This document shows, piece after piece, positions 1 to 64,000 of a DNA stretch of 64,000 nt. Below the pieces are notes generated by a model. That model was not told where the DNA came from and did no database searches. It saw nothing but the letters and a program-made list of their open reading frames with translations. The stretch comes from a bacterium (GTDB lineage: Bacteria > CAIWAD01), in contig JAUIFJ010000003.1 of the NCBI GenBank assembly GCA_030429345.1, positions 1-64,000 of the forward strand, written 5' to 3'. Both the position numbers and the translations under genes were made by a program. Within the stretch, counting starts at the first letter, position 1. Each line of letters begins with the position of its first letter.

Positions 1-1
1 C

Positions 2-88
2 GTTGAGCAGGATGAAGAATGGCGGAGTGAGCGCCGCTACCTCAATCCTGAATTACTTGAAATGCTGTCACTACGGAAGGCCGGTTGA
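2..88 (+). pseudogene. C-terminal tail of an IS256-family (mutator) transposase, cut by the window edge
   Basis: An open frame enters from the left edge and stops at 86-88 (TGA). Its last residues include DEEWRSERRYLNPELLEML. A tryptophan followed by RRYLN-type residues just before the stop is typical of IS256-family transposases. The sequence after the stop also looks like the right end of such an element. Only 28 codons are visible, so whether the element is intact is unknown. The family call is pattern recognition of a short tail. Confidence 0.5.
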
Positions 89-116
89 ATTTGCACACAG
101 TTTTGGACTTGACGCA
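89..116. repeat. Putative right terminal inverted repeat of the IS256-like element
   Basis: Immediately after the transposase stop the sequence reads TTTGCACACAGTTTTGGACT and then enters the lpdA-derived repeat at about 117. IS256-family ends commonly carry a TTTACACA...TTTTGGAC-like terminal sequence close to the transposase stop. The matching left end lies outside the window, so the repeat and any target duplication cannot be confirmed here. Confidence 0.45.
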
Positions 117-304
117 ACATTCAGGAATGCAGCAAAACCCCATTCCCTCTCCTCCGCGCCCTCTGTCTCCTCCGTGCTCGCTGTGCGAGAAGGCTGTTCA
201 AAGAAGCGGCACGCAGCACCTATTTGTGCAAGGGCCGCCCGAGAGCATCCAGGTGCGCCTCCCAGAGCACCTCGCTCATGCTGGGATGGGCATGCACCAT
301 GCGC
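117..304 (-). pseudogene. Relic 1 of the lpdA 3' end plus its downstream region
   Basis: This stretch matches 4545-4730 of the intact lpdA locus and 2203-2386 of relic 2. On the minus strand it still reads RMVHAHPSMSEVLWEAHLD and on to the native C-terminus GRPLHK, with the stop at 220-222. The coding match ends abruptly near 304. It has no start and is clearly a non-functional duplicate. It abuts the IS256-like end at 116, which suggests the insertion truncated an older array unit. From 305 to 468 I see nothing recognisable. Confidence 0.85.
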
Positions 305-468
305 CAAGGTATTGAGCTCTCCTACCAGGTCACATTCGCTGTCGTAAATACCCTGAGGAGTAGTGTCATGACGCCCTGGAGGATCTGACGCCGTGAGAGT
401 ACAAGAAAGTGAAGGCCGGGAGCACTATTTCTGAACTGTCACTCGAATAGGTAAGCTTACGATTCCTG

Positions 469-1980
469 CTAGAACGATTCAGCTAAAATACTCATACCTA
501 GCCGACCATCGTTCATTGTCGCATTTAAATCGGTAGTAAGTAGCCATTGATCTAGGATTGAGCCATATGACCAATCCGTGTCGACACCAAGTTCATCAGA
601 CTCAGCGACAGCTACGGTGTATTCTGCTGTTGGTCCCGTAGAATGGAAGCCTACCCACTTTGAGCTACTAACAGGAATTGCCACTCCTAATGAAGTTAGA
701 TCAAATTCAAGCAAGAAAGTAGTTCTATGTCCAAAGGGGGAGTAGTCGACAGTTCCCCATGGCTGGGGAGTAAGAGTCGAGCCAGCAACGATTAGCTCAT
801 GTGTTCCATTATGGGGATCTGCTTGCGCAGAGGCAAAATCATCATAGACTTTGACTTTAAAGCTAATATTTTGCCAATCGGGATCGTTGAAATTGGGAAA
901 GTCTGAAAAAATAGTGACTCTAAGGGTCTTCAAGGCTAAGGCGCTAGAGCCGTTATTAGTGGCCTCAGCAAAAGCCATTCTCTCGCCAGCAAAATTACCA
1001 CCTGCTGAAATATACCCATTCCAACTCGTATAAGCAGGGTCGCTTGTAATACTATCTCTAAGAGTCACCTCAACCGGCAGAGCAGGCGTATCAATAACCA
1101 AGCCCCCACAAGCATCCACAAGCTGCATGTGGTCATCCCAAGCCCAGTTGGAATCGTTCCCGTCGACACCATCCTGTTCATACACGATTAAAAGCATGGC
1201 ATCCGCTTCAGGACCAAAATCGATCGTCCCGTTTAAATCCATGTAGGATGTAAGAACTTCTCCGCCGATCACTCGACTTTGCGCCTGGGCCAGATCAAGC
1301 CCTTTCGCCACCGCCTTCTCTTCCACATTGTCCCCATGCAGGAACACAATCGCCCGGGAGTCAAAACTTTGGATCACAAGCGAACTGTCCGGGTCCGTGC
1401 AATCCGGATCACAGACCTCCGCCTGGAGGGAGAACTCCGTGCTGTCCGGAACCTGGGACAGGTTCATGCGGCTGGTCGCGCCGAGTGGCAGGTCCAGCAG
1501 GTTTTCTCCGTTGTAGAGCTCCTGGGTGTAGACAGGCTTTTCAGGTTGCATCACGCGACGCAGCCGCACATCGCCGGCTGCAGCGGGGTTCAGCGAGAGC
1601 AGTTCGAGTTCCTGCCCATGAGGATCACAGGCGCATTCGGGGTTGATGTAGACCACGATCCTTGAATCCGAGTAGATCTTCACGAAGTCCGTGGGCACCG
1701 CCTGGGTGGCGCTCCAGGAGCTCTCGTTTCGTGCTACCGTGATGTATTCGCAGTCCTGCTCCGCCACCACCTTGAACAACCTCTGCACCAGGGGCGAGCC
1801 ATCGCCGGGGTCCGTCTCGACACGCAGGATCTGCGAGGCGCTGCGGGGATGGATCCCGTTGAGCGGGTATTTGCCTCCGCCCTCTGCGCTTTCCGCATCA
1901 AAACCGGGAGCAAGCTGCGCCGGCAGGGTGGAGGCCAGCAGCAAAAGGCAGAGAAGGGACCAGGAAAGAAGAGTACGCAC
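469..1980 (-). CDS. Large secreted protein, array copy 1 (variable C-terminal half)
   Basis: About 503 residues starting at a GTG (1980) that begins VRTLLSWSLLCLLLLAS, a signal peptide ending near LPAQ. The ATG used by copy 2 is destroyed here by a two-base insertion (CATCTGAAC against CATGAAC), so GTG or an upstream TTG at 2148 must serve. The first ~225 residues are nearly identical to copy 2. The rest diverges, apart from a shared acidic stretch with WAWDDH and a conserved VTLRDSI segment. The acidic run could bind calcium, which is inference. The C-terminal third is poorer in GC than the neighbours. The family is unknown to me; an extracellular or surface protein is likely. Confidence 0.75.
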   Translation of the reverse strand: MRTLLSWSLLCLLLLASTLPAQLAPGFDAESAEGGGKYPLNGIHPRSASQILRVETDPGDGSPLVQRLFKVVAEQDCEYITVARNESSWSATQAVPTDFVKIYSDSRIVVYINPECACDPHGQELELLSLNPAAAGDVRLRRVMQPEKPVYTQELYNGENLLDLPLGATSRMNLSQVPDSTEFSLQAEVCDPDCTDPDSSLVIQSFDSRAIVFLHGDNVEEKAVAKGLDLAQAQSRVIGGEVLTSYMDLNGTIDFGPEADAMLLIVYEQDGVDGNDSNWAWDDHMQLVDACGGLVIDTPALPVEVTLRDSITSDPAYTSWNGYISAGGNFAGERMAFAEATNNGSSALALKTLRVTIFSDFPNFNDPDWQNISFKVKVYDDFASAQADPHNGTHELIVAGSTLTPQPWGTVDYSPFGHRTTFLLEFDLTSLGVAIPVSSSKWVGFHSTGPTAEYTVAVAESDELGVDTDWSYGSILDQWLLTTDLNATMNDGRLGMSILAESF

Positions 1981-2150
1981 GGAAGTCGGTTCCAGATAGT
2001 TCAGATGTCGGGTTGAGCAGAAGCAGACAAGCAGTCCAGCGCAGGAGTCCGGCTTGCCTGGCCGAAAAAGCGTTTTGCCTTGGGTCGAATCGGAACCTAG
2101 GGCCGGAGGGCTGTTCAAGCAAGAGGAAATCAAAGCTGCCGCAAGCAAAA

Positions 2151-2180
2151 CGGGCCCGCATGCAGATGCATGAGGGCCCG
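2151..2180 (-). terminator. Hairpin terminator copy downstream of the lpdA relic
   Basis: On the minus strand the arms CGGGCCCTCATGC and GCATGCGGGCCCG flank a 4-nt loop and are followed by TTTTGC. A related hairpin at 4497-4526, with changes that keep pairing, follows the real lpdA. This copy was carried along by the duplication. Confidence 0.6.
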
Positions 2181-2297
2181 AAAGCTCTGACCAACATTCA
2201 GGAATGCAGCAAACCCCCCATTCCCTCTTCTCCGCGCCCTCTGTCCCCTCCGCGCTCTCCGTGCGAGAAGGCTGTTTTCAAAAAAGGCCCGAAGCCC

Positions 2298-2445
2298 CTA
2301 TTTGTGCAGCGGCCGCCCGAGAGCATCCAGGTGTGCCTCCCAGAGCACCTCGCTCATGCTGGGATGGGCATGGACCATGCGCGCCACTTCTTCCAGGGTG
2401 CATTCGAGCTGCAGCATGCTGACCGCCTGGGCGATCTGGTCGGTG
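2298..2445 (-). pseudogene. Relic 2 of the lpdA 3' end
   Basis: The minus strand reads DQIAQAVSMLQLECTLEEVA and continues to the native lpdA C-terminus GRPLHK with the stop at 2298-2300. Upstream of codon ~400 of lpdA the match ends, and the frame continues into unrelated sequence. It is a truncated duplicate of 4642-4789 that lacks the FAD, NAD and most of the interface domain. Confidence 0.9.
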
Positions 2446-2828
2446 ATACAAGGTGAAGAGGGGGAAGTCTTCCGTGAGTTCAGAACCCGTACTGGCCTAG
2501 ACCCCTTTTCGGTCTTGAAGGCAGAGGTTTCGATTCCGTTTGGGACTTCTCTTGGAGGGTCAGCTAAAGGGTAAGAGTGGTGGTTGTGGATCGTAGGAAA
2601 GGTTTGAGACAGAGGTCGTGGCAATAGGCTGGGGATTGCTCCAGGGGTAGGAGGTGTATTCTGCGATGCATCAGGAAGATCGGCAGTACCAGATGCTGCC
2701 ACGGAGCAACTCTTCATTTGGAAGCCCCCCGTAAAAGGCAAAATTGGTTGGTATTGTCTGGATACTACGGGTCTTATGGGGCATGACAACAATATCGCTT
2801 TGGGTAATACTTTCTGAATACTAAACCC
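2446..2828. other. Spacer between array units with no recognisable gene
   Basis: About 380 bp lie between the broken end of lpdA relic 2 and the stop of secreted-protein copy 2. The minus-strand frame running through it is only a read-through extension of the relic. It has no start with a ribosome site and no family resemblance. The composition is more mixed than the flanking housekeeping genes. I see no RNA or repeat in it. Confidence 0.5.
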
Positions 2829-4352
2829 TTATTGAACAACAGCATCTACAGTTACCGCTAGACGACCCTCGTGAACATTATCTACATCATTGCTTGTGTA
2901 ATCCCAGCCCTGGTTGTAGTTACCACTCCAATCTGTTTGGATACCGAGTTCGCTGGATTCCATGACACGAAGTGCGCCAAGCTGTGCGCCAGGAGTTTCT
3001 ACTGCAAGGCCAATATACTTGGTTTGTCCCGCTGCTATATCAATCCCTAGTCCAGTTAGATCAAAGATGTACTCGTATGTCGTGAGATTTCCAAATGGAA
3101 ATACAAATACAGTACCAAATGGGGAGCTAGAAGTAGGATTATCGAAAAAGTGTGAAGTGCAATTTGAGCCAATGCAGGTTGGATCAGCCTGCATGTCACC
3201 TTCGCTATCCCAAACCCTGAGGAAATAGTCGTAGGCACTAGGGTTATATATGCTAGTAGCTGGTGAAAGCACTGTCCTCCAGGAAGTCAGCGAAACATTC
3301 TGCGTGGACGCGACAGGGGCAACAGCATTTCCCCAGCCACTTGGACCGCCATTTTGCGTAATCGGATACCGATTATTTCCATCCGTAGTAGAACTATCCT
3401 CCCCAATACTATCTCGAAGCACAACAACCTGCGGCTTCTCATCCGCCACTCCCCCACAAGCTCTCATCTCTTCAATGTGATCATCGAAGGCCCAACCAGC
3501 ATCGTTCCAGTCGGCAGCATCATGTTCGTAGGCGACAATGAGCTTGTACTCTGCATCCTCCCCAAAGTCGATGTTTCCGTCTACATCGATATATGGCGCA
3601 AGCGCCGCCCCGCCGATTGGACGACTTGCTGCGTTAATCGGATCGAGCCCCTTCGCCACAGCCTTTTCTTCCACATTGTCCCCGTGCAGGAACACAATCG
3701 CCCGAGGGTCGAAGCTCTGGATCACAAGCGCGCTGTCCGGAGCCGCGCAATCCGGATCACAGACTTCCGCCTGGATCGAGAATTCCGTGCTGTCCGGGAG
3801 CTGGGCCAGGTTCATAGGGCTGGTCGTGCCAGGTGAGAGGTTCAGCAGGTTTTCCCCGTTGTAGAGCTCCTGGGTGTAGACAGGCTTTTCAGGTTGCACC
3901 ACGCGCCGCAGCCGCACATCGCCGGCTGAAGCGGGAGTCAGCGAGAGCAGTTCGAGTTCCTGCCCATGAGGGTCACAGGCGCATTCGGGGTTGATGTATA
4001 CCACGATCCTCGAATCCGAGTAGATCTTCACGAAGTCCGTGGGCACGGCCTGGGTGGCGCTCCAGGAGCTCTCGTTTCGCGCAACCGTGATGTATTCGCA
4101 GTCCTGCTCCGCCACCACCTTGAACAACCTCTGCACCAGGGGCGAGCCATCGCCGGGGTCCGTCTCGACGCGCAGGATCTGCGAGGCGCTGCGGGGATGG
4201 ATCCCGTTGAGCGGGTATTTGCCTCCGCCCTCTGCGCTTTCCGCATCAAAACCGGGAGCAAGCTGCGCCGGCAGGGTGGAGGCCAGGAGGAGCAGGAAGA
4301 GAAGAGACCAGGAAAGAAGAGTGCGCACGGAAGTCGGTTCCAGATAGTTCAT
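2829..4352 (-). CDS. Large secreted protein, array copy 2 (variable C-terminal half)
   Basis: 507 residues from ATG at 4352 (MNYLEPTS...). A GTG at 4328 (VRTLLSWSLLFLLLLAS) would give a cleaner signal peptide, and neither start has a strong ribosome site. Residues up to about 250 nearly match copy 1, including the cysteine-rich EVCDPDC and NPECACDPHG motifs. After AVAKGLD the two diverge, keeping only the framework DVDGNIDFG...WAFDDH and VVLRDSI. The unique C-terminal part contains one CIGSNC pair. No anchor or sorting signal is evident. An extracellular modular protein with a swapped C-terminal domain is the best description; function unknown. Confidence 0.8.
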   Translation of the reverse strand: MNYLEPTSVRTLLSWSLLFLLLLASTLPAQLAPGFDAESAEGGGKYPLNGIHPRSASQILRVETDPGDGSPLVQRLFKVVAEQDCEYITVARNESSWSATQAVPTDFVKIYSDSRIVVYINPECACDPHGQELELLSLTPASAGDVRLRRVVQPEKPVYTQELYNGENLLNLSPGTTSPMNLAQLPDSTEFSIQAEVCDPDCAAPDSALVIQSFDPRAIVFLHGDNVEEKAVAKGLDPINAASRPIGGAALAPYIDVDGNIDFGEDAEYKLIVAYEHDAADWNDAGWAFDDHIEEMRACGGVADEKPQVVVLRDSIGEDSSTTDGNNRYPITQNGGPSGWGNAVAPVASTQNVSLTSWRTVLSPATSIYNPSAYDYFLRVWDSEGDMQADPTCIGSNCTSHFFDNPTSSSPFGTVFVFPFGNLTTYEYIFDLTGLGIDIAAGQTKYIGLAVETPGAQLGALRVMESSELGIQTDWSGNYNQGWDYTSNDVDNVHEGRLAVTVDAVVQ

Positions 4353-4789
4353 GTCGGGTTGAGCAGAAGCAGACAGGCAATCCAGCGCAGGAGTCCAGTT
4401 TGCCTGGCCGAAAAAGCGTTTTGCCTTGGGTCGGATCGGAACCTAGGGCCGGCGGGCTGTTCAAGCAAGAGGAAATCAAAGCCGCCGCAAGCAAAACAGG
4501 CCCACATGCGGAAGCATGAGGACCCGATTTCTCTAATCTGATTCAGGAATGCAGCAAAACCCCATTCCCTCTTCTCCGCGCCCTCTGTCCCCTCCGCGCT
4601 CTCCGTGCGAGAAGGCTGTTCACGGAAGAGGCACGAATCGCCTATTTATGCAGCGGCCTACCGAGAGCATCCAGGTGCGCCTCCCAGAGCACCTCGCTCA
4701 TGCTGGGATGGGCGTGGACCATGCGGGCCACCTCTTCCAGGGTGCATTCCAGCTGGAGCATGCTGACCGCCTGGGCGATCTGGTCGGTG
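3645..4789. repeat. Array unit, copy 2: conserved gene 5' half, upstream region and native lpdA tail
   Basis: Partner of the repeat at 1300-2445. Here the right end is the genuine 3' end of lpdA, so this is the donor or ancestral position. Gene starts, hairpin and lpdA tail stay in the same order and spacing in both copies. Confidence 0.85.
4497..4526 (-). terminator. Terminator of the pyruvate dehydrogenase operon
   Basis: On the minus strand CGGGTCCTCATGC and GCATGTGGGCCTG form a stem with two G-T wobbles, followed by TTTTGC. It lies ~115 bp after the lpdA stop. The copy at 2151-2180 differs at paired positions while keeping the fold, which supports a real structure. Confidence 0.6.
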
Positions 4790-5991
4790 GCGTTGGGCGC
4801 GACGATGTGCACGCCGACGATTTCCCCGTAGGGTTCCTCGGCGAGCACCTTGATAAAGCCCTCGGCGGCACCGCCGGCCAGGGCGCGACCGTTGGCGGAC
4901 AGGGGGAACTCGCCCTTGCGGTATTCGGCGCCGCGGGCCTGCAGGCTCTCTTCGCTTTCGCCGACGCTGGCGATTTCGGGGTCGGTATAGATGTTGAGCG
5001 GAATGCGGGACATGTCGACGGGCTCGCCCTGGCCGGCCATGTGTTCCACGGCGGCCATGCCCATGGTCATCGCGATCTGGGCCAGGCGCTGGCCGGTGCC
5101 GTCGCCGGCGGCGTATACGCCGGGCAGGCTGGTGCGGCAGTGCTCGTCCACCTTCAGGGCCTTGCCCTTCAAATCCGGCTGCGCGCCTTCGAAGACGGGC
5201 AGCACCGGCACGCGGCGGGCGCAGTTGAGCACCGTGTGACAGGCGGAGTCGGCTCCGTCCACGCGCAGCGTTTCGCCGGCCTCGGCCAGCTGTTTCACGT
5301 TCTTGTGGATGGTGACCTTCATCTTCTTCAGGCGCCGGGCGAGGAAGGTCCCCAGGCTGCCGTCCAGCTCCGGCAAGAGCGTATCTCCCGGCAGGGCCAG
5401 CTCGACGGGAATGCCGATGCCCGCCAACAGCAGCAGGGTCTCGGCGGCGACGATGCCGTCGCCGTATACAAGCGCGCTGGCCGGAGGATTCTGAAGGCCG
5501 AAGAAGGCCTTCATGTCCACCACCCGCCCGGCGGAAAGCTCGCGGAAGGGTTCCGTGGCCGGACGGCTGCCCGTGGCGACCAGGATGTTGTCGGCGGACA
5601 CTTCCAGGTCACCGATCGTGACACGCCCGGGCCCCGTGATCCGCGCCTCGCCGCCCAGCTGTTCCACGCCGTTCTTCTTCAGCAGGAAACCCACGCCCTT
5701 GACCAGCTTGGTGACGATGCCGTCCTTGCGCTTCAGCGCCTTGGCCCAGTTGAAGGAGAGGGCCTTGGGGTCGACCCCGTCGATGCCGTAGCTGCCGGCC
5801 TTCTTCAGGCGCTCGAAGAGGCGCGCGCTCTCGATCATGCTCTTGGAGGGAATGCAGCCCCAGTTGAGACACATGCCGCCGATGGCGTCCTTCTCGACGA
5901 TGGCGGTCTTCAGGCCCAGCTGCCCGGCGCGGATCGCGGCCACGTAGCCCGCGGGTCCGGCGCCGATGATGAGGCATTGGTAGTGGTTCAT
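4642..5991 (-). CDS. lpdA: Dihydrolipoamide dehydrogenase (E3)
   Basis: 449 residues. It reoxidises dihydrolipoamide on E2 and passes electrons through FAD to NAD. An N-terminal FAD-binding GAGPAGYVAAI is followed by the redox disulfide CLNWGC (Cys41, Cys46) in an IGGMCLNWGCIPS context. The second FAD motif, VYAAGDG, precedes the dimer-interface domain with the active-site HAHPSMSE near the C-terminus. The NAD-binding segment is less canonical (VYGDGIVAAE). ATG at 5991 is preceded by AAGGA. It is the last gene of the operon, 11 bp after the E2 gene. Its 3' end has been copied twice to the left of the operon. Confidence 0.95.
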   Translation of the reverse strand: MNHYQCLIIGAGPAGYVAAIRAGQLGLKTAIVEKDAIGGMCLNWGCIPSKSMIESARLFERLKKAGSYGIDGVDPKALSFNWAKALKRKDGIVTKLVKGVGFLLKKNGVEQLGGEARITGPGRVTIGDLEVSADNILVATGSRPATEPFRELSAGRVVDMKAFFGLQNPPASALVYGDGIVAAETLLLLAGIGIPVELALPGDTLLPELDGSLGTFLARRLKKMKVTIHKNVKQLAEAGETLRVDGADSACHTVLNCARRVPVLPVFEGAQPDLKGKALKVDEHCRTSLPGVYAAGDGTGQRLAQIAMTMGMAAVEHMAGQGEPVDMSRIPLNIYTDPEIASVGESEESLQARGAEYRKGEFPLSANGRALAGGAAEGFIKVLAEEPYGEIVGVHIVAPNATDQIAQAVSMLQLECTLEEVARMVHAHPSMSEVLWEAHLDALGRPLHK

Positions 5992-6002
5992 GGGAATTCC
6001 TT

Positions 6003-7343
6003 CTAGCCCAGCAGCATCTGCACCGGGTCGGAGAGCAGGTCGATCAGGGTGCGCTGGAAGCGGGCGGCGTCTCCGCCGTCGACGATGCGGTGATCCACGC
6101 TCAGCGACAGGGGCAGGACCTTGCCCGGCACGACGGCGCCGTCCTTGACGATCGGTGTGTCGAGCAGGCGGCCGATGCCGAGGATCGCCACCTCCGGCAC
6201 ATTGATGATCGGGCAGCCGTGGATGCCGGCGATCGCCCCGTAGTTGGTGATGCTGAAGGTGCCGCCGCGCAGTTCGTCGATCTTCAGGCCGCGCTCGCGG
6301 CTGCGGCGGGCGAAGTCGTCGATCTCGACGGCCAGCTGGGCGATGGTCTTGCGCTCGGCGTCGCGGATCACGGGCACGACCAGGCCTTCGGGCGTGTCCA
6401 CCGCCAGGCCGATGTTGGTGTAGTTGTGGTACACGACCTTGTCGCCTTCCAGGTCCAGCCGGCAGTTGAGCACCGGGTGGGCCATCAGCGCCATCGCCGC
6501 CGCCTTGAAGATGAAAGGCATGTAGGACAGCTTGATGCCGCGGGCCGCCATGCGCTCCTTCTGCTCGGCGCGCAGGGTGACCAGGCGTGATACCTCCACC
6601 TCCTCGAAGGTGGTGGCATGGGGCGCGGTGCTCTTGGAGGCGACCATGCGCGAGGCAATGGTCTTGCGCAGCGTGGTCAGCGCTTCTTCGCGGGTCCGCG
6701 GCCCGTCGGCGGGCGGCAGCTCGAAGGAGATCACGGGAGCGGCAGGGGCCGCTGCGGCAACCGGCGCAGAAGCGGCGGAAGCGGCTGCGGGAGCCGCCGC
6801 GGCCGGGCTCTTGGCGGCCGCCGTAATATCCGATTTCAGAATGCGGCCGGCAGGACCGCTGCCGCGCAGGGTATTCAGGTCGACGCCCAGGTCGCGGGCC
6901 AGGGCGCGGGCGGCCGGCGTGGCGCGCACTTTCGCTCCGGCGGCCGCGGCAACGGCGGTCTCGCCCCGGCCTTCCGTGCCGGCGGGCATCACGTCTCCGC
7001 TGCTGTCGACCTCGATGGTGCCGACCACGCCGAAGCTTTCCTCGCCGGCGCTCTCGCTCTTCGAGTCGCTGTCGGCGGCCGCCTCCGCGCCATCGGCGGA
7101 TTCGCCTTCCAGCAGCAGGACGACCAGGTCGTCTTCCACGTTGATCGTCTCGTCAACGGCGCCGATGCGCTTGAGAATGGTGCCCGAACGGGGAATCGGA
7201 ATGTCGGCGACGACCTTGTCGGTCTCCACCTTGACCACATTCTCCCCTTCGCTCACCTGCTGGCCGTCTTCCACGTACCACTCGAGGATCTTGCCCTCGG
7301 CGATGCCTTCGCCGATGTCGGGGAACTTGAAGGTATAGGGCAT
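6003..7343 (-). CDS. pdhC: Dihydrolipoamide acyltransferase (E2) of a 2-oxoacid dehydrogenase complex
   Basis: 446 residues. It transfers the acyl group from E1 to CoA through a swinging lipoyl arm. A single lipoyl domain spans residues ~1-80 with the modified lysine in VETDKVVADIP (Lys43). An acidic/alanine linker follows, then the E3/E1-binding domain (TPAARALARDLGVDL, near 145-175), a long Ala-Pro linker, and the catalytic domain with SVDHRIVDGG near the C-terminus carrying the active-site His. ATG follows GGGAG. It sits between E1beta and E3. The complex could use pyruvate or branched-chain oxoacids; the E1 sequence favours pyruvate. Confidence 0.93.
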   Translation of the reverse strand: MPYTFKFPDIGEGIAEGKILEWYVEDGQQVSEGENVVKVETDKVVADIPIPRSGTILKRIGAVDETINVEDDLVVLLLEGESADGAEAAADSDSKSESAGEESFGVVGTIEVDSSGDVMPAGTEGRGETAVAAAAGAKVRATPAARALARDLGVDLNTLRGSGPAGRILKSDITAAAKSPAAAAPAAASAASAPVAAAAPAAPVISFELPPADGPRTREEALTTLRKTIASRMVASKSTAPHATTFEEVEVSRLVTLRAEQKERMAARGIKLSYMPFIFKAAAMALMAHPVLNCRLDLEGDKVVYHNYTNIGLAVDTPEGLVVPVIRDAERKTIAQLAVEIDDFARRSRERGLKIDELRGGTFSITNYGAIAGIHGCPIINVPEVAILGIGRLLDTPIVKDGAVVPGKVLPLSLSVDHRIVDGGDAARFQRTLIDLLSDPVQMLLG

Positions 7344-7376
7344 GGGAACTCCCGGCTAGGCGGACCGCAGTCCGTG

Positions 7377-8360
7377 TTACTCGGCGAAGGCCTTCATCTT
7401 CTCGATGGCGTAGAGCACGCGCTCCGGCGTCGGCATGTAATGGTCCTCGCCCATGGGCAGGGGCATGATGGTGTCGAAACCGCAGACGCGCTGGGGCGGG
7501 GCTTCCAGGTACTCCATCGCCTCTTCGTTGACAATGGAGATCAGCTCGGCGGCGACGCCGAAGGTCTTCGGGCCCTCGTGCAGGACCATCAAACGGCCGG
7601 TCTTGCGCACGCTGTCGAGCACCGTCTCACGGTCCAGGGGGTAGATCGTCCGCAGGTCGATCAGCTCCACGTCGGTGCCTTCCTTCGCCGCCTGCTCGAC
7701 CGCCTTCGAGGCGACGCGCATCATGGCGCCGTAGGCCACCAGGGTCAGGTCCTCGCCCTGCCGTGTGACAGAGGCCTTGCCCAGCGGCACGCGGTAGGCC
7801 TCCTCCGGCACATCCTGGCGGAAGCTGCGGTAGATCTTCTTCGGCTCCATGAAGAGCACAGGGTCGTTGCTTTCGATGGCGCTGATCAGCAGGCCCTTGG
7901 CGTCGTAGGGGCAGGAGGGAATGACGACCTTCAGGCCGGGCACATGCCCGTAGATCGCCTCCATGCTCTCGCTGTGCAGCTCCAGGGCGCGAATGCCGCC
8001 GCCGTAGGGCATGCGGATCGTCATCGGCACGGTGAAGACGCCGCGGCTGCGGTTGCGCATGCGGGATACGTGTGTCACAAGCTGGTTCATGGCGGGATAC
8101 ATGAAACCGGAGAACTGGATCTCGACGATGGGGCGCAGGCCGGTGACGGCCATGCCGAGGCCGGCGCCCAGCAGCACGGATTCGGAGAGCGGCGTATCGA
8201 AGACCCGTCGCTCGCCGAACTTGGCCTGCAGGCCCTGTGTCACGCGGAAGACGCCTCCCTCCAGGCCGGCGTCCTCGCCGAAGAGCAGAATGTCCTCGTC
8301 CTCGCGAAGCTTGATCTCCAGGGCATTGTTGATGGCCTGGACCAGGTTCATGGCGGGCAT
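7377..8360 (-). CDS. pdhB: 2-oxoacid (pyruvate-type) dehydrogenase E1 beta subunit
   Basis: 327 residues, starting MPAMNLVQAINNALEIKL. It is the transketolase-like pyrimidine-binding half of the heterotetrameric E1. Landmarks are the DEDILLFGEDAG segment with the catalytic glutamate, GLRPIVEIQFSGF, MPYGGGIRALELHSES, and the C-terminal transketolase domain with VELIDLRTIYPLD. The start ATG (8358-8360) shares one base with the TGA of the E1 alpha gene, so the two subunits are translationally coupled. The gene is 33 bp upstream of E2. A second in-frame ATG three codons on is an alternative start. Confidence 0.93.
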   Translation of the reverse strand: MPAMNLVQAINNALEIKLREDEDILLFGEDAGLEGGVFRVTQGLQAKFGERRVFDTPLSESVLLGAGLGMAVTGLRPIVEIQFSGFMYPAMNQLVTHVSRMRNRSRGVFTVPMTIRMPYGGGIRALELHSESMEAIYGHVPGLKVVIPSCPYDAKGLLISAIESNDPVLFMEPKKIYRSFRQDVPEEAYRVPLGKASVTRQGEDLTLVAYGAMMRVASKAVEQAAKEGTDVELIDLRTIYPLDRETVLDSVRKTGRLMVLHEGPKTFGVAAELISIVNEEAMEYLEAPPQRVCGFDTIMPLPMGEDHYMPTPERVLYAIEKMKAFAE

Positions 8361-9451
8361 CAGCGGCTCTCCTTCCAGGCCAGGAAGGCCTTGTAGTCCT
8401 GCATCTGGCGTTCCAGCTCCGGCGGCATGCTTTCGTACTGGTAGCGGAAGATGTCCTCGACCGGGGTCGGGTCCATGTTCTCCACCTCGCGCATGGCCTC
8501 GTCGCATTCCGCGCCCATCTCCTTGCGCAGGGCCTCTTCCTTGTCCTCGTCCCAGAGCTTGCGCTCGACCATGAAGGCCTTCATGCGGATCAGCGGATCC
8601 TTGGCCAGCCAGGACTCTTCCTCTTCCTTGCTGCGGTAGATGCTGGGATCGTCGCTGGTGGTGTGAGCGCCCATGCGGTAGGTATACATTTCCAGCAGCA
8701 CGGGGCCCTTGCCGGCGCGGCCGTGCTCGGCGGCGGCGCGGGTGGCGGCGACCACCGCCAGGTAGTCGTTGCCGTCGACGATCATGCCCGGCATGCCGAA
8801 GGCGACGGCCTTCTGGGCCAGGGTCTCGCTGCCGGTCTGCGCGGCGCGCCCCAGGCTGATCGCGTACTGGTTGTTGTTGCAGACGAAGATCACCGGGCAC
8901 TTGTAGACCGCGGCCCAGTTGAGGCCTTCGTTGAAATCGCCCTGCGAGGTCCCGCCGTCGCCGAAGAAGGTGATCGCCACCTCGTCGCCGCCGCGGTAGA
9001 CAATGCTGTGGCCGATGCCGGCGGCATGGGTCACCTGGCTGGTGATCGGCACGGAGAGCGGCAAGAGCCGGGGATTGCCGGGATGCACGCTGCCGGTTTC
9101 CGAACCGGAGAAGTAGGCCAGGTGGTTCTTCACCGTGCCGCCCTTGGCCAGCACGCCGCCCAGTTCGCGGTAGGACTGCACCATCCAGTCGTCGGGGCGC
9201 AGGGCCTTGATGGTCCCGACGGCGGAGGCTTCCTGGCCGATGTTGGTCGGCAGGGTGAAAATGCGGCCCTGGCGCTGGTAGCTGACCGCGCGCTCATCGG
9301 CGACGCGGGCCCGCACCATGGCGCGGTAGCCGTCGACCAGCTCCTCGTCGCTCAGCTCCGGCATCCATTTCTGGCCGGCCTTGAGCACTTTTCCGCGTTC
9401 ATCCAGAATGCGGAGCATCTTGCCCTTGAGGGGATCGAAGGAGTCGAACAC
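8360..9451 (-). CDS. pdhA: 2-oxoacid (pyruvate-type) dehydrogenase E1 alpha subunit
   Basis: 363 residues from a GTG at 9451 preceded by AGGAAGGA with good spacing. It binds thiamine diphosphate and decarboxylates the 2-oxoacid. The TPP motif is GDGGTSQGDFNEGLNWA and ends with VFVCNNN-like residues; QGRIFTLPTNIGQEA and the phosphorylation-loop-like MGAHTTSDDPSIYR are as in PdhA/BkdA. The N-terminal RILDERGKVL resembles Gram-positive PdhA. It is the first gene of the operon. A 257-bp gap separates it from the upstream histidine kinase, and I found no convincing promoter there. Confidence 0.93.
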   Translation of the reverse strand: MFDSFDPLKGKMLRILDERGKVLKAGQKWMPELSDEELVDGYRAMVRARVADERAVSYQRQGRIFTLPTNIGQEASAVGTIKALRPDDWMVQSYRELGGVLAKGGTVKNHLAYFSGSETGSVHPGNPRLLPLSVPITSQVTHAAGIGHSIVYRGGDEVAITFFGDGGTSQGDFNEGLNWAAVYKCPVIFVCNNNQYAISLGRAAQTGSETLAQKAVAFGMPGMIVDGNDYLAVVAATRAAAEHGRAGKGPVLLEMYTYRMGAHTTSDDPSIYRSKEEEESWLAKDPLIRMKAFMVERKLWDEDKEEALRKEMGAECDEAMREVENMDPTPVEDIFRYQYESMPPELERQMQDYKAFLAWKESR

Positions 9452-9708
9452 CGTGGGTCCTTCCTGCTTGGAAATTCGTCTGGCCCGCCCTGCCTGCGGA
9501 AAGCAAAAAGAGCCGGCGCGGGGCGGGCTCCGAAGACAACAGGCTGCGGTGGTAGTGGCGGTTCTCCGGGGCGCTTTGAAGCTGCCGAAGGCCTAACCGG
9601 AAAGCACGGAAACATAGCAGTGAAGGGGGAACGAGGCAAGGTGAGCACCCTTCGCCGGGGCGCGGACGGCCCGGAGCAGCAGAGACTTCCCCTCCGCCCG
9701 GGAGGCCG

Positions 9709-10821
9709 CTAGAGAGGCACTTCGACCGTGAACAGCGCGCCGCCTTGCGGCAGGTTTTCTGCGCGGATCTCCCCCTGATGGCCGGAAACCACCAGCTGGC
9801 AGAAGGCCAGACCCAGGCCATAGCCCTTCAGGCTCCCCTTTCCTACAAAGTGGCGGTCGAAGATCTGCGGCAGGTCTTCCGCAGGGATGCCGGGCCCTTG
9901 ATCCGCCACCCGCAGGACCAGCCGTCCCTTCTCCTGGGTGCCTTCCAGCAGGATCCGGCCGCCTTCCGGGCTGTGGCGCAGGGCGTTGCCCAGCAGGTTT
10001 TCCAGCACGCGCCGGATCTTCTCCCGATCCATTGAAAGCACAGGCAAAGGCCGAGCAAGCGCTAGGTCCAGACGGATCCCCTGCCCCGCCGCCAGTGGCC
10101 GGAAGTGCAGAGCGGTTTCCTCCAGCAGATCCCCGGAATCCGTCGGCTCCAGGGTCATTTCCAGGGTCGAACTCTCCGAGCGGTTCAGATCCAGGAACTG
10201 GTGGACCATGCCCACAAGGCGGGCGGTCTGGCTTCGGGCCAGGTCCAGGGATCGCCTCAGGTCCTCTGGACGCTCCCGATCCAGGTAGAAACCCGCCAGC
10301 TCCAGGTTGCCGGAAATGCCGGAAATCGGATTGCGCATGTCGTGGGCCACCATGGCGACGAAGGAGCGCCGCAGCCCCTGGTAGCGTTCCTGGTTCTGCT
10401 GCAGCTCGTTGTAGCTGCTGATCAGGAAGCCGATCTCGTCCTCGCGGTCGACCGGAAAGGGAGTCAGCCGACCGCTGCGGCTGTTGTGGCGGATGTGCGC
10501 GATCAGGCGCAGGATCGGCGCGACCACCAGCTGCCGCGTGATCCAGAAGGTCCCGCCGACGACGACCAGCACGATCAGCAGCACCATGCCCCCGATGCGC
10601 AGCATGTAGGAATTGGCCTGTGCGACAATCTCCGCGTCGGAGAGCAGGTCCTGCGCCGTGGAGACGCTCCCCTCGACGGTCCGCCGGTATACGAGCTCGC
10701 GCGTGGCTTGCAGCTGGTCGATGCGGCTGCTGTAGCTGAACGCGGCCAGGATCAGCTCGATCAGGAGCACGAAACCGGTCACGGCAAGCAGCAGCTTCGC
10801 CTGGATGCTGGTCTTGAACAT
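9709..10821 (-). CDS. Membrane sensor histidine kinase (orphan)
   Basis: 370 residues. It has a transmembrane helix at ~10-28, a short ~45-residue periplasmic loop, a second helix at ~78-95, a HAMP region, HisKA with the phospho-acceptor in AHDMRNPI (His160), and a full HATPase_c domain: N box LLGNALRHS, G1 DQGPGIP, G2 GYGLGLAF. ATG follows GGGAG. No response regulator lies beside it. It is 11 bp downstream of arsS, so it is probably the last gene of the arsenosugar operon, and 257 bp upstream of the pyruvate dehydrogenase operon. The only receiver domain in the window is fused to pyruvate kinase 8.5 kb away. Confidence 0.88.
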   Translation of the reverse strand: MFKTSIQAKLLLAVTGFVLLIELILAAFSYSSRIDQLQATRELVYRRTVEGSVSTAQDLLSDAEIVAQANSYMLRIGGMVLLIVLVVVGGTFWITRQLVVAPILRLIAHIRHNSRSGRLTPFPVDREDEIGFLISSYNELQQNQERYQGLRRSFVAMVAHDMRNPISGISGNLELAGFYLDRERPEDLRRSLDLARSQTARLVGMVHQFLDLNRSESSTLEMTLEPTDSGDLLEETALHFRPLAAGQGIRLDLALARPLPVLSMDREKIRRVLENLLGNALRHSPEGGRILLEGTQEKGRLVLRVADQGPGIPAEDLPQIFDRHFVGKGSLKGYGLGLAFCQLVVSGHQGEIRAENLPQGGALFTVEVPL

Positions 10822-10832
10822 GGGGCTCCCGC

Positions 10833-11864
10833 CTATTCGAGCGCTCCGCCGCAGCTGGATCCGCCCCCCGCCGTGCAGCCGTAGCAGTGCATGGCGGTGA
10901 CGATCTCGCGCCCGTGGTGCCGATCGGGGTCGTAGTCGCGAATGTGCGGAGGCGCGCCGTGATCCACGGTCATGCCCAGCATCTGGTTGAAGTCGCAGTC
11001 GTAGAGGTAGCCGCGCCAGTCGACGCTCAGCGTGTTGCGGCACATGACCCGTTCGGCGGCCACGGGGTTGAAGGCCCCGGCCAGGCGATCCACATAGGGC
11101 TCCAGCTGGCCCTTGGCCTCCAGCCAGTGCAGGTAGCGGCCGATGGGCATGTTGGTGATCGTATACAACTCGTTGAAGCGGACGCCGTGTTCGCGCAGGA
11201 GCTGCTCCTGCCAGCGCTCGCGCAGGCCCGCCTGTTCGGCGGGCAGGAAGGCGCCGACCGGATTGGTCACCAGGTGCAGCGGCAGCTCCGGGTCGTCCAG
11301 GCCGTAGCCGGCGGCGTTGAAGTCCCTCAGCGCGAGAATGCTGCGGTCGAAGACCGCCTCGCCGCGCTGGGCGTCGGTGCGCGCCTTGTCCGGGGCCGGC
11401 AGGGAGGCGACGACCTCCACCTTGTGCTCCTTCAGGAAGGCGACCAGGTCCTCCTGCCCCTCCTCCTGTGTCACGGTCAGGTTGCAGCGGTCGATGACAT
11501 GCTTGCCCAGCGCCCGCGCCTCGGCGACGAACCAGCGGAAGTGCGCGTTCAGTTCCGGCGCGCCGCCGGTGATGTCCACCGTCCCGATGCGCGGATCCCG
11601 CGCTACGCGCAGGGCCTGCTCGAAGACCTCGCGCGGCATGTCCTCGGGGCGTCCCGGCCCGGCGCTTACATGGCAGTGCCTGCAGGTCTGGTTGCAGACC
11701 CGTCCCACGTTGAGCTGCAGGATGGTGATCCCGGTGGCCTTCAGGGGGTGCAGCCCTGCGCCCTGCAGGCGGCTCTCGAAGGACGGGCGCGCCTGTTCCA
11801 GCGCCTGCAGGACCTCCTGCTGCCGCGCCTCGCTGCGGGTCGGTTGCGGACGATTGTCTGACAT
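10833..11864 (-). CDS. arsS: Arsenosugar biosynthesis radical SAM protein ArsS
   Basis: 343 residues. The family is thought to transfer the 5'-deoxyadenosyl group of SAM to dimethylarsinous acid. The [4Fe-4S]/SAM motif is CNQTCRHCH (Cys57, Cys61, Cys64), followed by a TIM-barrel strand VDITGGAPEL. The C-terminal half ends in a cysteine-rich segment (MHCYGCTAGGGSSCGG) typical of this 'radical SAM/Cys-rich' family. ATG follows AAGGAAGAG. The gene is 45 bp after the CxxC peroxidase-like gene and 11 bp before the histidine kinase. Confidence 0.9.
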   Translation of the reverse strand: MSDNRPQPTRSEARQQEVLQALEQARPSFESRLQGAGLHPLKATGITILQLNVGRVCNQTCRHCHVSAGPGRPEDMPREVFEQALRVARDPRIGTVDITGGAPELNAHFRWFVAEARALGKHVIDRCNLTVTQEEGQEDLVAFLKEHKVEVVASLPAPDKARTDAQRGEAVFDRSILALRDFNAAGYGLDDPELPLHLVTNPVGAFLPAEQAGLRERWQEQLLREHGVRFNELYTITNMPIGRYLHWLEAKGQLEPYVDRLAGAFNPVAAERVMCRNTLSVDWRGYLYDCDFNQMLGMTVDHGAPPHIRDYDPDRHHGREIVTAMHCYGCTAGGGSSCGGALE

Positions 11865-11909
11865 GGTCTCTTCCTTGCTGCCGCGGGTGTCCGGCGGAAT
11901 GCCGATCGC

Positions 11910-12254
11910 CTAGAAGCTGAGTTTGTCGAGGGTGTTGTTCATCACGATGCCCTGGGCCAGGGTGATGCCGGCGCGCATCGCCGCCGCCACATGGACCGCC
12001 TCGGCCATCTCGTCGGGACTCAGGCCCAGCTCGAGGCCGGCCCGCGTATACGAATCGATGCAGTAGGGGCATTTCTCCCCGTGCGACACGGCCAGGGCGA
12101 TCAGCGCCTTCTCGCGCTTCGACAAGTGGCCGTCCTGCATTAGCGGGCCGTAGTACTTCATGAAGGCCTTCCAGGCCTCCGGGGCGCTGCGGCCGACCTG
12201 CTCGAACTTGGCCAGGTCTTCGGCAGCATAGTAGGTTTCCTTGTGTTCAGCCAT
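11910..12254 (-). CDS. Arsenosugar-associated carboxymuconolactone decarboxylase/AhpD-like protein
   Basis: 114 residues from ATG (MAEHKETYY), preceded by GAGG at six bases; a TTG at 12266 overlapping the upstream stop is an alternative. It is a small all-helical AhpD-fold protein with the redox motif KCPYCIDSYTR (Cys62, Cys65) and the usual distal histidines missing or shifted. Members of this subfamily regularly sit next to arsS and are named arsenosugar biosynthesis-associated peroxidase-like. The actual reaction is not established. Confidence 0.85.
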   Translation of the reverse strand: MAEHKETYYAAEDLAKFEQVGRSAPEAWKAFMKYYGPLMQDGHLSKREKALIALAVSHGEKCPYCIDSYTRAGLELGLSPDEMAEAVHVAAAMRAGITLAQGIVMNNTLDKLSF

Positions 12255-12262
12255 CTCCATCC

Positions 12263-12874
12263 TCAAGGTTTCGATTCCTTCAGCCAGCGTTCCCAGTCAC
12301 TCATGTGATCCACGTCGGGCAGGCAGCGCAGCTCCTGCCAGCTCAACCCGGCCCGTTCCAGGGAGCGGCGTGTATCTTCAGCCACCATCTCCCCGCCCCA
12401 ACAGGTCGACGGAAAGAGGGCCGGGTGGGGCGTTTGTGCTCCAATGCACCAGTAGCCGCCGTCCTCGGCGGAGCCGATGACGGCATCGTGTTCCTGCAGG
12501 GCAGCCAGTCCCCGCAGCAGGTCCCCGCTCGTGATCCAGGGGCAGTCGGCGCCGATCAGCAGTTGTGTTCCGGCGCCGCGCAGCGCCCCCTGCTCAAGAA
12601 TGTGCGCCATGCGCTGCCCCAGATCGCCCGGCGGCTGCTCCTCGCCCGGAAGCGCCTTGGGGGGCAGATCCAGGCTCCAGTCCGGATCCCCCCGGCCGCA
12701 CCAGTGTACTCGCCAGGGGACCGGCAGGGACTGCAGGGTGGCCAGGCAATGGCCCAGCAGCCGGCGGTAGATGGCCAGGGCACTCTGCTCCCCGCACTCG
12801 GCGGCCAGGCGCGTCTTCACCGCGCCCCTTTCCGGCCGGCGGGCCAGCAGGTGGATCACGGCCTCAGCGCCCAT
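12263..12874 (-). CDS. TIGR04282-type glycosyltransferase (DUF2064) of the arsenosugar cluster
   Basis: 203 residues. It is a GT-A-like fold of the DUF2064 family, with an N-terminal RRPERGAVKTRLA nucleotide-binding loop, IGADCPWITSGDLL holding the acidic metal site, and AEDGGYWCIGA. This group co-occurs with ArsS and is predicted to process the sugar moiety of arsenosugars. Its start overlaps the DUF547 gene by 11 bp, and its stop is just 8 bp before the next start. The substrate is inferred only from context. Confidence 0.85.
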   Translation of the reverse strand: MGAEAVIHLLARRPERGAVKTRLAAECGEQSALAIYRRLLGHCLATLQSLPVPWRVHWCGRGDPDWSLDLPPKALPGEEQPPGDLGQRMAHILEQGALRGAGTQLLIGADCPWITSGDLLRGLAALQEHDAVIGSAEDGGYWCIGAQTPHPALFPSTCWGGEMVAEDTRRSLERAGLSWQELRCLPDVDHMSDWERWLKESKP

Positions 12875-13646
12875 TGAGGCTCCAGTCGTAGTCGGTCCAG
12901 CGGATGGTGGCCCCGCCGGCTCCCGGCAGCCAGTCCTCGAGCCAGGCCTTCAGCCCCGCGCGATCCTTCGCGAAGTCCTCCCCGTACCACTTGAAGATCG
13001 GCGACAGGTAGAGCACGCCGTTCTCAAGGCGGTTCCTGCGGGGACTGTGTTGCAGGAAGACGCGCGCCTGCTCCTGCAGGTCCGCCTCCAGGGTTTCGCC
13101 GCGGTAGGCGCCGGAACGCAGCGGCGGGCAGCCGCGGGCCGCGCAGACCAGGGCGAAATGAATGCGCGGCTCAGTGTACCACACACGGATCATGTCGTGT
13201 TCCAGGCGGTCCAGGCTGATTTGCTCTCCGAAGAGCCCGACGACCTCCAGGGACCAGGGGCTGCGGAACCAGCCGCCGATGTCCCGGATCGTGGCCGGGC
13301 GGTCGTGATCCAGGATCAGCTCGAGGGTCGCGGCGTTGTAGACATTGATCAGGAAGGCCAGTTCCTCCTCGCGGGGCCAGGCCTCGAAGGCCTCGCGCGA
13401 CACGGCGGCCGCCGAGCGGAGCACCGCCTGGAGGCTTTCGCGTTCCTCCTCCAGCGCCTCGTAGTCCACTCGCCCCTGTTCCACATGCCTTGCCAGCAGG
13501 CGGTCCAGCTGCTCCAGGGCGTCGGTCCAGGTCTCGGCAGCCCGTCCCGCGGGGACAAGGCAAAGGCTCAGCGCGACCAGGCCGGCGGCGAACCATGCCG
13601 GTCGAAATGGCCGACGATCCGTTGATGGGCGAGCAGCGTGTTCCAG
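12864..13646 (-). CDS. Exported DUF547 protein, probable CTG start
   Basis: About 260 residues. A signal peptide (RRPFRPAWFAAGLVALSL, cleavage near GRAA) precedes a DUF547 domain with EELAFLINVYNAATLELIL, HFALVCAARGCPPLRS and FKWYGEDF. The domain resembles a thiol-protease-like fold with conserved Cys and His, but no activity is known. The frame has no ATG, GTG or TTG near the signal peptide. CTG at 13646 is preceded by GGGAGAAGGG, an excellent ribosome site, and gives a normal N-terminus. The gene therefore starts 79 bp inside the upstream glycosyltransferase. DUF547 genes are frequent members of arsenosugar clusters. Confidence 0.8.
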   Translation of the reverse strand: MEHAARPSTDRRPFRPAWFAAGLVALSLCLVPAGRAAETWTDALEQLDRLLARHVEQGRVDYEALEEERESLQAVLRSAAAVSREAFEAWPREEELAFLINVYNAATLELILDHDRPATIRDIGGWFRSPWSLEVVGLFGEQISLDRLEHDMIRVWYTEPRIHFALVCAARGCPPLRSGAYRGETLEADLQEQARVFLQHSPRRNRLENGVLYLSPIFKWYGEDFAKDRAGLKAWLEDWLPGAGGATIRWTDYDWSLNGR

Positions 13647-14233
13647 ATTCCCTTCTCCCGGTAGCGCCGCGGGTCCGTATACACCGGTTCCCGCAGCAGG
13701 TGCAGGCGCCGCCCTTCGCGGCGCAGTCGATCGACGAGCCACAGGTCCTCCAGGTAGGGCCAGGGCGGAAAGCCGCCCAGCTGCTCCAGCGTGGAGGCGC
13801 GCACCGCCAGGGCCTGGTCGCCGTAGGGGCGGCGCCGCAGGCGGCTGCGCCAGTTCCCCCCCCAGGCCACAAGGGCCATTGCCCAGCCGCCCTTCTCGTA
13901 GGCCAGGCGGAAGGCGCTGGCCTCGACCTCCGGGCGGGAAAAGGCCCGGCGCAGCAGTTCCGGCGCGCGCTGGGGCGGCCTCGTGTCCGCGTGCAGCATC
14001 CAGAGGATCTCGCCCCGCGCCTCGCGGCGCGCCGCCTCCAGCTGCAGCCCGCGCCCCTTCGGCGACTGGATCACGCGCCAGCCCGCTCTTTCGGCAAGCT
14101 CCGGGCTTCCGTCGCGGCTGCCGCCGTCGGCGAGCAGGATCTCCTCCAGCCCTTGCATCTGCTCCAACCGCGGCCGAAGGCGTTCGAGCGCGGCGCGCTC
14201 GTTCAGCAGGGGGATCAGCAGGCTGATCTTCAT
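13568..14233 (-). CDS. TIGR04283-type glycosyltransferase of the arsenosugar cluster
   Basis: 221 residues beginning MKISLLIPLLNERAALERL. A GT2 fold with EILLADGGSRDGSPELA, the metal site LWMLHADTRPP and AVRASTLEQLGGFPPWPYLED defines the small family that accompanies ArsS. Start and upstream stop overlap by four bases (ATGA). The 3' end overlaps the DUF547 gene by 79 bp. It is predicted to build the glycosyl part of an arsenosugar or to act on a lipid-linked form; this is context-based. Confidence 0.87.
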   Translation of the reverse strand: MKISLLIPLLNERAALERLRPRLEQMQGLEEILLADGGSRDGSPELAERAGWRVIQSPKGRGLQLEAARREARGEILWMLHADTRPPQRAPELLRRAFSRPEVEASAFRLAYEKGGWAMALVAWGGNWRSRLRRRPYGDQALAVRASTLEQLGGFPPWPYLEDLWLVDRLRREGRRLHLLREPVYTDPRRYREKGIWNTLLAHQRIVGHFDRHGSPPAWSR

Positions 14234-15726
14234 CCGCGACGGATCCAGGCCCGCAGCAGGCGGGCGATTCCCGGCTTGAGGCGTGCGCGCATCCACTGGT
14301 CTCCCGCTCGGCGGAAGGCTTCCCCCAGGGTCGGGTAGGGCAGCACCAGGCCGGAAAGCCGCGAGAGTTTCTCCTTCCGTGAGACAAGAAGCGCCGCCGC
14401 CGCCAGCAGCTCGCCGGCGTGATCGGCGACGATGCGCAGGCCTCGCACGCGCCCCTTGCCGTCGTGGATCACCTTCAGGTAGCCCTGCCCCCGGTCGAGG
14501 ATCGCGCGGTCCAGGCCATCGAAGGGGATCCGGATCTCTCCCGCCTTCCGGTCCCGGCGGCGCAGCTCGCCCAGCCCGGCGCCGATGCCGGCCGCTTCCG
14601 GCTGGGTATAGGTGCACCAGGGGATCGGCAGGCGGCGGTGATCCACTCGCCCCCCGAAGAAGGCGTTGCGCACCACGGCGCGGGCCATGGCGTCGCCGGC
14701 ATGGGTGAACTGGGGTCCGCCGACCACGTCCCCGATGGCGTATACACGGCGATTGCTGCTGCGCATGCGGGCGTCGACGAGGATTTCCCCCCGCTGGCCG
14801 AGTTCGACGGCTCCCGCCGGGCAGTCCAGCGCTTCCGTGTTCGGCCGGCGGCCGACGGCCAGCAGCAGGCCGTCCGCCCGCCAGGAGTCGGTTTCGCCCG
14901 CCTGCTCCAGTTCGGCCCGGCAGCCCTCCTCGCCCGTGATCCAGGCGCGCAGGGTGCATGCCAGCCGCAGTTCCACGCCGTCGGCGCGCAGCTGCCGCTG
15001 CAGAATGCCGGCCGCCTCCTCCTCGTCGCGCGGCAGCAGGCGGTCGCCGGCCTCGACCAGGCAGACCGTGCTGCCCAGCCGGGCCGCGGCCTGGGCCAGT
15101 TCGCAGCCGATCGGGCCGCCCCCCAGCACGAGCAGGCGGCGCGGCAGGTCCTCCAGGGTGAAGAAGCTGTCGCTGGTGTATACAGTCGGCTGCTCCAGTC
15201 CGGGAATCCGCGGCACGACCGGCCGCGCCCCGCTCGCCAGGAAGGCCCGACGAAAGTCCAGCAGCGCCTCCCCGACGGCGAATCGGCTCTCCCCCGCGAA
15301 GCGCGCGCTGCCGAAGTATACATCGACCCCCTTGGCCCGCAGGCCGGCGGCGCTGTCATGCGGGGCGATTTTCGCCCGCAGGCGCCGCATCTGCTCGAGT
15401 GCCGCTTGGGCGTCCGGCAGGCCGGGACCGTCATCGTCCTTCCAGTGGGCTCGGCGCGCCGTCGCGACCTGCCTGGCAGCATGCAGCAGGCCCTTGGATG
15501 GCACACAGCCCGTGTTGAGGCAATCCCCGCCGAGGAGCCCTTTCTCGACGAGGGCCGTGCGCGCTCCCAGCCCTGCGCAGATCGAGGCGCAGACCAGGCC
15601 CGCGGAACCGCCGCCGATGATCACGGCGTCATAGGAGCCGCCGGGCGGGTTCTGCCAGTCCGCCGGGCGGACCTCCTTGAGCAGGCTCTCGTCGTGGGCA
15701 TCCAGGGGCCCGAAGACCTCAGCCAT
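14230..15726 (-). CDS. MerA-like FAD-dependent pyridine nucleotide-disulfide oxidoreductase
   Basis: 498 residues. An FAD-binding IIGGGSAGLVCASICAGLG is followed by the redox pair in GGDCLNTGCVPSKG (Cys69, Cys74), an NAD(P) motif LVLGGGPIGCELAQAA, and VYAIGDVVGG. It lacks the N-terminal metal-binding domain of MerA and has no vicinal Cys pair at the C-terminus, so mercury reduction is unlikely. It overlaps the membrane-protein gene by 8 bp and the GT gene by 4 bp. A redox role in arsenosugar metabolism is inferred from this pairing, which recurs next to arsS in many genomes. Confidence 0.88.
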   Translation of the reverse strand: MAEVFGPLDAHDESLLKEVRPADWQNPPGGSYDAVIIGGGSAGLVCASICAGLGARTALVEKGLLGGDCLNTGCVPSKGLLHAARQVATARRAHWKDDDGPGLPDAQAALEQMRRLRAKIAPHDSAAGLRAKGVDVYFGSARFAGESRFAVGEALLDFRRAFLASGARPVVPRIPGLEQPTVYTSDSFFTLEDLPRRLLVLGGGPIGCELAQAAARLGSTVCLVEAGDRLLPRDEEEAAGILQRQLRADGVELRLACTLRAWITGEEGCRAELEQAGETDSWRADGLLLAVGRRPNTEALDCPAGAVELGQRGEILVDARMRSSNRRVYAIGDVVGGPQFTHAGDAMARAVVRNAFFGGRVDHRRLPIPWCTYTQPEAAGIGAGLGELRRRDRKAGEIRIPFDGLDRAILDRGQGYLKVIHDGKGRVRGLRIVADHAGELLAAAALLVSRKEKLSRLSGLVLPYPTLGEAFRRAGDQWMRARLKPGIARLLRAWIRRG

Positions 15727-16411
15727 GGGCGGCCTCCCCCTCGAAGCCCTTGTCGGCGAGCGCCCTGCGCGCCATCTTCGTGATACGCACGGTGACGAGC
15801 ACGGTCACTCCGAGACCGAGCCAGAAGAACCAGCGCTGCAGCCCCTCCCCCCCGGAAGGCTGCTCGCCCAGCTGGCGCAGGCTGCCGACCAGGGAACCGA
15901 TGTATACATAGAGCACGGTCGCCGGCAGCATGCCGATCCAGGAAGCGGCGACATAGCGGCCCAGGGGAGCCGCGCTCAGGCTGTAGAGGTAGTTCAGCAG
16001 GTTGAAGGGAAAGACCGGCGAAAGCCGCGTCAGCAGGATAATCTGGAAGGCCTGGCCCGCCAGGGCGCGGTCCAGGGCGGCCACCTTGCCGGAGGCCTGC
16101 AGGCGCTCTTCGACCCAGTCCCGCGCCAGGTAGCGTCCGGTGAGGAAGGCCGCGGTCGCTCCCAGGGTGCTGGCGACGGAGACCAGCGCCGTGCCGAGCA
16201 GCGGGCCCCAGATCACGCCCGCGCCCAGGGTCAGCAGCAGGCCCGGCACCAGCAGCACGGTCGCCCCCACATAGAGGGCGATGAAGACCCCCCAGCCCAG
16301 GGCGCCCCGGGCCTCGATCCAGCCCATGGCCGCCACGATCGGGTCCCCCCCCGTCCGGAAGGCCAGCAGCAGGACGATTCCCAGCAGGACCAGCCCGATC
16401 CCCTTCTTCAT
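15719..16411 (-). CDS. TVP38/TMEM64 (VTT/DedA-like) membrane protein
   Basis: 230 residues from ATG with GGGAG upstream (MKKGIGLVLLGIVLLLAF). Several hydrophobic segments surround a VTT-domain core: GLLLTLGAGVIWGPLLGTAL, ATAAFLTGRYLARD and RLSPVFPFNLLNYLYSL. Such proteins may flip lipids or export small solutes. It is the first gene of the arsenosugar cluster and overlaps the flavoprotein gene by 8 bp, a standing partnership in this type of cluster. An ATG ten codons upstream is possible but has a poorer context. Confidence 0.85.
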   Translation of the reverse strand: MKKGIGLVLLGIVLLLAFRTGGDPIVAAMGWIEARGALGWGVFIALYVGATVLLVPGLLLTLGAGVIWGPLLGTALVSVASTLGATAAFLTGRYLARDWVEERLQASGKVAALDRALAGQAFQIILLTRLSPVFPFNLLNYLYSLSAAPLGRYVAASWIGMLPATVLYVYIGSLVGSLRQLGEQPSGGEGLQRWFFWLGLGVTVLVTVRITKMARRALADKGFEGEAAHG

Positions 16412-16565
16412 GCATGCTCCCCGGCCGACATCAGGACGCACCGCGCGCCCCCGAAGTCGTGGAACCTGCCCACAGCCCGGGCGTTCCCCTGTGACCCTTT
16501 TGTTAGATTCGCGACAACCGCCTCCAGAGCGGGATCAGCCCGCACTCGTAGACAAGGACCCCTCG

Positions 16566-16970
16566 ATGATCGTGCTCAACAAGATCTTCCGCTTCTGCGC
16601 CGCCCACAAGTATTACAGTCCCGCCTTGAGCGAGCAGGAGAACCTGCGGGCCTTCGGGGACGATCTGCGGCTCCATGGCCACAACTATACTCTGGTCGTC
16701 AGCGTGAGCGGCCCGGTGAATCCGGACACCGGCTTCCTGGTCGATCTGCAGGCGCTGGTCCAGGTGGTGCAGGAGCATATTATCAACAAACTCGATCATT
16801 CCTGCATCCACGAGGACCTGGACTGGTTCCGCGATCGGCAACCCTCCACGGAAAACCTGGTGCAGTGGATCTGGCAGGAGCTGGAACCGCGCATGCCCGC
16901 CTGCAAGCTGGTCAAGCTGCGCCTCGAGGAAACCCCCACCATCTACACCGAATTCGACGGCTCGCTCTAG
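16566..16970 (+). CDS. 6-pyruvoyl-tetrahydropterin synthase/QueD-like protein lacking the usual catalytic Cys
   Basis: 134 residues; ATG follows AAGGA. The zinc ligands are present (AHKYY, His14, and LHGHNY, His37 and His39), as are LDHSCIHED and the substrate glutamate in EETPTIYTEF. The cysteine that normally lies in FGxC between the first and second ligand is Asp (AFGDD). A Cys occurs instead just before the first ligand (FRFCAAHKYY). It may therefore be a non-canonical pterin or queuosine-path enzyme, like other Cys-less members. It is the lone plus-strand gene here, divergent from the arsenosugar cluster. Confidence 0.8.
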   Translation: MIVLNKIFRFCAAHKYYSPALSEQENLRAFGDDLRLHGHNYTLVVSVSGPVNPDTGFLVDLQALVQVVQEHIINKLDHSCIHEDLDWFRDRQPSTENLVQWIWQELEPRMPACKLVKLRLEETPTIYTEFDGSL

Positions 16971-17009
16971 CCGCCAGTTCCTTTGCTCCAGCCCGGACAG
17001 GCAGAGAGA

Positions 17010-17037
17010 GTTCTCCCCCGCCGAGGCAGGGGAGAAC
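17010..17037. terminator. Hairpin between convergent genes
   Basis: GTTCTCCCC and GGGGAGAAC form a perfect 9-bp stem around a 10-nt loop. It sits between the stops of the QueD-like gene and the convergent choice-of-anchor V gene. There is no clear T-run on either side, so it may act as a bidirectional processing or weak termination signal. Confidence 0.5.
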
Positions 17038-17047
17038 AGGGATCGAT

Positions 17048-17782
17048 CTACTGGATCGGCAGGACCCTGTAATACATCATGCCGGGCAGCGCGGCCGTGG
17101 TATAGCCGGGAGCGGCGACCTGGTCGATGGCCAGGAATCCGCCCCAGGGCTGGCTGCTGGCGTGGATCTCGTAGCCCGCGGCCCCGGCCACCGGACTCCA
17201 GTCCAGGCTGATCTGCTGATTATCGGTCGAGATCGCGAGATCCGTCACCTCACCCAGAGGCTGCGCCATCGGAATACTCAACTGGGAGGTAAAGATGTAG
17301 TCTCCCTGGTTGCCGTTTGCGCCGTTGGCCGCGTTTCCGGCGGCGTAGAAGGTGACGTTGTCCGGCAGGTCCGGCCCCAGGGGCGCTGTCCAGAGCAGGC
17401 TCCAGCTGACGGGGCCGTCGGCTGTACCGTTCATCGTGCCGCTGGAGGTGTGCTTGACGTACTGCCTCCCTCCCGACGCGCTGAACTGGGTGTTCAGCGC
17501 GTCGGCGATCATGAAATCTCCGATGCCGAACTGCGTGATCTCGAAACCCCAGCGGGACTGACCGGGATCCTCGATTTCGACGCTCAGCTCGTAGGTCTGC
17601 CCCGCTTCCCAGGCGGCTGGTCCCTGCAGATTGAAACTGCCGTCTCCGCTGTTCAGGGGGAACTGGTTGTGGCACTGGGTACAAGTGGTCTCGCCGGGGG
17701 CGCCGGTACGCATGTCCTGGGGGCCGCCGGAATGAGCTATGGCGGCCAGCGGCAGCAGAAGCTGCCAGAGCAGGTGTTTCAT
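17048..17782 (-). CDS. Secreted choice-of-anchor V domain protein with a CxxCH motif
   Basis: 244 residues from ATG (MKHLLWQLLLPLAAIAHSGG), preceded by GGAG. After the signal peptide comes CTQCHN (Cys34, Cys37, His38), a possible single haem-c attachment site, in the TCTQCH context typical of choice-of-anchor V proteins. A beta-sandwich follows with WEAGQTYELSV and DLPDNVTFYAAGNAANGA. The C-terminal ~80 residues look like a fibronectin type III module (DWSPVAGAAGYEIHAS). No C-terminal sorting motif is visible. Function unknown; extracellular or periplasmic. The 297 bp up to the next gene hold no recognisable feature. Confidence 0.8.
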   Translation of the reverse strand: MKHLLWQLLLPLAAIAHSGGPQDMRTGAPGETTCTQCHNQFPLNSGDGSFNLQGPAAWEAGQTYELSVEIEDPGQSRWGFEITQFGIGDFMIADALNTQFSASGGRQYVKHTSSGTMNGTADGPVSWSLLWTAPLGPDLPDNVTFYAAGNAANGANGNQGDYIFTSQLSIPMAQPLGEVTDLAISTDNQQISLDWSPVAGAAGYEIHASSQPWGGFLAIDQVAAPGYTTAALPGMMYYRVLPIQ

Positions 17783-18079
17783 GATGTCTCCGCAATTGGC
17801 TGTGTGTGAGTCCAATCAAGCAAAGACCGTTCCAGTTTGCCGAGTGCCTGGCGAACTGCGGAATCCGGATCTTCGAAAAGGCTGCTACAGCAGAACAGGT
17901 TCTGTGACTGAAGGCTTTGCCTGCCCTGGCCAACGTGGACAAAGCTGCAGCAGAAGAGGTGGAGCATCGGTCCCGGCCAGAACTAGGCAGCAACAGAAAA
18001 CTGCAGACGATCGTAAGATCCAGCAGACACTGCTCAAATCCTCCTTTCCACTAAATCCTGCTTCCTGAAAGGCGGATAA

Positions 18080-19327
18080 ATGAGCGGAACCCCAATAGAG
18101 TGTGAGCACATGGAAACCTATATCGCACGGCAACCAATTCTGGATCCTGCACGACAGATTCAGGCTTACGAACTTCTATACCGCAACAGCAATCAAAACC
18201 GTTTCCCTCTCGAGGAAAACTCGCGAGCATCGGAAAGCATGCTCGAGCACGCGCTGATCCAGTTCGGCATTCCCTGGCTGGCCGCCCAACGGGATGTCTT
18301 CATCAACATTGACCGCGAGGTCCTGCTGGATGGCTCCTACCAGGACCTGCCGCCTGAACAGGTGGTGCTGGAACTGCTCGAGCATGTCGAAAGCGACGCC
18401 GAAGTCCTCGAGGCCTGCAAGAGGCTGAAGAGCCTGGGGTATCGCCTGGCGTTGGACGACTACACCTTTCATCCGGAAATGGACGAGCTGGTGCAGATCG
18501 CGGACATCATCAAGGTGGATCTGCGGGAAGGCGATGCCTGGAAAGATGGTGTGAAAGTGCAGCAGCTCCTGAATCGGGGCAAGACTCTTCTGGCCGAGAA
18601 AGTCGAGTGCCGATCGGAATTCGAACAGGCCTGCGCCCTGGGCTACACACGCTTCCAGGGCTTCTACTTCTCACGGCCTCAGATGATGCACAAACCTGAG
18701 TTGGGCGGCAATATCCTGGCCTGCACTCGCCTCCTGAGCGCCGTTTCCTGCCACCCCCTGGACCTGGACCATGTGGTGGAAATCATCTCCAGCGATCCGA
18801 CGCTTTCCTACAAACTGTTGCGTTATCTCAACTCCGCCGCCATGCGGCGCAACCAACCGATCTCGGATATCCATCGCGCCATTCTGCTGCTCGGGGACGC
18901 TCCTCTTCGCCGCTGGGCCGGGTTGGTCTCGCTGCGTGCCTTGAACCTGGAGAACCGCGAGGACCTCCTGCTGGCCAGCCTGACCCGGGCCAGCATGGGA
19001 GAAAGCCTGGCCCAGCAAACTCCCCGCCTGGCCGACCGCGCGCCCGAATTTTTCCTGTGCGGGCTGCTCAGCCTGTTGGATGCGCTGATGGATATCGAAA
19101 TGACGGACCTGCTTGAACAGTTGTCGCTGGAGAAGGAAATGAACGCCGCGCTGCTCGGCGGCTACGGCGAGCTGGGGCAGATGCTGCGCCTGGCCAGGGC
19201 CTACGAGGACGGGCATTGGCAGGAAATGGAAGAGGCGGGCAAGATCCTGGGTCTGGAGGCCTCGGTCTGCGGCGAGGCCTACCTGAAGGGGGTCCGCTGG
19301 GCGGAGAGCACGATCGCCGAGAGCTAG
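18080..19327 (+). CDS. EAL-HDOD signalling protein (YuxH/CdgJ type)
   Basis: 415 residues from ATG with AAAGGCGG upstream; an ATG ten codons later (METYIARQP) is also plausible. Residues ~12-210 form an EAL-like domain with YELLYRN in place of EALLR, LALDDYT and a reduced loop 6, so phosphodiesterase activity is doubtful. Residues ~215-400 form a HDOD domain (SSDPTLSYKLLRYLNSA and LLGDAPLRRWAGLVSL). Such proteins act as regulators by protein binding. The stop lies 4 bp from the stop of the convergent receiver-pyruvate kinase gene, with no terminator between. Confidence 0.9.
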   Translation: MSGTPIECEHMETYIARQPILDPARQIQAYELLYRNSNQNRFPLEENSRASESMLEHALIQFGIPWLAAQRDVFINIDREVLLDGSYQDLPPEQVVLELLEHVESDAEVLEACKRLKSLGYRLALDDYTFHPEMDELVQIADIIKVDLREGDAWKDGVKVQQLLNRGKTLLAEKVECRSEFEQACALGYTRFQGFYFSRPQMMHKPELGGNILACTRLLSAVSCHPLDLDHVVEIISSDPTLSYKLLRYLNSAAMRRNQPISDIHRAILLLGDAPLRRWAGLVSLRALNLENREDLLLASLTRASMGESLAQQTPRLADRAPEFFLCGLLSLLDALMDIEMTDLLEQLSLEKEMNAALLGGYGELGQMLRLARAYEDGHWQEMEEAGKILGLEASVCGEAYLKGVRWAESTIAES

Positions 19328-19331
19328 CCTT

Positions 19332-21101
19332 TCAGGCGCGCAGAAAGACCAGGCTGCCGAGCTGCCGGTAGGGCATGCTGGCGGAGGGCGCCGCCTCGAC
19401 CACGGCGACCAGGTCCCCGCATTCCACTGTTCCGTTGCCGCGCATTTCGGCCAGGGCCGCCTCGAGGCTGGCGACGAAACCGCGCCCGCCGGGAAGGATC
19501 ACCGGTGTGACACCGTGATACAGCTTGCTGCGGCGGGCGATGGCCAGGCTCTCGGTGACCAGCACCAGCCTGCCCTGGCGGTTCTGCTTGCTCAGGGTCG
19601 GCAGCAGTTCGCCCTGGGAGTCGATGACCATCGTCACCTTGCACTCGGGACTGCGCAGGGCGGCGAAGAGGCTGTGTTGCCAGCTTTCCGCGTTTTCCAG
19701 CGGCACGACGGGACCGGACCCCGCGTGGCTTTCGCTTTCGGAAATGATGCGACGCATGGTCTTGACCACCCGCACCGGGTCCTCGCCGACAGCAGTCTCT
19801 CCGCTGAGCATCAGGGCGTCGCTGCCTTCGCGGATGGCGACGGTCACATCGGTGACCTCGGCGCGCGTGGGGCGGGGATTGTGCGTCATCGACTCGAGCA
19901 TCTGCGTGGCGGTGATCACCGGCTTGCCCACGCGGGCGCAGCGTTCGAGGATGTCGCGCTGGATCCAGGGAACCCGCGAGGCGTCCAGCTCGACTCCCAT
20001 GTCGCCGCGGGCGATCATGATCCCGTCGGCCTCCGCGATCACCTCGTCGATGAGCTCGACGGCTTCCGGCTTCTCCACCTTGGCGATCACCTGGGCCTGG
20101 CTGCCGTTCTCCCTCAGGGTGTCGCGCACCTGTCTTACATCGTCCGGATGTCTCACGAAACTGATGGCGACGAAATCCACGTCGTTCCGCGCCGCCCATT
20201 CCATGTCACGGCGGTCCTTCTCCGTGACACTCGGCAGGCTGAGGCTCGTTTCGGGAAGGTTCATGCCCTTGTGAGACTTGAGCAGGCCGCCCTGGATCAC
20301 GCGGCAGCGCGCCTCCTCCGCGGAAGCCTCCAGCACTTCCAGCTCCAGCAGGCCGTCATCGAGCAGCACCGGGTCCCCCGGTTGAAGGTCCGCCAGCAGC
20401 TCAGGCGTGTTGGTGGAGATGCGCTCGCTGTTGCCGACGACCGCCTCGGCCAGCACACGCAGGTCCGCTCCGTTCTTCAGCTCGACTCCGCCCTGCTCCA
20501 TGTCCCCGCAGCGCAGCTTCGGTCCGCAGAGATCCTGCAGGATCGCCAGCGGCTTGCCCCACTTGCGCTCGGCGGCGCGCAGCTCGCGCAGGTGATGGTC
20601 GTGGTCGTCGTGGCTGCCATGGCTGAAATTGAGGCGTGCCACATCCATGCCGGCCAGCATCATGCGACCAATGGTATCACGATCGCGACAGCTGGGGCCG
20701 ATGGTGCAGACGATGCGGGCCAGCACCTGGCTGCGGGAGTGGTGACGGGGCAGGTCGCTGTTGACCAGCCGGAGCAGTTCGGCGGGATCCTCCTCCTTGC
20801 TGACGATGGCGAGGACCGAATTGCGCTCCGGCAAATCACGGCGTATCTCGTCTTCCTGCAGCGAACTGTGCACGATCACCGGCAGGGTCGGCGCGACGAT
20901 GGTCAGGGCCTCGATGCACTTGTAGCCGTCCCAGCCCGGCATGCGAATATCGGTGATCAGCAGATCCACCTGCCGGCTGCCGGCGCGCAGAAAGGCCTGG
21001 TGACCGCTGGAAACCGCGTCTACCGTATGTCCCGCCTTTTCCAGCTGCCTCTTGAGCAGCGCGAGACTCGTCGCATTGTCTTCCGCCAGCAGGATCCGCA
21101 T
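19332..21101 (-). CDS. Response-regulator receiver domain fused to pyruvate kinase
   Basis: 589 residues in one uninterrupted frame. Residues 1-~118 are a complete CheY-like receiver: acidic pair Glu7-Asp8 (LLAEDN), phospho-acceptor Asp51 (LLITDIRMPGWDG), switch Ser79/80 (VIVHSS) and Lys102 (VSKEED). A short linker leads at ~126 to a full-length pyruvate kinase: ARIVCTIGPSC, ARLNFSHGSHDD, QDLCGPKLR, a B domain, AKVEKPEAVELIDEVI, DGIMIARGDMGVELD, KPVITATQMLESM and PTRAEVTDVT, then a C-terminal regulatory domain. No internal stop or ribosome site separates the halves. Pyruvate kinase makes ATP and pyruvate from PEP; phosphorylation of the receiver could gate it. A kinase partner is not adjacent. 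Confidence 0.93.
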   Translation of the reverse strand: MRILLAEDNATSLALLKRQLEKAGHTVDAVSSGHQAFLRAGSRQVDLLITDIRMPGWDGYKCIEALTIVAPTLPVIVHSSLQEDEIRRDLPERNSVLAIVSKEEDPAELLRLVNSDLPRHHSRSQVLARIVCTIGPSCRDRDTIGRMMLAGMDVARLNFSHGSHDDHDHHLRELRAAERKWGKPLAILQDLCGPKLRCGDMEQGGVELKNGADLRVLAEAVVGNSERISTNTPELLADLQPGDPVLLDDGLLELEVLEASAEEARCRVIQGGLLKSHKGMNLPETSLSLPSVTEKDRRDMEWAARNDVDFVAISFVRHPDDVRQVRDTLRENGSQAQVIAKVEKPEAVELIDEVIAEADGIMIARGDMGVELDASRVPWIQRDILERCARVGKPVITATQMLESMTHNPRPTRAEVTDVTVAIREGSDALMLSGETAVGEDPVRVVKTMRRIISESESHAGSGPVVPLENAESWQHSLFAALRSPECKVTMVIDSQGELLPTLSKQNRQGRLVLVTESLAIARRSKLYHGVTPVILPGGRGFVASLEAALAEMRGNGTVECGDLVAVVEAAPSASMPYRQLGSLVFLRA

Positions 21102-21755
21102 GGTCGCTCTCCCGAATGTGCCCGATGATTACAGCCAAGATAGGGCTTCGGGGGGTGGGAAGGTGGGGAGGAACACCATGGAAGGGGTCGGTCACGGAAG
21201 GGAAGGGAGCGCTGGGACACGGAAAGGAAGGGGGGGCGGACACAAGGGGTCGGGTCGGACAGACACAAGGGGTCGGACACTGTGTCGGGGCCGGAGCCGG
21301 ACCAGCCGGACCACCCGGAGCAAAAGGCCGGAGGCTGTGCCGCGCAAGAAGCCATGAAAGGGGGCAAACAAAGGGTCAAACACTGTGTCTGACCCTTTAC
21401 CAGGCCAGGGGCCAGACCATCTAGAGACCAACCAGTAGAAATAGCCAAGCCTTGCCTCAAAACTGAATCGGGGCCGGAAGTAGGCGAGGAGAAAGTCGAA
21501 GTAAACCTTCAGCGAATGCGGAAGATGCCTGATCCTGTGCACTTGGACGGAAATTGGCCAGAGTTTGGACTGATTGAAGCGACCAGGCAACCCGCAAAGA
21601 ATAGATAGTCACCCACCCCGACACGGGGCAGTGCGCTCATACGCCTGGAAAGTCAATCGTCAGAACGACGAAGAGGAAGAACTTGTTGTGGTCACTGGCG
21701 TTTCCGCTTGCTCGCAGCAGGATTGCCAGGACGAAGAACTACCAGCTACTCGAAA
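21102..21755. other. Repeat-rich intergenic region left of the RAYT gene
   Basis: About 650 bp with no credible gene. 21160-21330 is strongly purine-skewed, with repeated (A)CACGGAA/GGAAGGG and CACAAGGGGTCGG words, a degenerate relative of the palindrome at 21371. The rest (21420-21755) shows no obvious structure. Frames here lack starts, ribosome sites and family resemblance. Confidence 0.55.
21371..21399. repeat. REP-like palindrome, left flank of the RAYT gene
   Basis: AAAGGGTCAAACAC and a near-complement GTGTCTGACCCTTT form a long inverted repeat centred on ACACTGTGT. A close relative at 22543-22575 lies on the other side of the transposase gene. GGGGTCTGACACTGTGT-type palindromes are commonly seen beside Y1 transposases. 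Confidence 0.7.
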
Positions 21756-22379
21756 CTACAAGCCCTGATTGCGGAAACCAGGCAGTACAAGGGATTGAGA
21801 AGACGCCCTGCGGAAGAAAAGGGACTGCCCTTGGGCGCGTAGTACAATTTCCCTGTACGCCGCACGGCGTTTCTTTCTTCGCGGATCCAATGATTTGTAT
21901 ACGGGAGTTAAATGAAGGAAAGAGACTTGTGAATCCCCAAGGGCCAGTCTTCGATGACTCGACCACAAGTATTCTTCTGGACGGTTGCACAACCCGGCGC
22001 GAACTGGATTCAGATCAATATATGCCATGCAGTTCAGCAAATAGGATTCGTCATCGATGAGAACAACCCGGAAACGTTTTCCCCAGACTTTTCCCGATAC
22101 ACGCAAGTGGGAATTCAAGAATTGACCATAGGCGCCATTTGCATACTGCATCATCCCCGAGATGCTGCCACCGGGCATTTGCGATACGACGAGGTGAATG
22201 TGATTCGTCATGAGCGCAAAAGCATGGATGCGGCACTTTTTCTTCTCGGCGGCAATTTTCAGATAGTGCAAGTACCGACTGCGATCAATATCTGTGAAGA
22301 AGAGTTCACGCTTGGCATCACCCTGTTGAGTTAGGTGATAGTACTGGTTGTCGAGGATGTTTCGCGGTTTTCTTGGCAT
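21756..22379 (-). CDS. REP-associated tyrosine transposase (RAYT, Y1/IS200-like)
   Basis: 207 residues from ATG (MPRKPRNILDNQYYHLTQQG) preceded by GGAG. The HUH motif is NHIHLVV, the catalytic tyrosine is in NGAYGQFLN, and the family block KVWGKRFRVVLIDDESYLL, then YIDLNPVRAGL and YLWSSH follow. RAYTs are single-domain nucleases that cut and paste REP palindromes rather than themselves. The gene is intact and flanked on both sides by related palindromes (21371, 22543). Its base composition is poorer in GC than its surroundings, which suggests acquisition. Confidence 0.9.
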   Translation of the reverse strand: MPRKPRNILDNQYYHLTQQGDAKRELFFTDIDRSRYLHYLKIAAEKKKCRIHAFALMTNHIHLVVSQMPGGSISGMMQYANGAYGQFLNSHLRVSGKVWGKRFRVVLIDDESYLLNCMAYIDLNPVRAGLCNRPEEYLWSSHRRLALGDSQVSFLHLTPVYKSLDPRRKKRRAAYREIVLRAQGQSLFFRRASSQSLVLPGFRNQGL

Positions 22380-22542
22380 GTTGGTGTTCTCCGTTTCCTG
22401 GATGCAGGAAACTGCAGAAGAAAATCTACAAAGTATACAACGAACTTCCCGTTTTCCGTGATACTCTAACACAGTGTGCAGATATATGGACACAATGAGG
22501 TTTTATGACCAGTGCCCATATCCTCGTATGGCACCTCCTTCG

Positions 22543-22575
22543 ACACGGGGTCTGACACTGTGTTTGACCCCGTGT
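22543..22575. repeat. REP-like palindrome, right flank of the RAYT gene
   Basis: ACACGGGGTCTGACAC is followed by GTGTTTGACCCCGTGT, an almost perfect 16-bp-arm inverted repeat. It is the best preserved member of the palindrome family around the transposase gene and a likely substrate. Confidence 0.75.
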
Positions 22576-22679
22576 CCGGCACCTCGCCCGCCCCCGGGTC
22601 CGACCCCGCGTCCCCGCGACCCCGTGGTATCCACCCTGTCCGACTGCGCCCTTGTCCCTATACGGTAGCGTAGAGTACT

Positions 22680-22870
22680 GTAGCGCTTATTCCCTCCAAA
22701 ACGGAGGAAGGCGCGGCCTGGAAGACCGCGCCCTCGCCATTCGCCCATGAAGAGGCGTCCTTGGCGACCCTGGGAAAGCGGACGCTCTCCCTGCCCTGGG
22801 ACCGCCCACCTTGCCTGGGGGGCAAGGTGCGGACAGGAGTAGGACATACAATCTGTATGCCAAAAACGAC
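22680..22870. other. Intergenic region with several strong stems, possible structured RNA
   Basis: The stretch between the RAYT locus and the amidotransferase gene contains CCTCC-AAAAC-GGAGG, GCGCGG...CCGCGC, GCGTCC...GGACGC and CCTTGCC-TGGGG-GGCAAGG in succession. It lacks a believable coding frame. I could not match it to RNase P, tmRNA, SRP or 6S RNA by eye. The strand is undetermined. It may be a structured RNA or another group of REP-like hairpins. Confidence 0.3.
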
Positions 22871-22995
22871 AGGCACCCCAAAGGACTGTTATCATTCACC
22901 TTGGACAAATTGGAACACTGTTCCCGCATCCCCCTGAATTGGGCATGTCCACAAGAGTGGTGCAACTGGACGAGAGAGGTGGACTGAACAGGAGG

Positions 22996-23718
22996 CTACA
23001 GCACAAGATCCAGGAAGCGCTTCAGCGTCCCTTTCAGATCCGGAGTATCGCGGAAGGCATCCAGGACCTGCCGGCGCTTGTCCGGATCCGTGCCCACATA
23101 GGCATCCAGGTAGCGCCGCAGGCGAATCAGCATGTCCTCCTTGCCCAGTTCGGGATGGAACTGGGTGCCCCATATCGGCCGACCCGGAACATGCAGGGCC
23201 TGGAAGGGAATGCGCTTCGAGGAAGCCAGCGATACCACTCCCCGCGGCAGCACCGTGGCCCGATCCTTCCGCCCCAGCTGGGCCGGAAAGCTCTCGGGCA
23301 ACTCGCCCAGGAGAGGATCCCGGCGGCCTTCCGGACTCAGGCGGATCGTGTAGGTGCCGACCTCCCGGGAGGGCGGATCATGCACCACGCGTCCTCCCAG
23401 GGCCTGGACCAGCGCCTGGAACCCGTAGCACGAGGCGAAGAGGGGCTTTCCTTCGGCAACCACTGCGCGCAGGAAGGACAAGGTCTGCTCCTGGTGGGGC
23501 AGATTTGCCAGGGAGATGTAGAAGTCGCCGCTTCCGCCGAAGAACAGGGCCCGGTAGCGCATCCATTCCCGCGCCGAGGGCGGACCGTTCAACAGGTCAT
23601 GCAGATCGATGCAGAAGAGAGGCACACCGGCTTCGCGTGCGAAACACTGGCGCTCCTCTTCGATGGCCGGATCTCCGGCCACCCGCGCCTGCAGCAATAG
23701 AAAGTCGCCTGTGCTCAC
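22996..23718 (-). CDS. Class I glutamine amidotransferase-like protein
   Basis: 240 residues from a GTG at 23718. It is a stand-alone GATase domain resembling the GuaA glutaminase half: nucleophile in FASCYGFQAL (Cys97), catalytic FHPEL with the His and Glu near residue 190, and oxyanion-loop FFGGSGDFYISL. The partner synthase is absent, as for other free-standing 'GMP synthase-like' amidotransferases whose substrates are unknown. It is followed by its own 270-bp repeat-rich gap. Confidence 0.85.
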   Translation of the reverse strand: MSTGDFLLLQARVAGDPAIEEERQCFAREAGVPLFCIDLHDLLNGPPSAREWMRYRALFFGGSGDFYISLANLPHQEQTLSFLRAVVAEGKPLFASCYGFQALVQALGGRVVHDPPSREVGTYTIRLSPEGRRDPLLGELPESFPAQLGRKDRATVLPRGVVSLASSKRIPFQALHVPGRPIWGTQFHPELGKEDMLIRLRRYLDAYVGTDPDKRRQVLDAFRDTPDLKGTLKRFLDLVL

Positions 23719-23744
23719 TCGATTGGAATCCCGGTTGCTGAAAA

Positions 23745-23778
23745 TGGGAGAAGAAAGGGGCGGTCAATGACCGCCCCT
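23745..23778 (-). terminator. Rho-independent terminator after tRNA-Glu
   Basis: On the minus strand AGGGGCGGTCATTGACCGCCCCT is followed by TTCTTCTCCC. The 10-bp GC-rich stem begins 4 bp after the tRNA 3' end and is followed by a pyrimidine run. Confidence 0.75.
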
Positions 23779-23782
23779 GAGG

Positions 23783-23855
23783 TACCGCGTACGGGACTCG
23801 AACCCGTGTTACCGGCGTGAGAGGCCAGCGTCCTAGGCCACTAGACGAACGCGGC
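23783..23855 (-). tRNA. tRNA-Glu (anticodon CTC)
   Basis: A 73-nt cloverleaf reads on the minus strand. The acceptor stem GCCGCGT pairs with ACGCGGT (first pair G-U). The D loop is TCTAGTGGCCTAGGA, the anticodon loop CCTCTCA gives CTC, and the T arm is CGGGTTCGAGTCCCG. The CCA end is not encoded. It is transcribed alone and terminated at once. Confidence 0.93.
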
Positions 23856-23912
23856 AGATGAACGCCGAATATAGTCTGCCCGCCGACAAGAAGCAACAGG
23901 CAGCGCCGGGTC

Positions 23913-26537
23913 CTACTCGAAGCTCTTCTGCGGAGAGAAGAGGAAATAGTCGAACAACACTTCCGGACGGGCCGTGCCCAGCAGTTTCAGCTGCTCGTCC
24001 TCCGCCGTCTGCATGGCATCGGCAGCCATTTCCGCGCGGGTCTCGTCCAGCTGCAGGGTCGCCATGCCCCAGAAGAGCTCGAAGAACTGGGCCAGCGAGA
24101 ACTCCGGGAAATACTCCTGCACCTTCGCGTCCGCGGGCAGTTCGGCCTGGCGGCGTGCTTCCTCGATGGCCTCCTCAAGGCCGCCGATGGAATCGGCCAG
24201 GTCCTTCTCGATGGCCGTCGGGCCGGACCAGACCCGGCCTTCGGCCATGGCATGCACCTGCTCCCATTCCAGCTCGCGGCCCTCGGCGACCTTGTCGACG
24301 AAATCATCGTAGTAATGACGGATCAGGCCGCGGATCTCGCGGTCCTGCTGCTCGTTGAGCGGACGGCCCATGACCGGAATCGTCGGCAGGCGCATTTCCG
24401 CCTCCCCGGCCTGCAGATTGAGGCCGAAGGGCAGCGCGGCGCCACCGAGCGGCTGCTTGCCGGCCCAGACTCCGTCCTGGCGGAAACCGCTCTTCTCCAT
24501 CAGCCCCTTGTCGAAGAAGGCGCCGGCAGCCACGCCGATGCTTCCGGTAATCGTCAGGGGGGAGGTCAGGATCTCGTCCCCGCTCATGGAGAAATAGTAT
24601 CCGCCGCTGGCGGCCAGGAAGCCCTGTGTGACAATCAAGGGCTTCTCCTCCTTGAGCAGCTGCATCTCGCGCCAGACCAGGTCGGAGGCATAGCCGCTGC
24701 CGCCCGGCGAATCGATGTGCAACACGACGGCCTGGATGCGATCGTTCTTGCGCGCCGCCTTGAGCTGCTTGATGACGGTCTTGTGACCGATCACGAAAGG
24801 GCCGATGGAGCTGCCGGCGCGGATCGGTCCGCTGGCGTAGATCACGGCGATCTCGCGATCGTCCATCCACTCGCGGCGCGTATACTCGGGTGTCAGCGCA
24901 CGGATCGACACCAGGTGATCCCCGCCCTCGTCGCCGAAGGAGATCTTCAGGCCCTCGCCTTCCTCCTCCTCGTCCTCATCCAGGCGATTGCAGACCCAGG
25001 CCTTGACCCGGTCGTTGTAGAGCATGGTGTCGATGATGCCCAGCTCCTGCAGGCGGTCCTCGTTGAGGAAGTAGGAGCCCATCAGCTCGTTCATCTGCGT
25101 GTCACTCAGGCCGTAGCCCTCGGCGATGGTGGCGTCAATGTGTTCGCGCAGTTCGCGGAAGACGCGGCCGACATTCTCGCGCACTTCGTCGGACATGCGA
25201 TCGGCGGCGAAGGGTTCGCCGGCGCCCTTCCAGGCGCCCACGTTCCAGCGGGAGAACTCGATGCCGGCGCGTTCGAGGGCCGACTTGAAGTACAGGCGCT
25301 CCCCGCCCATGGGTAATATGATCTCGGCCGCGCCGGTGGGAAGAATGGCACGGCGGTCGGCGACGCTCGCCAGGTAGAGATCGAAGAGTTTCAGGTTGTG
25401 GCTGTAATACACGATCTCGCGGCCGCTGTCCTTGAACTCCTGCAGCCGGCGGCGGATCTCCCAGAGCAGGGTCGGATCGGCGGAAAAGCCTGGGCGTCGA
25501 TCAATGAACACGCCCTTGACGCGGGGATCCTCCTGGATGGCGTCCATCTGCTCGAGGAAATCCGGCAGGCGGAACTTGTCTCCGGAAATCAGCCAGCTGT
25601 ACTCGCCGGCCATGCCGTCCAGCTTGAGGTGCGCGTAGGTCTTCCGGGCGGCGCGAAAGCGCGGCGGCTGGTTGAAGAGCGCGCTGCTCAGTTCCACGTG
25701 CATCATGTTGTTGGTCATGTTGGAGCCGGTGGAGGTCTGGCTGAGTTCGCTTTCGGAAGACAGGATGCCCACTCCCAGGCCGCCCAACTGCAGGTCGGCG
25801 CTGAAAGCGAAGTCCTCCAGGTTGACGTTCTGCTTTGCACTCAGGCTCAGGTAGTTCAGCGGGGACCACTGGGCGCCCAGCCAGACGCGGTCGCCATGGA
25901 ATTCCGCGTTGCGGTCCCAGGAGGCATCGGCGGAAAGGCTCAGCGAGCCAAGACCGCGCACGGCAGGCAGGGGCCGCACGGCAATGCCGCCTTCGCCCCA
26001 GTAACGGTTGCCGTGAAAGTCCTTGCTGAGAGCATTGTTGGCCTTGCCCAGAATGAAGTGATGCACCAGGCCCAGGCTGAATTGAGGCATCTGGCGCCCG
26101 AAGGGAGCGAAGCGATCCAGGCTGCTGAGGAGGAATTCGTCCGGTCCCTGACCGTTGGGCAGATTGCCGCGGTTCCAGACATAGGCGAAGCCGGACTGGT
26201 GTTCGCGGTCTCCGAAGCCCATGCCCAGCCGATACTGGTTGAGGAACTGCGAGCCGCTTTCCCGGTGCTTGACCCCGAAGACCAGGCCGCCCAGCTTGGA
26301 GTAGAAGGCCCAATCCTCGGCGCGGGACTCGCCGCTTTCCTCGATCGAGCCGAAGTAGCCGAAGCGGGCGACTTCCGGATCGAAGCCGGCGGCTGCCGGG
26401 TTGGCGAAAGCGCCGACGGCGCTCTCGTCCGTGGCCAGGCTGTGGGTGTGCTGATCATCGAGCACAGACTGCAGAGGGCTGGCCTGTGCAGAGCAGATGC
26501 CGCACAGCAGGCCGCAGAGGGCGAGGAACTGGATCAT
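23913..26537 (-). CDS. SppA-like S49 protease fused to an N-terminal beta-barrel-like domain
   Basis: 874 residues from ATG (MIQFLALCGLLCGICSAQAS) with GGAAG upstream. The signal peptide is followed by ~280 residues resembling a PorV/UPF0164-type outer-membrane barrel (FANPAAAGF, alternating FGYFGSIEESGESRAEDWAF-like strands, many SLSL segments). From ~300 come two SppA repeats with the catalytic lysine in GAWKGAGEPF (Lys437) and the serine in LAASGGYYF (Ser644), a Ser/Lys dyad as in E. coli SppA. An acidic insert (DEDEEEEGEG) separates the repeats. SppA normally degrades signal peptides at the inner membrane; the barrel fusion points to the outer membrane or periplasm. Confidence 0.87.
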   Translation of the reverse strand: MIQFLALCGLLCGICSAQASPLQSVLDDQHTHSLATDESAVGAFANPAAAGFDPEVARFGYFGSIEESGESRAEDWAFYSKLGGLVFGVKHRESGSQFLNQYRLGMGFGDREHQSGFAYVWNRGNLPNGQGPDEFLLSSLDRFAPFGRQMPQFSLGLVHHFILGKANNALSKDFHGNRYWGEGGIAVRPLPAVRGLGSLSLSADASWDRNAEFHGDRVWLGAQWSPLNYLSLSAKQNVNLEDFAFSADLQLGGLGVGILSSESELSQTSTGSNMTNNMMHVELSSALFNQPPRFRAARKTYAHLKLDGMAGEYSWLISGDKFRLPDFLEQMDAIQEDPRVKGVFIDRRPGFSADPTLLWEIRRRLQEFKDSGREIVYYSHNLKLFDLYLASVADRRAILPTGAAEIILPMGGERLYFKSALERAGIEFSRWNVGAWKGAGEPFAADRMSDEVRENVGRVFRELREHIDATIAEGYGLSDTQMNELMGSYFLNEDRLQELGIIDTMLYNDRVKAWVCNRLDEDEEEEGEGLKISFGDEGGDHLVSIRALTPEYTRREWMDDREIAVIYASGPIRAGSSIGPFVIGHKTVIKQLKAARKNDRIQAVVLHIDSPGGSGYASDLVWREMQLLKEEKPLIVTQGFLAASGGYYFSMSGDEILTSPLTITGSIGVAAGAFFDKGLMEKSGFRQDGVWAGKQPLGGAALPFGLNLQAGEAEMRLPTIPVMGRPLNEQQDREIRGLIRHYYDDFVDKVAEGRELEWEQVHAMAEGRVWSGPTAIEKDLADSIGGLEEAIEEARRQAELPADAKVQEYFPEFSLAQFFELFWGMATLQLDETRAEMAADAMQTAEDEQLKLLGTARPEVLFDYFLFSPQKSFE

Positions 26538-26753
26538 TGGGGTGCTTCCTTCGGATGGATGCAGGTTCAGGTTTTCGATGCCGGCGACAGTGCACCGAAG
26601 CATGCGCCTTGGACAGCAGGGAAACCGGAAGGTTTCCGCCGTCGAGGGTCGGCGGGAAAGATATCAATTGAAGACGGTGTCAGGAGGGCGCCAAAAAGAG
26701 AAAGACCCATCACGAAAGGACGGGTCTCAATCTTGATCAACTGCCAGAACGGG

Positions 26754-26864
26754 CTAGAAGACAATCACTCCTGCGATCATAAAGAGCAGGAAGAGCGGTG
26801 AACTGACCAGCAGGTCCGCCCTTGTCTTCTTCAGCAAAGCCGCGACTTTACTTACCTGGTTCAT
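26754..26864 (-). CDS. 36-residue single-pass membrane peptide
   Basis: ATG at 26864 is preceded by GGGGGAAGC, an ideal ribosome site. The product MNQVSKVAALLKKTRADLLV ends in one hydrophobic helix (SPLFLLFMIAGVIVF) at the extreme C-terminus, with positive charges before it. The gene stands alone between the SppA-like and YfhO-like genes. I know no family for it. The strong start and clean helix make it likelier than chance, but short frames are easily spurious. Confidence 0.5.
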   Translation of the reverse strand: MNQVSKVAALLKKTRADLLVSSPLFLLFMIAGVIVF

Positions 26865-27036
26865 GCTTCCCCCTTTGTGAACAGCCTGGCTCCGACACGC
26901 CGGAACCTTTGTCTGAATACGCTCGTGGTAAGGCAAGCTCCGTGCCATTTCAACCGATTCTTCCATCTACCTGTTTTTCATTGACCTGGACATGAGAACG
27001 AAGTAGGCATCGGGCTTCGAACGAGACCAATTCCGG

Positions 27037-29448
27037 TCAGGACTGTGCAGTTTCCAACGGCCTGGCGGAGCTCCGCCGCCGATCCGCCAGCAGCAGCCCC
27101 CCGCAAAGCAGGAATCCGGCCAGGCTGATCGCCAGCCCCGCGTGCCATCCGGGAGCCGTATAGCGCAGGATCAGCTCATGGGATCCCGCTTCCGGCAGCG
27201 CCACCGCCCTCAGCAGGTGGTTGGCGCGCAGGATCGGCACCTCTTCCCCGTTCAGCTCCGCGCTCCAGCCCTCGGGCACCCAGATCTCGGAAAGCAGCGC
27301 CAGGCTGGGGCCTTCGCTTTGCAGGCTGTAGACGATTTCCTGGGGCCGATAGCTGCGGATCGATCCGCTGGCCGCCGACAGGGTGCCCGCCAGCTCCTGC
27401 GGCCGCGCCTCGAGCAGGACTGTTCGGGCGGGATCGAAAGAACTCTCCAGCAGGGCCTCCAGGTGCTCCTCCCCGGGCAGCACGCGGATCCCGGAGGGGA
27501 AATGGATGCGGGGCAGCGCGTCCTCGTTCTCCAGCAGCAGGCCGTCCTGGGCCTGGCCCAGGGTCTTCAAGCCCGGAATCTCGCTGCGGGAAATCACGTA
27601 GCGCACGTTGAGGATGTCGAGCAGGGTCGGGTGGAGGTCCCCGGATGCGTTTCTGCCGCGGCTCAACACCTCCTGGATCAGGGCAAGCTTGGCGCCGTGA
27701 TACCCTTCTATGGAATGCAGGCCATGCCAGACAGCCTCGTTGTGTCCATAGCCCTCCTTGGGCCAGATGCGGAATTCATGCTTGTCCGACAGGGCGGCCA
27801 GGTGCCCCAGCACTCCGCCGGCCTGGAAATAGCGATCCGGTGATACGCGCGGTTGGAAGTTCATGACCTGTCGCGCCTGGGGGATGGCATCAGCCGCAAT
27901 CAGCGTTGCCAGGCACAGCAGCAGGACCGGTTCCTGGAAGGTCCCTCTTCGTAGAAGCCACACTGCCAACAAGGCAAGGGCGGCAAGGGCGGCGCTCAGG
28001 GCAAGACTTTCGTGAGCCATGGCCGAGCGTTCCTGCCGCATCCGGTTCAGCTGCTCCTGGAGCTGCTGTGCACTGGGGCGCATACCCTGGCGGGCAAAAG
28101 CCATTTCCAGGCGGGCCGTGTCCTGTGGATTGCTCCAGCTTGTGCCCTGTCCCATGTCTCCGGGCGAAGAGGGCTTGCCGGCAACAGAAAGGGCCGCCAG
28201 CAGAAGCAGGACGCCTGCGGCAAGAGGAATGCGCATGCCCGACAGCAAGGACTTTGCCTGCGCTCCTCTGCGATCGAGCAGAACATCCCAGCCATCCGCC
28301 GAAACAAAGAGCAACAGCATTTGGGCGGGTGCGATGGCCCACATGTGTGCCCTGAACTTGGCGTACAAGGGAAGGGCATCGACGAAGAGGCCGTGCAGCG
28401 GACTGTTCTTGCCAAGGCCGATCAACAGCAGGAAGAGCGCCGGCAGCAGCCAGGCAGCGAGGCGGCTCCATCTCTTCTGCCAAAAGGCCAGCAGGAAAGG
28501 CACTAGCCAGACGGCCCCCATGTAGAGCGGAAAGGCCGTGTACTCCAGGGCACCCCAGTAGGTGGAACCTCCATAGCCCTTGGCATCGGCGATCCACCAG
28601 CTTGCCAGGTCGCCCAACGGGTAGGAATAGGCGGCAGCATAGTCACCACCGCTGACCGCGGCCTGCTCGCTCCCCCGCAAACTGAGGGAGGAGTACTCCA
28701 GTACCGGCAGGTAGAGAAAAGCGCTGACGGCAAGCCCCAGGGCGACAAAGGCCATGGCCCGGCCAAGCGGTGGCAGCCAGGCCTGTCCCTTCTCCCGGTG
28801 CAGGGCGTGTATACGCACCAACGCATACAGTCCCGCGAGAATCAGGAAATACCAGCTCATCTGCACGTGCTTGGCACTCAGCATCAGCCCCAGCAATAGG
28901 CCGCCCAGTCCCAGGTCACGGAATCGACCGGAACGAAGCACGCCTTCGAGCAGCCAGAGAAGCAGGGGCATCCAGCACACGGTCCAAAGCTTGATCGTGT
29001 GTCCTGCGCCGATCAGCCCGGTCAAGGTCGGCATGAGGACCAGGTTGAGGGCGACGATCGCCGCCGCCGCGCGTGACACATTCATTCGCCGCAGGTAGAG
29101 CAGGGTTCCGCACCCGAGTAACAGGAGATGGAACACATGCTGCGCCAGGGGATCCTTGAAGAGCGAAAGGAGCTGCCCGATGCCCCAGGTATAGATGACG
29201 GACACGAGGTAGCTCGGCGTGACCATGACGCTGGCATAGCAGGGCATGCCGCCGAACATGGACGGGATCCACTGCACGATGTGAAAATGCTCGAAGAACT
29301 CCCGCTCTCCGAAGCGGGAAAGCGGCAGGGATTTCAGGCTGTCGGAAGGCAGGAGGGTCTGGCCGCCGAAGAAGGGCAGCAGCAGAAGGACGACTACGGC
29401 ACACAACAGCCCCAGCACCATTGCTGTATCACGACTGATCTTCATCAT
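27037..29448 (-). CDS. YfhO-like polytopic membrane protein (GT-C fold)
   Basis: 803 residues with about a dozen hydrophobic helices and a C-terminal extracytoplasmic domain before a last helix. The conserved N-terminal LLPSDSLKSLPLSRFGER and QWIPSMFGGMPC segments and the C-terminal block SEIWVPEGWSAELNGEEVPI, followed by NHLLRAV, match the YfhO family, implicated in surface glycopolymer decoration with undecaprenyl-linked sugars. It overlaps the flippase gene by 20 bp. Sugar donor and acceptor are unknown. Confidence 0.85.
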   Translation of the reverse strand: MMKISRDTAMVLGLLCAVVVLLLLPFFGGQTLLPSDSLKSLPLSRFGEREFFEHFHIVQWIPSMFGGMPCYASVMVTPSYLVSVIYTWGIGQLLSLFKDPLAQHVFHLLLLGCGTLLYLRRMNVSRAAAAIVALNLVLMPTLTGLIGAGHTIKLWTVCWMPLLLWLLEGVLRSGRFRDLGLGGLLLGLMLSAKHVQMSWYFLILAGLYALVRIHALHREKGQAWLPPLGRAMAFVALGLAVSAFLYLPVLEYSSLSLRGSEQAAVSGGDYAAAYSYPLGDLASWWIADAKGYGGSTYWGALEYTAFPLYMGAVWLVPFLLAFWQKRWSRLAAWLLPALFLLLIGLGKNSPLHGLFVDALPLYAKFRAHMWAIAPAQMLLLFVSADGWDVLLDRRGAQAKSLLSGMRIPLAAGVLLLLAALSVAGKPSSPGDMGQGTSWSNPQDTARLEMAFARQGMRPSAQQLQEQLNRMRQERSAMAHESLALSAALAALALLAVWLLRRGTFQEPVLLLCLATLIAADAIPQARQVMNFQPRVSPDRYFQAGGVLGHLAALSDKHEFRIWPKEGYGHNEAVWHGLHSIEGYHGAKLALIQEVLSRGRNASGDLHPTLLDILNVRYVISRSEIPGLKTLGQAQDGLLLENEDALPRIHFPSGIRVLPGEEHLEALLESSFDPARTVLLEARPQELAGTLSAASGSIRSYRPQEIVYSLQSEGPSLALLSEIWVPEGWSAELNGEEVPILRANHLLRAVALPEAGSHELILRYTAPGWHAGLAISLAGFLLCGGLLLADRRRSSARPLETAQS

Positions 29449-30949
29449 GCTCCCGAACTGTGTTCGTTTTCCTCTTTCCCGTCAATCCGCCCACCACGGC
29501 CCGCAAACGCCCGGTCCACGCTTCAAAGAGCAGGATCCAGGGGGCGAAGCCGGCCAGCAGCAACAGGCTGTCCCATTGGGCTTTTGCGAAGAGCACCCCA
29601 GCGCTGCCCGCACCGTCACCTCCCGAAACTGCGAAGAAAAGAGCGACAGCGAGGACCGGCGATACAAGGATTCGCAATAGGAGAAGCGCGCTGCCCTTGG
29701 GCGGCTTCAGACCTGCCTGCAGCAGCAGCAGGGACAAGGCATACAAACAGTATACGACAAACGCCGCCCGGATCACCGCCGCCAGGGGATCCTGGTCGGC
29801 ATGCTCAAGGATCCGGCTGTCGATCAGCAGGAGACCGAAGAAGGAAACCAGGGCGACCAGTGCCGCGGAGAGGCTGCGGCCGCGGCTGATCAGGTCGCTG
29901 ATCGGAAGATAACCGATCATCAGGGGAAGCCCGGCCAGAATGGTCCACTGGTAGGAGCGCAGGCCAGGCAGATACTCCGGCAGGAGCAGGTGCAGGATCC
30001 AGGGCAGCTGCAAGGCGCCGAGCACGAAGAACAGGCTGCCGAGCAGGGACAGCAACTGGTTCTGACGCAGCGATTCCAGCTGCAGGACGCCGGGCTCCGC
30101 GGCCCCGACACGCCCGGAGTAGTTGGGAATCATGACGGTCATCAACACCGAGGGCACGATCATGATCGCCTCCCGCAGCAAGACGGCCTGCTCGAAGAGG
30201 CCGCGTCCCTGCGGATCCAACGCCGGACTGACCACCAGCCGATCGCCGATCAGCAGCAGCATGCCGGCGAGGGAATACAGCGCGATCGGTGCGCCTTCCC
30301 GAAGCAGCGACCCCGCCCCTTCCGCCCGCCAGCCAGGTTCCAGGCGGGGGAATCCCCGTGATGCACTCAGGTTGACCAGGACGAAGGACAGCCCCATCCC
30401 CATGTAGAGGCTGAGAATCCTGTGCTCGTCAGGCAGCAGGAACAGAAGCGGCAAGACGAAGAGGCTGCGGCTGGAAAGGAGCTGCACCTGCAGGATGGCC
30501 AGAGTCCGGAAGCGCTGCCCGCCCGTGTGGTCGTTGTAATACAACTTGAACAGGAAGTGCCCCAGGAAAGCGACCAGGAAGAAGGGCAGCAGGCGTCGAT
30601 CCTGGAACAGCCCCCCCGGCAGAAGGAACTGTAGAGCAGTGAGCAGGAGTGCGTAGAAGACACCCAGCCGAAGGAACCAGAATCGGACAGAGCCTCGCAG
30701 ATGGGTCGCCGACTCCCCGGAAGCTCCCAGGATGGGCAGGCGACGGACAAGCAGATCGGAAAAGCCCAGGGTCAGGAAGGGGGCCAGGGAGATCAGCAGG
30801 TTGCCCCAGGACAGTAGCCCCAGGCGTTCCGGCCCCAGCACGCGGCTGACCAGCAGTCCGGTAAACAGCGCAATGACGCGGCACAGAAGGCGCGACGCGG
30901 CCAAACCGCCCATGCTGCCGAGTACACTGCGACTCTTCTGCTTGCTCAT
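29429..30949 (-). CDS. Oligosaccharide flippase (MATE/Wzx-like)
   Basis: 506 residues with ~14 hydrophobic segments. The N-terminal SRLLCRVIALFTGLLVSRVLG and SWGNLLISLAPFLTLGFSDL are typical polysaccharide-biosynthesis transporter features. It moves lipid-linked oligosaccharide across the inner membrane. Its start overlaps the GT2 gene by four bases (ATGA). GT2, flippase and YfhO-like genes form one surface-glycan transcription unit; no polymerase gene is visible. Confidence 0.87.
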   Translation of the reverse strand: MSKQKSRSVLGSMGGLAASRLLCRVIALFTGLLVSRVLGPERLGLLSWGNLLISLAPFLTLGFSDLLVRRLPILGASGESATHLRGSVRFWFLRLGVFYALLLTALQFLLPGGLFQDRRLLPFFLVAFLGHFLFKLYYNDHTGGQRFRTLAILQVQLLSSRSLFVLPLLFLLPDEHRILSLYMGMGLSFVLVNLSASRGFPRLEPGWRAEGAGSLLREGAPIALYSLAGMLLLIGDRLVVSPALDPQGRGLFEQAVLLREAIMIVPSVLMTVMIPNYSGRVGAAEPGVLQLESLRQNQLLSLLGSLFFVLGALQLPWILHLLLPEYLPGLRSYQWTILAGLPLMIGYLPISDLISRGRSLSAALVALVSFFGLLLIDSRILEHADQDPLAAVIRAAFVVYCLYALSLLLLQAGLKPPKGSALLLLRILVSPVLAVALFFAVSGGDGAGSAGVLFAKAQWDSLLLLAGFAPWILLFEAWTGRLRAVVGGLTGKRKTNTVREHDEDQS

Positions 30950-31920
30950 GGCGCTTTCCGCACCAGGCGACGCACACGCAGGCGACGCAGTTCCTGTCGC
31001 AGGAAGCCGGGAAGCCGACTCGCCAACTGGAGAGGCAGACTCTTCGACACGGGAAGGCCCGCGGCAGCGGCCAATGCCAGTTCCTGTCGCACACGCTCCA
31101 TTCTTCCGCCCATCATCGCGGATCGCGCGGCTTCCAGGTGATACAAGTACCGCTGTACAGCCTGCGGCAAGGGATCATCCAGGGGCGTGTCGACAACTCC
31201 CGCGTCCACCGGATCCGGCTTTCCTTCCCGGCGTTCGCGTGCGCAGCGGCGTGCGATCTCGGCATAGGCTTCCTGGGCAGGTCGACGTCGGAAGGAAATC
31301 GAGCCGGGATCCAGGGCCCAGTCGGACAGGATCTGCGGCAGATTTCCAAGGGGACCTTGCTCGCTGAGGCGCAGCAGCAGGTCCAGATCCTGGGCATAGC
31401 GGAAGAACTCCCGGTAACCACCAATGGCATCCAGGGCCTCCCGCCGCATCATCAGCGAACTGTGTTGGAAGAGGTTGATGCGCATCAGGCCTTGATGCAG
31501 CTCGCCCGGATCGCAGACTACTTCGCTGACTCCCAGCTCACGGCCGTGCTCGTCCAGGCGTCTCACGCGGCAGCCGCAAGCCAGCACATTCCTTCGCTGG
31601 TCCATGAACTGCTTCTGCAGCAACAGTCGCCGGGGGTGGCAGGTGTCCCCGCAATCCAGACGGGCCACGAGGGGGGCGCGGCATTCGCTCAATCCACGGT
31701 TCAGCGCGGTCGTCAGGCCTTCATTTTCCTGACGGATCACGCGAAAGCGAGGCTCCCGGCGTTCCTCGACCCGTCTCGCGCTTTCGTCCACAGAGCCGTC
31801 ATCCACAACGACCAGTTCGAAATCCGCCAGCTCCTGGGCGAAAAGCGAATCCAGGCTGCGGCCGATCTCTCCGGCCCCGTTGTAGACCGATAGCAGGACG
31901 CTGACCGAGGGAGCACTCAT
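30946..31920 (-). CDS. Family 2 glycosyltransferase
   Basis: 324 residues starting MSAPSVSVLLSVYNGAGEIG. It has a GT-A fold with ELVVVDDGSVDESARRVEE, the ARLDCGDTC metal site (a Cys lies between Asp and Gly where DxD is expected), and FRYAQDLDLLLRLSEQG as acceptor-side motif. The Rossmann core spans residues 1-~230; the rest is helical and basic. No ribosome site stands before 31920; an ATG at 32004 would add 28 residues. It is divergent from the toroid-like gene at 31954. Confidence 0.87.
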   Translation of the reverse strand: MSAPSVSVLLSVYNGAGEIGRSLDSLFAQELADFELVVVDDGSVDESARRVEERREPRFRVIRQENEGLTTALNRGLSECRAPLVARLDCGDTCHPRRLLLQKQFMDQRRNVLACGCRVRRLDEHGRELGVSEVVCDPGELHQGLMRINLFQHSSLMMRREALDAIGGYREFFRYAQDLDLLLRLSEQGPLGNLPQILSDWALDPGSISFRRRPAQEAYAEIARRCARERREGKPDPVDAGVVDTPLDDPLPQAVQRYLYHLEAARSAMMGGRMERVRQELALAAAAGLPVSKSLPLQLASRLPGFLRQELRRLRVRRLVRKAP

Positions 31921-31953
31921 GCGGACAATCCGGTTGGCTGGATCACGAAATGC

Positions 31954-33273
31954 ATGTTTTCCCGGGATTGGATGCGTTCCCGCAGGGCGTCCGCAGGCGG
32001 ACATTCCAAACCCGGCGGGGAATTGCGAGCTTCATTGAATATACTCCAAGCCTTCCTCAAAGAATTAGAGCGGAAACAGCGCGTGTCCGAATCGCCGATT
32101 CCAGCCGACTACTCCTTCGCACAGCACCGGGAGTCGACTCTCTCCTGGCTGGAAAGCCTGTATGCCGGCGGCGGCCGCTATCGCCTCTGGAGCGGTGGCG
32201 AGCCCCACCTGTTGCCCACGGCCTTCGCGGTCTTCCTGCTGGAGCTTTTCGACGCGCTGCCGAAGCCGGGCAGCGAAAGATGCAGGGACTTGTGCACTGC
32301 CTTGCTTGCGCAACGGGATCCGGCGAGCGGCTTGTTCCGCCTAGACCAACAGGACCGGGCGGAAGGCCGGAATCATGATCTCCGCTACATTGAGTGGCAG
32401 CAGACCCAGTTCGCCCTGCAAGCCTTGCGGATCCTGGGCGATCCGGCGGACTGCGCACTGCCTTTCCTGGATCCGTGGCGCGGGAAGGAAGGAATCTCCT
32501 CCTGGCTGCACTCGCAAAACTGGCGCGATCCCTGGCTGGCCTCCAACCCGGTGATGTTTCTGTTCTATTTCTTCCGCCACGAGGCAGAAGTGCTGCAGCG
32601 AGAGCAGTCGTGGCAGGATGCGGACGAACTGCGGCGGCAACTGGGAGAGCTGCAGCGCTCCTCCGGCCTCTGGGGAGAAGAGGCGGAGCGGCGAGTCTAC
32701 AATGCCGTCTATGGGGCCTTTCACTATCTGCACTTCTGGCTTGTCGACGACCTGCCCATGCCGCGATCTGTCGAGCTGCTCCGCTGGACGCGCCGGCTGC
32801 AGACCAACGAAGGCTACTTCGCCCATCACCGCGGCGGAGGCGCATGCGAGGACTACGACTGTACCGATCTGCTGATCAAGCTGGGCACGGACGAGGATCG
32901 CCGATTTCTCGACCGCTACCTGGAGCGCAGCCTGGCCGACCGTAATCCGGACGGCGGTTGGTGCTGGGCGCGAAAGCGCGGAAGCGGGGCGGGATTCCTG
33001 CTAAGGAATTTCAACCCCGGCTTGAGCCTCTTCGAGAACCGGAAACTCTTCAGTCACCGTCTGCTGGATCTGGCCGGCGCCCACCGCGTGTGGTACTATT
33101 CCGGCCTGCGCAATCTGGAATGCCCGACGCAGGCCAGCGACAGCTGGTCGACTTGGTTCCGCAACCTGGTGCTGGCCGAATACTGCGAACGCTTCGGCCC
33201 GCGAGGACTGGGCTGGAGATTTCGCTCTTTTGCATCCCTCGGGTGGCATCAACCTGGAAATGAGAACACATGA
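31954..33273 (+). CDS. Unknown protein with an alpha/alpha-toroid-like (terpene cyclase/prenyltransferase) look
   Basis: 439 residues if it begins at ATG 31954; TTG codons at 32023 (after GGCGGGG) and 32035 are credible alternatives. It has no signal peptide. The helical body contains RDPASGLFRLDQQD, ASNPVMFLFYFFRH and SLADRNPDGGWCWARKRGSG, where the DGGWC-like repeat and spaced tryptophans recall prenyltransferase/squalene-cyclase toroids, but the DxDD or zinc ligands cannot be assigned. Its stop overlaps the methyltransferase start (ATGA), so the two are co-expressed. The actual family is unknown to me. Confidence 0.7.
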   Translation: MFSRDWMRSRRASAGGHSKPGGELRASLNILQAFLKELERKQRVSESPIPADYSFAQHRESTLSWLESLYAGGGRYRLWSGGEPHLLPTAFAVFLLELFDALPKPGSERCRDLCTALLAQRDPASGLFRLDQQDRAEGRNHDLRYIEWQQTQFALQALRILGDPADCALPFLDPWRGKEGISSWLHSQNWRDPWLASNPVMFLFYFFRHEAEVLQREQSWQDADELRRQLGELQRSSGLWGEEAERRVYNAVYGAFHYLHFWLVDDLPMPRSVELLRWTRRLQTNEGYFAHHRGGGACEDYDCTDLLIKLGTDEDRRFLDRYLERSLADRNPDGGWCWARKRGSGAGFLLRNFNPGLSLFENRKLFSHRLLDLAGAHRVWYYSGLRNLECPTQASDSWSTWFRNLVLAEYCERFGPRGLGWRFRSFASLGWHQPGNENT

Positions 33274-33836
33274 TCGATCCTCTTCACAACCCGGATCATA
33301 TTGCCAATCCGCTGAGGAAGGCCTACACGCTGGAACAGATTCGCCGCGGATTGAAGGGCCCTGTGCTGGACATCGGGAAAAGCGGATTTTCTGACGAGAT
33401 CCGTCAGGAACTTGGACTGGAGCTGTCCAACACCAGCCATGACCTGGATATCGGGGAAATTGAGGGCACATGGGGCAGCATTCTCTGTTTCGAAGTCCTC
33501 GAACACCTTGGGAACCCCCTGCACCTGCTCCTGCAGATGCGCGGGGCGCTTGCCGAGGAAGGCTTCATCTGGCTCAGCACGCCGCTGATCGCTCGCTGGC
33601 GACCAGACCTCTTCCGCGCGGGCAATCATGTCTTCGAGTTCACTCGGCCGCAGTTGGACTTTCTGCTATACCGTGGCGGGCTGAAGGTGGCCGAAGAGCA
33701 TGTTTTCCGTTACAAGCCCATCTCGGCCTATTTAAAGGGACCGCGTCCACTTGTCCGCCTGTTCAGCGACCGTTGTATTCTGCTGAAACTGGAAAAGGCA
33801 GACATCCCCATCGTACATCTACCAGACTCGGCCTGA
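33270..33836 (+). CDS. Class I SAM-dependent methyltransferase-like protein
   Basis: 188 residues, short for the family. Motif I is GPVLDIGKSGFSDE (GxG weakened to IGKSG), and the core motif ILCFEVLEHLGNPLHLLLQM plus EEGFIWLSTPL is the diagnostic methyltransferase_11-like region. The C-terminus ends without a substrate-binding lid. The gene is translationally coupled to the toroid-like gene, and together they lie opposite the surface-glycan unit. Glycan or lipid-carrier methylation is a guess. Confidence 0.75.
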   Translation: MIDPLHNPDHIANPLRKAYTLEQIRRGLKGPVLDIGKSGFSDEIRQELGLELSNTSHDLDIGEIEGTWGSILCFEVLEHLGNPLHLLLQMRGALAEEGFIWLSTPLIARWRPDLFRAGNHVFEFTRPQLDFLLYRGGLKVAEEHVFRYKPISAYLKGPRPLVRLFSDRCILLKLEKADIPIVHLPDSA

Positions 33837-33877
33837 AACCGACTGATTGACGAATAGGAATTGTCAGGATGAGAGAG

Positions 33878-33901
33878 AACGCCCGCCAAATGGCGGGCGT
33901 T
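33878..33901. terminator. Bidirectional terminator between the methyltransferase and rpmA
   Basis: AACGCCCGCC and GGCGGGCGTT form a perfect 10-bp stem with a 4-nt loop between convergent genes. On the minus strand the stem is followed by CTCTCTC, on the plus strand by GTCAG. It serves mainly the rplU-rpmA transcript. Confidence 0.75.
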
Positions 33902-33924
33902 GTCAGAATCGGTATATGTTCCTG

Positions 33925-34170
33925 TTAAAGCACGGAAACCGTGCGGCGACCGCGCAGGGTGTGGAACTTGACATGCCCTTCGGCGATGGCGAAGAGGGTG
34001 TCGTCGCGTCCGCGGCGGACATTCTCGCCGGGATGGAAGTGGGTGCCGCGCTGGCGGACAATGATGTTGCCGCTGATCACGTGCTCGCCGCCGTACTTCT
34101 TCACGCCCAGGTACTGGGGATTGGAATCGCGGCCGTTGCGCGTGCTGGACTGGCCTTTCTTGTGAGCCAT
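33925..34170 (-). CDS. rpmA: Ribosomal protein L27
   Basis: 81 residues. The conserved N-terminal [19 protein letters not shown], then [10 protein letters not shown] and [10 protein letters not shown] identify bL27. No propeptide precedes the Ala-His-Lys-Lys terminus, so this L27 does not need the cleavage seen in Firmicutes. The gene is 12 bp after rplU, the usual arrangement, and is followed by a strong terminator. Confidence 0.97.
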
Positions 34171-34182
34171 CGTGGTCCTCCT

Positions 34183-34494
34183 TTAGGCGCTGATGCTGTC
34201 AACGCTGATCAGGGTATAGCCCTGGCGATGGCCCAGCTTCTTCTTGAATCCCTTGCGACGCTTCTTCTTGAAGCAGGTCACCTTGCGGTCGCGTCCGTGC
34301 TCGACGATCGTCGCGCTGACGCTGGCGCCATCCAGGGTGGGGGCGCCGAAACGGCTGTTGGCACCGTCGACGACGGCGAAAACCTTGTCGATGGTGACTT
34401 TCTGACCGGCCTCCCCTTCGAGCAGGGGAACCTTGACCTTGCGGCCCTCAGCCAGCTGGCGCTGCATGCCGGCGACTTCGGCGACTGCGTACAT
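34183..34494 (-). CDS. rplU: Ribosomal protein L21
   Basis: 103 residues from ATG (MYAVAEVAGMQRQL), preceded by GGAGAGC. VKVPLLEGEAGQKV, then CFKKKRRKGFKKKLGHRQGY near the C-terminus identify bL21, a 23S-binding protein. It is the first gene of the rplU-rpmA operon and has a good promoter 36 bp upstream. The obg gene that often follows is absent here. Confidence 0.96.
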   Translation of the reverse strand: MYAVAEVAGMQRQLAEGRKVKVPLLEGEAGQKVTIDKVFAVVDGANSRFGAPTLDGASVSATIVEHGRDRKVTCFKKKRRKGFKKKLGHRQGYTLISVDSISA

Positions 34495-34529
34495 GGTGCT
34501 CTCCAATACCTGAAAATGCAAAGACCACG

Positions 34530-34558
34530 ATTTTAGTGACCCATCCTCAAAAAGGCAA
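34530..34558 (-). promoter_or_regulatory. Sigma70-type promoter of rplU-rpmA
   Basis: On the minus strand TTGCCT (34553-34558) and TAAAAT (34530-34535) are separated by exactly 17 bp. Transcription would start ~30 bp upstream of the rplU ATG. Confidence 0.65.
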
Positions 34559-34724
34559 GCTGTCGCCCGCCATTCCGCTCGATAAACCTCAACAACAAAA
34601 AGTCCACTCCTCCAGAGAGCAATTGCCGGTTCGGAAAGCTGCACGGCTTGACAAAAAGCATTGGAGATTCAGCTTTGAAATACGATCGTCAAAAGGAACC
34701 AAGATCTCGAAAAGGAAAACCACC

Positions 34725-35978
34725 ATGAATACCGTCGGTAAGTTTCTGCTAATCCTGGGAATTGCCCCTTCCCTTGCTGCAATCGACATGATTCCTGTAC
34801 CATCCGGATCCTTCAACATGGGCGCGAATGGAATGGCTCCCGTACACCAAGTCACCCTGACACAACCGTTCTCCATGAGCCGAACCGAAATCACAAATGC
34901 CGAATTCCTTCCGGTGCTTCAATGGGCCTACGAAAATGGTCACGCGACTGTCGCCGGAAGTTGGGTTCAGGGATACGGACAGAATCTTCTCCGATTGGAT
35001 GTCAGTCCATACGACTTCACAGAAATTCGATTCGATTCCCAGGGAGAAGTGTTTTACCTGACCGATGGAACTGGAACCTATGGTAGCTGGGGCCCGGGTG
35101 GGGGCTACGTTCCGGACAACAGGCCCGCTAATTATCTGACATGGTACGGTGCGGCTGCATTCTGCGATTGGCTGAGCATGATGAACAATCTGACTCCTTT
35201 CTACCAGGGGAACTGGAGCAACTCGCCCAGTCACAATCCCTACCTGGCGGAAGGCTATCGCCTGCCGACGGAAGCAGAATGGGAATATGCCGCGAGCTAC
35301 AACGGGAACAGGGACTACCCCTGGGGGAATTCTTCTCCCGCCTGCTCGCGCGCCAATATTCGCCCTGGATCCTACTGCGTAGGCTGGTCCCGCAATGTTG
35401 GCAGCTATCCTTCCGGTGCCAGTTTCCTGGGTTTCCTGGATATGGCGGGTAACATCAACGAATGGGTCAATGATTGGTATGCCAGTTATTCAACTGGCAA
35501 TCAGACCAACCCGATGGGGCCGGAAAACGGCTCCCAAAAAATTCTTCGAGGTGGCAGCTGGACTGCACGTACTTCAGATAACGAAATGCATACCGCCCGT
35601 CGCAGATCGGAACCGCCTACAGCCACGACCGGAACACCCTGGTTCGCGGGCAGCTTCGGCTTCCGCATCGCCATCAAGGGGGAGCTGCAGACCTCCGACA
35701 CCGTCGAGCTGCCGGAAGTCTTCCGCCTGTACAGTCCCTATCCCAACCCCTTCAACCCCTCGACGACCATCCGCCTGAACATGGAGCGGACGGACGAGGT
35801 CGCGCTGAGCGTATACGACCTGCAGGGCCGGCTGGTCGAGCGGCTTCACCAGGGCCTGCTCGCGCGGGGCGAACACGGCTTCCTCTTCGAGGGCGGCCAC
35901 CTGGCCAGCGGCCTGTACTTCGTCAACCTGGAGGGAGCCGCGGGCAGCCTGACGCAGAAGGTTCTCCTGGCCAAGTAG
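34725..35978 (+). CDS. Secreted SUMF1/FGE-domain protein with C-terminal sorting domain
   Basis: 417 residues; ATG follows AAAAGGAAAA. A signal peptide (MNTVGKFLLILGIAPSLAAI) leads to a formylglycine-enzyme-like fold: MIPVPSGSFNMGAN, PANYLTWYGAAAFCDWLS, YRLPTEAEWEYAA, LDMAGNINEWVND and LRGGSWTA. It resembles the non-catalytic secreted SUMF1 proteins, and the active-site Cys pair is not evident. The last ~85 residues form a FlgD-like/T9SS-type sorting domain (LYSPYPNPFNPSTTI, VYDLQGRLV, ASGLYFV). A TTGACA lies ~90 bp upstream but without a clear -10. The sequence before the SUMF1 part is slightly less GC-rich than after it. Confidence 0.85.
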   Translation: MNTVGKFLLILGIAPSLAAIDMIPVPSGSFNMGANGMAPVHQVTLTQPFSMSRTEITNAEFLPVLQWAYENGHATVAGSWVQGYGQNLLRLDVSPYDFTEIRFDSQGEVFYLTDGTGTYGSWGPGGGYVPDNRPANYLTWYGAAAFCDWLSMMNNLTPFYQGNWSNSPSHNPYLAEGYRLPTEAEWEYAASYNGNRDYPWGNSSPACSRANIRPGSYCVGWSRNVGSYPSGASFLGFLDMAGNINEWVNDWYASYSTGNQTNPMGPENGSQKILRGGSWTARTSDNEMHTARRRSEPPTATTGTPWFAGSFGFRIAIKGELQTSDTVELPEVFRLYSPYPNPFNPSTTIRLNMERTDEVALSVYDLQGRLVERLHQGLLARGEHGFLFEGGHLASGLYFVNLEGAAGSLTQKVLLAK

Positions 35979-36007
35979 ACGAAAGCTCCAACACCAGGAA
36001 CACGAAA

Positions 36008-36041
36008 CGCCCCGGACAGCATTCGCGGTCCGGGGCGTTTT
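36008..36041 (+). terminator. Rho-independent terminator of the SUMF1-domain gene
   Basis: CGCCCCGGAC and GTCCGGGGCG pair perfectly around a 10-nt loop and are followed by TTTT, 30 bp after the stop. Confidence 0.85.
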
Positions 36042-36065
36042 ATCGTATACAAACCAATCAGGCGG

Positions 36066-36308
36066 CTACTCCGCCTTCTTCTCCCTGCGGCAAGCCCAGT
36101 CCGGCGAGACGGAAAGCCCCTCTTCGCCCTGCAGCAGGTCACCCGCGGCCAGCAGGCTGTCCACCAGCTCCGCGGCGCTGCAGCTGCCGCCCTCTTCCCG
36201 GTGATACTTTTTCCCGAATACGCGCTCCAGACGGCGCACCAGTTCCTCCCGCGGCAGGGCATTGGGCAGCTGGTTGAGCGCCTTCAGGACGACGGCCGCG
36301 CCGACCAT
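36066..36308 (-). CDS. Small acidic protein of unknown function in the rng operon
   Basis: 80 residues starting MVGAAVVLKALNQLPNALPR, with GGAGG directly after the rng stop as ribosome site. It is charged and helical with no membrane segment and no motif I recognise. Its 10-bp spacing from rng and strong start support a real gene. A role in RNA metabolism would be guesswork. Confidence 0.65.
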   Translation of the reverse strand: MVGAAVVLKALNQLPNALPREELVRRLERVFGKKYHREEGGSCSAAELVDSLLAAGDLLQGEEGLSVSPDWACRREKKAE

Positions 36309-36318
36309 GGCGTGCCTC

Positions 36319-37839
36319 CTAGTTGCGGAAAAGCTCCGTCACGTCGCGCTCCTGGCGGGGCGACCAGCAGCGGAACTCGTGGTCCTTGAGCTGCGGATCC
36401 GCCTCCGCGCGAATGTGGAGGAAGTTGCGCCACATCATCTCGCGCAGGAAGCTGCGGAAACCCTGCGTCGCCATTTCGTATACGGCGGGATTGAGCGTCA
36501 GCTGCAGGCGGCGCTCGCCGCTGCGGGCGCGGAAGCGGCGGATCCAGCGCTCGAGCTCGCTGAGCAGGGTCTCCGGAGTGGGCACCAGGCCCGTGCCGCG
36601 GCAGTTGGAGCACTCCTTGTGGAAGGTGTGGATCAGCGCCGGGCGCACCCGTTCGCGTGTCATCTCCAGCAGGCCGAAGCGGGAAAGCGGCGCCGTGTCC
36701 GTCTGCGCGCGGTCCTTCTTCAGTTCCCGCGTCATCGCCTGGTTGAGGGCGCGGCGGTTCTCCTCCTTCATCATGTCGATGAAATCGATCACCACCAGCC
36801 CGCCGATGTCGCGCAGCCTCAGCTGGCGACAGATCTCCTTCATCGCTTCCATGTTGACGCGCAGGGCGTTGTCTTCCAGGTTCCGCTTGCGCGTGAAACG
36901 ACCGGAGTTGACATCGATCGAGATCATCGCCTCGGTCTGCTCGATGAAGAGATAGCCGCCGCCCTTGACCGGCACGCGGTGCTCGAGCCCCTTCTCGATG
37001 TCGCTCTCGATGTGATGACTGTCGAAGATCGGGGTCTTGCTCTCGTGCAGATGCAGCTGGGGCAGCAGGGCCGGCTGCACCTCGCGGATGTAGTCGCGAA
37101 TGTTGCGGTGCAGCTTGCGGTCGTCGACCAGCACCTGGCTCACATCCCGCGTGAAGAGGTCGCGCATGATGCCCGAGACCATGCCCACATCCTTGTGCAC
37201 GCACTCGACGCCATTCGCCGCGTGCAGCTTCTGCTCGACCTCGCGCCAAAGTTCGAGCAGTTCGGCCAGGTCCTGGGCCAGGTCCTCCTCCTGGCGGCCC
37301 TCGGCAACCGTGCGGATGATCAGCCCCGCGCCTTTCGGCCGCAGATCGCGGGCGATGTTCTTCAGCCGCAGGCGTTCGCGGCGGCTGGAAATGCGGCGGC
37401 TGACGCCGACCACGCGCTCGTTGGGCAGCAGGACCATGAAGCGGCCGGGCAGGCTGAGCTGGGTCGTCAGCCGGGCGCCCTTGTTGGCGATCGGCTCCTT
37501 GATCAGCTGCACGGCCAGCGGCATGCCGTCGCGCAGGCCGGGATTCTCGTGGCTGCGCCGCGTGCGCAGGTTGTTGTCCAGGGGCTCGCCCTCGCGCCAG
37601 GCCAGGGCGTTCTCGCGCACGTCGGAATAGGGCAGGAAGCCGTCGGCATCCAGGCCGATCTGCACGAAGGCGGCCTGCATGGCGGGCACCACCTTGGCCA
37701 CGCGCCCGGCGATGATGTCGCCGAGAATGCGGTCCTTTTCCGGCCGTTCCACGTAGAGTTCGACCAGGCGCCCTTCCTCGAGGATCGCGACCCGCGTTTC
37801 GCGGGGAGTGCTGTTGATGACGATCTCGCGCTCGATCAT
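36319..37839 (-). CDS. rng: Ribonuclease E/G family endoribonuclease
   Basis: 506 residues, RNase G length. The N-terminal S1-like domain (RETRVAILEEGRLVELYVE) is interrupted as usual, then comes the 5'-sensor/RNase H part (GLIIRTVAEG) and the catalytic DNase I-like region with YLFIEQTEAMISIDVNSGRF, IGGLVVIDFIDM holding the metal-binding aspartates, and the Zn-link ECSNCRGTG. The start ATG lacks a ribosome site but lies 13 bp after the small membrane-protein stop, so coupling is likely. It processes 16S rRNA and mRNA. Confidence 0.93.
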   Translation of the reverse strand: MIEREIVINSTPRETRVAILEEGRLVELYVERPEKDRILGDIIAGRVAKVVPAMQAAFVQIGLDADGFLPYSDVRENALAWREGEPLDNNLRTRRSHENPGLRDGMPLAVQLIKEPIANKGARLTTQLSLPGRFMVLLPNERVVGVSRRISSRRERLRLKNIARDLRPKGAGLIIRTVAEGRQEEDLAQDLAELLELWREVEQKLHAANGVECVHKDVGMVSGIMRDLFTRDVSQVLVDDRKLHRNIRDYIREVQPALLPQLHLHESKTPIFDSHHIESDIEKGLEHRVPVKGGGYLFIEQTEAMISIDVNSGRFTRKRNLEDNALRVNMEAMKEICRQLRLRDIGGLVVIDFIDMMKEENRRALNQAMTRELKKDRAQTDTAPLSRFGLLEMTRERVRPALIHTFHKECSNCRGTGLVPTPETLLSELERWIRRFRARSGERRLQLTLNPAVYEMATQGFRSFLREMMWRNFLHIRAEADPQLKDHEFRCWSPRQERDVTELFRN

Positions 37840-37852
37840 CGGGTGGGTGGGC

Positions 37853-38020
37853 TCACTCAGGCTTGTCGTCCTCCACCGTGTAGTCGCCCCTTTCCGGCGG
37901 TTCGGGTCCCCTTCGCCGGTTGGCGGGCGATGCGCCTCCCGCCAGCAGGCCGCGCAGGGAGCGCGCGACCAGCCGTACGACAAGCAGCAGGATCAGTCCC
38001 TTGATCAGGAAACCGAGCAC
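37853..38020 (-). CDS. 55-residue membrane protein with charged tail
   Basis: The GTG at 38020 sits 6 bp after a perfect AGGAGGTCCT context, immediately following the deoxynucleoside kinase stop. The product VLGFLIKGLILLLVVRLVAR continues with a basic/proline stretch and an acidic end (YTVEDDKPE). One transmembrane helix fills the first third. It lies between the kinase and rng with tight spacing on both sides, so co-expression is likely. No family known to me. Confidence 0.6.
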   Translation of the reverse strand: MLGFLIKGLILLLVVRLVARSLRGLLAGGASPANRRRGPEPPERGDYTVEDDKPE

Positions 38021-38028
38021 AGGACCTC

Positions 38029-38670
38029 CTAGACGCCGGGGTTGTAGTACATGGTGCCGATCACCGGCTGCTCGATGCGGCGCAGCAGATCGCGGCGGTG
38101 TTCCGGATTGTTGACGAAGTCGATCTCGTTGGCGTTGACGATCAGCAACGGCGAGCGCTTGTAGCCGAGGAAGAAGCGGTTGTAGGCCTCCGAGAGCGAG
38201 CGGATGTACTCGCGGTCCATGTTGCGCTCGTAGCTGCGGTTGCGAATGCGGATGTGCTGCATCAGCCTATCGACGCTGCTCTGCAGGTAGACCACCAGGT
38301 CGGGAGCCGGGATCTCGCGCTCGAGGAAACCGGCAATGCGGTCGTAGAGCACCCGTTCGCGCTCGTCCAGGTTGAGGCTGGCGAAAATGCGGTCCTTGTC
38401 GAAGAGATAGTCGCTGACCAGCACGGACTCGAAGAGGCTCAGCTGGGTCGCCTTGAGCATCTGGTTGTAGCGCGCGAAGAGGAAGTTCAGCTGCACCTGG
38501 AAGGCCCAGTGCCGGGGATCCTTGTAGAAATCCTCCAGGAAGGGGTTCTTGTGCGGCTCCTCGAGCACCAGCCGCCCTTCCCACTCTTCGCTGAGCAGGG
38601 TCGCGAGGCTGGTCTTGCCGGCGCCGATCACGCCTTCTACGGCAATGGATCGGATGGAAGTCGGTACCAT
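38029..38670 (-). CDS. Deoxynucleoside kinase (dNK/dGK-dAK family)
   Basis: 213 residues. The P-loop GVIGAGKTSLA is followed by LVLEEPHKNPFLEDFYKD, YNQMLKATQLSLFE, SDYLFDKDRIF carrying the DRY-like motif, and the lid HIRIRNRSYERNM. It phosphorylates deoxynucleosides at the 5' position in the salvage path. ATG is 38670, inside the 3' end of folK (34-bp overlap), so the two genes are coupled. Which deoxynucleoside it prefers cannot be read. Confidence 0.9.
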   Translation of the reverse strand: MVPTSIRSIAVEGVIGAGKTSLATLLSEEWEGRLVLEEPHKNPFLEDFYKDPRHWAFQVQLNFLFARYNQMLKATQLSLFESVLVSDYLFDKDRIFASLNLDERERVLYDRIAGFLEREIPAPDLVVYLQSSVDRLMQHIRIRNRSYERNMDREYIRSLSEAYNRFFLGYKRSPLLIVNANEIDFVNNPEHRRDLLRRIEQPVIGTMYYNPGV

Positions 38671-39182
38671 GGCGTACTTTCAGGCATTTGTGTTACATGC
38701 GGCTCTCGCCCCGCCAGCCTGCGCAGGCACTCCGCCGCGCGGCCGCTCGCCAGTTCCAGGTCCGGGTCGATCTCCACCAGCGGGGCCAGGACGAAGGTCC
38801 GCTCAAGCAGCCCGGGGTGCGGCACCTGCAGGCCCTCTTCCCGGCAGCGTCTCTCCCGGCCGTCGGCCTGCTGCAGGAAGAGCAGGTCCAGGTCCAGCGG
38901 ACGGGGTCCCCAGCGTTCGCCGGCTATACGCCCGGCCGCCCCTTCCAGCTGCTTGCACAGGGCGAGCAGCTTCCGCGGGCTCCCGCTCCAGCGCAGGCGG
39001 ATCACGGCGTTCAGGTAGTCCTCCTGCACGCCCGGCCCGACGGCGGCGCTGTGATACAGGCTCGAGCAGGCCTCGACGCGGCAGCCCTTCGCCGCCAGCC
39101 CTTTCAGCGCTTGCCGGAAGGCCTCCCGGCGCTCTCCCATGTTCGCCCCCAGGGCGATCCATGCGCGCAGTGCTTCAGGCAT
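38637..39182 (-). CDS. folK: Hydroxymethyldihydropterin pyrophosphokinase
   Basis: 181 residues. WIALGANMGERREAFRQAL opens the HPPK fold; SLYHSAAVGPGVQEDYLNAV, GPRPLDLDLLFLQ with the metal-binding aspartates and VPHPGLLERTFVLAPL are the classic blocks. It pyrophosphorylates 6-hydroxymethyl-dihydropterin for folate synthesis. It overlaps folB by 8 bp and the kinase gene by 34 bp. Confidence 0.95.
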   Translation of the reverse strand: MPEALRAWIALGANMGERREAFRQALKGLAAKGCRVEACSSLYHSAAVGPGVQEDYLNAVIRLRWSGSPRKLLALCKQLEGAAGRIAGERWGPRPLDLDLLFLQQADGRERRCREEGLQVPHPGLLERTFVLAPLVEIDPDLELASGRAAECLRRLAGREPHVTQMPESTPWYRLPSDPLP

Positions 39183-39543
39183 CCGCTTCCAGCAGCCGCG
39201 GATGCACGCGGGTCAGCTCCACCTCGACCTGGCCATGGAAATCCGGAATCGGCGGCTGGGGCTTGACGACGCAGAGCCGCAGCGCGTCGACTTCCCCGTG
39301 CCGGCGGAAGATCTCGGCGGCCAATCCCTCGGCCAGGCGTTCCAGCAGCCGGAAGCGGTGCCGGGTCACCCAGTCATGGATCAGGGTGTGCAGGCTGTGG
39401 TAGTTCAGCGTCTCATCCAGGGAATCGCTGATTCCCGCCGGCTCCAGGTCCAGCCAGGCGTCCACATGCAGCAGGAAGCGCTGGCCAAGCCGGTTCTCTT
39501 CCTGATGGAAGCCATGATAGGCATAGAACTGGATCGAGCGCAT
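39175..39543 (-). CDS. folB: Dihydroneopterin aldolase
   Basis: 122 residues from ATG 39543 (MRSIQFYAYHGFHQEENRLG); an ATG 17 codons upstream is possible. The YAYHGFHQEE segment, LNYHSLHTLI and RLLERLAEGLA, plus VKPQPPIP and the conserved lysine in CVVKPQ, are the family blocks. It converts dihydroneopterin to 6-hydroxymethyl-dihydropterin, the substrate of FolK encoded next. Confidence 0.93.
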   Translation of the reverse strand: MRSIQFYAYHGFHQEENRLGQRFLLHVDAWLDLEPAGISDSLDETLNYHSLHTLIHDWVTRHRFRLLERLAEGLAAEIFRRHGEVDALRLCVVKPQPPIPDFHGQVEVELTRVHPRLLEADA

Positions 39544-39661
39544 GCCCACCCGGTCCCGGCTCTGGACGATTTCCTGGAAGATCCTGCGATGCATGGCGCA
39601 CCCTGTACTCTATTCCCCGCGCGGGGAGACCGTCGAAAGGTACAAAAGCCCGGCGCCCGGT

Positions 39662-40906
39662 TCAGCTGCGGAAGATCACGCCTTCGCGGCGGAACATCCA
39701 CGAGGCCGCCGCCAGGGCCAGGCCGGCGTAGACCGTGTTGGCAAGGAAGACCAGGGCCATGGTGCCGGTGCCGGCGCCATCCTGCATCAGCACATCGCGC
39801 ATCACCAGGGTCATGTTGTAGACGGGGATCAGCGCGCCCTTCCAGTCCAGTTCCAGGCCGGGGATCAGCGACATCATCGAGGGAAAGATCACCAGCATGA
39901 TCATCGGCGCCACGTAGCTCTGGGCCTCCTTCATGCTGCGCGCGTGCAGGCAGACCACCAGCATCAGGCCGGCGAAGAAGAAGGTGAAGGGCAGCAGGAA
40001 GACCAGGGTCAGGGCCGCCGCCGCCGGATCCAGCTCGATCCGGATCTGCTCGCGCAGGCCCATGCGATCGGCGAGCAGCATCACGAAGCCGAGCTGGCTG
40101 CCCAGCGTGATCAAGGCGCTGCCGACGCCCATGGCGGCAATGGCCATGAACTTGCCCAGGGCCAGGCTGCTGCGCGAGACGGGATTGACCAGCAGGGTCT
40201 CGATGGTGTGCCGCTCCTTCTCGCCCGCCGTCAGCTCCATGGCCGGGTAGGTCAGGCTTTGTACGACAAGCAGCAGGATCATGTAGGGCAGGAAGCGGGC
40301 CAGCATCTCGGCGCGCCGCTGCTCTTCCGGGGCGCGATCGCTGCGCAACACGGTCCAGGGGCGGACGGCGTCCGGGCGGATGCCGCGGACACGGAGCCAC
40401 TCGCTGACCTGCTCCGCCCGGTGATCGGTCAGGGTCCGCGTCAACTCGTCGAGGGCCAGCTGGGCCTCGTCGTCGGTGCTCTTGTAATGGATCACGACGG
40501 AAGGCACCTCTTCCGCCTCGTCCTGCTCTTCCTCCAGGCGCTCGAAAGCGCCGGGAAGGCCGGGCTGGAACTCGATGACCAGGGGGATCCCCTGCCCCAG
40601 CAGCAGGCTGTCCACGGGCAGCGCGGGGTCCGGATCCGCCACCGGAGCGAGGCGCTCGATGGACTGCACCACCTGCTCGAGGCCGGCGGCGTGTTCGCTG
40701 CCGCGCAGCACCATGTCCACCGTGCTCTCCTGCAGGCGGCTGATCTGGTTGCGCGCCATCCAGGCCATGCCGCCCAGCAGCAGGGGCATGGCGAGCACGG
40801 GGATCAGGATGGTCGAGATCAGGGTGCGGCGATCGCGCAGGAGCTCGAGCAGCTCCTTGCGTGCCACAACCAGGCTTTGCCGGGAAAGGCGCGTGTCAGT
40901 TGCCAT
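39662..40906 (-). CDS. ABC-2 type transporter permease (NatB-like)
   Basis: 414 residues. The N-terminal helix follows KELLELLRDRRTLIS (family hallmark), a long extracytoplasmic domain spans ~60-200, and five helices follow with MELTAGEKERHTIETLLVNP just after the second. It pairs with the ATPase gene two places upstream; the YihY gene lies between. Start ATG is 11 bp inside the YihY gene. Such systems export Na+ or drugs; the substrate is unknown. Confidence 0.87.
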   Translation of the reverse strand: MATDTRLSRQSLVVARKELLELLRDRRTLISTILIPVLAMPLLLGGMAWMARNQISRLQESTVDMVLRGSEHAAGLEQVVQSIERLAPVADPDPALPVDSLLLGQGIPLVIEFQPGLPGAFERLEEEQDEAEEVPSVVIHYKSTDDEAQLALDELTRTLTDHRAEQVSEWLRVRGIRPDAVRPWTVLRSDRAPEEQRRAEMLARFLPYMILLLVVQSLTYPAMELTAGEKERHTIETLLVNPVSRSSLALGKFMAIAAMGVGSALITLGSQLGFVMLLADRMGLREQIRIELDPAAAALTLVFLLPFTFFFAGLMLVVCLHARSMKEAQSYVAPMIMLVIFPSMMSLIPGLELDWKGALIPVYNMTLVMRDVLMQDGAGTGTMALVFLANTVYAGLALAAASWMFRREGVIFRS

Positions 40907-42197
40907 TGACCAGGTCCTTGTCGAAGGTGTGTTCGCGCAGCAGGCGCATCCACTGTTCGTGATTCTCTTCCATGGCCTGCAGGGCCCCGCGCAGCCGGGG
41001 AGATTCCAGGAAGGCGGCCAGCTCGCCGGGACCGGGCAGGAAGGGGCGCAGCAGGCGCTCCATGTCCAGACCCTCCAGGGGACGCGCGGGCAGCAGGAGC
41101 TCGTCGTCCTCCCTTGTGGCACGGCGCAGCTCGCCCTGGTCCTCGAGCACCTCGAGCACCGGCCGCAGCACATCCGTCGGAATGTCGAGGGACTCGACGA
41201 GCGTGTCCACCGTCAGTTCCGCGCCCTGGCGGAAGGCGCAGGCCACCTCGTTCATCACCGCCACGGCGATCAGGTAGGGCGGCAGGTCGACGCTGCTGCG
41301 GTAGTTGCGCAGCCGCAGCAGGGAGTGCCGGTTCTGCAGCACGAAGGTCATCTGCGCGCCGACCAGGGTCAGGATCCACGACAGGTAGACCCAGACCATC
41401 AGCAGCGGCAGGGCGGCCAGGGAGCCGTAGACGAGATTGTAGCCGCTGCTGCGCAGGGTGTAGAAGGCGAAGCCGAACTTGGCCAGTTCCCAGGAGAGAG
41501 CCGCGAAGAGCGCCCCGCCGGCGGCCGGCAGCGGCCGGACGGAGGTATTGGGCAAGGCCCAGAAAAGGAACCAGAAGCCGGCGAACTGCACGCAGATCGG
41601 CAGCAGGTGGCCGCTGCCGTCCTTCATCCAGGCCGGCAGGGTCGAGAGCAGCGAACTGACATTGGCCTGCCCGCTCAGGTAGATGGCGATGCCCGAGAGC
41701 ACGGGCAGCAGGCCCATCAGCATGCCGTAGCGTGTCACACGCTGCAGCAGGCTGCGGTGGCGGCGCACCTTCCAGATGCTGTTGAAGTCCTTTTCGATGC
41801 TCGCGATCAGCGAATAGCCGCCGATGAAAAGGAAGACCGTGCCGAAGAGGCCCAGGGTCTTCAGGTTGAGGTCGTCGAAGACGGAAAAGAGCACACGGCT
41901 GACGGATTCGGAGCCACTGGGCGTGAGGAACTGCGAAAGCAGGGGCCGCAGCTGCACCTGCAGCCAGTCGAAGCCGTCGAAGGCCTTGAAGAGCACGACC
42001 ACCAGGCCCAGCAGGGGGATCAGCGAGATCAGCGTGGTGAAGGCCAGCGAGGCGGAGCGCGTCAGACCGCCGCGGCGGAAGAAGAGCCCGATGCTGGAAA
42101 GCAGCAGCTTGAGCGTTTCGACGAAGAGCGCCTCCGGGCGCCGGGCCAGCTCGCGGATCGTCTTTCCGCGCTTCCCGCCGGAATCCGGGCCTGTCAC
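40896..42197 (-). CDS. YihY/BrkB family membrane protein with an extended C-terminus
   Basis: 433 residues from GTG 42197. Residues ~30-300 are the YihY core (SLAFTTLISLIPLLGLVVVL, SGYNLVYGSLAALPLLMVWV, YLSWILTLVGAQ). The last ~130 residues form a soluble winged-helix-like tail (VDTLVESLDIPTDVLRPVLE, then VLEDQGELRRA). GTGA overlaps the ATPase stop. It is placed between the two halves of an ABC exporter, an arrangement that suggests a shared job, but YihY proteins have no agreed function. Confidence 0.85.
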   Translation of the reverse strand: MTGPDSGGKRGKTIRELARRPEALFVETLKLLLSSIGLFFRRGGLTRSASLAFTTLISLIPLLGLVVVLFKAFDGFDWLQVQLRPLLSQFLTPSGSESVSRVLFSVFDDLNLKTLGLFGTVFLFIGGYSLIASIEKDFNSIWKVRRHRSLLQRVTRYGMLMGLLPVLSGIAIYLSGQANVSSLLSTLPAWMKDGSGHLLPICVQFAGFWFLFWALPNTSVRPLPAAGGALFAALSWELAKFGFAFYTLRSSGYNLVYGSLAALPLLMVWVYLSWILTLVGAQMTFVLQNRHSLLRLRNYRSSVDLPPYLIAVAVMNEVACAFRQGAELTVDTLVESLDIPTDVLRPVLEVLEDQGELRRATREDDELLLPARPLEGLDMERLLRPFLPGPGELAAFLESPRLRGALQAMEENHEQWMRLLREHTFDKDLVNGN

Positions 42198-42928
42198 GAG
42201 GGATCCCGTACGACATCGAGGAAGATCCGGTTCAGGTCGCGGGTGCCGTGGCGCTCCTCGATCTCTTCAAGCGCTCCGCTCTCGACCACGCTGCCCTTGT
42301 GGACGAAGGCCAGGTCGGAACACAGGTTCTCGGCTTCGGAAAGAATGTGCGTCGAGAAGAGCACCGTGCGTCCCTCCTCCGAGCTGCGGCGGATGAACTC
42401 GACCACGCTGCGGCTCGAGAGCACATCCAGGCCGGAGGTGGGCTCGTCGAGCACGATGACCTCCGGGCTGTGGATCACGGCGCGGGCGATCGAGCACTTC
42501 TGCTTCTGCCCCGTGCTGCATTTGCCGACGCGCCGTTCCAGGAAGTCCTCCATTTCCAGCAGGCGGGCCAGCTCGGAAATGCGGGACTCGATCTCCTGCT
42601 CCTGCAGGCCCTGCAGGCGTCCGAAGTACTGCAGGGTCTCGCGGGCGGTCAAGCGGGCGTAGAGCTGCGTGTCGCCGGTCAGGAAGCCCAGCCGCGAGCG
42701 CACGCCGTCGGCCTGTGTGACAACATCATGCCCGGCAACGGTTACCGTGCCGGCGTCCGGCTTGAGCAGGGTGGCGATCACGCGGAGGGTCGTCGTCTTG
42801 CCGGCGCCGTTTGGCCCCAGCAGGCCGAAGACCCGGCCGGGCCTTGCGCTGAAGTCGACACGGCTGACGGCCTGGACCTTCTTGCTGCCCTGCCCGAAGG
42901 CGCGGGCCAGCCCCTGGACTTCAATCAT
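42194..42928 (-). CDS. ABC transporter ATP-binding protein (NatA-like)
   Basis: 244 residues. Walker A is GLLGPNGAGKTTTLRV, the signature is CSTGQKQKCSIARAV, Walker B is VIVLDEPTSGLD, and the switch is LFSTHIL. FLTGDTQLYARLTARETLQY marks the NatA/CcmA-like subfamily. The signature reads STGQKQ rather than LSGGQ, normal for these. It drives the NatB-like permease encoded two genes downstream. It is one base after the GWxTD gene stop. Confidence 0.93.
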   Translation of the reverse strand: MIEVQGLARAFGQGSKKVQAVSRVDFSARPGRVFGLLGPNGAGKTTTLRVIATLLKPDAGTVTVAGHDVVTQADGVRSRLGFLTGDTQLYARLTARETLQYFGRLQGLQEQEIESRISELARLLEMEDFLERRVGKCSTGQKQKCSIARAVIHSPEVIVLDEPTSGLDVLSSRSVVEFIRRSSEEGRTVLFSTHILSEAENLCSDLAFVHKGSVVESGALEEIEERHGTRDLNRIFLDVVRDPS

Positions 42929-42929
42929 G

Positions 42930-44396
42930 CTACCGCCTGTCGAAGAAGGTGTTGCCGAAGAGCCGATCCAGCCAGTCCGGATCGAAATACTCTCCCGCCT
43001 GTGTGCTGTGGATCAGCTCGAACTCCCCGAAGCCTTCCCGGTCCATGAAGACGAAAATGCTTCCGCCGCCGGAGCGGGGATAATACCAGACCTCGAAGTC
43101 GCTGCCGGGCTGGTCGTCCGCCAGGCGCTCGCCGGGGGCGGGATCGCTGAAAGAGTCGAAGCCGCGGTTCGAGCGCAGCTCCACGTCGATGCCGTAGCGG
43201 AAAAGCCGGTCCCAGGACAGGCCGCTGCGGCGATCGTCCTTTTCCCCCGGTTCGCCGTAGCGGACGAGCACGCGCCCGCGGTCCGTCTGCCAGCCCGGCG
43301 TCTTCTGCCAGGCCCAGCCCTCGGCTTCCCGGATGTGGCGACGGAACTCGGCCAGCCGCTCGTTGGCGCGCGTGCGCGGATCCGGATCCCGCCGCTGCCA
43401 GAACTCCTTCAGCAGCTCCCGCCGCTCGCTGGTGCCGGCGTCCTGCCAGCGGCGCTCCTCCTCCGCTTCCGCCAGCAGCGCGCACTGCTGCCAGAAGGCG
43501 GCCAGCTCCAGGGGATCCATGTGATCGAACTCGCTCTCGCGAATGCGTCCGGGCAGGTCCTGCGCCTCCGGATTGATCGTGTAAACGCTCTTGCGGGAAC
43601 TGCTCCAGACTTCGGCCCCGCCGCCGCGCAATTGGACCTCGCAGAACCAGGCCCCGGAGGGCAGGTCGCCCATGCGCCAGCGCAGGGGCAGGGTCTGCCG
43701 TTCGGCCGCCTCCAGGGGCAGGATCTCCTCGCGCACCAGGTACTGTGTGTCATCCAGCAGGCGCAGGGCCAGCTCGGCGGTCGTGTTCTCCGGCAGATCG
43801 TATACATCGATCAGGCCATGGGCGTCGGGCAGGTCGGCGTTGAAGAGCGCGTCGGCGTAGGGCAGGCAGAACCAGCCGCCGTGCACGAAAGCGCCTTCAC
43901 TGGCCGGCGTCGGCGCGGAGGCGGAAAGCCGGATGCTGGAAAGGGAAGGCCGCCCCTCGCGGGATGGAACACGCAGGCGGCGGTCCTTGCGCTCGACCGT
44001 GCCCGCCACCTCGTCGGCCAGGTCGAGACGCACGCGCAGGGCGCCGGCGCTCACAGGCAGCCGTGCCAGCACGGGGATCTTCTGTCCGCCGCCGATCGTC
44101 CGTGGATCCGCGATGTAGTCTCCCAGGCTGAGAGTCGTGTCACGGAAGGTCTCCAGGTCCCGCTGCAGGCGTATACGCGCCGAAAGGGCGGCCGCGTAGC
44201 CGCTGTCCAGGGGCGCCCAGGTCAGGCTCAGCCGGTCGACGAGCAGCATCACGTCGAGCAGGGCCTGGTCCTCGCCCTGGAACACGGAGGTATCGAGACT
44301 CCAGCGCAGGCCCGCCTGCTCCCGGGCTCTCGCCTCCGGGCAAGCCAGTGAACACAGGACCCATGCCGTGATCCAGATGAAGCGAAGCCTGCTCAT
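42930..44396 (-). CDS. Exported GWxTD-domain protein
   Basis: 488 residues. The signal peptide MSRLRFIWITAWVLCSLACP (cleavage near AREQ) is followed by ~330 residues of beta-rich sequence. The GWxTD domain occupies the C-terminal ~150 residues: KTPGWQTDRGRVLVRYGEPG and DFEVWYYPRSGGGSIFVFMD. GWxTD proteins are a hallmark of Acidobacteria and FCB-like candidate phyla and have no known function. ATGA overlap with smc and tight spacing to the ABC genes place it in their transcription unit. Confidence 0.88.
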   Translation of the reverse strand: MSRLRFIWITAWVLCSLACPEARAREQAGLRWSLDTSVFQGEDQALLDVMLLVDRLSLTWAPLDSGYAAALSARIRLQRDLETFRDTTLSLGDYIADPRTIGGGQKIPVLARLPVSAGALRVRLDLADEVAGTVERKDRRLRVPSREGRPSLSSIRLSASAPTPASEGAFVHGGWFCLPYADALFNADLPDAHGLIDVYDLPENTTAELALRLLDDTQYLVREEILPLEAAERQTLPLRWRMGDLPSGAWFCEVQLRGGGAEVWSSSRKSVYTINPEAQDLPGRIRESEFDHMDPLELAAFWQQCALLAEAEEERRWQDAGTSERRELLKEFWQRRDPDPRTRANERLAEFRRHIREAEGWAWQKTPGWQTDRGRVLVRYGEPGEKDDRRSGLSWDRLFRYGIDVELRSNRGFDSFSDPAPGERLADDQPGSDFEVWYYPRSGGGSIFVFMDREGFGEFELIHSTQAGEYFDPDWLDRLFGNTFFDRR

Positions 44397-47300
44397 GCCT
44401 GCGCCAGTTGTCCCGCCTCCCCGAACTGCACCGCCACCAGCGAGCTCACGCCCGGTTCGGCCATGGTCACGCCGTAGAGCGACTGGCCGTAGCCCATGGT
44501 CTTCTTGTTGTGCGTGATGATGATGAACTGGGTCATCTGGGCGAATTCCTGGATGATCGAATTGAAGCGCCCGATGTTGTGGTCGTCGAGGGGCGCGTCG
44601 ACCTCGTCGAGAATGCAGAAGGGGCTGGGCTTGACCATGTAGATCGCGAAGAGCAGGGCGATGGCGGTCAGGGTCTTCTCGCCGCCGCTCATCAGGGTCA
44701 GGGCCTGGATGCGCTTGCCGGAGGGCGTGGCGCTGATGTTGATCTTCGCCTCGAGCGGATCGCTGCCGTCCAGCTCGATGGTCGCCTTGCCGGTCTTGAA
44801 GAGCTTCTTGAAGAGGTAGTCGAAGTTGCCCTGGATCTTGCTGAAGGCCTCCGTGAAGAGTTCCGTTGCAACACGATTGATGCGGGTGATGGTCTCCTTG
44901 AGCATCGCCTCCGCCTCCAGCAGGTCGCCGAGCTGCTTCTGCAGGAAGTCCAGGCGGCTCTTCTCCGTGTCGTACTCCTCGATGGCCAGTAGGTTGACCG
45001 GTCCCAGGCGGCGGATCTGCTCGCGCAGCTCCTCGATCTCGCGGCGTGTGCGCTCCGCATCCAGGTCCAGCAGGCGGGCCAGTTCCTGCTCGTCTTCGGC
45101 GCGGCCCAGTTCGGCTTCCAGCTCCTGGAGCGCCCGTTCCTGCAGGGCCTGCAGCCTCAGGTCGATTTCCGACAGTTCCAGTTCCGCCTTGTGCAGCCCC
45201 GCCGTGAGACTCTCCTTGGTCTTGTGCAGCTCGTCCTGCTGACGGTGCTTCTCCTTCTGCTGTCTCACGAGCTCGCGCAGCTCCTCGCGGCGCTGGTCCA
45301 GCTCCTGCTGGTCACGGCTGCGCGCCTCGCCCAGGAGGACCAGTTCCGACTCCAGCTCCTCGCCGCGCCGGCGCAGCTCCTCCGCTTCCCCGCGCGCCGC
45401 CGCCTCTTCCTCGCCCAGGCGCTCCAGGCGGCTGCCGCCTTCCTCCAGGAAGCGCTCGCGGGAGGCCAGTTCCTGCTCCAGGTTCTCGACGCGCAGTTTG
45501 TGCTCCGTCGCCTGCAGCCGGGCGGAGGCCGCCGTCTCGCTGCGCTTGCGGTTCTCCTCCTCGGCCTCTTCCAGACGCCGGAAGATGGCGTTGGCCTCGC
45601 CCTCGTCGGCATCCTTCTTGTCCAGGAGCTCCTCGATCTGCTCCTTGAGCGCCCGTTCGCGGTCCGCCTCGCCCCGTGTGCGCTCGCGCAGCTCCTCGCG
45701 GCTGCGGGCGCTGATCTCCTGGTCGCGGCGGTAGCTCTCCTCGGCGAAATCCAGCTGCGAGATCGAGCTTTCCAGCTCCCGCAGGCGCCGGCCGTGCTCG
45801 TTCAGGTCCGCCTCGGTCTGGCTCACGCCGCCGCGGGCGGCCTCCAGCTTGCCCCGTGATACGGCGATCGCCTCCTCGCCTTCCGCCAGGCGCTTCTCGA
45901 GCTCTGCGATCTCCTCCGCCAGCTGGTCCAGCTGCACGCCCAGGCCCAGGTGGCTCTGGTCCTTCTCGCTCTCGCGGCCCCGGTGCCAGGTGCGCGGCGC
46001 CAGGAACCAGCGGCCTTCCCCGTCCAGCACCAGCGTGCCGGCGGGCAGGGCGGCCGTGTCGAGCTCTTCCAGGTTGTCACACAGCCAGGCCTCGCGCAGC
46101 AGGGTGCGCAGCAGGGCCGTATACTCGGGCGCGCAGCGGATCTCCCCGGCCAGGGAGCGCAGGCCGGCGGCGGGAGGATCGGCCAGGCCCGGGTCCTGGC
46201 AGCCATCCAGCACCAGGAAGGTGCAGGCGCCGCCGCCGTTTTTCTCCAGCCAGCCCGCGGCCTCTTCGAGGGCGGCGCGATCGCGCACGACCACATGCGA
46301 GGCTGTTGGGCCCATGGCCGCTTCCAGGGCGCGGATCACGCCTTCCCCGGCATGGACCTGGTTGCCCAGGGTGTCGATCACGCCGGGCAGGTCCGCCTGC
46401 AGGACGGCCTTGGCGCCTCCGGGCAGCCCCTCGAAACGCTGCAGAATGCCTTCCAGGAAGCCGCGCCGGCTCTTCGCTCCCCGCAGCTCGTTGCGCAGGG
46501 CGTCGCAGTCCTTCTCGTTCTCGCGCAGCACGCGCTCCGCGGAGGCCAGCTCCACGCGGGCCTCTTCGAGGGCCGCCTCGCGGGCGACGCGACCGGACAC
46601 GGCCTGGTTCAGTGCGCCGGAGAGCTCCTCGCGCCGTTCGCCTCGCATGCCCGAATCGAGGCGCGCCAGGCGCTCTTCCTCCTCGATGTCCTCGACACGC
46701 TGCTGCAGGCTGTCCACGTTGGCGCTGACGCGGGCCAGCTCGCTCTGCCTGCGGCTCAGCTCCTCCATGTTGGAAAGGATGCCGGCGCGGGCGCTGTCGC
46801 CCTGGCGCCGCAGTTCCAGCAGGCGCTCGGCGCTTTCGCGGCTGCGCAGCTCGGCATCCTGCTGCAGCTGGATCAGGTCGCCGCCGCCGCTGCGCGCGGC
46901 TTCCAGTCTTTCCGCCAGCTCCTCGCGCAGCCCGCGGCTTTCCTGCAGTTCGCGGCCCAGGCTTTCCTGCTGCCCGTGGATCCGTTCCAGGCTTTCTTCC
47001 AGGCTGCGCCGGCGCTCGCCGCCGACCAGCTGTTCCTGCTCCGCCAGGCGGATGGCGGCCATGCGCTTCTGCAGGGCCTCTTCGGCTGTGTCGCGCGCGG
47101 TCTCGCTTTCCAGCACGCGCTTGTCCAGTTCCGTGTCCCGGCTGCCCGCCTCGGCCAGGTCGCGATCGGCCTCCCGCAGGCTCTTGCGCGTCTCGGCGAC
47201 GGACTCGAGCAGGGGTTCGCGGCGCAGGCTGAGCTGGTTGAACTCGGCGCGGGCCAGCAGCAGGTCCTTGTCGCGCAGTTCGCCGGTGAGGGCGCGGTAG

Positions 47301-47941
47301 CGCTCGGTGCGCTTCATCTGCCGCTTGAGCGAATTGACGCTGCGCTCGGCCTCGCTGACGATGTCCTCGAGGCGCAGCATGTCCTGGCGCGTCTCATCCA
47401 GCTTGCGCAGGGCGGCGCGGCGGCGGTGCTTGTACTTGGTGATGCCGGCGGCCTCCTCGAAGAGGTGGCGGCGCTCGTCGGGCTTTTCGGAAAGCAGCTC
47501 CTCGACCATCTTCAGCTCGATCACCGAATAGGAATTGGCTCCCATGCCGGTATCCATGAAGAGGTCGGTGATGTCCTTCAGCCGGCAGGGCATCCGGTTC
47601 ATCAGGTATTCGCTTTCCCCCGAGCGGTAGAGACGGCGGGTGAGGGTGATCTCGCTGTACTCGACGGGCAGGATCGAACGGCTGTTCTCGATGGTCAGGC
47701 TGACTTCCGCCATGCCCATGGGCTTGCGGTGCCGTGATCCGTTGAAAATCACGTTCTCCATCTTGTCCGAACGCAGGGTCGAGCTCTTCTGCTCGCCCAG
47801 CACCCAGCGGATGGCGTCGAGAATATTGGTCTTGCCGCAACCGTTGGGGCCGACCACGCAGGTCACCCCGCTGTTGAAGTCGACCAGGGTTTTCTGGGCG
47901 AAGGATTTGAATCCCAGTAACTCAAGACGGGACAGGTACAT
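44393..47941 (-). CDS. smc: Chromosome segregation protein SMC
   Basis: 1182 residues, full length. Walker A VVGPNGCGKTNILDAI lies at the N-terminus. A long coiled coil surrounds a hinge (~510-640; GVIDTLGNQVHAGEGVIRAL). The C-terminal signature is LMSGGEKTLTAIALLFAI, with Walker B in FCILDEVDAPLDDHNIGRF. It compacts and segregates DNA with ScpA and ScpB, which are not in this window. ATG at 47941 has no strong ribosome site. It is the first gene of a unit running through the GWxTD and exporter genes. Confidence 0.96.
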   Translation of the reverse strand: MYLSRLELLGFKSFAQKTLVDFNSGVTCVVGPNGCGKTNILDAIRWVLGEQKSSTLRSDKMENVIFNGSRHRKPMGMAEVSLTIENSRSILPVEYSEITLTRRLYRSGESEYLMNRMPCRLKDITDLFMDTGMGANSYSVIELKMVEELLSEKPDERRHLFEEAAGITKYKHRRRAALRKLDETRQDMLRLEDIVSEAERSVNSLKRQMKRTERYRALTGELRDKDLLLARAEFNQLSLRREPLLESVAETRKSLREADRDLAEAGSRDTELDKRVLESETARDTAEEALQKRMAAIRLAEQEQLVGGERRRSLEESLERIHGQQESLGRELQESRGLREELAERLEAARSGGGDLIQLQQDAELRSRESAERLLELRRQGDSARAGILSNMEELSRRQSELARVSANVDSLQQRVEDIEEEERLARLDSGMRGERREELSGALNQAVSGRVAREAALEEARVELASAERVLRENEKDCDALRNELRGAKSRRGFLEGILQRFEGLPGGAKAVLQADLPGVIDTLGNQVHAGEGVIRALEAAMGPTASHVVVRDRAALEEAAGWLEKNGGGACTFLVLDGCQDPGLADPPAAGLRSLAGEIRCAPEYTALLRTLLREAWLCDNLEELDTAALPAGTLVLDGEGRWFLAPRTWHRGRESEKDQSHLGLGVQLDQLAEEIAELEKRLAEGEEAIAVSRGKLEAARGGVSQTEADLNEHGRRLRELESSISQLDFAEESYRRDQEISARSREELRERTRGEADRERALKEQIEELLDKKDADEGEANAIFRRLEEAEEENRKRSETAASARLQATEHKLRVENLEQELASRERFLEEGGSRLERLGEEEAAARGEAEELRRRGEELESELVLLGEARSRDQQELDQRREELRELVRQQKEKHRQQDELHKTKESLTAGLHKAELELSEIDLRLQALQERALQELEAELGRAEDEQELARLLDLDAERTRREIEELREQIRRLGPVNLLAIEEYDTEKSRLDFLQKQLGDLLEAEAMLKETITRINRVATELFTEAFSKIQGNFDYLFKKLFKTGKATIELDGSDPLEAKINISATPSGKRIQALTLMSGGEKTLTAIALLFAIYMVKPSPFCILDEVDAPLDDHNIGRFNSIIQEFAQMTQFIIITHNKKTMGYGQSLYGVTMAEPGVSSLVAVQFGEAGQLAQA

Positions 47942-48136
47942 AGACTATTCAATTTCCTCTCTGGCGAAGGCGGGAGGGTCCCGCCGGACGAATCCCGTAA
48001 GGTAGCTCTGCCGCGGCCGAATTGGAAAGGATCCGGTCATTCCCTCTCGCGGGAAGGGAGGCTGGCGTCGGTTCTTTGCGCCTGATTTTATAAATGCTAT
48101 TTGGCTATTAATAAAACTATTTGCTTTTTATTCCAC

Positions 48137-49039
48137 ATGAGATCACTGAAGACAAAACGCAGCCCCCTTCGCTATCCACTGGACCGGGTGCTGGGATCCC
48201 AGGCACAGATTCGCATTCTCCGAGTGCTGTTGTACGAATCACAGGAAGCCCTTTCGGCAAGTGCCGTACAGCGCCTGGGCGGACTTTCGCCCTATGGAAC
48301 CAGGAATGCCCTGCAGAAACTTGTAGACGCCGGAATCATCGAACGCTCCGGAGACGCGAACTTCGCCCTATATCAATCCAACCGTCATCATCCTTTGCGG
48401 CATGAGCTCGCCACTCTCTTCGAGAGCGAAGAAAACCGCTTCTCGGACTTCGTCAATGGATTGCGACAAGCCGCCAGCCTGCCCGAAGTCGAACACGCCT
48501 GGCTTCGGAACGTATTACAGGAAGACGGGGTGCCGATCGAGATGGTCGTGGTTGCAGAGCTCCATGCCCTTCCCTGGATCGATTCGGAAATTCGCAAGCG
48601 TCTTCTCGAGTTCGAATCTGCCTACGATCAAATCGTAGAGGTCATTCCCTGCACCCGCGCCGATGCGCCTCCACTATCAAAGGACGCGCTGCACCTTTGG
48701 GGGCACGCCGCCGAGCAGAAGCCGTCCCGCAGGCGGAATCCGGAGAGATCCCACCATCTGGCCAAAGCCATTTCCACGATGCTGCAACGGGATCCGACCC
48801 TCAGGGAACGGGCCAAACGTCACATCGCCCGGTTGTTGCAGGAAGACCAGGGCACCGCACGCGGCGATCTGGCGGAATGGGAGCAGCTTCTGAATGCCTA
48901 TTCGACCAGGCGACTCGGCGAACTGATCACAGCGGACTCGTCGCGCTCCGAGCGCCTGCGACGAAGCATGCCCTTCTTTGCCGTATTGAATCACGAAGAA
49001 CGGGAAGACCTCCTGCGGCAGCTCGAGGAGAACATGTGA
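48137..49039 (+). CDS. Winged-helix protein with a degenerate nucleotidyltransferase-like domain (antitoxin candidate)
   Basis: 300 residues from ATG 48137; a TTG at 48101 is an alternative. Residues ~15-85 are a winged helix (RVLGSQAQIRILRVL, SPYGTRNALQKLVDAGIIER). Residues ~95-170 follow the layout of wHTH-nucleotidyltransferase proteins, but where GSxxRGE...DxDL is expected the sequence is AWLRNVLQEDGVPIEMVVVA, so the catalytic Gly-Ser and Asp pair are lost. The gene overlaps the next one (ATGTGA). A very AT-rich leader (48085-48135) with repeated CTATTTG words could hold an autoregulatory operator. AbiEi-like antitoxin is the working idea. Confidence 0.7.
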   Translation: MRSLKTKRSPLRYPLDRVLGSQAQIRILRVLLYESQEALSASAVQRLGGLSPYGTRNALQKLVDAGIIERSGDANFALYQSNRHHPLRHELATLFESEENRFSDFVNGLRQAASLPEVEHAWLRNVLQEDGVPIEMVVVAELHALPWIDSEIRKRLLEFESAYDQIVEVIPCTRADAPPLSKDALHLWGHAAEQKPSRRRNPERSHHLAKAISTMLQRDPTLRERAKRHIARLLQEDQGTARGDLAEWEQLLNAYSTRRLGELITADSSRSERLRRSMPFFAVLNHEEREDLLRQLEENM

Positions 49040-49569
49040 CACGAGACCAGCTCGAGCACGCAATCCGCGCCGCCTGCGATGTGGCACAGGACAAGGCCCT
49101 GATCATCTTTGGATCACAGGCGATTCTCGGTTCGTATCCGGAGGCAAGCGAGCAACTGCGCGCTTCCGTCGAAGTGGATGTACAGGCCAGGAACTTCCCC
49201 GAGCGGACGGAAGCCATCGACGGGGCCCTGGGTGAGCTGTCTCTCTTCCACAAAACCCATGGATTCTACGTGCACGGCCTTTCCATCGAGGCAGCCTGCC
49301 TTCCAGTCGGCTGGCAGGATCGGACCGTTGACGTATGCGATCCTGTCAAGACCCGCGGATGTACAGGGCATTGCCTGGAGGCCCACGACCTGGCAGCCAG
49401 CAAACTGGCCGCATTCCGGGACAAGGATCGCGTGTTCGTCTCCACGCTTCTGCTGGAGCGACTGGTACGTCCTGAAATCCTCATGTCGAGAATTGCCCTC
49501 ATGCCATTGGAAGAAGATCGGCGCGAAAGACTCACTCAGTGGGTACGCAGAATCCGGGAACAGTTGTAG
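49036..49569 (+). CDS. DUF6036-type nucleotidyltransferase (AbiEii-like toxin candidate)
   Basis: 177 residues from GTG 49036 with GAGGAG upstream. The nucleotidyltransferase signature is IIFGSQAILGSYPEA (Gly26-Ser27) followed by SVEVDV (Glu46, Asp48), the metal-binding acidic pair. EAHDLAASKLAAFRDKDRVF is the conserved downstream block of the DUF6036/AbiEii-like group. Start and upstream stop overlap by four bases. The pairing of an intact transferase with a dead winged-helix partner resembles AbiE-type toxin-antitoxin systems. Confidence 0.72.
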   Translation: MTRDQLEHAIRAACDVAQDKALIIFGSQAILGSYPEASEQLRASVEVDVQARNFPERTEAIDGALGELSLFHKTHGFYVHGLSIEAACLPVGWQDRTVDVCDPVKTRGCTGHCLEAHDLAASKLAAFRDKDRVFVSTLLLERLVRPEILMSRIALMPLEEDRRERLTQWVRRIREQL

Positions 49570-49701
49570 CGGATCCACCTCTGTCGCGACCGAGTTGGAA
49601 AGGGGGATCTAATGAACCGGGGATTCGGTCCCAGGTTCAGGGTGAGACGATGAGAGGTACCGGAACGGACCGTGAGTTTGTCGCACGAACGGTTTCCCTG
49701 A

Positions 49702-49853
49702 CTGCATGCGAAGCATGCAGCTAGGGATTGGTCGGCCGTTGCACGGCCGTTTTCCGTTCCGCCGAAATCAGAGTGGCCGCCCCTGCCAGGGATTCCAATC
49801 AACCGGCCCTGCAAGGGCCGACCAACCCCTAGCTGCAGGTTTCACCTGCAGCC
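49702..49853. repeat. Interspersed palindromic element, copy left of the antitoxin/PIN pair
   Basis: About 152 bp made of nested hairpins: CTGCATGCGAAGCATGCAGC at the left end, GGTCGGCCG...CGGCC and GGCCCTGCAAGGGCCGACC inside, GCTGCAGGTTTCACCTGCAGC at the right end. It matches 50673-50823 almost base for base in direct orientation. It has no coding capacity. The other ~150 bp up to 49933 hold nothing recognisable. Confidence 0.88.
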
Positions 49854-49933
49854 CTGGATCCTACCCCGAACCCTTCCACCGTCCCCCATCCTGGACAGTC
49901 CATACCCTCTTTCGGATCCAGGCGCGTTTTCCC

Positions 49934-49984
49934 TTGATTCATCTTTCTAGTTGACGTACAATCGGAACCAATCAATACGTCAAC
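49934..49984 (+). promoter_or_regulatory. Promoter with palindromic operator before the antitoxin gene
   Basis: TTGATT (49934-49939) and TACAAT (49957-49962) are 17 bp apart. A perfect inverted repeat GTTGACGTA (49950-49958) and TACGTCAAC (49976-49984) overlaps the -10, an ideal site for autorepression by the ribbon-helix-helix antitoxin. Confidence 0.7.
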
Positions 49985-50000
49985 CAGTCTGGACACTCCC

Positions 50001-50246
50001 ATGCAAAGCAAACTCACCCTGCGCCTGGACGAGGAGCTGATCCGCAAGGCCAAGGCCTATGCCCGGCAGTCCGGGCGCTCCCTGTCACGGCTTGTCGCCG
50101 ACTACTTTGCCGTTCTGCCGGGGGTAGTCGAGGAAACCGTCGCCATCGAGAGCGCGCCCATTGCCCGCTCTCTGCGCGGCGCACTCAAGGGAAAGGCGGT
50201 TGACCGGAAGGACTACCGCAGGCACCTGGAGAAGAAGTACCGATGA
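50001..50246 (+). CDS. DUF6364-like ribbon-helix-helix antitoxin
   Basis: 81 residues. The N-terminal SKLTLRLDEELIRKAKAYAR is a ribbon-helix-helix DNA-binding motif, with SGRSLSRLVADYF completing helix B. The C-terminal basic tail DRKDYRRHLEKKYR would bind the toxin. ATGA overlap with the PIN gene shows coupled translation. The palindrome at 49950-49984 is its probable operator. Confidence 0.87.
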   Translation: MQSKLTLRLDEELIRKAKAYARQSGRSLSRLVADYFAVLPGVVEETVAIESAPIARSLRGALKGKAVDRKDYRRHLEKKYR

Positions 50247-50656
50247 AGGTGCTGGTGGATACGGATGTCATCCTGGACCTGCTCCTGGACCGGGCCCCCT
50301 TTGCGGACGCGGCGGAAGAACTGTTCTCGCGCGGGGAGCGCGGAGAGATTCTCTTGCTGGCGGCAGCGACATCCATGACGACCATTCACTACTTGTGTCA
50401 GAAGGCAACGACAAGCGGCAAGGCAAGGGATCTTGTAACACATCTGCTGCAGCTGGTGGAGATCGCCCCGGTCACTCGGCGTGTCCTGGAAGGGGCCCTG
50501 CACAACGGCTTCGGGGACTACGAGGACGGCGTGATCCACGAAGCCGCCCAGGCCTCCGGCGCGGAAGCAATCGTCACACGGAACACGAAGGACTTCGTCA
50601 ACTCCAGCCTGCCGGTCTTCACAAGCAACGAGATCGTCAAGGCCCTGCAATCTTGA
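50243..50656 (+). CDS. PIN-domain ribonuclease toxin (VapC-like)
   Basis: 137 residues. The PIN acidic residues are in MKVLVDTDVILDLLL (Asp6, Asp8), the Glu of ADAAEELF, FGDYEDGVIHEAA and TRNTKDFVNS. VapC-type toxins cut tRNA or rRNA. It is encoded 4 bp inside the antitoxin gene, and the stop is 16 bp from the right direct repeat. All acidic positions look intact, so the toxin should be active. Confidence 0.87.
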   Translation: MKVLVDTDVILDLLLDRAPFADAAEELFSRGERGEILLLAAATSMTTIHYLCQKATTSGKARDLVTHLLQLVEIAPVTRRVLEGALHNGFGDYEDGVIHEAAQASGAEAIVTRNTKDFVNSSLPVFTSNEIVKALQS

Positions 50657-50672
50657 TCGGCAACCTTCCTGG

Positions 50673-50823
50673 CTGCATGCGAAGCATGCAGCCAGGATTG
50701 GTCGGCCCTTGCACGGCCGTTTTCCGTTCCGCCGAAATCAGAGTGGCCCACTCTGCCAGGAAATCCAATCAACCGGCCCTGCAAGGGCCGACCATCCCCT
50801 AGCTGCAGGTTTCACCTGCAGCC
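50673..50823. repeat. Interspersed palindromic element, copy right of the antitoxin/PIN pair
   Basis: Second copy of 49702-49853, same orientation, differing at only a few bases. The two copies bracket the toxin-antitoxin operon (49934-50656) exactly. A shortened relative occurs at 59268-59345. Confidence 0.88.
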
Positions 50824-50884
50824 ATGAACAAAACACCACAAACACCGGACTCACCACACGGACACGAATCCGTACGGTTCTCCT

Positions 50885-51757
50885 CTATCCCCTGCGAGTA
50901 TCGGTATCCTCGCCGGCAGCCTCGTCCGCGCCGGAATCCGCGCGGTCTGCACTCTGTGATACGGGCATCGAGGACTCTTCCTTCCGCTGCCGTTCCTCTT
51001 CTTCTTCGCGCCTCGCCTTGCCCTTCAGGGTGAAGTGGCAGACAATCAGCGAGATCTCGTAGAGCAGGTAGACGGGCAGGGCCAGGGTAAGCTGGCTGAC
51101 GGGATCCGGGGGAGTGAGCACGGCCGCCAGGGCCAGAATGCCGACGGCGGCATGGCGGCGGAAGCGTTTCAGCGTGTCCTTGTCGACGATGCCCATGCGG
51201 GCGAGCACGTAGATCGCCAGCGGCAGCTCGAAGACGATGCCGAAGGCCAGCACCATGCGTGTGACAAAGCCGATGTAGGCGCTCAGGCTCCAGGAGTTGG
51301 CGATTTCCGTGGAACTGAACTTGAGGAAGAACTGCGTCGCGAAGGCCAGCACGTTGTAGCCGAAGGCCGCCCCCACCAGGAAGAGCAGCGTGGCCACGCT
51401 GATGAAGGGCAGGGCCGCGCCGCGCTCGTGCTGGTGCAGCCCCGGGGCGACGAAGCGCCAGACATGGTAGAAAGTGACAGGGGCAGTGGCGATCAGCCCG
51501 GCGAAGAGGGCGATCTTCAGTTGTACGACAAAGCCTTCCGTCGGCTTGAGCAGCACCAGAGATCCCGCGTTCTCGCCGATCTGCCCCGCCGCGCGGTGGA
51601 AGGGCAGGATCAGGAATTCGCGGATCCACTCGGAGGCGAAGAAGCAGCCGATCATGCCGATGCCGACGGTGAGCAGGATGCGGAAAAGGGTTCCCCGCAG
51701 CTCCTCCAGGTGGTCCCAGAAGGTCATGCCCTCGCCGGTGGCAGAATCCCGACTCAC
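50885..51757 (-). CDS. tatC: Sec-independent protein translocase TatC
   Basis: 290 residues from GTG 51757 with GGAG upstream. It has six transmembrane helices. MTFWDHLEELRGTLFRIL is the signal-peptide-binding N-terminus with the key Glu, KPTEGFVVQLKIALFAG is the conserved cytoplasmic loop, and FGIVFELPLAIYVLARMG and VGILALAAVLTPPDPVSQ follow. It has an unusually long charged C-terminal tail of ~60 residues. TatA and TatB are not in this window. Confidence 0.95.
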   Translation of the reverse strand: MSRDSATGEGMTFWDHLEELRGTLFRILLTVGIGMIGCFFASEWIREFLILPFHRAAGQIGENAGSLVLLKPTEGFVVQLKIALFAGLIATAPVTFYHVWRFVAPGLHQHERGAALPFISVATLLFLVGAAFGYNVLAFATQFFLKFSSTEIANSWSLSAYIGFVTRMVLAFGIVFELPLAIYVLARMGIVDKDTLKRFRRHAAVGILALAAVLTPPDPVSQLTLALPVYLLYEISLIVCHFTLKGKARREEEEERQRKEESSMPVSQSADRADSGADEAAGEDTDTRRG

Positions 51758-51889
51758 GAGACTCTCCTCCCTGAACGGATCACAGTCTGTCCGCCAGAAG
51801 GCTGTGGTACAAGGTCAGTGGAGTACGCTGGCATCCATTGACTTCGAGTTCGGTGCAAAAGGGCCAAGGATGACACAGGAATCACTTCT

Positions 51890-51935
51890 TCTCTTCTCCG
51901 TGCCCTCTGTCTACCCCGTGCTCTCCGTGCGAGCT
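51890..51935. repeat. Interspersed CACGGAGA-type repeat
   Basis: The minus strand reads CACGGAGAGCACGGGGTAGA then CAGAGGGCACGGAGAAG. Close relatives lie at 139-190, 2219-2273 and 4562-4618 beside the lpdA tail. It is a short direct-repeat array (CACGGAG words) of the kind scattered in intergenic regions of many bacteria. Confidence 0.65.
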
Positions 51936-51941
51936 CTTCTT

Positions 51942-52646
51942 CTAGACCGGCAGGGCTTCCCCGGCCGCCTGCAGCAGGCTCTCGAAGAGCTTCAGTCCCT
52001 GGGCGTTGCCCAGCGCCGACTCGGCGTTGCGCTCCGGATGCGGCATCAAACCCATCACGTTGCCGGCGGCATTGCGGATGCCGGCAATGTTGTTCAGGCT
52101 GCCGTTGGGATTGGCCTCGTCCGTGACACGCCCCTGCCCGTCGCAGTAGCGAAGAAGCACCTGGCGGTTCTCCTCCAGGGCAGTCAGCGTCTCCGGCCGG
52201 GCGAAAAAGCTGCCGCCGTGATGCGCAACAGGCATGCGCAGCACCTCGCCTTCCCGGCAGGCTCCGGTGAAGGGCGACTCCGCGTGTTCCACGCGCAGGT
52301 GGACATCCTTGCAGAGGAAGCGCAGGTCCCGGTTGGTCATCAGCGTGCCCGGCAGCAGGCCGGCCTCGCAGAGGATCTGGAAACCGTTGCAGATGCCGAG
52401 CACCCGCCCCCCTTCGGCGGCGAATCGCTCGACGGCCTGCATCACGGGACTGAAGCGCGCGATGGCGCCCGTGCGCAGGTAGTCGCCGTAGGAGAATCCG
52501 CCGGGGACGACCACCAGGTCGGCCTCGCCAAGCTCCGCTTCCTTGTGCCACAGCAGGCGCGTCTCGCAGCCCGCCACCCGGGAAAGCACGTGCTCCGTGT
52601 CACGGTCGCAGTTGCTGCCGGGGAAGACCAGCACGACCGCCTTCAT
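51942..52646 (-). CDS. purQ: Phosphoribosylformylglycinamidine synthase subunit PurQ
   Basis: 234 residues. It is the glutaminase subunit: [19 protein letters not shown] opens the domain, [20 protein letters not shown] holds the nucleophile Cys, and [10 protein letters not shown] the catalytic His-Glu. It supplies ammonia to PurL, which is not in this window. It overlaps purS by four bases (ATGA). Confidence 0.96.
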
Positions 52647-52909
52647 CGGGCCGTGTCCTGGAGGCGCTCGAGACTCAGCTCGTAGCTTTCCGTGTTGGGA
52701 TTGACCAGCAGGCGCTCGCAGACCCGGCGCACCTCGGCTTCCAGGGCCTGAGGATCCGAATCGCCGGGATAATCCAGTTCGATGTACTTGCCCATGCGGC
52801 AGCTCTCGGCCGCGCGGAAACCCATGTTCTCCATGGCGTGGGAGACGGTCTGGCCCTGCGGGTCCAGGATGCCGCTCTTGAGCGTCACGCGAATGCGCGC
52901 CCGGATCAT
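52643..52909 (-). CDS. purS: Phosphoribosylformylglycinamidine synthase subunit PurS
   Basis: 88 residues. [20 protein letters not shown] and [11 protein letters not shown] define the small bridging subunit that joins PurQ to PurL. It is encoded immediately upstream of purQ with a 4-bp overlap, the normal order, and 26 bp after pssA. Confidence 0.94.
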
Positions 52910-52934
52910 TGGCTGTGTCCTCCGGTGAAAAGGC

Positions 52935-53717
52935 CTAGAAGGCGCTGTGGTCGGGAAGGTCTTCGGATTCGTCCTCGCTCTTGCGGAAGCTGTGCGCCAT
53001 GTGGCGGATCACGCAGTAGAGCACATAGGCCATGGCGATGGGGAACATCACGCGGGCCTGCAAAACGACCACCGCGGCGAGGGTCAGCAGGAGCAGCAGC
53101 AGCAGCACCTTGTTGCGCCCGCTCTCGCGGAAGCTGAGGCGCGGCATGGGGTCCACCGGGATCCGGCTGACCATCAGCAGACTGCCCACCAGCACGAGAG
53201 GCAGGATCAGCAGGGTCAGCTGCATTTGGTTCCAGTAGGCCAGGTTGAAGAGCACGAAACTGGCCAGCAGGCCGGCGTTGACGGGAATCGGCATGCCGCT
53301 GAACATGCCCTTGTCGCCGCTTTCCTCCGCGCTTTCCGTATTGAAGCGCGCCAGGCGATAGCTGCCCAGCAGCAGGGGCAGGGCGCTGATGCCGATGCCC
53401 AGCCAGCCCCAGAAGGTGCCGCGCTCGAACCAGCCGCTGAAATGCACATGGTAGATCAGCACGCTGGGCGCCAGCCCGAAACTGACCACGTCGGCCAGGC
53501 TGTCCAGTTCCATGCCGAAGCGGCTCTGGCGGTTCATCTTGCGCGCCAGTTTTCCGTCGAGGCTGTCCAGAAAGGCCGCAATAATGATGAACCAGGCCGC
53601 CTGCGCCACTCCGAAGGAAGCGCCTTCGGCCGCCCTCAGCAGGGCGGTCACCGAGGCGAAGCCGAAGAGGATGTTGGCGAAGGTGATCAGGCTGGGCAGG
53701 GATGCGGCCAGTTTCAT
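52935..53717 (-). CDS. pssA: CDP-diacylglycerol--serine O-phosphatidyltransferase
   Basis: 260 residues from ATG 53717 (MKLAASLPSLITFANILFG), GGAGA at seven bases and ATGA overlap with psd. The CDP-alcohol phosphatidyltransferase motif D(x)2DG(x)2AR is LDSLDGKLARKMNRQSRFGM followed by ELDSLADVVSFG. About eight helices follow. It makes phosphatidylserine, which Psd decarboxylates. Confidence 0.93.
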   Translation of the reverse strand: MKLAASLPSLITFANILFGFASVTALLRAAEGASFGVAQAAWFIIIAAFLDSLDGKLARKMNRQSRFGMELDSLADVVSFGLAPSVLIYHVHFSGWFERGTFWGWLGIGISALPLLLGSYRLARFNTESAEESGDKGMFSGMPIPVNAGLLASFVLFNLAYWNQMQLTLLILPLVLVGSLLMVSRIPVDPMPRLSFRESGRNKVLLLLLLLTLAAVVVLQARVMFPIAMAYVLYCVIRHMAHSFRKSEDESEDLPDHSAF

Positions 53718-54388
53718 GTCCATTCTCCGATTACGGTCACCCCGGCCAGGACCTTCTGTCCGGGCTCGACCGTGATGCGCGTTGCGGCCGGCAGGAAATG
53801 ATCCATGCGCGACCCGAGCTTGATGCCGCCATAGCGCTGTCCGCGATCCAGGCTGTCTCCGGGGGAGGTCCAGCCGACAATGCGCCGCGCCAGGAATCCG
53901 GCGATCTGCGTCTGGGCAATGGTACGCCCTTCCGCGGGCCCCGTTCCGCTCAGCACCAGCGTCGAGGCCTCGTTCAGTTCCGATGACTTCTCGTGAAAGG
54001 CCATCAGGTACTTTCCGGGACGATAGCGAATCTCGCGGACAGTTCCCGGCATGCTGGCGCGGTTGACGTGCACATTGAAGGGACTCATGAAGACGCTGAC
54101 CTGCCAGGCCGGCCCTTCGAACCACTCGCAGCGCTCCAGCTGCTTCACTTCCAGCACCTTGCCATCCGCTCCGGAGAGAATCAGCGAGGGATCTTTCGGT
54201 CCGCTGCGTTCCGGATCGCGGAAGAACCAGAGGAAGAAGAGCAGGCCCACGCCGCCGAGGACGGCCGGGAGCAGCAGGGGCTTCCAGAAAAGGGACGCGC
54301 CGGCGGCCAGCAGAAGCAGGGCCAGGCAGGCGCCCTGCGGAACCCGGGCATGGCGTCGCCAAATGCGCGACGCGGAGGCATCAGGCAA
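53714..54388 (-). CDS. psd: Phosphatidylserine decarboxylase proenzyme
   Basis: 224 residues from a TTG (54388) with GGAGG upstream. A short form with two N-terminal helices. VFMSPFNVHVNRASMPG and the self-cleavage site in GGIKLGSRMDHFLP, where the serine becomes the pyruvoyl group, are diagnostic. It overlaps purC by 8 bp and pssA by 4 bp. It forms phosphatidylethanolamine. Confidence 0.93.
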   Translation of the reverse strand: MPDASASRIWRRHARVPQGACLALLLLAAGASLFWKPLLLPAVLGGVGLLFFLWFFRDPERSGPKDPSLILSGADGKVLEVKQLERCEWFEGPAWQVSVFMSPFNVHVNRASMPGTVREIRYRPGKYLMAFHEKSSELNEASTLVLSGTGPAEGRTIAQTQIAGFLARRIVGWTSPGDSLDRGQRYGGIKLGSRMDHFLPAATRITVEPGQKVLAGVTVIGEWT

Positions 54389-55082
54389 GAACCCGCTCCT
54401 CCAGGTGCCGGTAACTTTCCTCGAAGACAGCGGTGCCTTGTTTCTGGCTATCGAAGTCCAGCTTCTTGCGGGTCTTGCGGTCCCAGATGCGGCAGGTGTC
54501 CGGGCTGATCTCGTCGCCGATGATCAGCTGACCGCCGACTTTGCCGAATTCCAGCCGCAGGTCGACCAGCAGAAGGCTGCGGCGATCAAAGAAGCTGCGC
54601 AGAATGGCGTTGGCCTTGCTGGCCAGGCGGTGCATGGCACGGATCTCTTCCAGGGTCGCCAGCTGGAAGGCGAGGCAATGGCTGTCGTTGACCATGACGG
54701 GAGTGCCGCTCTGCTTGCGGTAGAATTCCAGCACGGGGTAATCGAGAATTGTGCCTTCGGGAATGTCGAAGCGTTCGCTGAGGTCGGCGGTGGCCACATT
54801 GCGGATGTGCAGGATCAGCGGCACCATTTCCAGGCGCTTGACGCGCAGGCAGTTGGCTCCGGCGACATCCATGAAGTGGGTCGGAATGTTGTAGCCGTCC
54901 AGATACTGGAACACCTTGGCGCAGACCTGGGCGCAAATACCGCCTTTGCCCTCGAAGGTCGCCTTGCGGCGGCCCGTGGGAGTCTGGACCGTATCGGCGA
55001 ACTCCATCAGGACGGAGTTGGCCTCGCCATCCGCACTCAGGCACTTGGTCGCGCCTTCAGCGATTCGTTCAGCTTTGGCCAC
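54381..55082 (-). CDS. purC: SAICAR synthetase
   Basis: 233 residues if it starts at GTG 55082 (VAKAERIAEGATKCLSAD), which has GGAGGG at six bases. An upstream ATG at 55163 would add 27 atypical residues and lie almost at the transcription start. FADTVQTPTGRRKATFEGKG is the ATP-binding region; VLEFYRKQSGTPVMVND and LVDLRLEFGKVGG follow; GDEISPDTCRIWD is the conserved C-terminal block. It opens the purC-psd-pssA-purS-purQ unit. Confidence 0.94.
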   Translation of the reverse strand: MAKAERIAEGATKCLSADGEANSVLMEFADTVQTPTGRRKATFEGKGGICAQVCAKVFQYLDGYNIPTHFMDVAGANCLRVKRLEMVPLILHIRNVATADLSERFDIPEGTILDYPVLEFYRKQSGTPVMVNDSHCLAFQLATLEEIRAMHRLASKANAILRSFFDRRSLLLVDLRLEFGKVGGQLIIGDEISPDTCRIWDRKTRKKLDFDSQKQGTAVFEESYRHLEERVLA

Positions 55083-55180
55083 GAAAGGCCCTCCGCGATT
55101 TCCGGCGTACTGGTTCCCTGTGATCCGGTCCAGGCAGGCGGGGATTTCGCGGACCCGGATCAAGCTGCGTCAGCGCACGA

Positions 55181-55209
55181 AAAATAGGGATCCGCAGGAG
55201 AATAGTCAA
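55181..55209 (-). promoter_or_regulatory. Sigma70-type promoter of the purC operon
   Basis: On the minus strand TTGACT (55204-55209) and TATTTT (55181-55186) are 17 bp apart, ~100 bp upstream of the purC GTG. The 5' leader between promoter and start would be ~95 nt; no clear riboswitch is visible in it. Confidence 0.6.
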
Positions 55210-55326
55210 AGCGGGTTGTGAATCACAATCGAAACCCGTGAATCCGAATTGCGTTCTGCATCACAGGGAAAAACATGCTCCCGCAAAAAGGCAAGAGGAA
55301 AACGGAATCGCGGAAGAGGACAAGGC

Positions 55327-56517
<1,191 letters not shown>

Positions 56518-56524
56518 CTAGTAT

Positions 56525-56543
56525 GGGCGACCTGCGGTCGCCC
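56525..56543. repeat. REP-like hairpin
   Basis: GGGCGACC-TGC-GGTCGCCC, a perfect 8-bp stem with a 3-nt loop. Related hairpins at 56629 and 57355 mark the same family. Confidence 0.6.
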
Positions 56544-56628
56544 TGGCACTGGAACCTCTAAATATAGCCCACGCGCGATCTGCGGTCACACGGATCCGCC
56601 CTGGATCCGCCCGATGCTCGCGGAAGAA

Positions 56629-56647
56629 GGGGCGGCCGCAGGCCGCC
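56629..56647. repeat. REP-like hairpin
   Basis: GGGCGGCC-GCA-GGCCGCCC, 8-bp stem, 3-nt loop, then TTACG. It sits 18 bp after the transaldolase stop and might double as a terminator, but lacks a T-run. Confidence 0.6.
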
Positions 56648-56665
56648 CTTACGAAAAGGATAGCT

Positions 56666-57313
56666 CTATGCCCCGGGAACCTTTTCCCAGTCCCTGAGGA
56701 ACTGCTCGATTCCCTTGTCGGTCAGGGGGTGGGCCGCCAGCTGACGGATCACCTTGAAGGGAATGGTCGCGATGTCGGCCCCCATGCGGGCGCTGTCGAG
56801 CACATGCACCGAATGGCGGATGCTGGCGACGATGATCTCGGTCTCGATGCCATAGGCGTCGAAGATGACGCGAATGTCCTGGACCATGGCCATGCCTTCC
56901 TGGCCGATGTCGTCGAGGCGCCCGACGAAGGGGCTGACGTAGCTCGCTCCGGCGCGGGCCGCCATCAGGGCCTGCAGCGGATTGAAAACCAGGGTGACAT
57001 TGGTCCGGATACCTTCCTTGCTGAGGGCGTGTACGGCCTTCAGTCCTTCGGTGGTCATCGGGATCTTGACGCAGATGTTCTTGTGCAGCGGAGCCAGCTC
57101 CTTGCCCTCGCGGATCATGCCCTCCGCGTCCAGACTGACCACCTCCGCGTTGACCGGCCCGTCGACCACGTCGCAGATCTCGAGAATCACCTCGCGGAAG
57201 GGACGGCCCGTGCGGGCGATCAGGCTGGGGTTGGTGGTCACGCCGGCCAGCATGCCCAGGCTGTTGGCCTCGCGGATCTCGTCGATGTCCGCCGTGTCGA
57301 TGAAGAACTTCAT
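56666..57313 (-). CDS. fsa: Small transaldolase / fructose-6-phosphate aldolase family protein
   Basis: 215 residues. [20 protein letters not shown] and [15 protein letters not shown] open the TIM barrel, the Schiff-base lysine is in [16 protein letters not shown], and [15 protein letters not shown] and [13 protein letters not shown] close it. Activity may be transaldolase (TalC) or F6P aldolase; sequence alone does not separate them. AAGGA precedes the ATG. Confidence 0.93.
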
Positions 57314-57354
57314 GGGGGGTCCTTTTATGGTTGTGTTACAAATTGCTCCCGGAT

Positions 57355-57374
57355 GGGCGGCCTCGGGCCGTCCC
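57355..57374. repeat. REP-like hairpin between fsa and truA
   Basis: GGGCGGCC-TCG-GGCCGTCCC, an imperfect stem that overlaps the last base of truA. It belongs to the same palindrome family as 56525 and 56629. Confidence 0.5.
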
Positions 57375-58312
57375 TACCGGCGGTGTTTTGGCGATTCCAC
57401 ACCTCCGGACGCCTGGCGGGCGGCCTCGATGGCTTGCTCGCGGGTGCCGTGGCTGGGGCCTTTCCAGTGGACCAATGCCGGCAGGGGCTCGTCCACGCCG
57501 GCCGTCTCGCCTTCCTGCATCACGCGCTCGTCCATGCCGTGGGACGTCAGCGGAAGTCCCGTGCGGAAGCGCGGATAACCGACGGCCTCGAGGAACAGTC
57601 CCTGCGGCGGCGCTGTCGGACCGACCTTCGCCCGTTCCCCGCTCTGCAGCAGCTCCGCAATCCGTGTGACAGGCACCTTGCCCTGGCCGATCGCCACCAG
57701 CGTGCCCGCCGTCGAGCGTACCTGGCTGTGCAGGAAGCGGTCCGCCTGCAGGCGCAGCACCCATTCCTCGCCTTCCCGCGTGATCCCCGCGGAATGGAAC
57801 CAGCAGATCGCCGCCTCCGGCAGGCTCTGCGTGACACAGAAAGCCCGGCAGTCGGTCCGCCCGGAAAGGGGCTTCAGGGCCTGTTCCATGCGCTCGTGAT
57901 CCAGCCTGCCCTCCAGACACCAGGCGGTCGGCGCGCGGAAGGGGTCCGGCACTTCGCAGATGCGGTAGCCGTAGCGTCGCCAACGGGCGCTGAAGCGCGC
58001 GCTGAACTCGAGGTCCTCGAAACCATGCAGGCGAATCGCCCGGATATCCGCGGGCAGGACCTTGCGCAGACCCCGCAGCAGTCGCTCGCCCGAAAGGGTC
58101 GAGGTCGTCCGGAAGGTGCAGAGGCTGGCCCGTGCGTGCACGCCGCTGTCCGTCCGGCCCGCGGTGACCACGCCCAGCTCCTCGTTGCAGAGCCGGCGGC
58201 ACCAGCGCTCGACTTCGCCCTGCACGGTGCGTTCGCCGGGCTGACGCTGCCAGCCGTGGAAATCGCTGCCGCGGTAGGCCAGCTCCAGGGCCAGCAGGCG
58301 CAAGGTACTCAC
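57374..58312 (-). CDS. truA: tRNA pseudouridine synthase A
   Basis: 312 residues from GTG 58312 (VSTLRLLALELAYRGSDFHG), overlapping the ecfT stop as GTGA. The catalytic aspartate is in VTAGRTDSGVHARAS. YRICEVPDPFRAPTAW and FLHSQVRSTAGTLVAIG are family blocks. It modifies U38-U40 of tRNA anticodon arms. A ~40-residue C-terminal extension after GMDERV is longer than usual. Confidence 0.93.
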   Translation of the reverse strand: MSTLRLLALELAYRGSDFHGWQRQPGERTVQGEVERWCRRLCNEELGVVTAGRTDSGVHARASLCTFRTTSTLSGERLLRGLRKVLPADIRAIRLHGFEDLEFSARFSARWRRYGYRICEVPDPFRAPTAWCLEGRLDHERMEQALKPLSGRTDCRAFCVTQSLPEAAICWFHSAGITREGEEWVLRLQADRFLHSQVRSTAGTLVAIGQGKVPVTRIAELLQSGERAKVGPTAPPQGLFLEAVGYPRFRTGLPLTSHGMDERVMQEGETAGVDEPLPALVHWKGPSHGTREQAIEAARQASGGVESPKHRR

Positions 58313-59046
58313 AAGAAGGGAACTCCCCGGTGCAGTTGCTGGACCAGCAGGAACCAAAGCCCCATGCCGGCCAGGAAACGCGCCTCGCCGACACCGAATC
58401 GGCTTTCCTGCAGCGCCACGGGGCGCTGTGCGGGCAGGCATCCCCGGCAGATCAGTGCCGTCTGCAGGTCTTCGGCCCGCTCGAAGGTGTTCAGCAGAAG
58501 GGGAACCAGGACGCGGACTTCCCGCTTCAGCCGCCTCATTCTGCCGGCCTTGGCCTGCGGCTCATCGAGCCCAAGATTGTAATGAATCCAGCGGCTGTCT
58601 TCCCGCACCACGGGCAGGAGGCGCCAGGTCAGGCTCAGGGTGAAGACCCAGCGCCTCGCCGGGAGACCCAGACGGGCCGGGAACTCCGCCAGGGCACTCA
58701 GGCAGTCCAGCATCTCTTCCGGACCGGCCAGGCGCACGAAGAGCAGGCTCAGGGAAAGGATCAGGCCCAGGCGGCCGCTGAAGAGCAGCGCGCGATGCAA
58801 CCATTCGGCATCCGGCTGCGCTCCCCCGAACAGCGGCATGACCAGCAGGAGCAGGAAATTGAGGACGATCAGCCACAGGAAGGGGCGCAGGGTGGAACGG
58901 AGCTCGCGGCCACGCATACCGGCCAGCCGCAGGCCCGCCGGCAGCAGCCCCAGCCCGGCCAGCAGCAGCCACCAGTTGTCGATCCAGAGCAGCGAAGCCA
59001 GCACCAGGATGCTGCCGGGAATCGTGATGCGTGGGTTGAGCTTCAT
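58309..59046 (-). CDS. ecfT: Energy-coupling factor transporter transmembrane protein EcfT
   Basis: 245 residues with about five helices. TLSLTWRLLPVVREDSRWIH and the coupling-helix region EDLQTALICRGC correspond to the ATPase-docking ARG motifs, the second being altered (CRG). EcfA ATPases and an S component are not in the window. It would energise vitamin or metal uptake. Co-translated with truA. Confidence 0.85.
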   Translation of the reverse strand: MKLNPRITIPGSILVLASLLWIDNWWLLLAGLGLLPAGLRLAGMRGRELRSTLRPFLWLIVLNFLLLLVMPLFGGAQPDAEWLHRALLFSGRLGLILSLSLLFVRLAGPEEMLDCLSALAEFPARLGLPARRWVFTLSLTWRLLPVVREDSRWIHYNLGLDEPQAKAGRMRRLKREVRVLVPLLLNTFERAEDLQTALICRGCLPAQRPVALQESRFGVGEARFLAGMGLWFLLVQQLHRGVPFL

Positions 59047-59059
59047 GCGTGATTCATTT

Positions 59060-59345
59060 GTTCTCCGCGGGATTCAGCTGCGGAGATTTGGATCATCTTG
59101 TCCTCCGCGGGATTCACCCGCGGTTTTATGCAGCGACCGCGATGCGGTCGTTTGTCGCCTGCGAGGCAGGCGACACGGTGGCGGGGATGGCGGAACACTC
59201 AAGTATCACGAGGCCGCAGCCACACGCCAATGCGAAGGTCTTGCCCTCACCACGCCGATCTCCTTCCAATCAACCGGCCGTGCAACGGCCGACCAAAAAC
59301 ACCTGCATGTGAAGCATGCAGATAGATCTCTCATGTTTCACTTGC
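59060..59345. repeat. Cluster of REP-like hairpins between ecfT and rpoC
   Basis: In order: CTCCGCGGGATTCAGCTGCGGAG; CCGCGGGATTCACCCGCGG; CGACCGCGATGCGGTCG; TCGCCTGCGAGGCAGGCGA; then from ~59268 a segment related to the 49702 and 50673 repeats (CAATCAACCGGCC...GGCCGACC) and repeated GCATGTGAAGCATGCAGAT. No coding frame is credible. Terminator function is possible for the upstream side, but the array looks like mobile palindromes. Confidence 0.7.
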
Positions 59346-59390
59346 AGACACACTCCGCATGTGAAGCATGCAGATTCATCGCCCATCCCG

Positions 59391-59423
59391 GAAAAAGAAC
59401 TGCCCGCGCAGGGGCGCGGGCAG
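59391..59423 (-). terminator. Terminator of rpoBC
   Basis: On the minus strand CTGCCCGCGC and GCGCGGGCAG pair around a 4-nt loop and run into TTCTTTTTC, 27 bp after the rpoC stop. Confidence 0.85.
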
Positions 59424-59449
59424 TTCATGTGGTACACGGTGTGCCGCGC

Positions 59450-63733
<4,284 letters not shown>

Positions 63734-63808
63734 GATGTCCTCCTCAGTCCTGAACGGCCTTGCGGCCGGGTGTGTATACGCCTTGTGCTCCCGCCCGTTT
63801 CACGCGAC

Positions 63809-64000
63809 CTAGAAGAAGAACTTGGTCTTGGTGAACTCGGGGATATGCAGGCCCAGACCCTTCAGTTCGTGGATCAGCACGTTGAAGGATTCCGGCATGC
63901 CCGGACGGGGCAGGTTCATGCCCTTGACGATCGACTCGTAGGCCGCGGCGCGTCCGGCGACGTCGTCCGACTTGATGGTCAGGATCTCCTGCAGGATGTT
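63809..64000 (-). CDS. rpoB: RNA polymerase beta subunit, 3' end only
   Basis: Cut by the right edge. The visible C-terminus reads [20 protein letters not shown] and ends in TKTKFFF before the TAG at 63809-63811, the conserved end of beta. The rest of the gene lies outside the window. It is immediately upstream of rpoC in the normal operon order. Confidence 0.95.

What the first reader, a model, noticed from the sequence alone, without database searches (positions are those of the whole stretch)
469..4789. Tandem array of secreted-protein genes with fixed 5' halves and swapped 3' halves, dragging copies of the lpdA tail
Seen: two secreted-protein genes share ~1.15 kb (5' half, upstream hairpin, last 49 codons of lpdA) almost identically, then diverge completely in the 3' half. 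A third lpdA-tail relic lies at 117-304. Inference: unit duplication anchored in lpdA together with replacement of C-terminal cassettes, a layout that could generate antigenic or adhesive diversity. More units may lie left of the window.
Basis: partly seen in the sequence, partly recalled or inferred. Interest (0 to 1): 0.72.

Follow-up and report, generated by a model that had tools for sequence, protein, structure and literature searches.

The report
Stacked secreted-protein genes with lpdA tails
Next to a central-metabolism gene (lpdA), an uncultured bacterium has stacked three versions of one secreted-protein gene, each with a similar front half and a different back half and each separated by a leftover copy of the end of lpdA; the leftovers changed almost only in ways that keep the protein intact, which suggests whole versions were imported from related strains rather than copied at home.

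Summary
The array crosses the contig ends. Both ends of contig C9 abut one Mutator-type (IS256-like) insertion sequence sharing an 8-bp target duplication, and relatives have lpdA next to hflK, which in this genome lies at the far contig end. From lpdA, the order is gene A, lpdA tail, gene B, lpdA tail, IS, gene C, lpdA tail, CopG/BrnT toxin-antitoxin, short lpdA scrap, DUF4143 ATPase, lpdA terminator, kinase, hflK. Corrections: the 3' halves of A and B are homologous (31% identity); only C's looks unrelated. Identity falls gradually and the 5' halves are recombination mosaics, so they are neither 'fixed' nor sharply swapped. All 3' halves are AT-rich (44-49% GC against 64%). Most telling, lpdA relics differ from lpdA almost only synonymously (relic-private changes 13 synonymous, 2 non-synonymous; P about 3e-6), so they diverged while functional. 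Best reading: serial import and stacking of diverged alleles anchored on the lpdA 3' end, then recombination among units. This is a displacement array of the rhs/mafB/T6SS kind, but anchored in a housekeeping gene and keeping whole genes. Protein function is unknown; no homologue was found in any collection searched.

The parts
1..114 (+). Right (3') end of a multi-copy Mutator/IS256-type insertion sequence; its left end is the last ~130 bp of the same contig (C9:186499-186628)
   Evidence: 7 other right ends and 11 other near-identical left ends in the genome; all 8 right ends pair uniquely with a left end by 8-bp target duplication, C9's two ends with each other (CAACATTC); a related full copy hits Transposase_mut, E=1e-115
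115..306 (-). lpdA-tail relic R2 (28 codons to stop, plus post-lpdA spacer up to the IS target site); belongs to the unit of gene C beyond the IS
   Evidence: 7 differences from lpdA, all synonymous
469..2004 (-). Gene B, secreted-protein gene, ~511 codons open; the ATG used in A and C is destroyed by a 2-bp insertion, an in-frame GTG 8 codons on could start it
469..1284 (-). AT-rich variable 3' half of gene B (46% GC)
   Evidence: homologous to 3' half of A at 31% identity
2136..2190 (-). Hairpin with T-run, terminator-like, in the B unit
   Evidence: fold -28.9 kcal/mol, z -4.0
2191..2456 (-). lpdA-tail relic R1 (49 codons) plus post-lpdA spacer
   Evidence: 9 differences from lpdA, all synonymous
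2829..4352 (-). Gene A, secreted-protein gene, 507 codons, intact
2829..3632 (-). AT-rich variable 3' half of gene A (49% GC)
4480..4535 (-). Hairpin with T-run, present terminator of the lpdA operon, head of the A unit
   Evidence: fold -23.1 kcal/mol, z -2.1
4642..5991 (-). lpdA (dihydrolipoamide dehydrogenase, E3); its last 49 codons and downstream spacer are the repeated anchor
   Evidence: Pyr_redox_2 and Pyr_redox_dim; relatives have lpdA followed by hflK

Best explanation
The 3' end of lpdA is an anchor at which incoming DNA from related lineages has repeatedly been added. Each arrival consisted of a diverged but functional lpdA 3' end (about 49 codons), the lpdA terminator and a downstream gene. 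Recombination in the lpdA region kept lpdA whole and pushed the previous lpdA end, with its own downstream gene, away from lpdA. Three arrivals carried alleles of one secreted-protein gene (A, B, C) with similar 5' halves and different AT-rich 3' halves; older arrivals carried a CopG/BrnT toxin-antitoxin pair and a DUF4143 ATPase. After stacking (or before, in the donors), homologous recombination among the 5' halves made them mosaics. Shown: order and continuity of the array, almost purely synonymous divergence of relics, mosaic 5' halves, foreign-like composition of the 3' halves, empty lpdA-hflK junction in relatives. Inferred: import from relatives, order of events. Not resolved: whether entry used a single crossover with a circle (as proposed for rhs), one-sided homology with an illegitimate join, or a lost site-specific recombinase. 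Likely use, inferred only: keeping several variants of an exported protein whose C-terminal domain faces a variable partner.
For: Continuity: 8-bp TSD pairing and lpdA-hflK synteny in two relatives. Accretion: lpdA-derived pieces separate the cargos, generally shorter with distance from lpdA. Import: R1 9S/0N, R2 7S/0N, R3 9S/2N, R4 4S/0N against lpdA; relic-private changes 13S/2N when 28% synonymous is expected, P=3.4e-6; hairpins keep their fold in all units. Recombination: A=B at 63 of 72 informative sites over +72..+485, then 15 consecutive sites with B=C; 0 of 300 shuffles as extreme. Foreign 3' halves: 44-49% GC against 60-61% in the 5' halves and 64% in the window. N-half under purifying selection: dN/dS about 0.2.
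Against: No donor has been seen: the gene is absent from 97 other genomes searched, from genome contigs, viral contigs, plasmids (gene A) and phages (gene C). No strains of the species were available, so import is inferred from the substitution pattern only, on 31 relic codon differences. The region just upstream of each relic junction is unrelated between units, so the joining mechanism is not identified. The lpdA tail R3 has two amino-acid changes.
Confidence: 0.66

Rival explanations
1. In-genome tandem duplication of an lpdA-tail-plus-gene unit by unequal crossing over, followed by divergence of the 3' halves while gene conversion kept the 5' halves alike.
For: Head-to-tail units of about 2.35 kb; mosaic and conversion-like patches in the 5' halves; graded fall of identity.
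Against: Relic lpdA tails, which would be free of constraint, show 13 synonymous to 2 non-synonymous private changes; the 3' halves share a low GC unlike the genome; C's 3' half is not detectably homologous to A's or B's.
Confidence: 0.17
2. Site-specific integration: small elements used the lpdA 3' end as attachment site, each restoring the gene with its own version of the 3' end; recombinase genes have been lost.
For: Replacement 3' ends with synonymous changes are what such elements carry (general knowledge, e.g. elements entering the 3' ends of tRNA or protein genes); relics R1 and R3 begin within about 5 bp of each other at lpdA codon ~400; unrelated cargos including toxin-antitoxin genes.
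Against: No integrase or recombinase ORF seen in the array; relics R2 and R4 start elsewhere; units carry a single gene each.
Confidence: 0.12
3. Rhs/CDI-like polymorphic toxin locus: the variable 3' halves are toxin tips with immunity genes downstream.
For: Conserved GC-rich 5' part and AT-rich variable 3' part in an array, as described for rhs (PMC2935791).
Against: No downstream immunity-sized gene in the 165 bp and 136 bp after B and C; A and B 3' halves are full-length homologues of one domain rather than unrelated tips; no toxin, Rhs, filamentous haemagglutinin or secretion-system family matches.
Confidence: 0.05

Closest known systems
rhs loci with C-terminal displacement (Jackson et al. 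2009, PMC2935791)
   Same: GC-rich constant 5' part, AT-rich variable 3' part, older versions shunted downstream, single crossover of an imported unit proposed
   Different: Here complete genes with their own 5' ends are kept, the anchor reaches back into the housekeeping gene lpdA, no immunity genes and no sequence relation to Rhs
Vibrio cholerae T6SS effector-immunity arrays by sequential displacement (Kirchberger et al. 2017, PMC5361080)
   Same: Successive imports at the 3' side of a conserved gene leave ordered remnants of earlier states; homology-facilitated illegitimate recombination proposed
   Different: No T6SS genes or immunity genes; the remnants are lpdA tails plus intact secreted-protein genes
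mafB loci of Neisseria (as described in PMC2935791)
   Same: Full gene followed by low-GC alternative C-terminal pieces flanked by conserved DNA
   Different: maf pieces are silent fragments; here each unit is an open full-length gene; no sequence relation shown
Integrative elements using 3' ends of protein genes (e.g. e14 at icd; general knowledge)
   Same: Incoming DNA replaces the 3' end of a core gene and leaves the old end downstream
   Different: No recombinase found, no defined attachment core shown

Membership tests
C-terminal displacement arrays (rhs/mafB type, as a kind of locus) | constant 5' part and variable 3' part in serial copies | tested here: met
   A and B variable parts are still homologous
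C-terminal displacement arrays (rhs/mafB type, as a kind of locus) | GC-rich core and AT-rich variable part | tested here: met
   60-61% vs 44-49% GC
C-terminal displacement arrays (rhs/mafB type, as a kind of locus) | displaced copies are promoterless fragments of the core plus tip | tested here: not met
   B and C keep ~510-codon open frames and the whole upstream region
C-terminal displacement arrays (rhs/mafB type, as a kind of locus) | strains share displaced tips in different positions | not testable with these tools
   no other genome of the species found
Polymorphic toxin systems | immunity gene directly downstream of each variable part | tested here: not met
   136-165 bp without gene-sized ORF after B and C; 373 bp after A holds only an unsupported ORF running into the lpdA relic
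Polymorphic toxin systems | recognisable toxin or trafficking domains | tested here: not met
   no Pfam, NCBIfam or PHROG family at meaningful E-value
Site-specific integrative elements at a gene 3' end | replacement 3' end keeps the target protein sequence | tested here: met
Site-specific integrative elements at a gene 3' end | recombinase encoded in the element | tested here: not met
   none among ORFs of the array; could have been lost
Mutator/IS256-type insertion sequence (at contig ends) | transposase family and 8-bp target duplication | tested here: met
   (family match on a 73%-identical relative in the same genome)

The most novel reading that the evidence does not exclude
The 3' end of an essential metabolic gene serves as a general docking place at which this lineage stacks whole alleles of an exported protein with exchanged C-terminal domains, using only homology to lpdA and its terminator, so that the row of synonymous lpdA tails is a dated record of imports.
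Probability: 0.35. Interest if true: 0.6.

Novelty: new variant of a known kind. Interest (0 to 1): 0.47.

Why it matters
The lpdA relics give a simple test that is seldom available: because they once coded for a conserved enzyme, their substitutions tell whether array units were copied at home or imported. Here they point to import, and the locus links displacement arrays known from toxin genes to an unrelated secreted protein family in a little-sampled lineage.

Tried and rejected
Donor cassettes in the genome and four relatives: none. Homologues in genome contigs, viral contigs, plasmids, phages: none. Naming the lineage through lpdA in genome contigs: nothing returned. Structure prediction of the full protein and of the A/B 3' half: pLDDT 33 and 41, too poor for a fold search, which I therefore did not run. 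PDB by sequence: only chance-level matches. PADLOC scan failed on a coordinate error and was not repeated. Assembly artefact inside the window: considered and judged unlikely, since the longest exact match between units is 116 bp. Plasmid nature of C9: no ParA-type motif, three tRNAs, left open. An interspersed 43-bp repeat inside the spacer explains most of the other genome-wide hits and is not part of the array mechanism as far as shown.

Full report
What was checked. The window is contig C9:1-64000 of a 4.24 Mb, 92-contig genome; the closest other genomes held are three of another genus of the same family and one of another family of the class. All features below lie on the minus strand unless noted, reading away from lpdA. 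The two genes are open over 507 and about 511 codons.

The array is longer and crosses the contig ends. Further copies lie only at the other end of the same contig (C9:181984-186483). That end finishes in the left end of an insertion sequence, and window bases 1-114 are its right end. The genome holds eight right ends, and each pairs with exactly one left end through a shared 8-bp flank (for example C13/C50 CTACGAAG, C60/C36 GGCAGGAA); the two ends of C9 pair with each other by CAACATTC. The joined flanks restore the sequence seen undisturbed at 2188-2205. A related full copy in the genome encodes a Mutator-family transposase, a family known for 8-9-bp target duplications (general knowledge). 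Independently, relatives G001 and G003 have lpdA followed within about 180 bp by hflK, hflC, a methyltransferase and a pseudouridine synthase (these names are read by eye from the translations); in this genome those genes lie at the far end of C9. So the array stands between lpdA and hflK.

Order from lpdA: gene A (2829-4352), lpdA tail R1, gene B (469-2004), lpdA tail R2 split by the IS, gene C (L024:16761-18308), lpdA tail R3, CopG-antitoxin/BrnT-toxin pair (L024 about 15627-16194), short lpdA scrap R4, DUF4143 ATPase on the other strand (L024:14056-15387), lpdA spacer and terminator R5, hybrid sensor kinase, hflK. Each of units A, B and C, and the junction next to the kinase, has a terminator-like hairpin (fold energies -23 to -29 kcal/mol, z -2.1 to -4.0).

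The genes. A and B are alike at 96-100% nucleotide identity over codons 26-125, then fall steadily to about 35% at codon 326. Their 3' halves are still homologues (31% identity over 200 aa, E=1e-18), while C's 3' half matches neither. The 5' halves have 60-61% GC, the 3' halves 44-49%, the window 64%; GC at third positions falls from 0.6-0.9 to 0.2-0.5 in all three. dN/dS in the 5' halves is about 0.2. Informative sites switch from A=B (63 of 72 sites, +72..+485 from the start codon) to fifteen consecutive B=C sites, more clustered than any of 300 shuffles: the 5' halves are mosaics made by recombination. No protein family, solved structure or homologue was found, and models were too poor to use. 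A signal peptide is inferred by eye from the N-terminal hydrophobic stretch. Gene B has lost the ATG used in A and C by a 2-bp insertion, but an in-frame GTG eight codons on would still give a signal peptide.

The lpdA relics decide between models. A copy made at home and left behind would collect amino-acid changes freely. Instead, R1 differs from lpdA by 9 synonymous and 0 non-synonymous changes, R2 by 7 and 0, R3 by 9 and 2, R4 by 4 and 0. Counting only states private to single relics gives 13 to 2, where about 28% synonymous is expected (P=3.4e-6). The relics therefore diverged while they were ends of working lpdA genes, that is, in separate lineages. Rough synonymous divergence in the tails is of the same order as in the 5' halves of the attached genes (A/B about 0.2, A/C about 0.47), as expected if lpdA end and gene travelled together.

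Mechanism. I conclude that diverged versions of 'lpdA end, terminator, downstream gene' were imported and stacked at lpdA, each pushing the previous one outward, with recombination among 5' halves. Jackson et al. 2009 proposed for rhs a single crossover with a circle that displaces the older tip downstream (PMC2935791), and Kirchberger et al. 2017 describe sequential displacement in V. cholerae T6SS clusters, perhaps by homology-facilitated illegitimate recombination (PMC5361080). Either could apply here, as could a lost integrase; relics R1 and R3 start within about 5 bp of each other, R2 and R4 elsewhere, which does not decide. It works like a displacement array, but I do not file it with rhs or polymorphic toxins: immunity genes and toxin domains were looked for and not found.

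Limits. No second genome of the species is at hand, so variation between strains, donors and use could not be tested. The relic test rests on 31 codon differences from lpdA (27 of them in R1-R3). That C9 closes on itself while carrying three tRNAs and no ParA-type motif is unexplained and may mean an internal misjoin elsewhere in C9; it does not affect the lpdA-hflK junction, which synteny supports.

Noticed in passing
window 1-114 and L024:18499-18628 (C9:186499-186628): Contig C9 (186.6 kb) closes on itself through one insertion sequence and through lpdA-hflK synteny, yet carries three tRNA genes and no ParA-type motif; circular replicon, tandem duplication or internal misjoin is unresolved.
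   Followed up: partly
window 4569-4611 and ~40 places genome-wide: A 43-bp interspersed repeat (rich in CGCGGAG/ACGGAG) sits in the post-lpdA spacer and occurs about 40 times in the genome, sometimes as closely spaced inverted pairs.
   Followed up: partly
L024:15627-16194 and 14056-15387 (C9:183627-184194 and 182056-183387): A CopG/BrnT toxin-antitoxin pair and a DUF4143 AAA ATPase are also flanked by lpdA-derived pieces, so the insertion site takes cargos other than the secreted genes.
   Followed up: partly
window about 2001-2004: Gene B carries a 2-bp insertion that destroys the ATG used by A and C; an in-frame GTG could replace it.
   Followed up: partly
L047:585-1556 (contig C77): A tyrosine-recombinase-like ORF lies directly beside a diverged copy of the insertion sequence.
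   Followed up: no

Follow-up and report, generated by a model that had tools for sequence, protein, structure and literature searches.

A CheY-like receiver fused to pyruvate kinase in one protein: a putative response regulator with a glycolytic enzyme as its output

The window analyzed here, a stretch of bacterial DNA of 64,000 nucleotides, encodes a single protein in which a CheY-like receiver is joined by a short linker to a full pyruvate kinase. Based on the anatomy of this protein and on its conservation in a group of sulfur-cycling bacteria, we propose, with a probability of about 0.7, that the fusion is a response regulator that has pyruvate kinase as its output and is under the phospho-control of an unlinked histidine kinase. 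Pyruvate kinase is a textbook case of small-molecule allostery and, if our proposal is true, the last step of glycolysis would in these cells be placed under direct two-component control, without transcription. The fusion is apparently the only pyruvate kinase of the window organism, so that the cell would depend on it.

Architecture of the fusion protein

The open reading frame of 589 residues (minus strand, 21101..19332) has an ATG start, lies in a stop-to-stop frame of 598 residues and contains no internal stops, which confirms the claim in the preliminary description that receiver and pyruvate kinase are encoded in one frame. A hidden stop between the two halves, raised there as a possible flaw, was looked for in the window and there is none at the junction. 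The parts of the gene and two flanking genes are as follows.

19332..21101, minus strand: whole fusion gene, 589 residues, with the stop codon at 19332-19334; full-length homologues exist
20757..21101, minus strand: CheY-like receiver, residues 1-115 (E7, D8, D51, S79, K102), from PF00072, predicted strands and helices (E2-6 to H106-113) and conservation
20949..20951, minus strand: codon of Asp51, the predicted phospho-acceptor, which is D in 30 of the 31 fusions examined
20721..20756, minus strand: linker, residues 116-127, poorly conserved in the alignment, with model pLDDT below 50 at 119-123
19725..20720, minus strand: pyruvate kinase A/B domains, residues 128-459, catalytic residues present, from PF00224 at residues 129-445
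19335..19685, minus strand: pyruvate kinase C domain, residues 473-589, diverged and without the effector-loop motif, from a weak PF02887 match and a fold match over 121-588
18080-19327: gene for an EAL-HDOD protein, tail to tail with the fusion gene
21756-22493: gene for a Y1 (IS200-like) transposase, upstream of the fusion gene

The Response_reg profile (PF00072) matches residues 3-113 (E 5.1e-17, 62.5 bits against a cut-off of 30.2), and the receiver residues that had been named at the outset (E7, D8, D51, S79/S80, and K102) are all found in the protein. The PK profile (PF00224) matches residues 129-445 (E 1.4e-111, 373.2 bits against a cut-off of 30) and the NCBIfam pyruvate kinase equivalog TIGR01064 is passed with 462.6 bits against 306.4. 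These matches, together with the catalytic residues that are kept and a fold alignment that includes the C domain, bear out the earlier view that a full pyruvate kinase follows the short linker. When solved structures were searched by sequence, the best matching stretch starts at residue 121-129 among the 60 matches listed. The predicted model has a mean pLDDT of 89.6 and a pTM of 0.81, although five unlinked receiver rows in its input were misaligned into the enzyme region and its receiver half rests on three fusion rows; the sole segment below 50 is the linker at 119-123. Residues 1-113 of the model have the receiver-like alternation of strands and helices, and residues from about 121 to 588 align with pyruvate kinase structures with a best Z of 53.5, many of the rows covering 460-467 residues at 1.9-3.6 Å. 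The PK_C profile (PF02887) reaches only 23.8 bits at residues 487-573, below its cut-off of 28. Nevertheless, the model indicates that the C domain is present, and since the fold aligns over 121-588, C domain included, the weak score would reflect divergence and not absence.

Distribution of the fusion

The preliminary description suggested a search for the full domain order across genomes and held that absence of the fusion from all relatives would count against it. Full-length relatives with an identical domain order do exist, for example 32 of them in the class of Desulfogranum marinum; the three genomes from the window genome's own family do lack the fusion, but the absence does not extend to that class, which is distant from the window genome and in which 35 of 257 genomes have the fusion. 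Because the same fusion is present in these 35 genomes, it is not an assembly error, nor is it a chance joining. Specifically, at E≤1e-103 there are matches in 37 of the 257 genomes. In 32 of these the match spans the entire protein, in three (G114, G165, and G113) it starts at residue 1 and stops at or close to the end of a contig, in one (G110) it is confined to residues 243-591, and in one (G078) it is to a plain pyruvate kinase. One of the 32 full-length fusions, that of G292, is interrupted in its enzyme part by an in-frame TAG. Those relatives that were compared with the window protein are 47-49% identical to it.

A scan of named genomes by exact peptide patterns, in which 80 loci were kept of 87 confirmed, yielded full-length fusions in Desulfogranum marinum DSM 2058 and in a Desulfobulbus MAG (47-48% identity), and its silence elsewhere means little because it found two fusions against 35 in one class. 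The window phylum was covered by five genomes, one of them the window genome itself. Among 386 sampled relatives of the window genome there are four matches at E≤1e-103, three of them to the enzyme only, and the window genome alone has the fusion. The 395 genomes drawn evenly from the D. marinum phylum gave five matches at E≤1e-112, all of them already known members of the class. Across the genomes sampled, no lineage other than the D. marinum class and that of the window shows the fusion, with the proviso that a more diverged fusion could be missed at limits of 1e-103 and 1e-112. In 178 loci with an enzyme reading frame, the rows in which over 60 residues precede the enzyme were inspected by eye and revealed no further receiver (L071 being mostly masked), and among the 20 plasmid matches listed of a total of 206, none begins before query residue 86. 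Three candidates were rejected: L134 (query 1-459), a pyruvate kinase that stands alone, the receiver being encoded by a gene of its own about 0.9 kb downstream, and L082 (query 8-459) and L113 (75-460), which are both stand-alone enzymes.

The same-family genomes G001-G003 are without the fusion, which is what one would expect if the window gene were an assembly or sequencing artefact or if its contig came from a contaminating organism, a reading to which we give next to no weight. The same junction occurs in 30 other loci, one of which is from the cultured D. marinum DSM 2058. In addition, the SppA-like protein encoded nearby (23916-26603) has matches of 44-46% in G001-G003 that cover most of the chain, whereas four fusion-bearing genomes of the D. 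marinum class match it at only 30-33%, and over part; the match to the more distant G004 is also only 30%, over part. A T9SS sorting tail on the same contig likewise argues against contamination. Hence, we reject both artefact and contamination, given the shared junction and the grouping of the SppA-like neighbor with G001-G003 and, judged by these sequence comparisons, the contig belongs to its genome. The protein encoded at 34536-35975 of the window is FGE-sulfatase-like and has a Por secretion (T9SS) sorting tail, which hints that the host may belong toward the Bacteroidota side of the tree.

Evolutionary history

In a careful tree of the enzyme part, the bootstrap of which had not fully settled, the 33 fusions (32 from the class and that of the window) form one clade with support of 100/100. 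A quick tree gives the fusion clade a support of 99 and places the window protein as its first branch, with the other 32 grouped at 98 (SH-aLRT). The tree comprised 114 of 162 prepared rows, including all 33 prepared fusion rows, and the truncated row of G292 was left out. The pyruvate kinases of the three genomes from the same family as the window genome are stand-alone enzymes and group together (100/99) elsewhere in the tree, that of G002 having an in-frame TAG within the match. As these relatives have a different, stand-alone enzyme, the window gene was probably transferred in, and the simplest reading would be that one fusion event was followed by transfer into the window lineage and by loss of the old enzyme. 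In the window genome, which is 98% complete, the fusion is the only PF00224 match. The PPDK_N matches in that genome are two long proteins of 131 and 123 bits, and in four class genomes the top match of each scores 397-410 bits; given its low PPDK_N scores, the window genome may be without a classical PEP synthase or PPDK.

Catalytic residues and the missing effector-loop motif

Sequence conservation in the enzyme half was assessed in 31 aligned fusions, which are 30 class loci (of 36 in the class) and the window protein. Residues R156, N158, S160, H161, D190, K195, R197, K341, and E343 are identical in all 31, and D367 and T399 are identical in all 30 that cover them, one truncated row falling short. 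The catalytic roles of R156, K341, E343, D367, T399, and others were assigned via the numbering of the rabbit enzyme. With its catalytic residues kept, the fusion is predicted to have pyruvate kinase activity. The residue at position 195 is Lys in 31 of 31 fusions; this is the position of Glu117 in the rabbit enzyme, at which K+-independent pyruvate kinases carry Lys. The fusion therefore has the lysine that marks the K+-independent type, and independence from K+ is predicted for it.

Ordinary pyruvate kinases carry in the C domain an SGx[ST]-type loop that is presumably the phosphate-binding effector loop. In a first count this motif was present in 56 of 71 ordinary enzymes versus none of 29 fusions, duplicates, L140/L141 (an odd enzyme), and L008 having been left out. 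A recount with the strict pattern, for which L008 was restored, the duplicate L174 removed, and two fusions added, gave 57 of 71 versus none of 31, and a looser pattern gave 64 of 71 versus three of 31. It should be noted that the strict pattern is also missed by 14-15 of the 71 ordinary enzymes. The fusion family thus appears to be without the effector-loop motif of ordinary pyruvate kinases, and we read this as a sign that control of the enzyme may have been rewired.

Predicted phosphorylation site and conserved face of the receiver

The set of receiver residues that consists of two acids, Asp51, Ser/Thr79, and Lys102 is intact in 30 of the 31 fusions. The proline that follows K102 is missing in the window protein and present in the other 30. 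Judged by these residues, the receiver looks competent for phosphorylation, and it also appears to be under purifying selection. In seven chosen close pairs, one with a saturated dS (2.9) and one with an undefined value for the C domain, dN/dS is 0.08-0.24 for the receiver and 0.03-0.12 for the A/B domains, and in six of the seven the receiver is the faster-evolving half. Hence, both halves are under purifying selection in the pairs compared. The one exception to the intact set is the fusion of G112 (L151), which has N51, V79, and E102 in its receiver and yet keeps the architecture, W57, and K61, and from this we conclude that phosphorylation is not needed everywhere. The L151 fusion is a natural control for phosphorylation-independent function.

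The mean entropy of the receiver in the fusions is 0.83 in helix 2 and 0.60 in helix 3, and it is 2.29, 1.99, and 2.24 in helix 4, strand 5, and helix 5, which form a usual output face of receivers. Relative entropy was compared with that of 40 other receivers, and is 0.42 in the fusions versus 1.00 for helix 3, 0.58 versus 1.03 for helix 2, and 1.61, 1.40, and 1.57 versus 1.09, 1.05, and 1.25 for helix 4, strand 5, and helix 5, a comparison that is indicative only because these controls are unrelated paralogues from the fetched loci, selected with a profile that was built from the receivers of the fusions. Residues Q35, W57, K61, and A65 are invariant in the 31 fusions, and at the positions of W57 and K61 the 40 other receivers have mostly M/L and E; a fusion outside the 31, that of G165, has Q at position 61. 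We propose that helices 2 and 3 form a family-specific face that would dock on the enzyme.

Genomic neighborhood and candidate partner kinases

The only histidine kinase found in the 64 kb window (9712-12072) lies 7.3 kb from the fusion with genes between. Neighborhoods were scanned in 20 class genomes, G117 among them, and in the window, using a kinase profile built from four kinases (three from the loci under study and one from the window); six of the 21 contain a histidine kinase within the stretch covered, and the other 15 gave none. The window is counted among the 15 because its scanned stretch (11000-29500) cut the gene at 9712-12072, and in the neighborhoods of G212 and G191 only about 0.3 kb lies downstream of the fusion before the contig ends. 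Just one of the 21, that of G290, has a histidine kinase adjacent on the same strand, with hybrid histidine kinases directly upstream of the fusion, 37 bp away. Since a kinase is in the stretch in six of 21 cases and directly upstream in one of 21, the partner kinase would mostly be unlinked. The G290 locus (L220:8824-15177) holds, upstream of the fusion and on its strand, two hybrid kinases, one with GAF/PAS and one with multiple PAS domains and each with a receiver, as well as a receiver-HD protein, and these are candidate partners of the G290 fusion.

Ten neighboring proteins were scanned with Pfam, and no general conserved gene neighborhood emerged that could serve as a functional clue. 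G212, G186, and G178 share an upstream gene order that resembles rho-prfA-prmC-murA, the genes having been named by eye from their first residues. Upstream of the window gene (21260-22610), imperfect repeats and palindromes with a GACACTGTGTC-like core flank the Y1 transposase on both sides, and the whole resembles REP elements with their transposase.

Proposed mechanism and alternatives

We now put forward a hypothetical mechanism for the fusion in which Asp51 is most likely phosphorylated by a histidine kinase that is encoded elsewhere. The switch in the receiver would be passed to the enzyme, probably via the face formed by helices 2 and 3 and along the short linker that leads to the N-terminal end of the barrel, and would change the activity of the enzyme, taking over from the site at which small-molecule effectors act on ordinary pyruvate kinases. 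Our guess, which follows the example of CheB and leans only just toward this direction, is that the enzyme is held back as long as the receiver is unphosphorylated and is set free upon phosphorylation. Our case for phosphorylation of Asp51, for what it does to the enzyme and in which direction, for the docking face, and for the kinase partner rests on anatomy and conservation; the arrival of the gene by horizontal transfer is inferred as well. The suggestion in the preliminary description that phosphorylation may directly switch the last step of glycolysis is partly supported. For a host that mostly makes sugar from small acids, a pyruvate kinase that could be quickly shut against its PEP-forming enzymes would presumably be of advantage.

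Receivers can use acetyl phosphate, and such a small phosphodonor, and not a dedicated histidine kinase, might mainly charge the receiver, in which case the fusion would be a metabolic feedback device that runs from pyruvate to acetyl-CoA, acetyl phosphate, the receiver, and back to pyruvate kinase. We consider this unlikely: the 15 neighborhoods without a kinase and the phospho-site that is intact in 30 of 31 fusions are consistent with it, but the two hybrid histidine kinases directly upstream in G290 argue for a dedicated partner, and orphan response regulators with unlinked kinases are common. A self-contained switch, in which the receiver is charged without a histidine kinase, either by acetyl phosphate or by PEP via the enzyme half, so that the only pyruvate kinase of the cell reads the state of its own pathway, is a long shot that we place last among the roles considered for the receiver. 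If true, however, pathway state would be read in Asp phosphorylation, a chemical language so far reserved for signaling.

Information could also flow in reverse, with the enzyme as a sensor of PEP/ADP and the receiver as the output, acting as a phosphate sink or binding another protein. Of the 36 fusion-bearing genomes in the class (35 with a visible receiver and G110), 27 have at least two PF00224 matches, some of which are pieces of one gene, and the fusion need therefore not carry flux in these genomes, as such a sensor would allow. Nevertheless, the catalytic residues are kept in all sequences that cover them, no PF00224 match other than the fusion exists in the window genome or in the other nine of the 36, and the variability of the receiver is among its highest in helix 4, strand 5, and helix 5, so that we hold a reverse flow to be very unlikely. 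Slightly less credible again is a receiver that serves as a non-phosphorylated structural or oligomerization module. The G112 protein, which keeps everything but its phospho-site, fits such a module, and yet 30 of 31 fusions keep the full set of phosphorylation residues, which is beyond what structure alone should need. We therefore continue to favor a response regulator whose output is pyruvate kinase and whose histidine kinase is unlinked.

Relation to known systems

The fusion shares with pyruvate kinases (TIGR01064; PF00224 and PK_C) the fold over residues 121-588 (Z about 53), the catalytic residues, and a score above the TIGR01064 cut-off. It differs from the ordinary enzymes in its added N-terminal receiver and a C domain that scores below the cut-off, and the fusions are without the effector-loop motif (none of 31) and stand in a clade of their own. 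In CheB, an N-terminal receiver directly controls a methylesterase in the same chain, and the fusion has the same arrangement, with control being predicted; its output is a glycolytic enzyme whereas that of CheB is a chemotaxis esterase.

Receivers joined to metabolic enzymes, namely PPDK, thioredoxin reductase, and a glycosyltransferase, are described in the portion of PMC5847659 that was available. The fusion resembles those response regulators in combining a receiver with a standard metabolic enzyme and in its narrow phyletic distribution, and differs in its enzyme, pyruvate kinase, of which that portion makes no mention. The RpfC receiver bound to RpfF is a case of a receiver that acts directly on a metabolic enzyme (PMC9864630, in the part available), with two proteins where there is one here, and with a different enzyme. 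The available text of the literature searched, including PMC2890560, PMC3739170, PMC2700814, and PMC9864630, contains no description of a receiver-pyruvate kinase, although older surveys cited in PMC5847659 may list one. A receiver-metabolic enzyme fusion is thus of a published kind, and its pyruvate kinase version was not found described in these sources. That the fusion is kept in a sulfur-cycling group of bacteria suggests that some cells can switch sugar metabolism directly by signal instead of via gene expression. The idea can be tested at once since D. marinum DSM 2058 is a cultured host, and the fusion offers a ready-made signal-controlled enzyme for engineering.

Other pyruvate kinases in fusion-bearing genomes

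One of the class genomes, G173, has three PF00224 matches, the first of which is the fusion. The D. sulfexigens genome paper, in the part available, lists three pyruvate kinases (UWK_00304, 00318, and 00709) and remarks on pathways as probably reversed. Some fusion-bearing genomes also contain an odd pyruvate kinase-like family, represented by G061:C220:117106-118449 and by like genes in G108, G110, and G117, with open frames of 657-698 residues in which the pyruvate kinase barrel is matched in two pieces.
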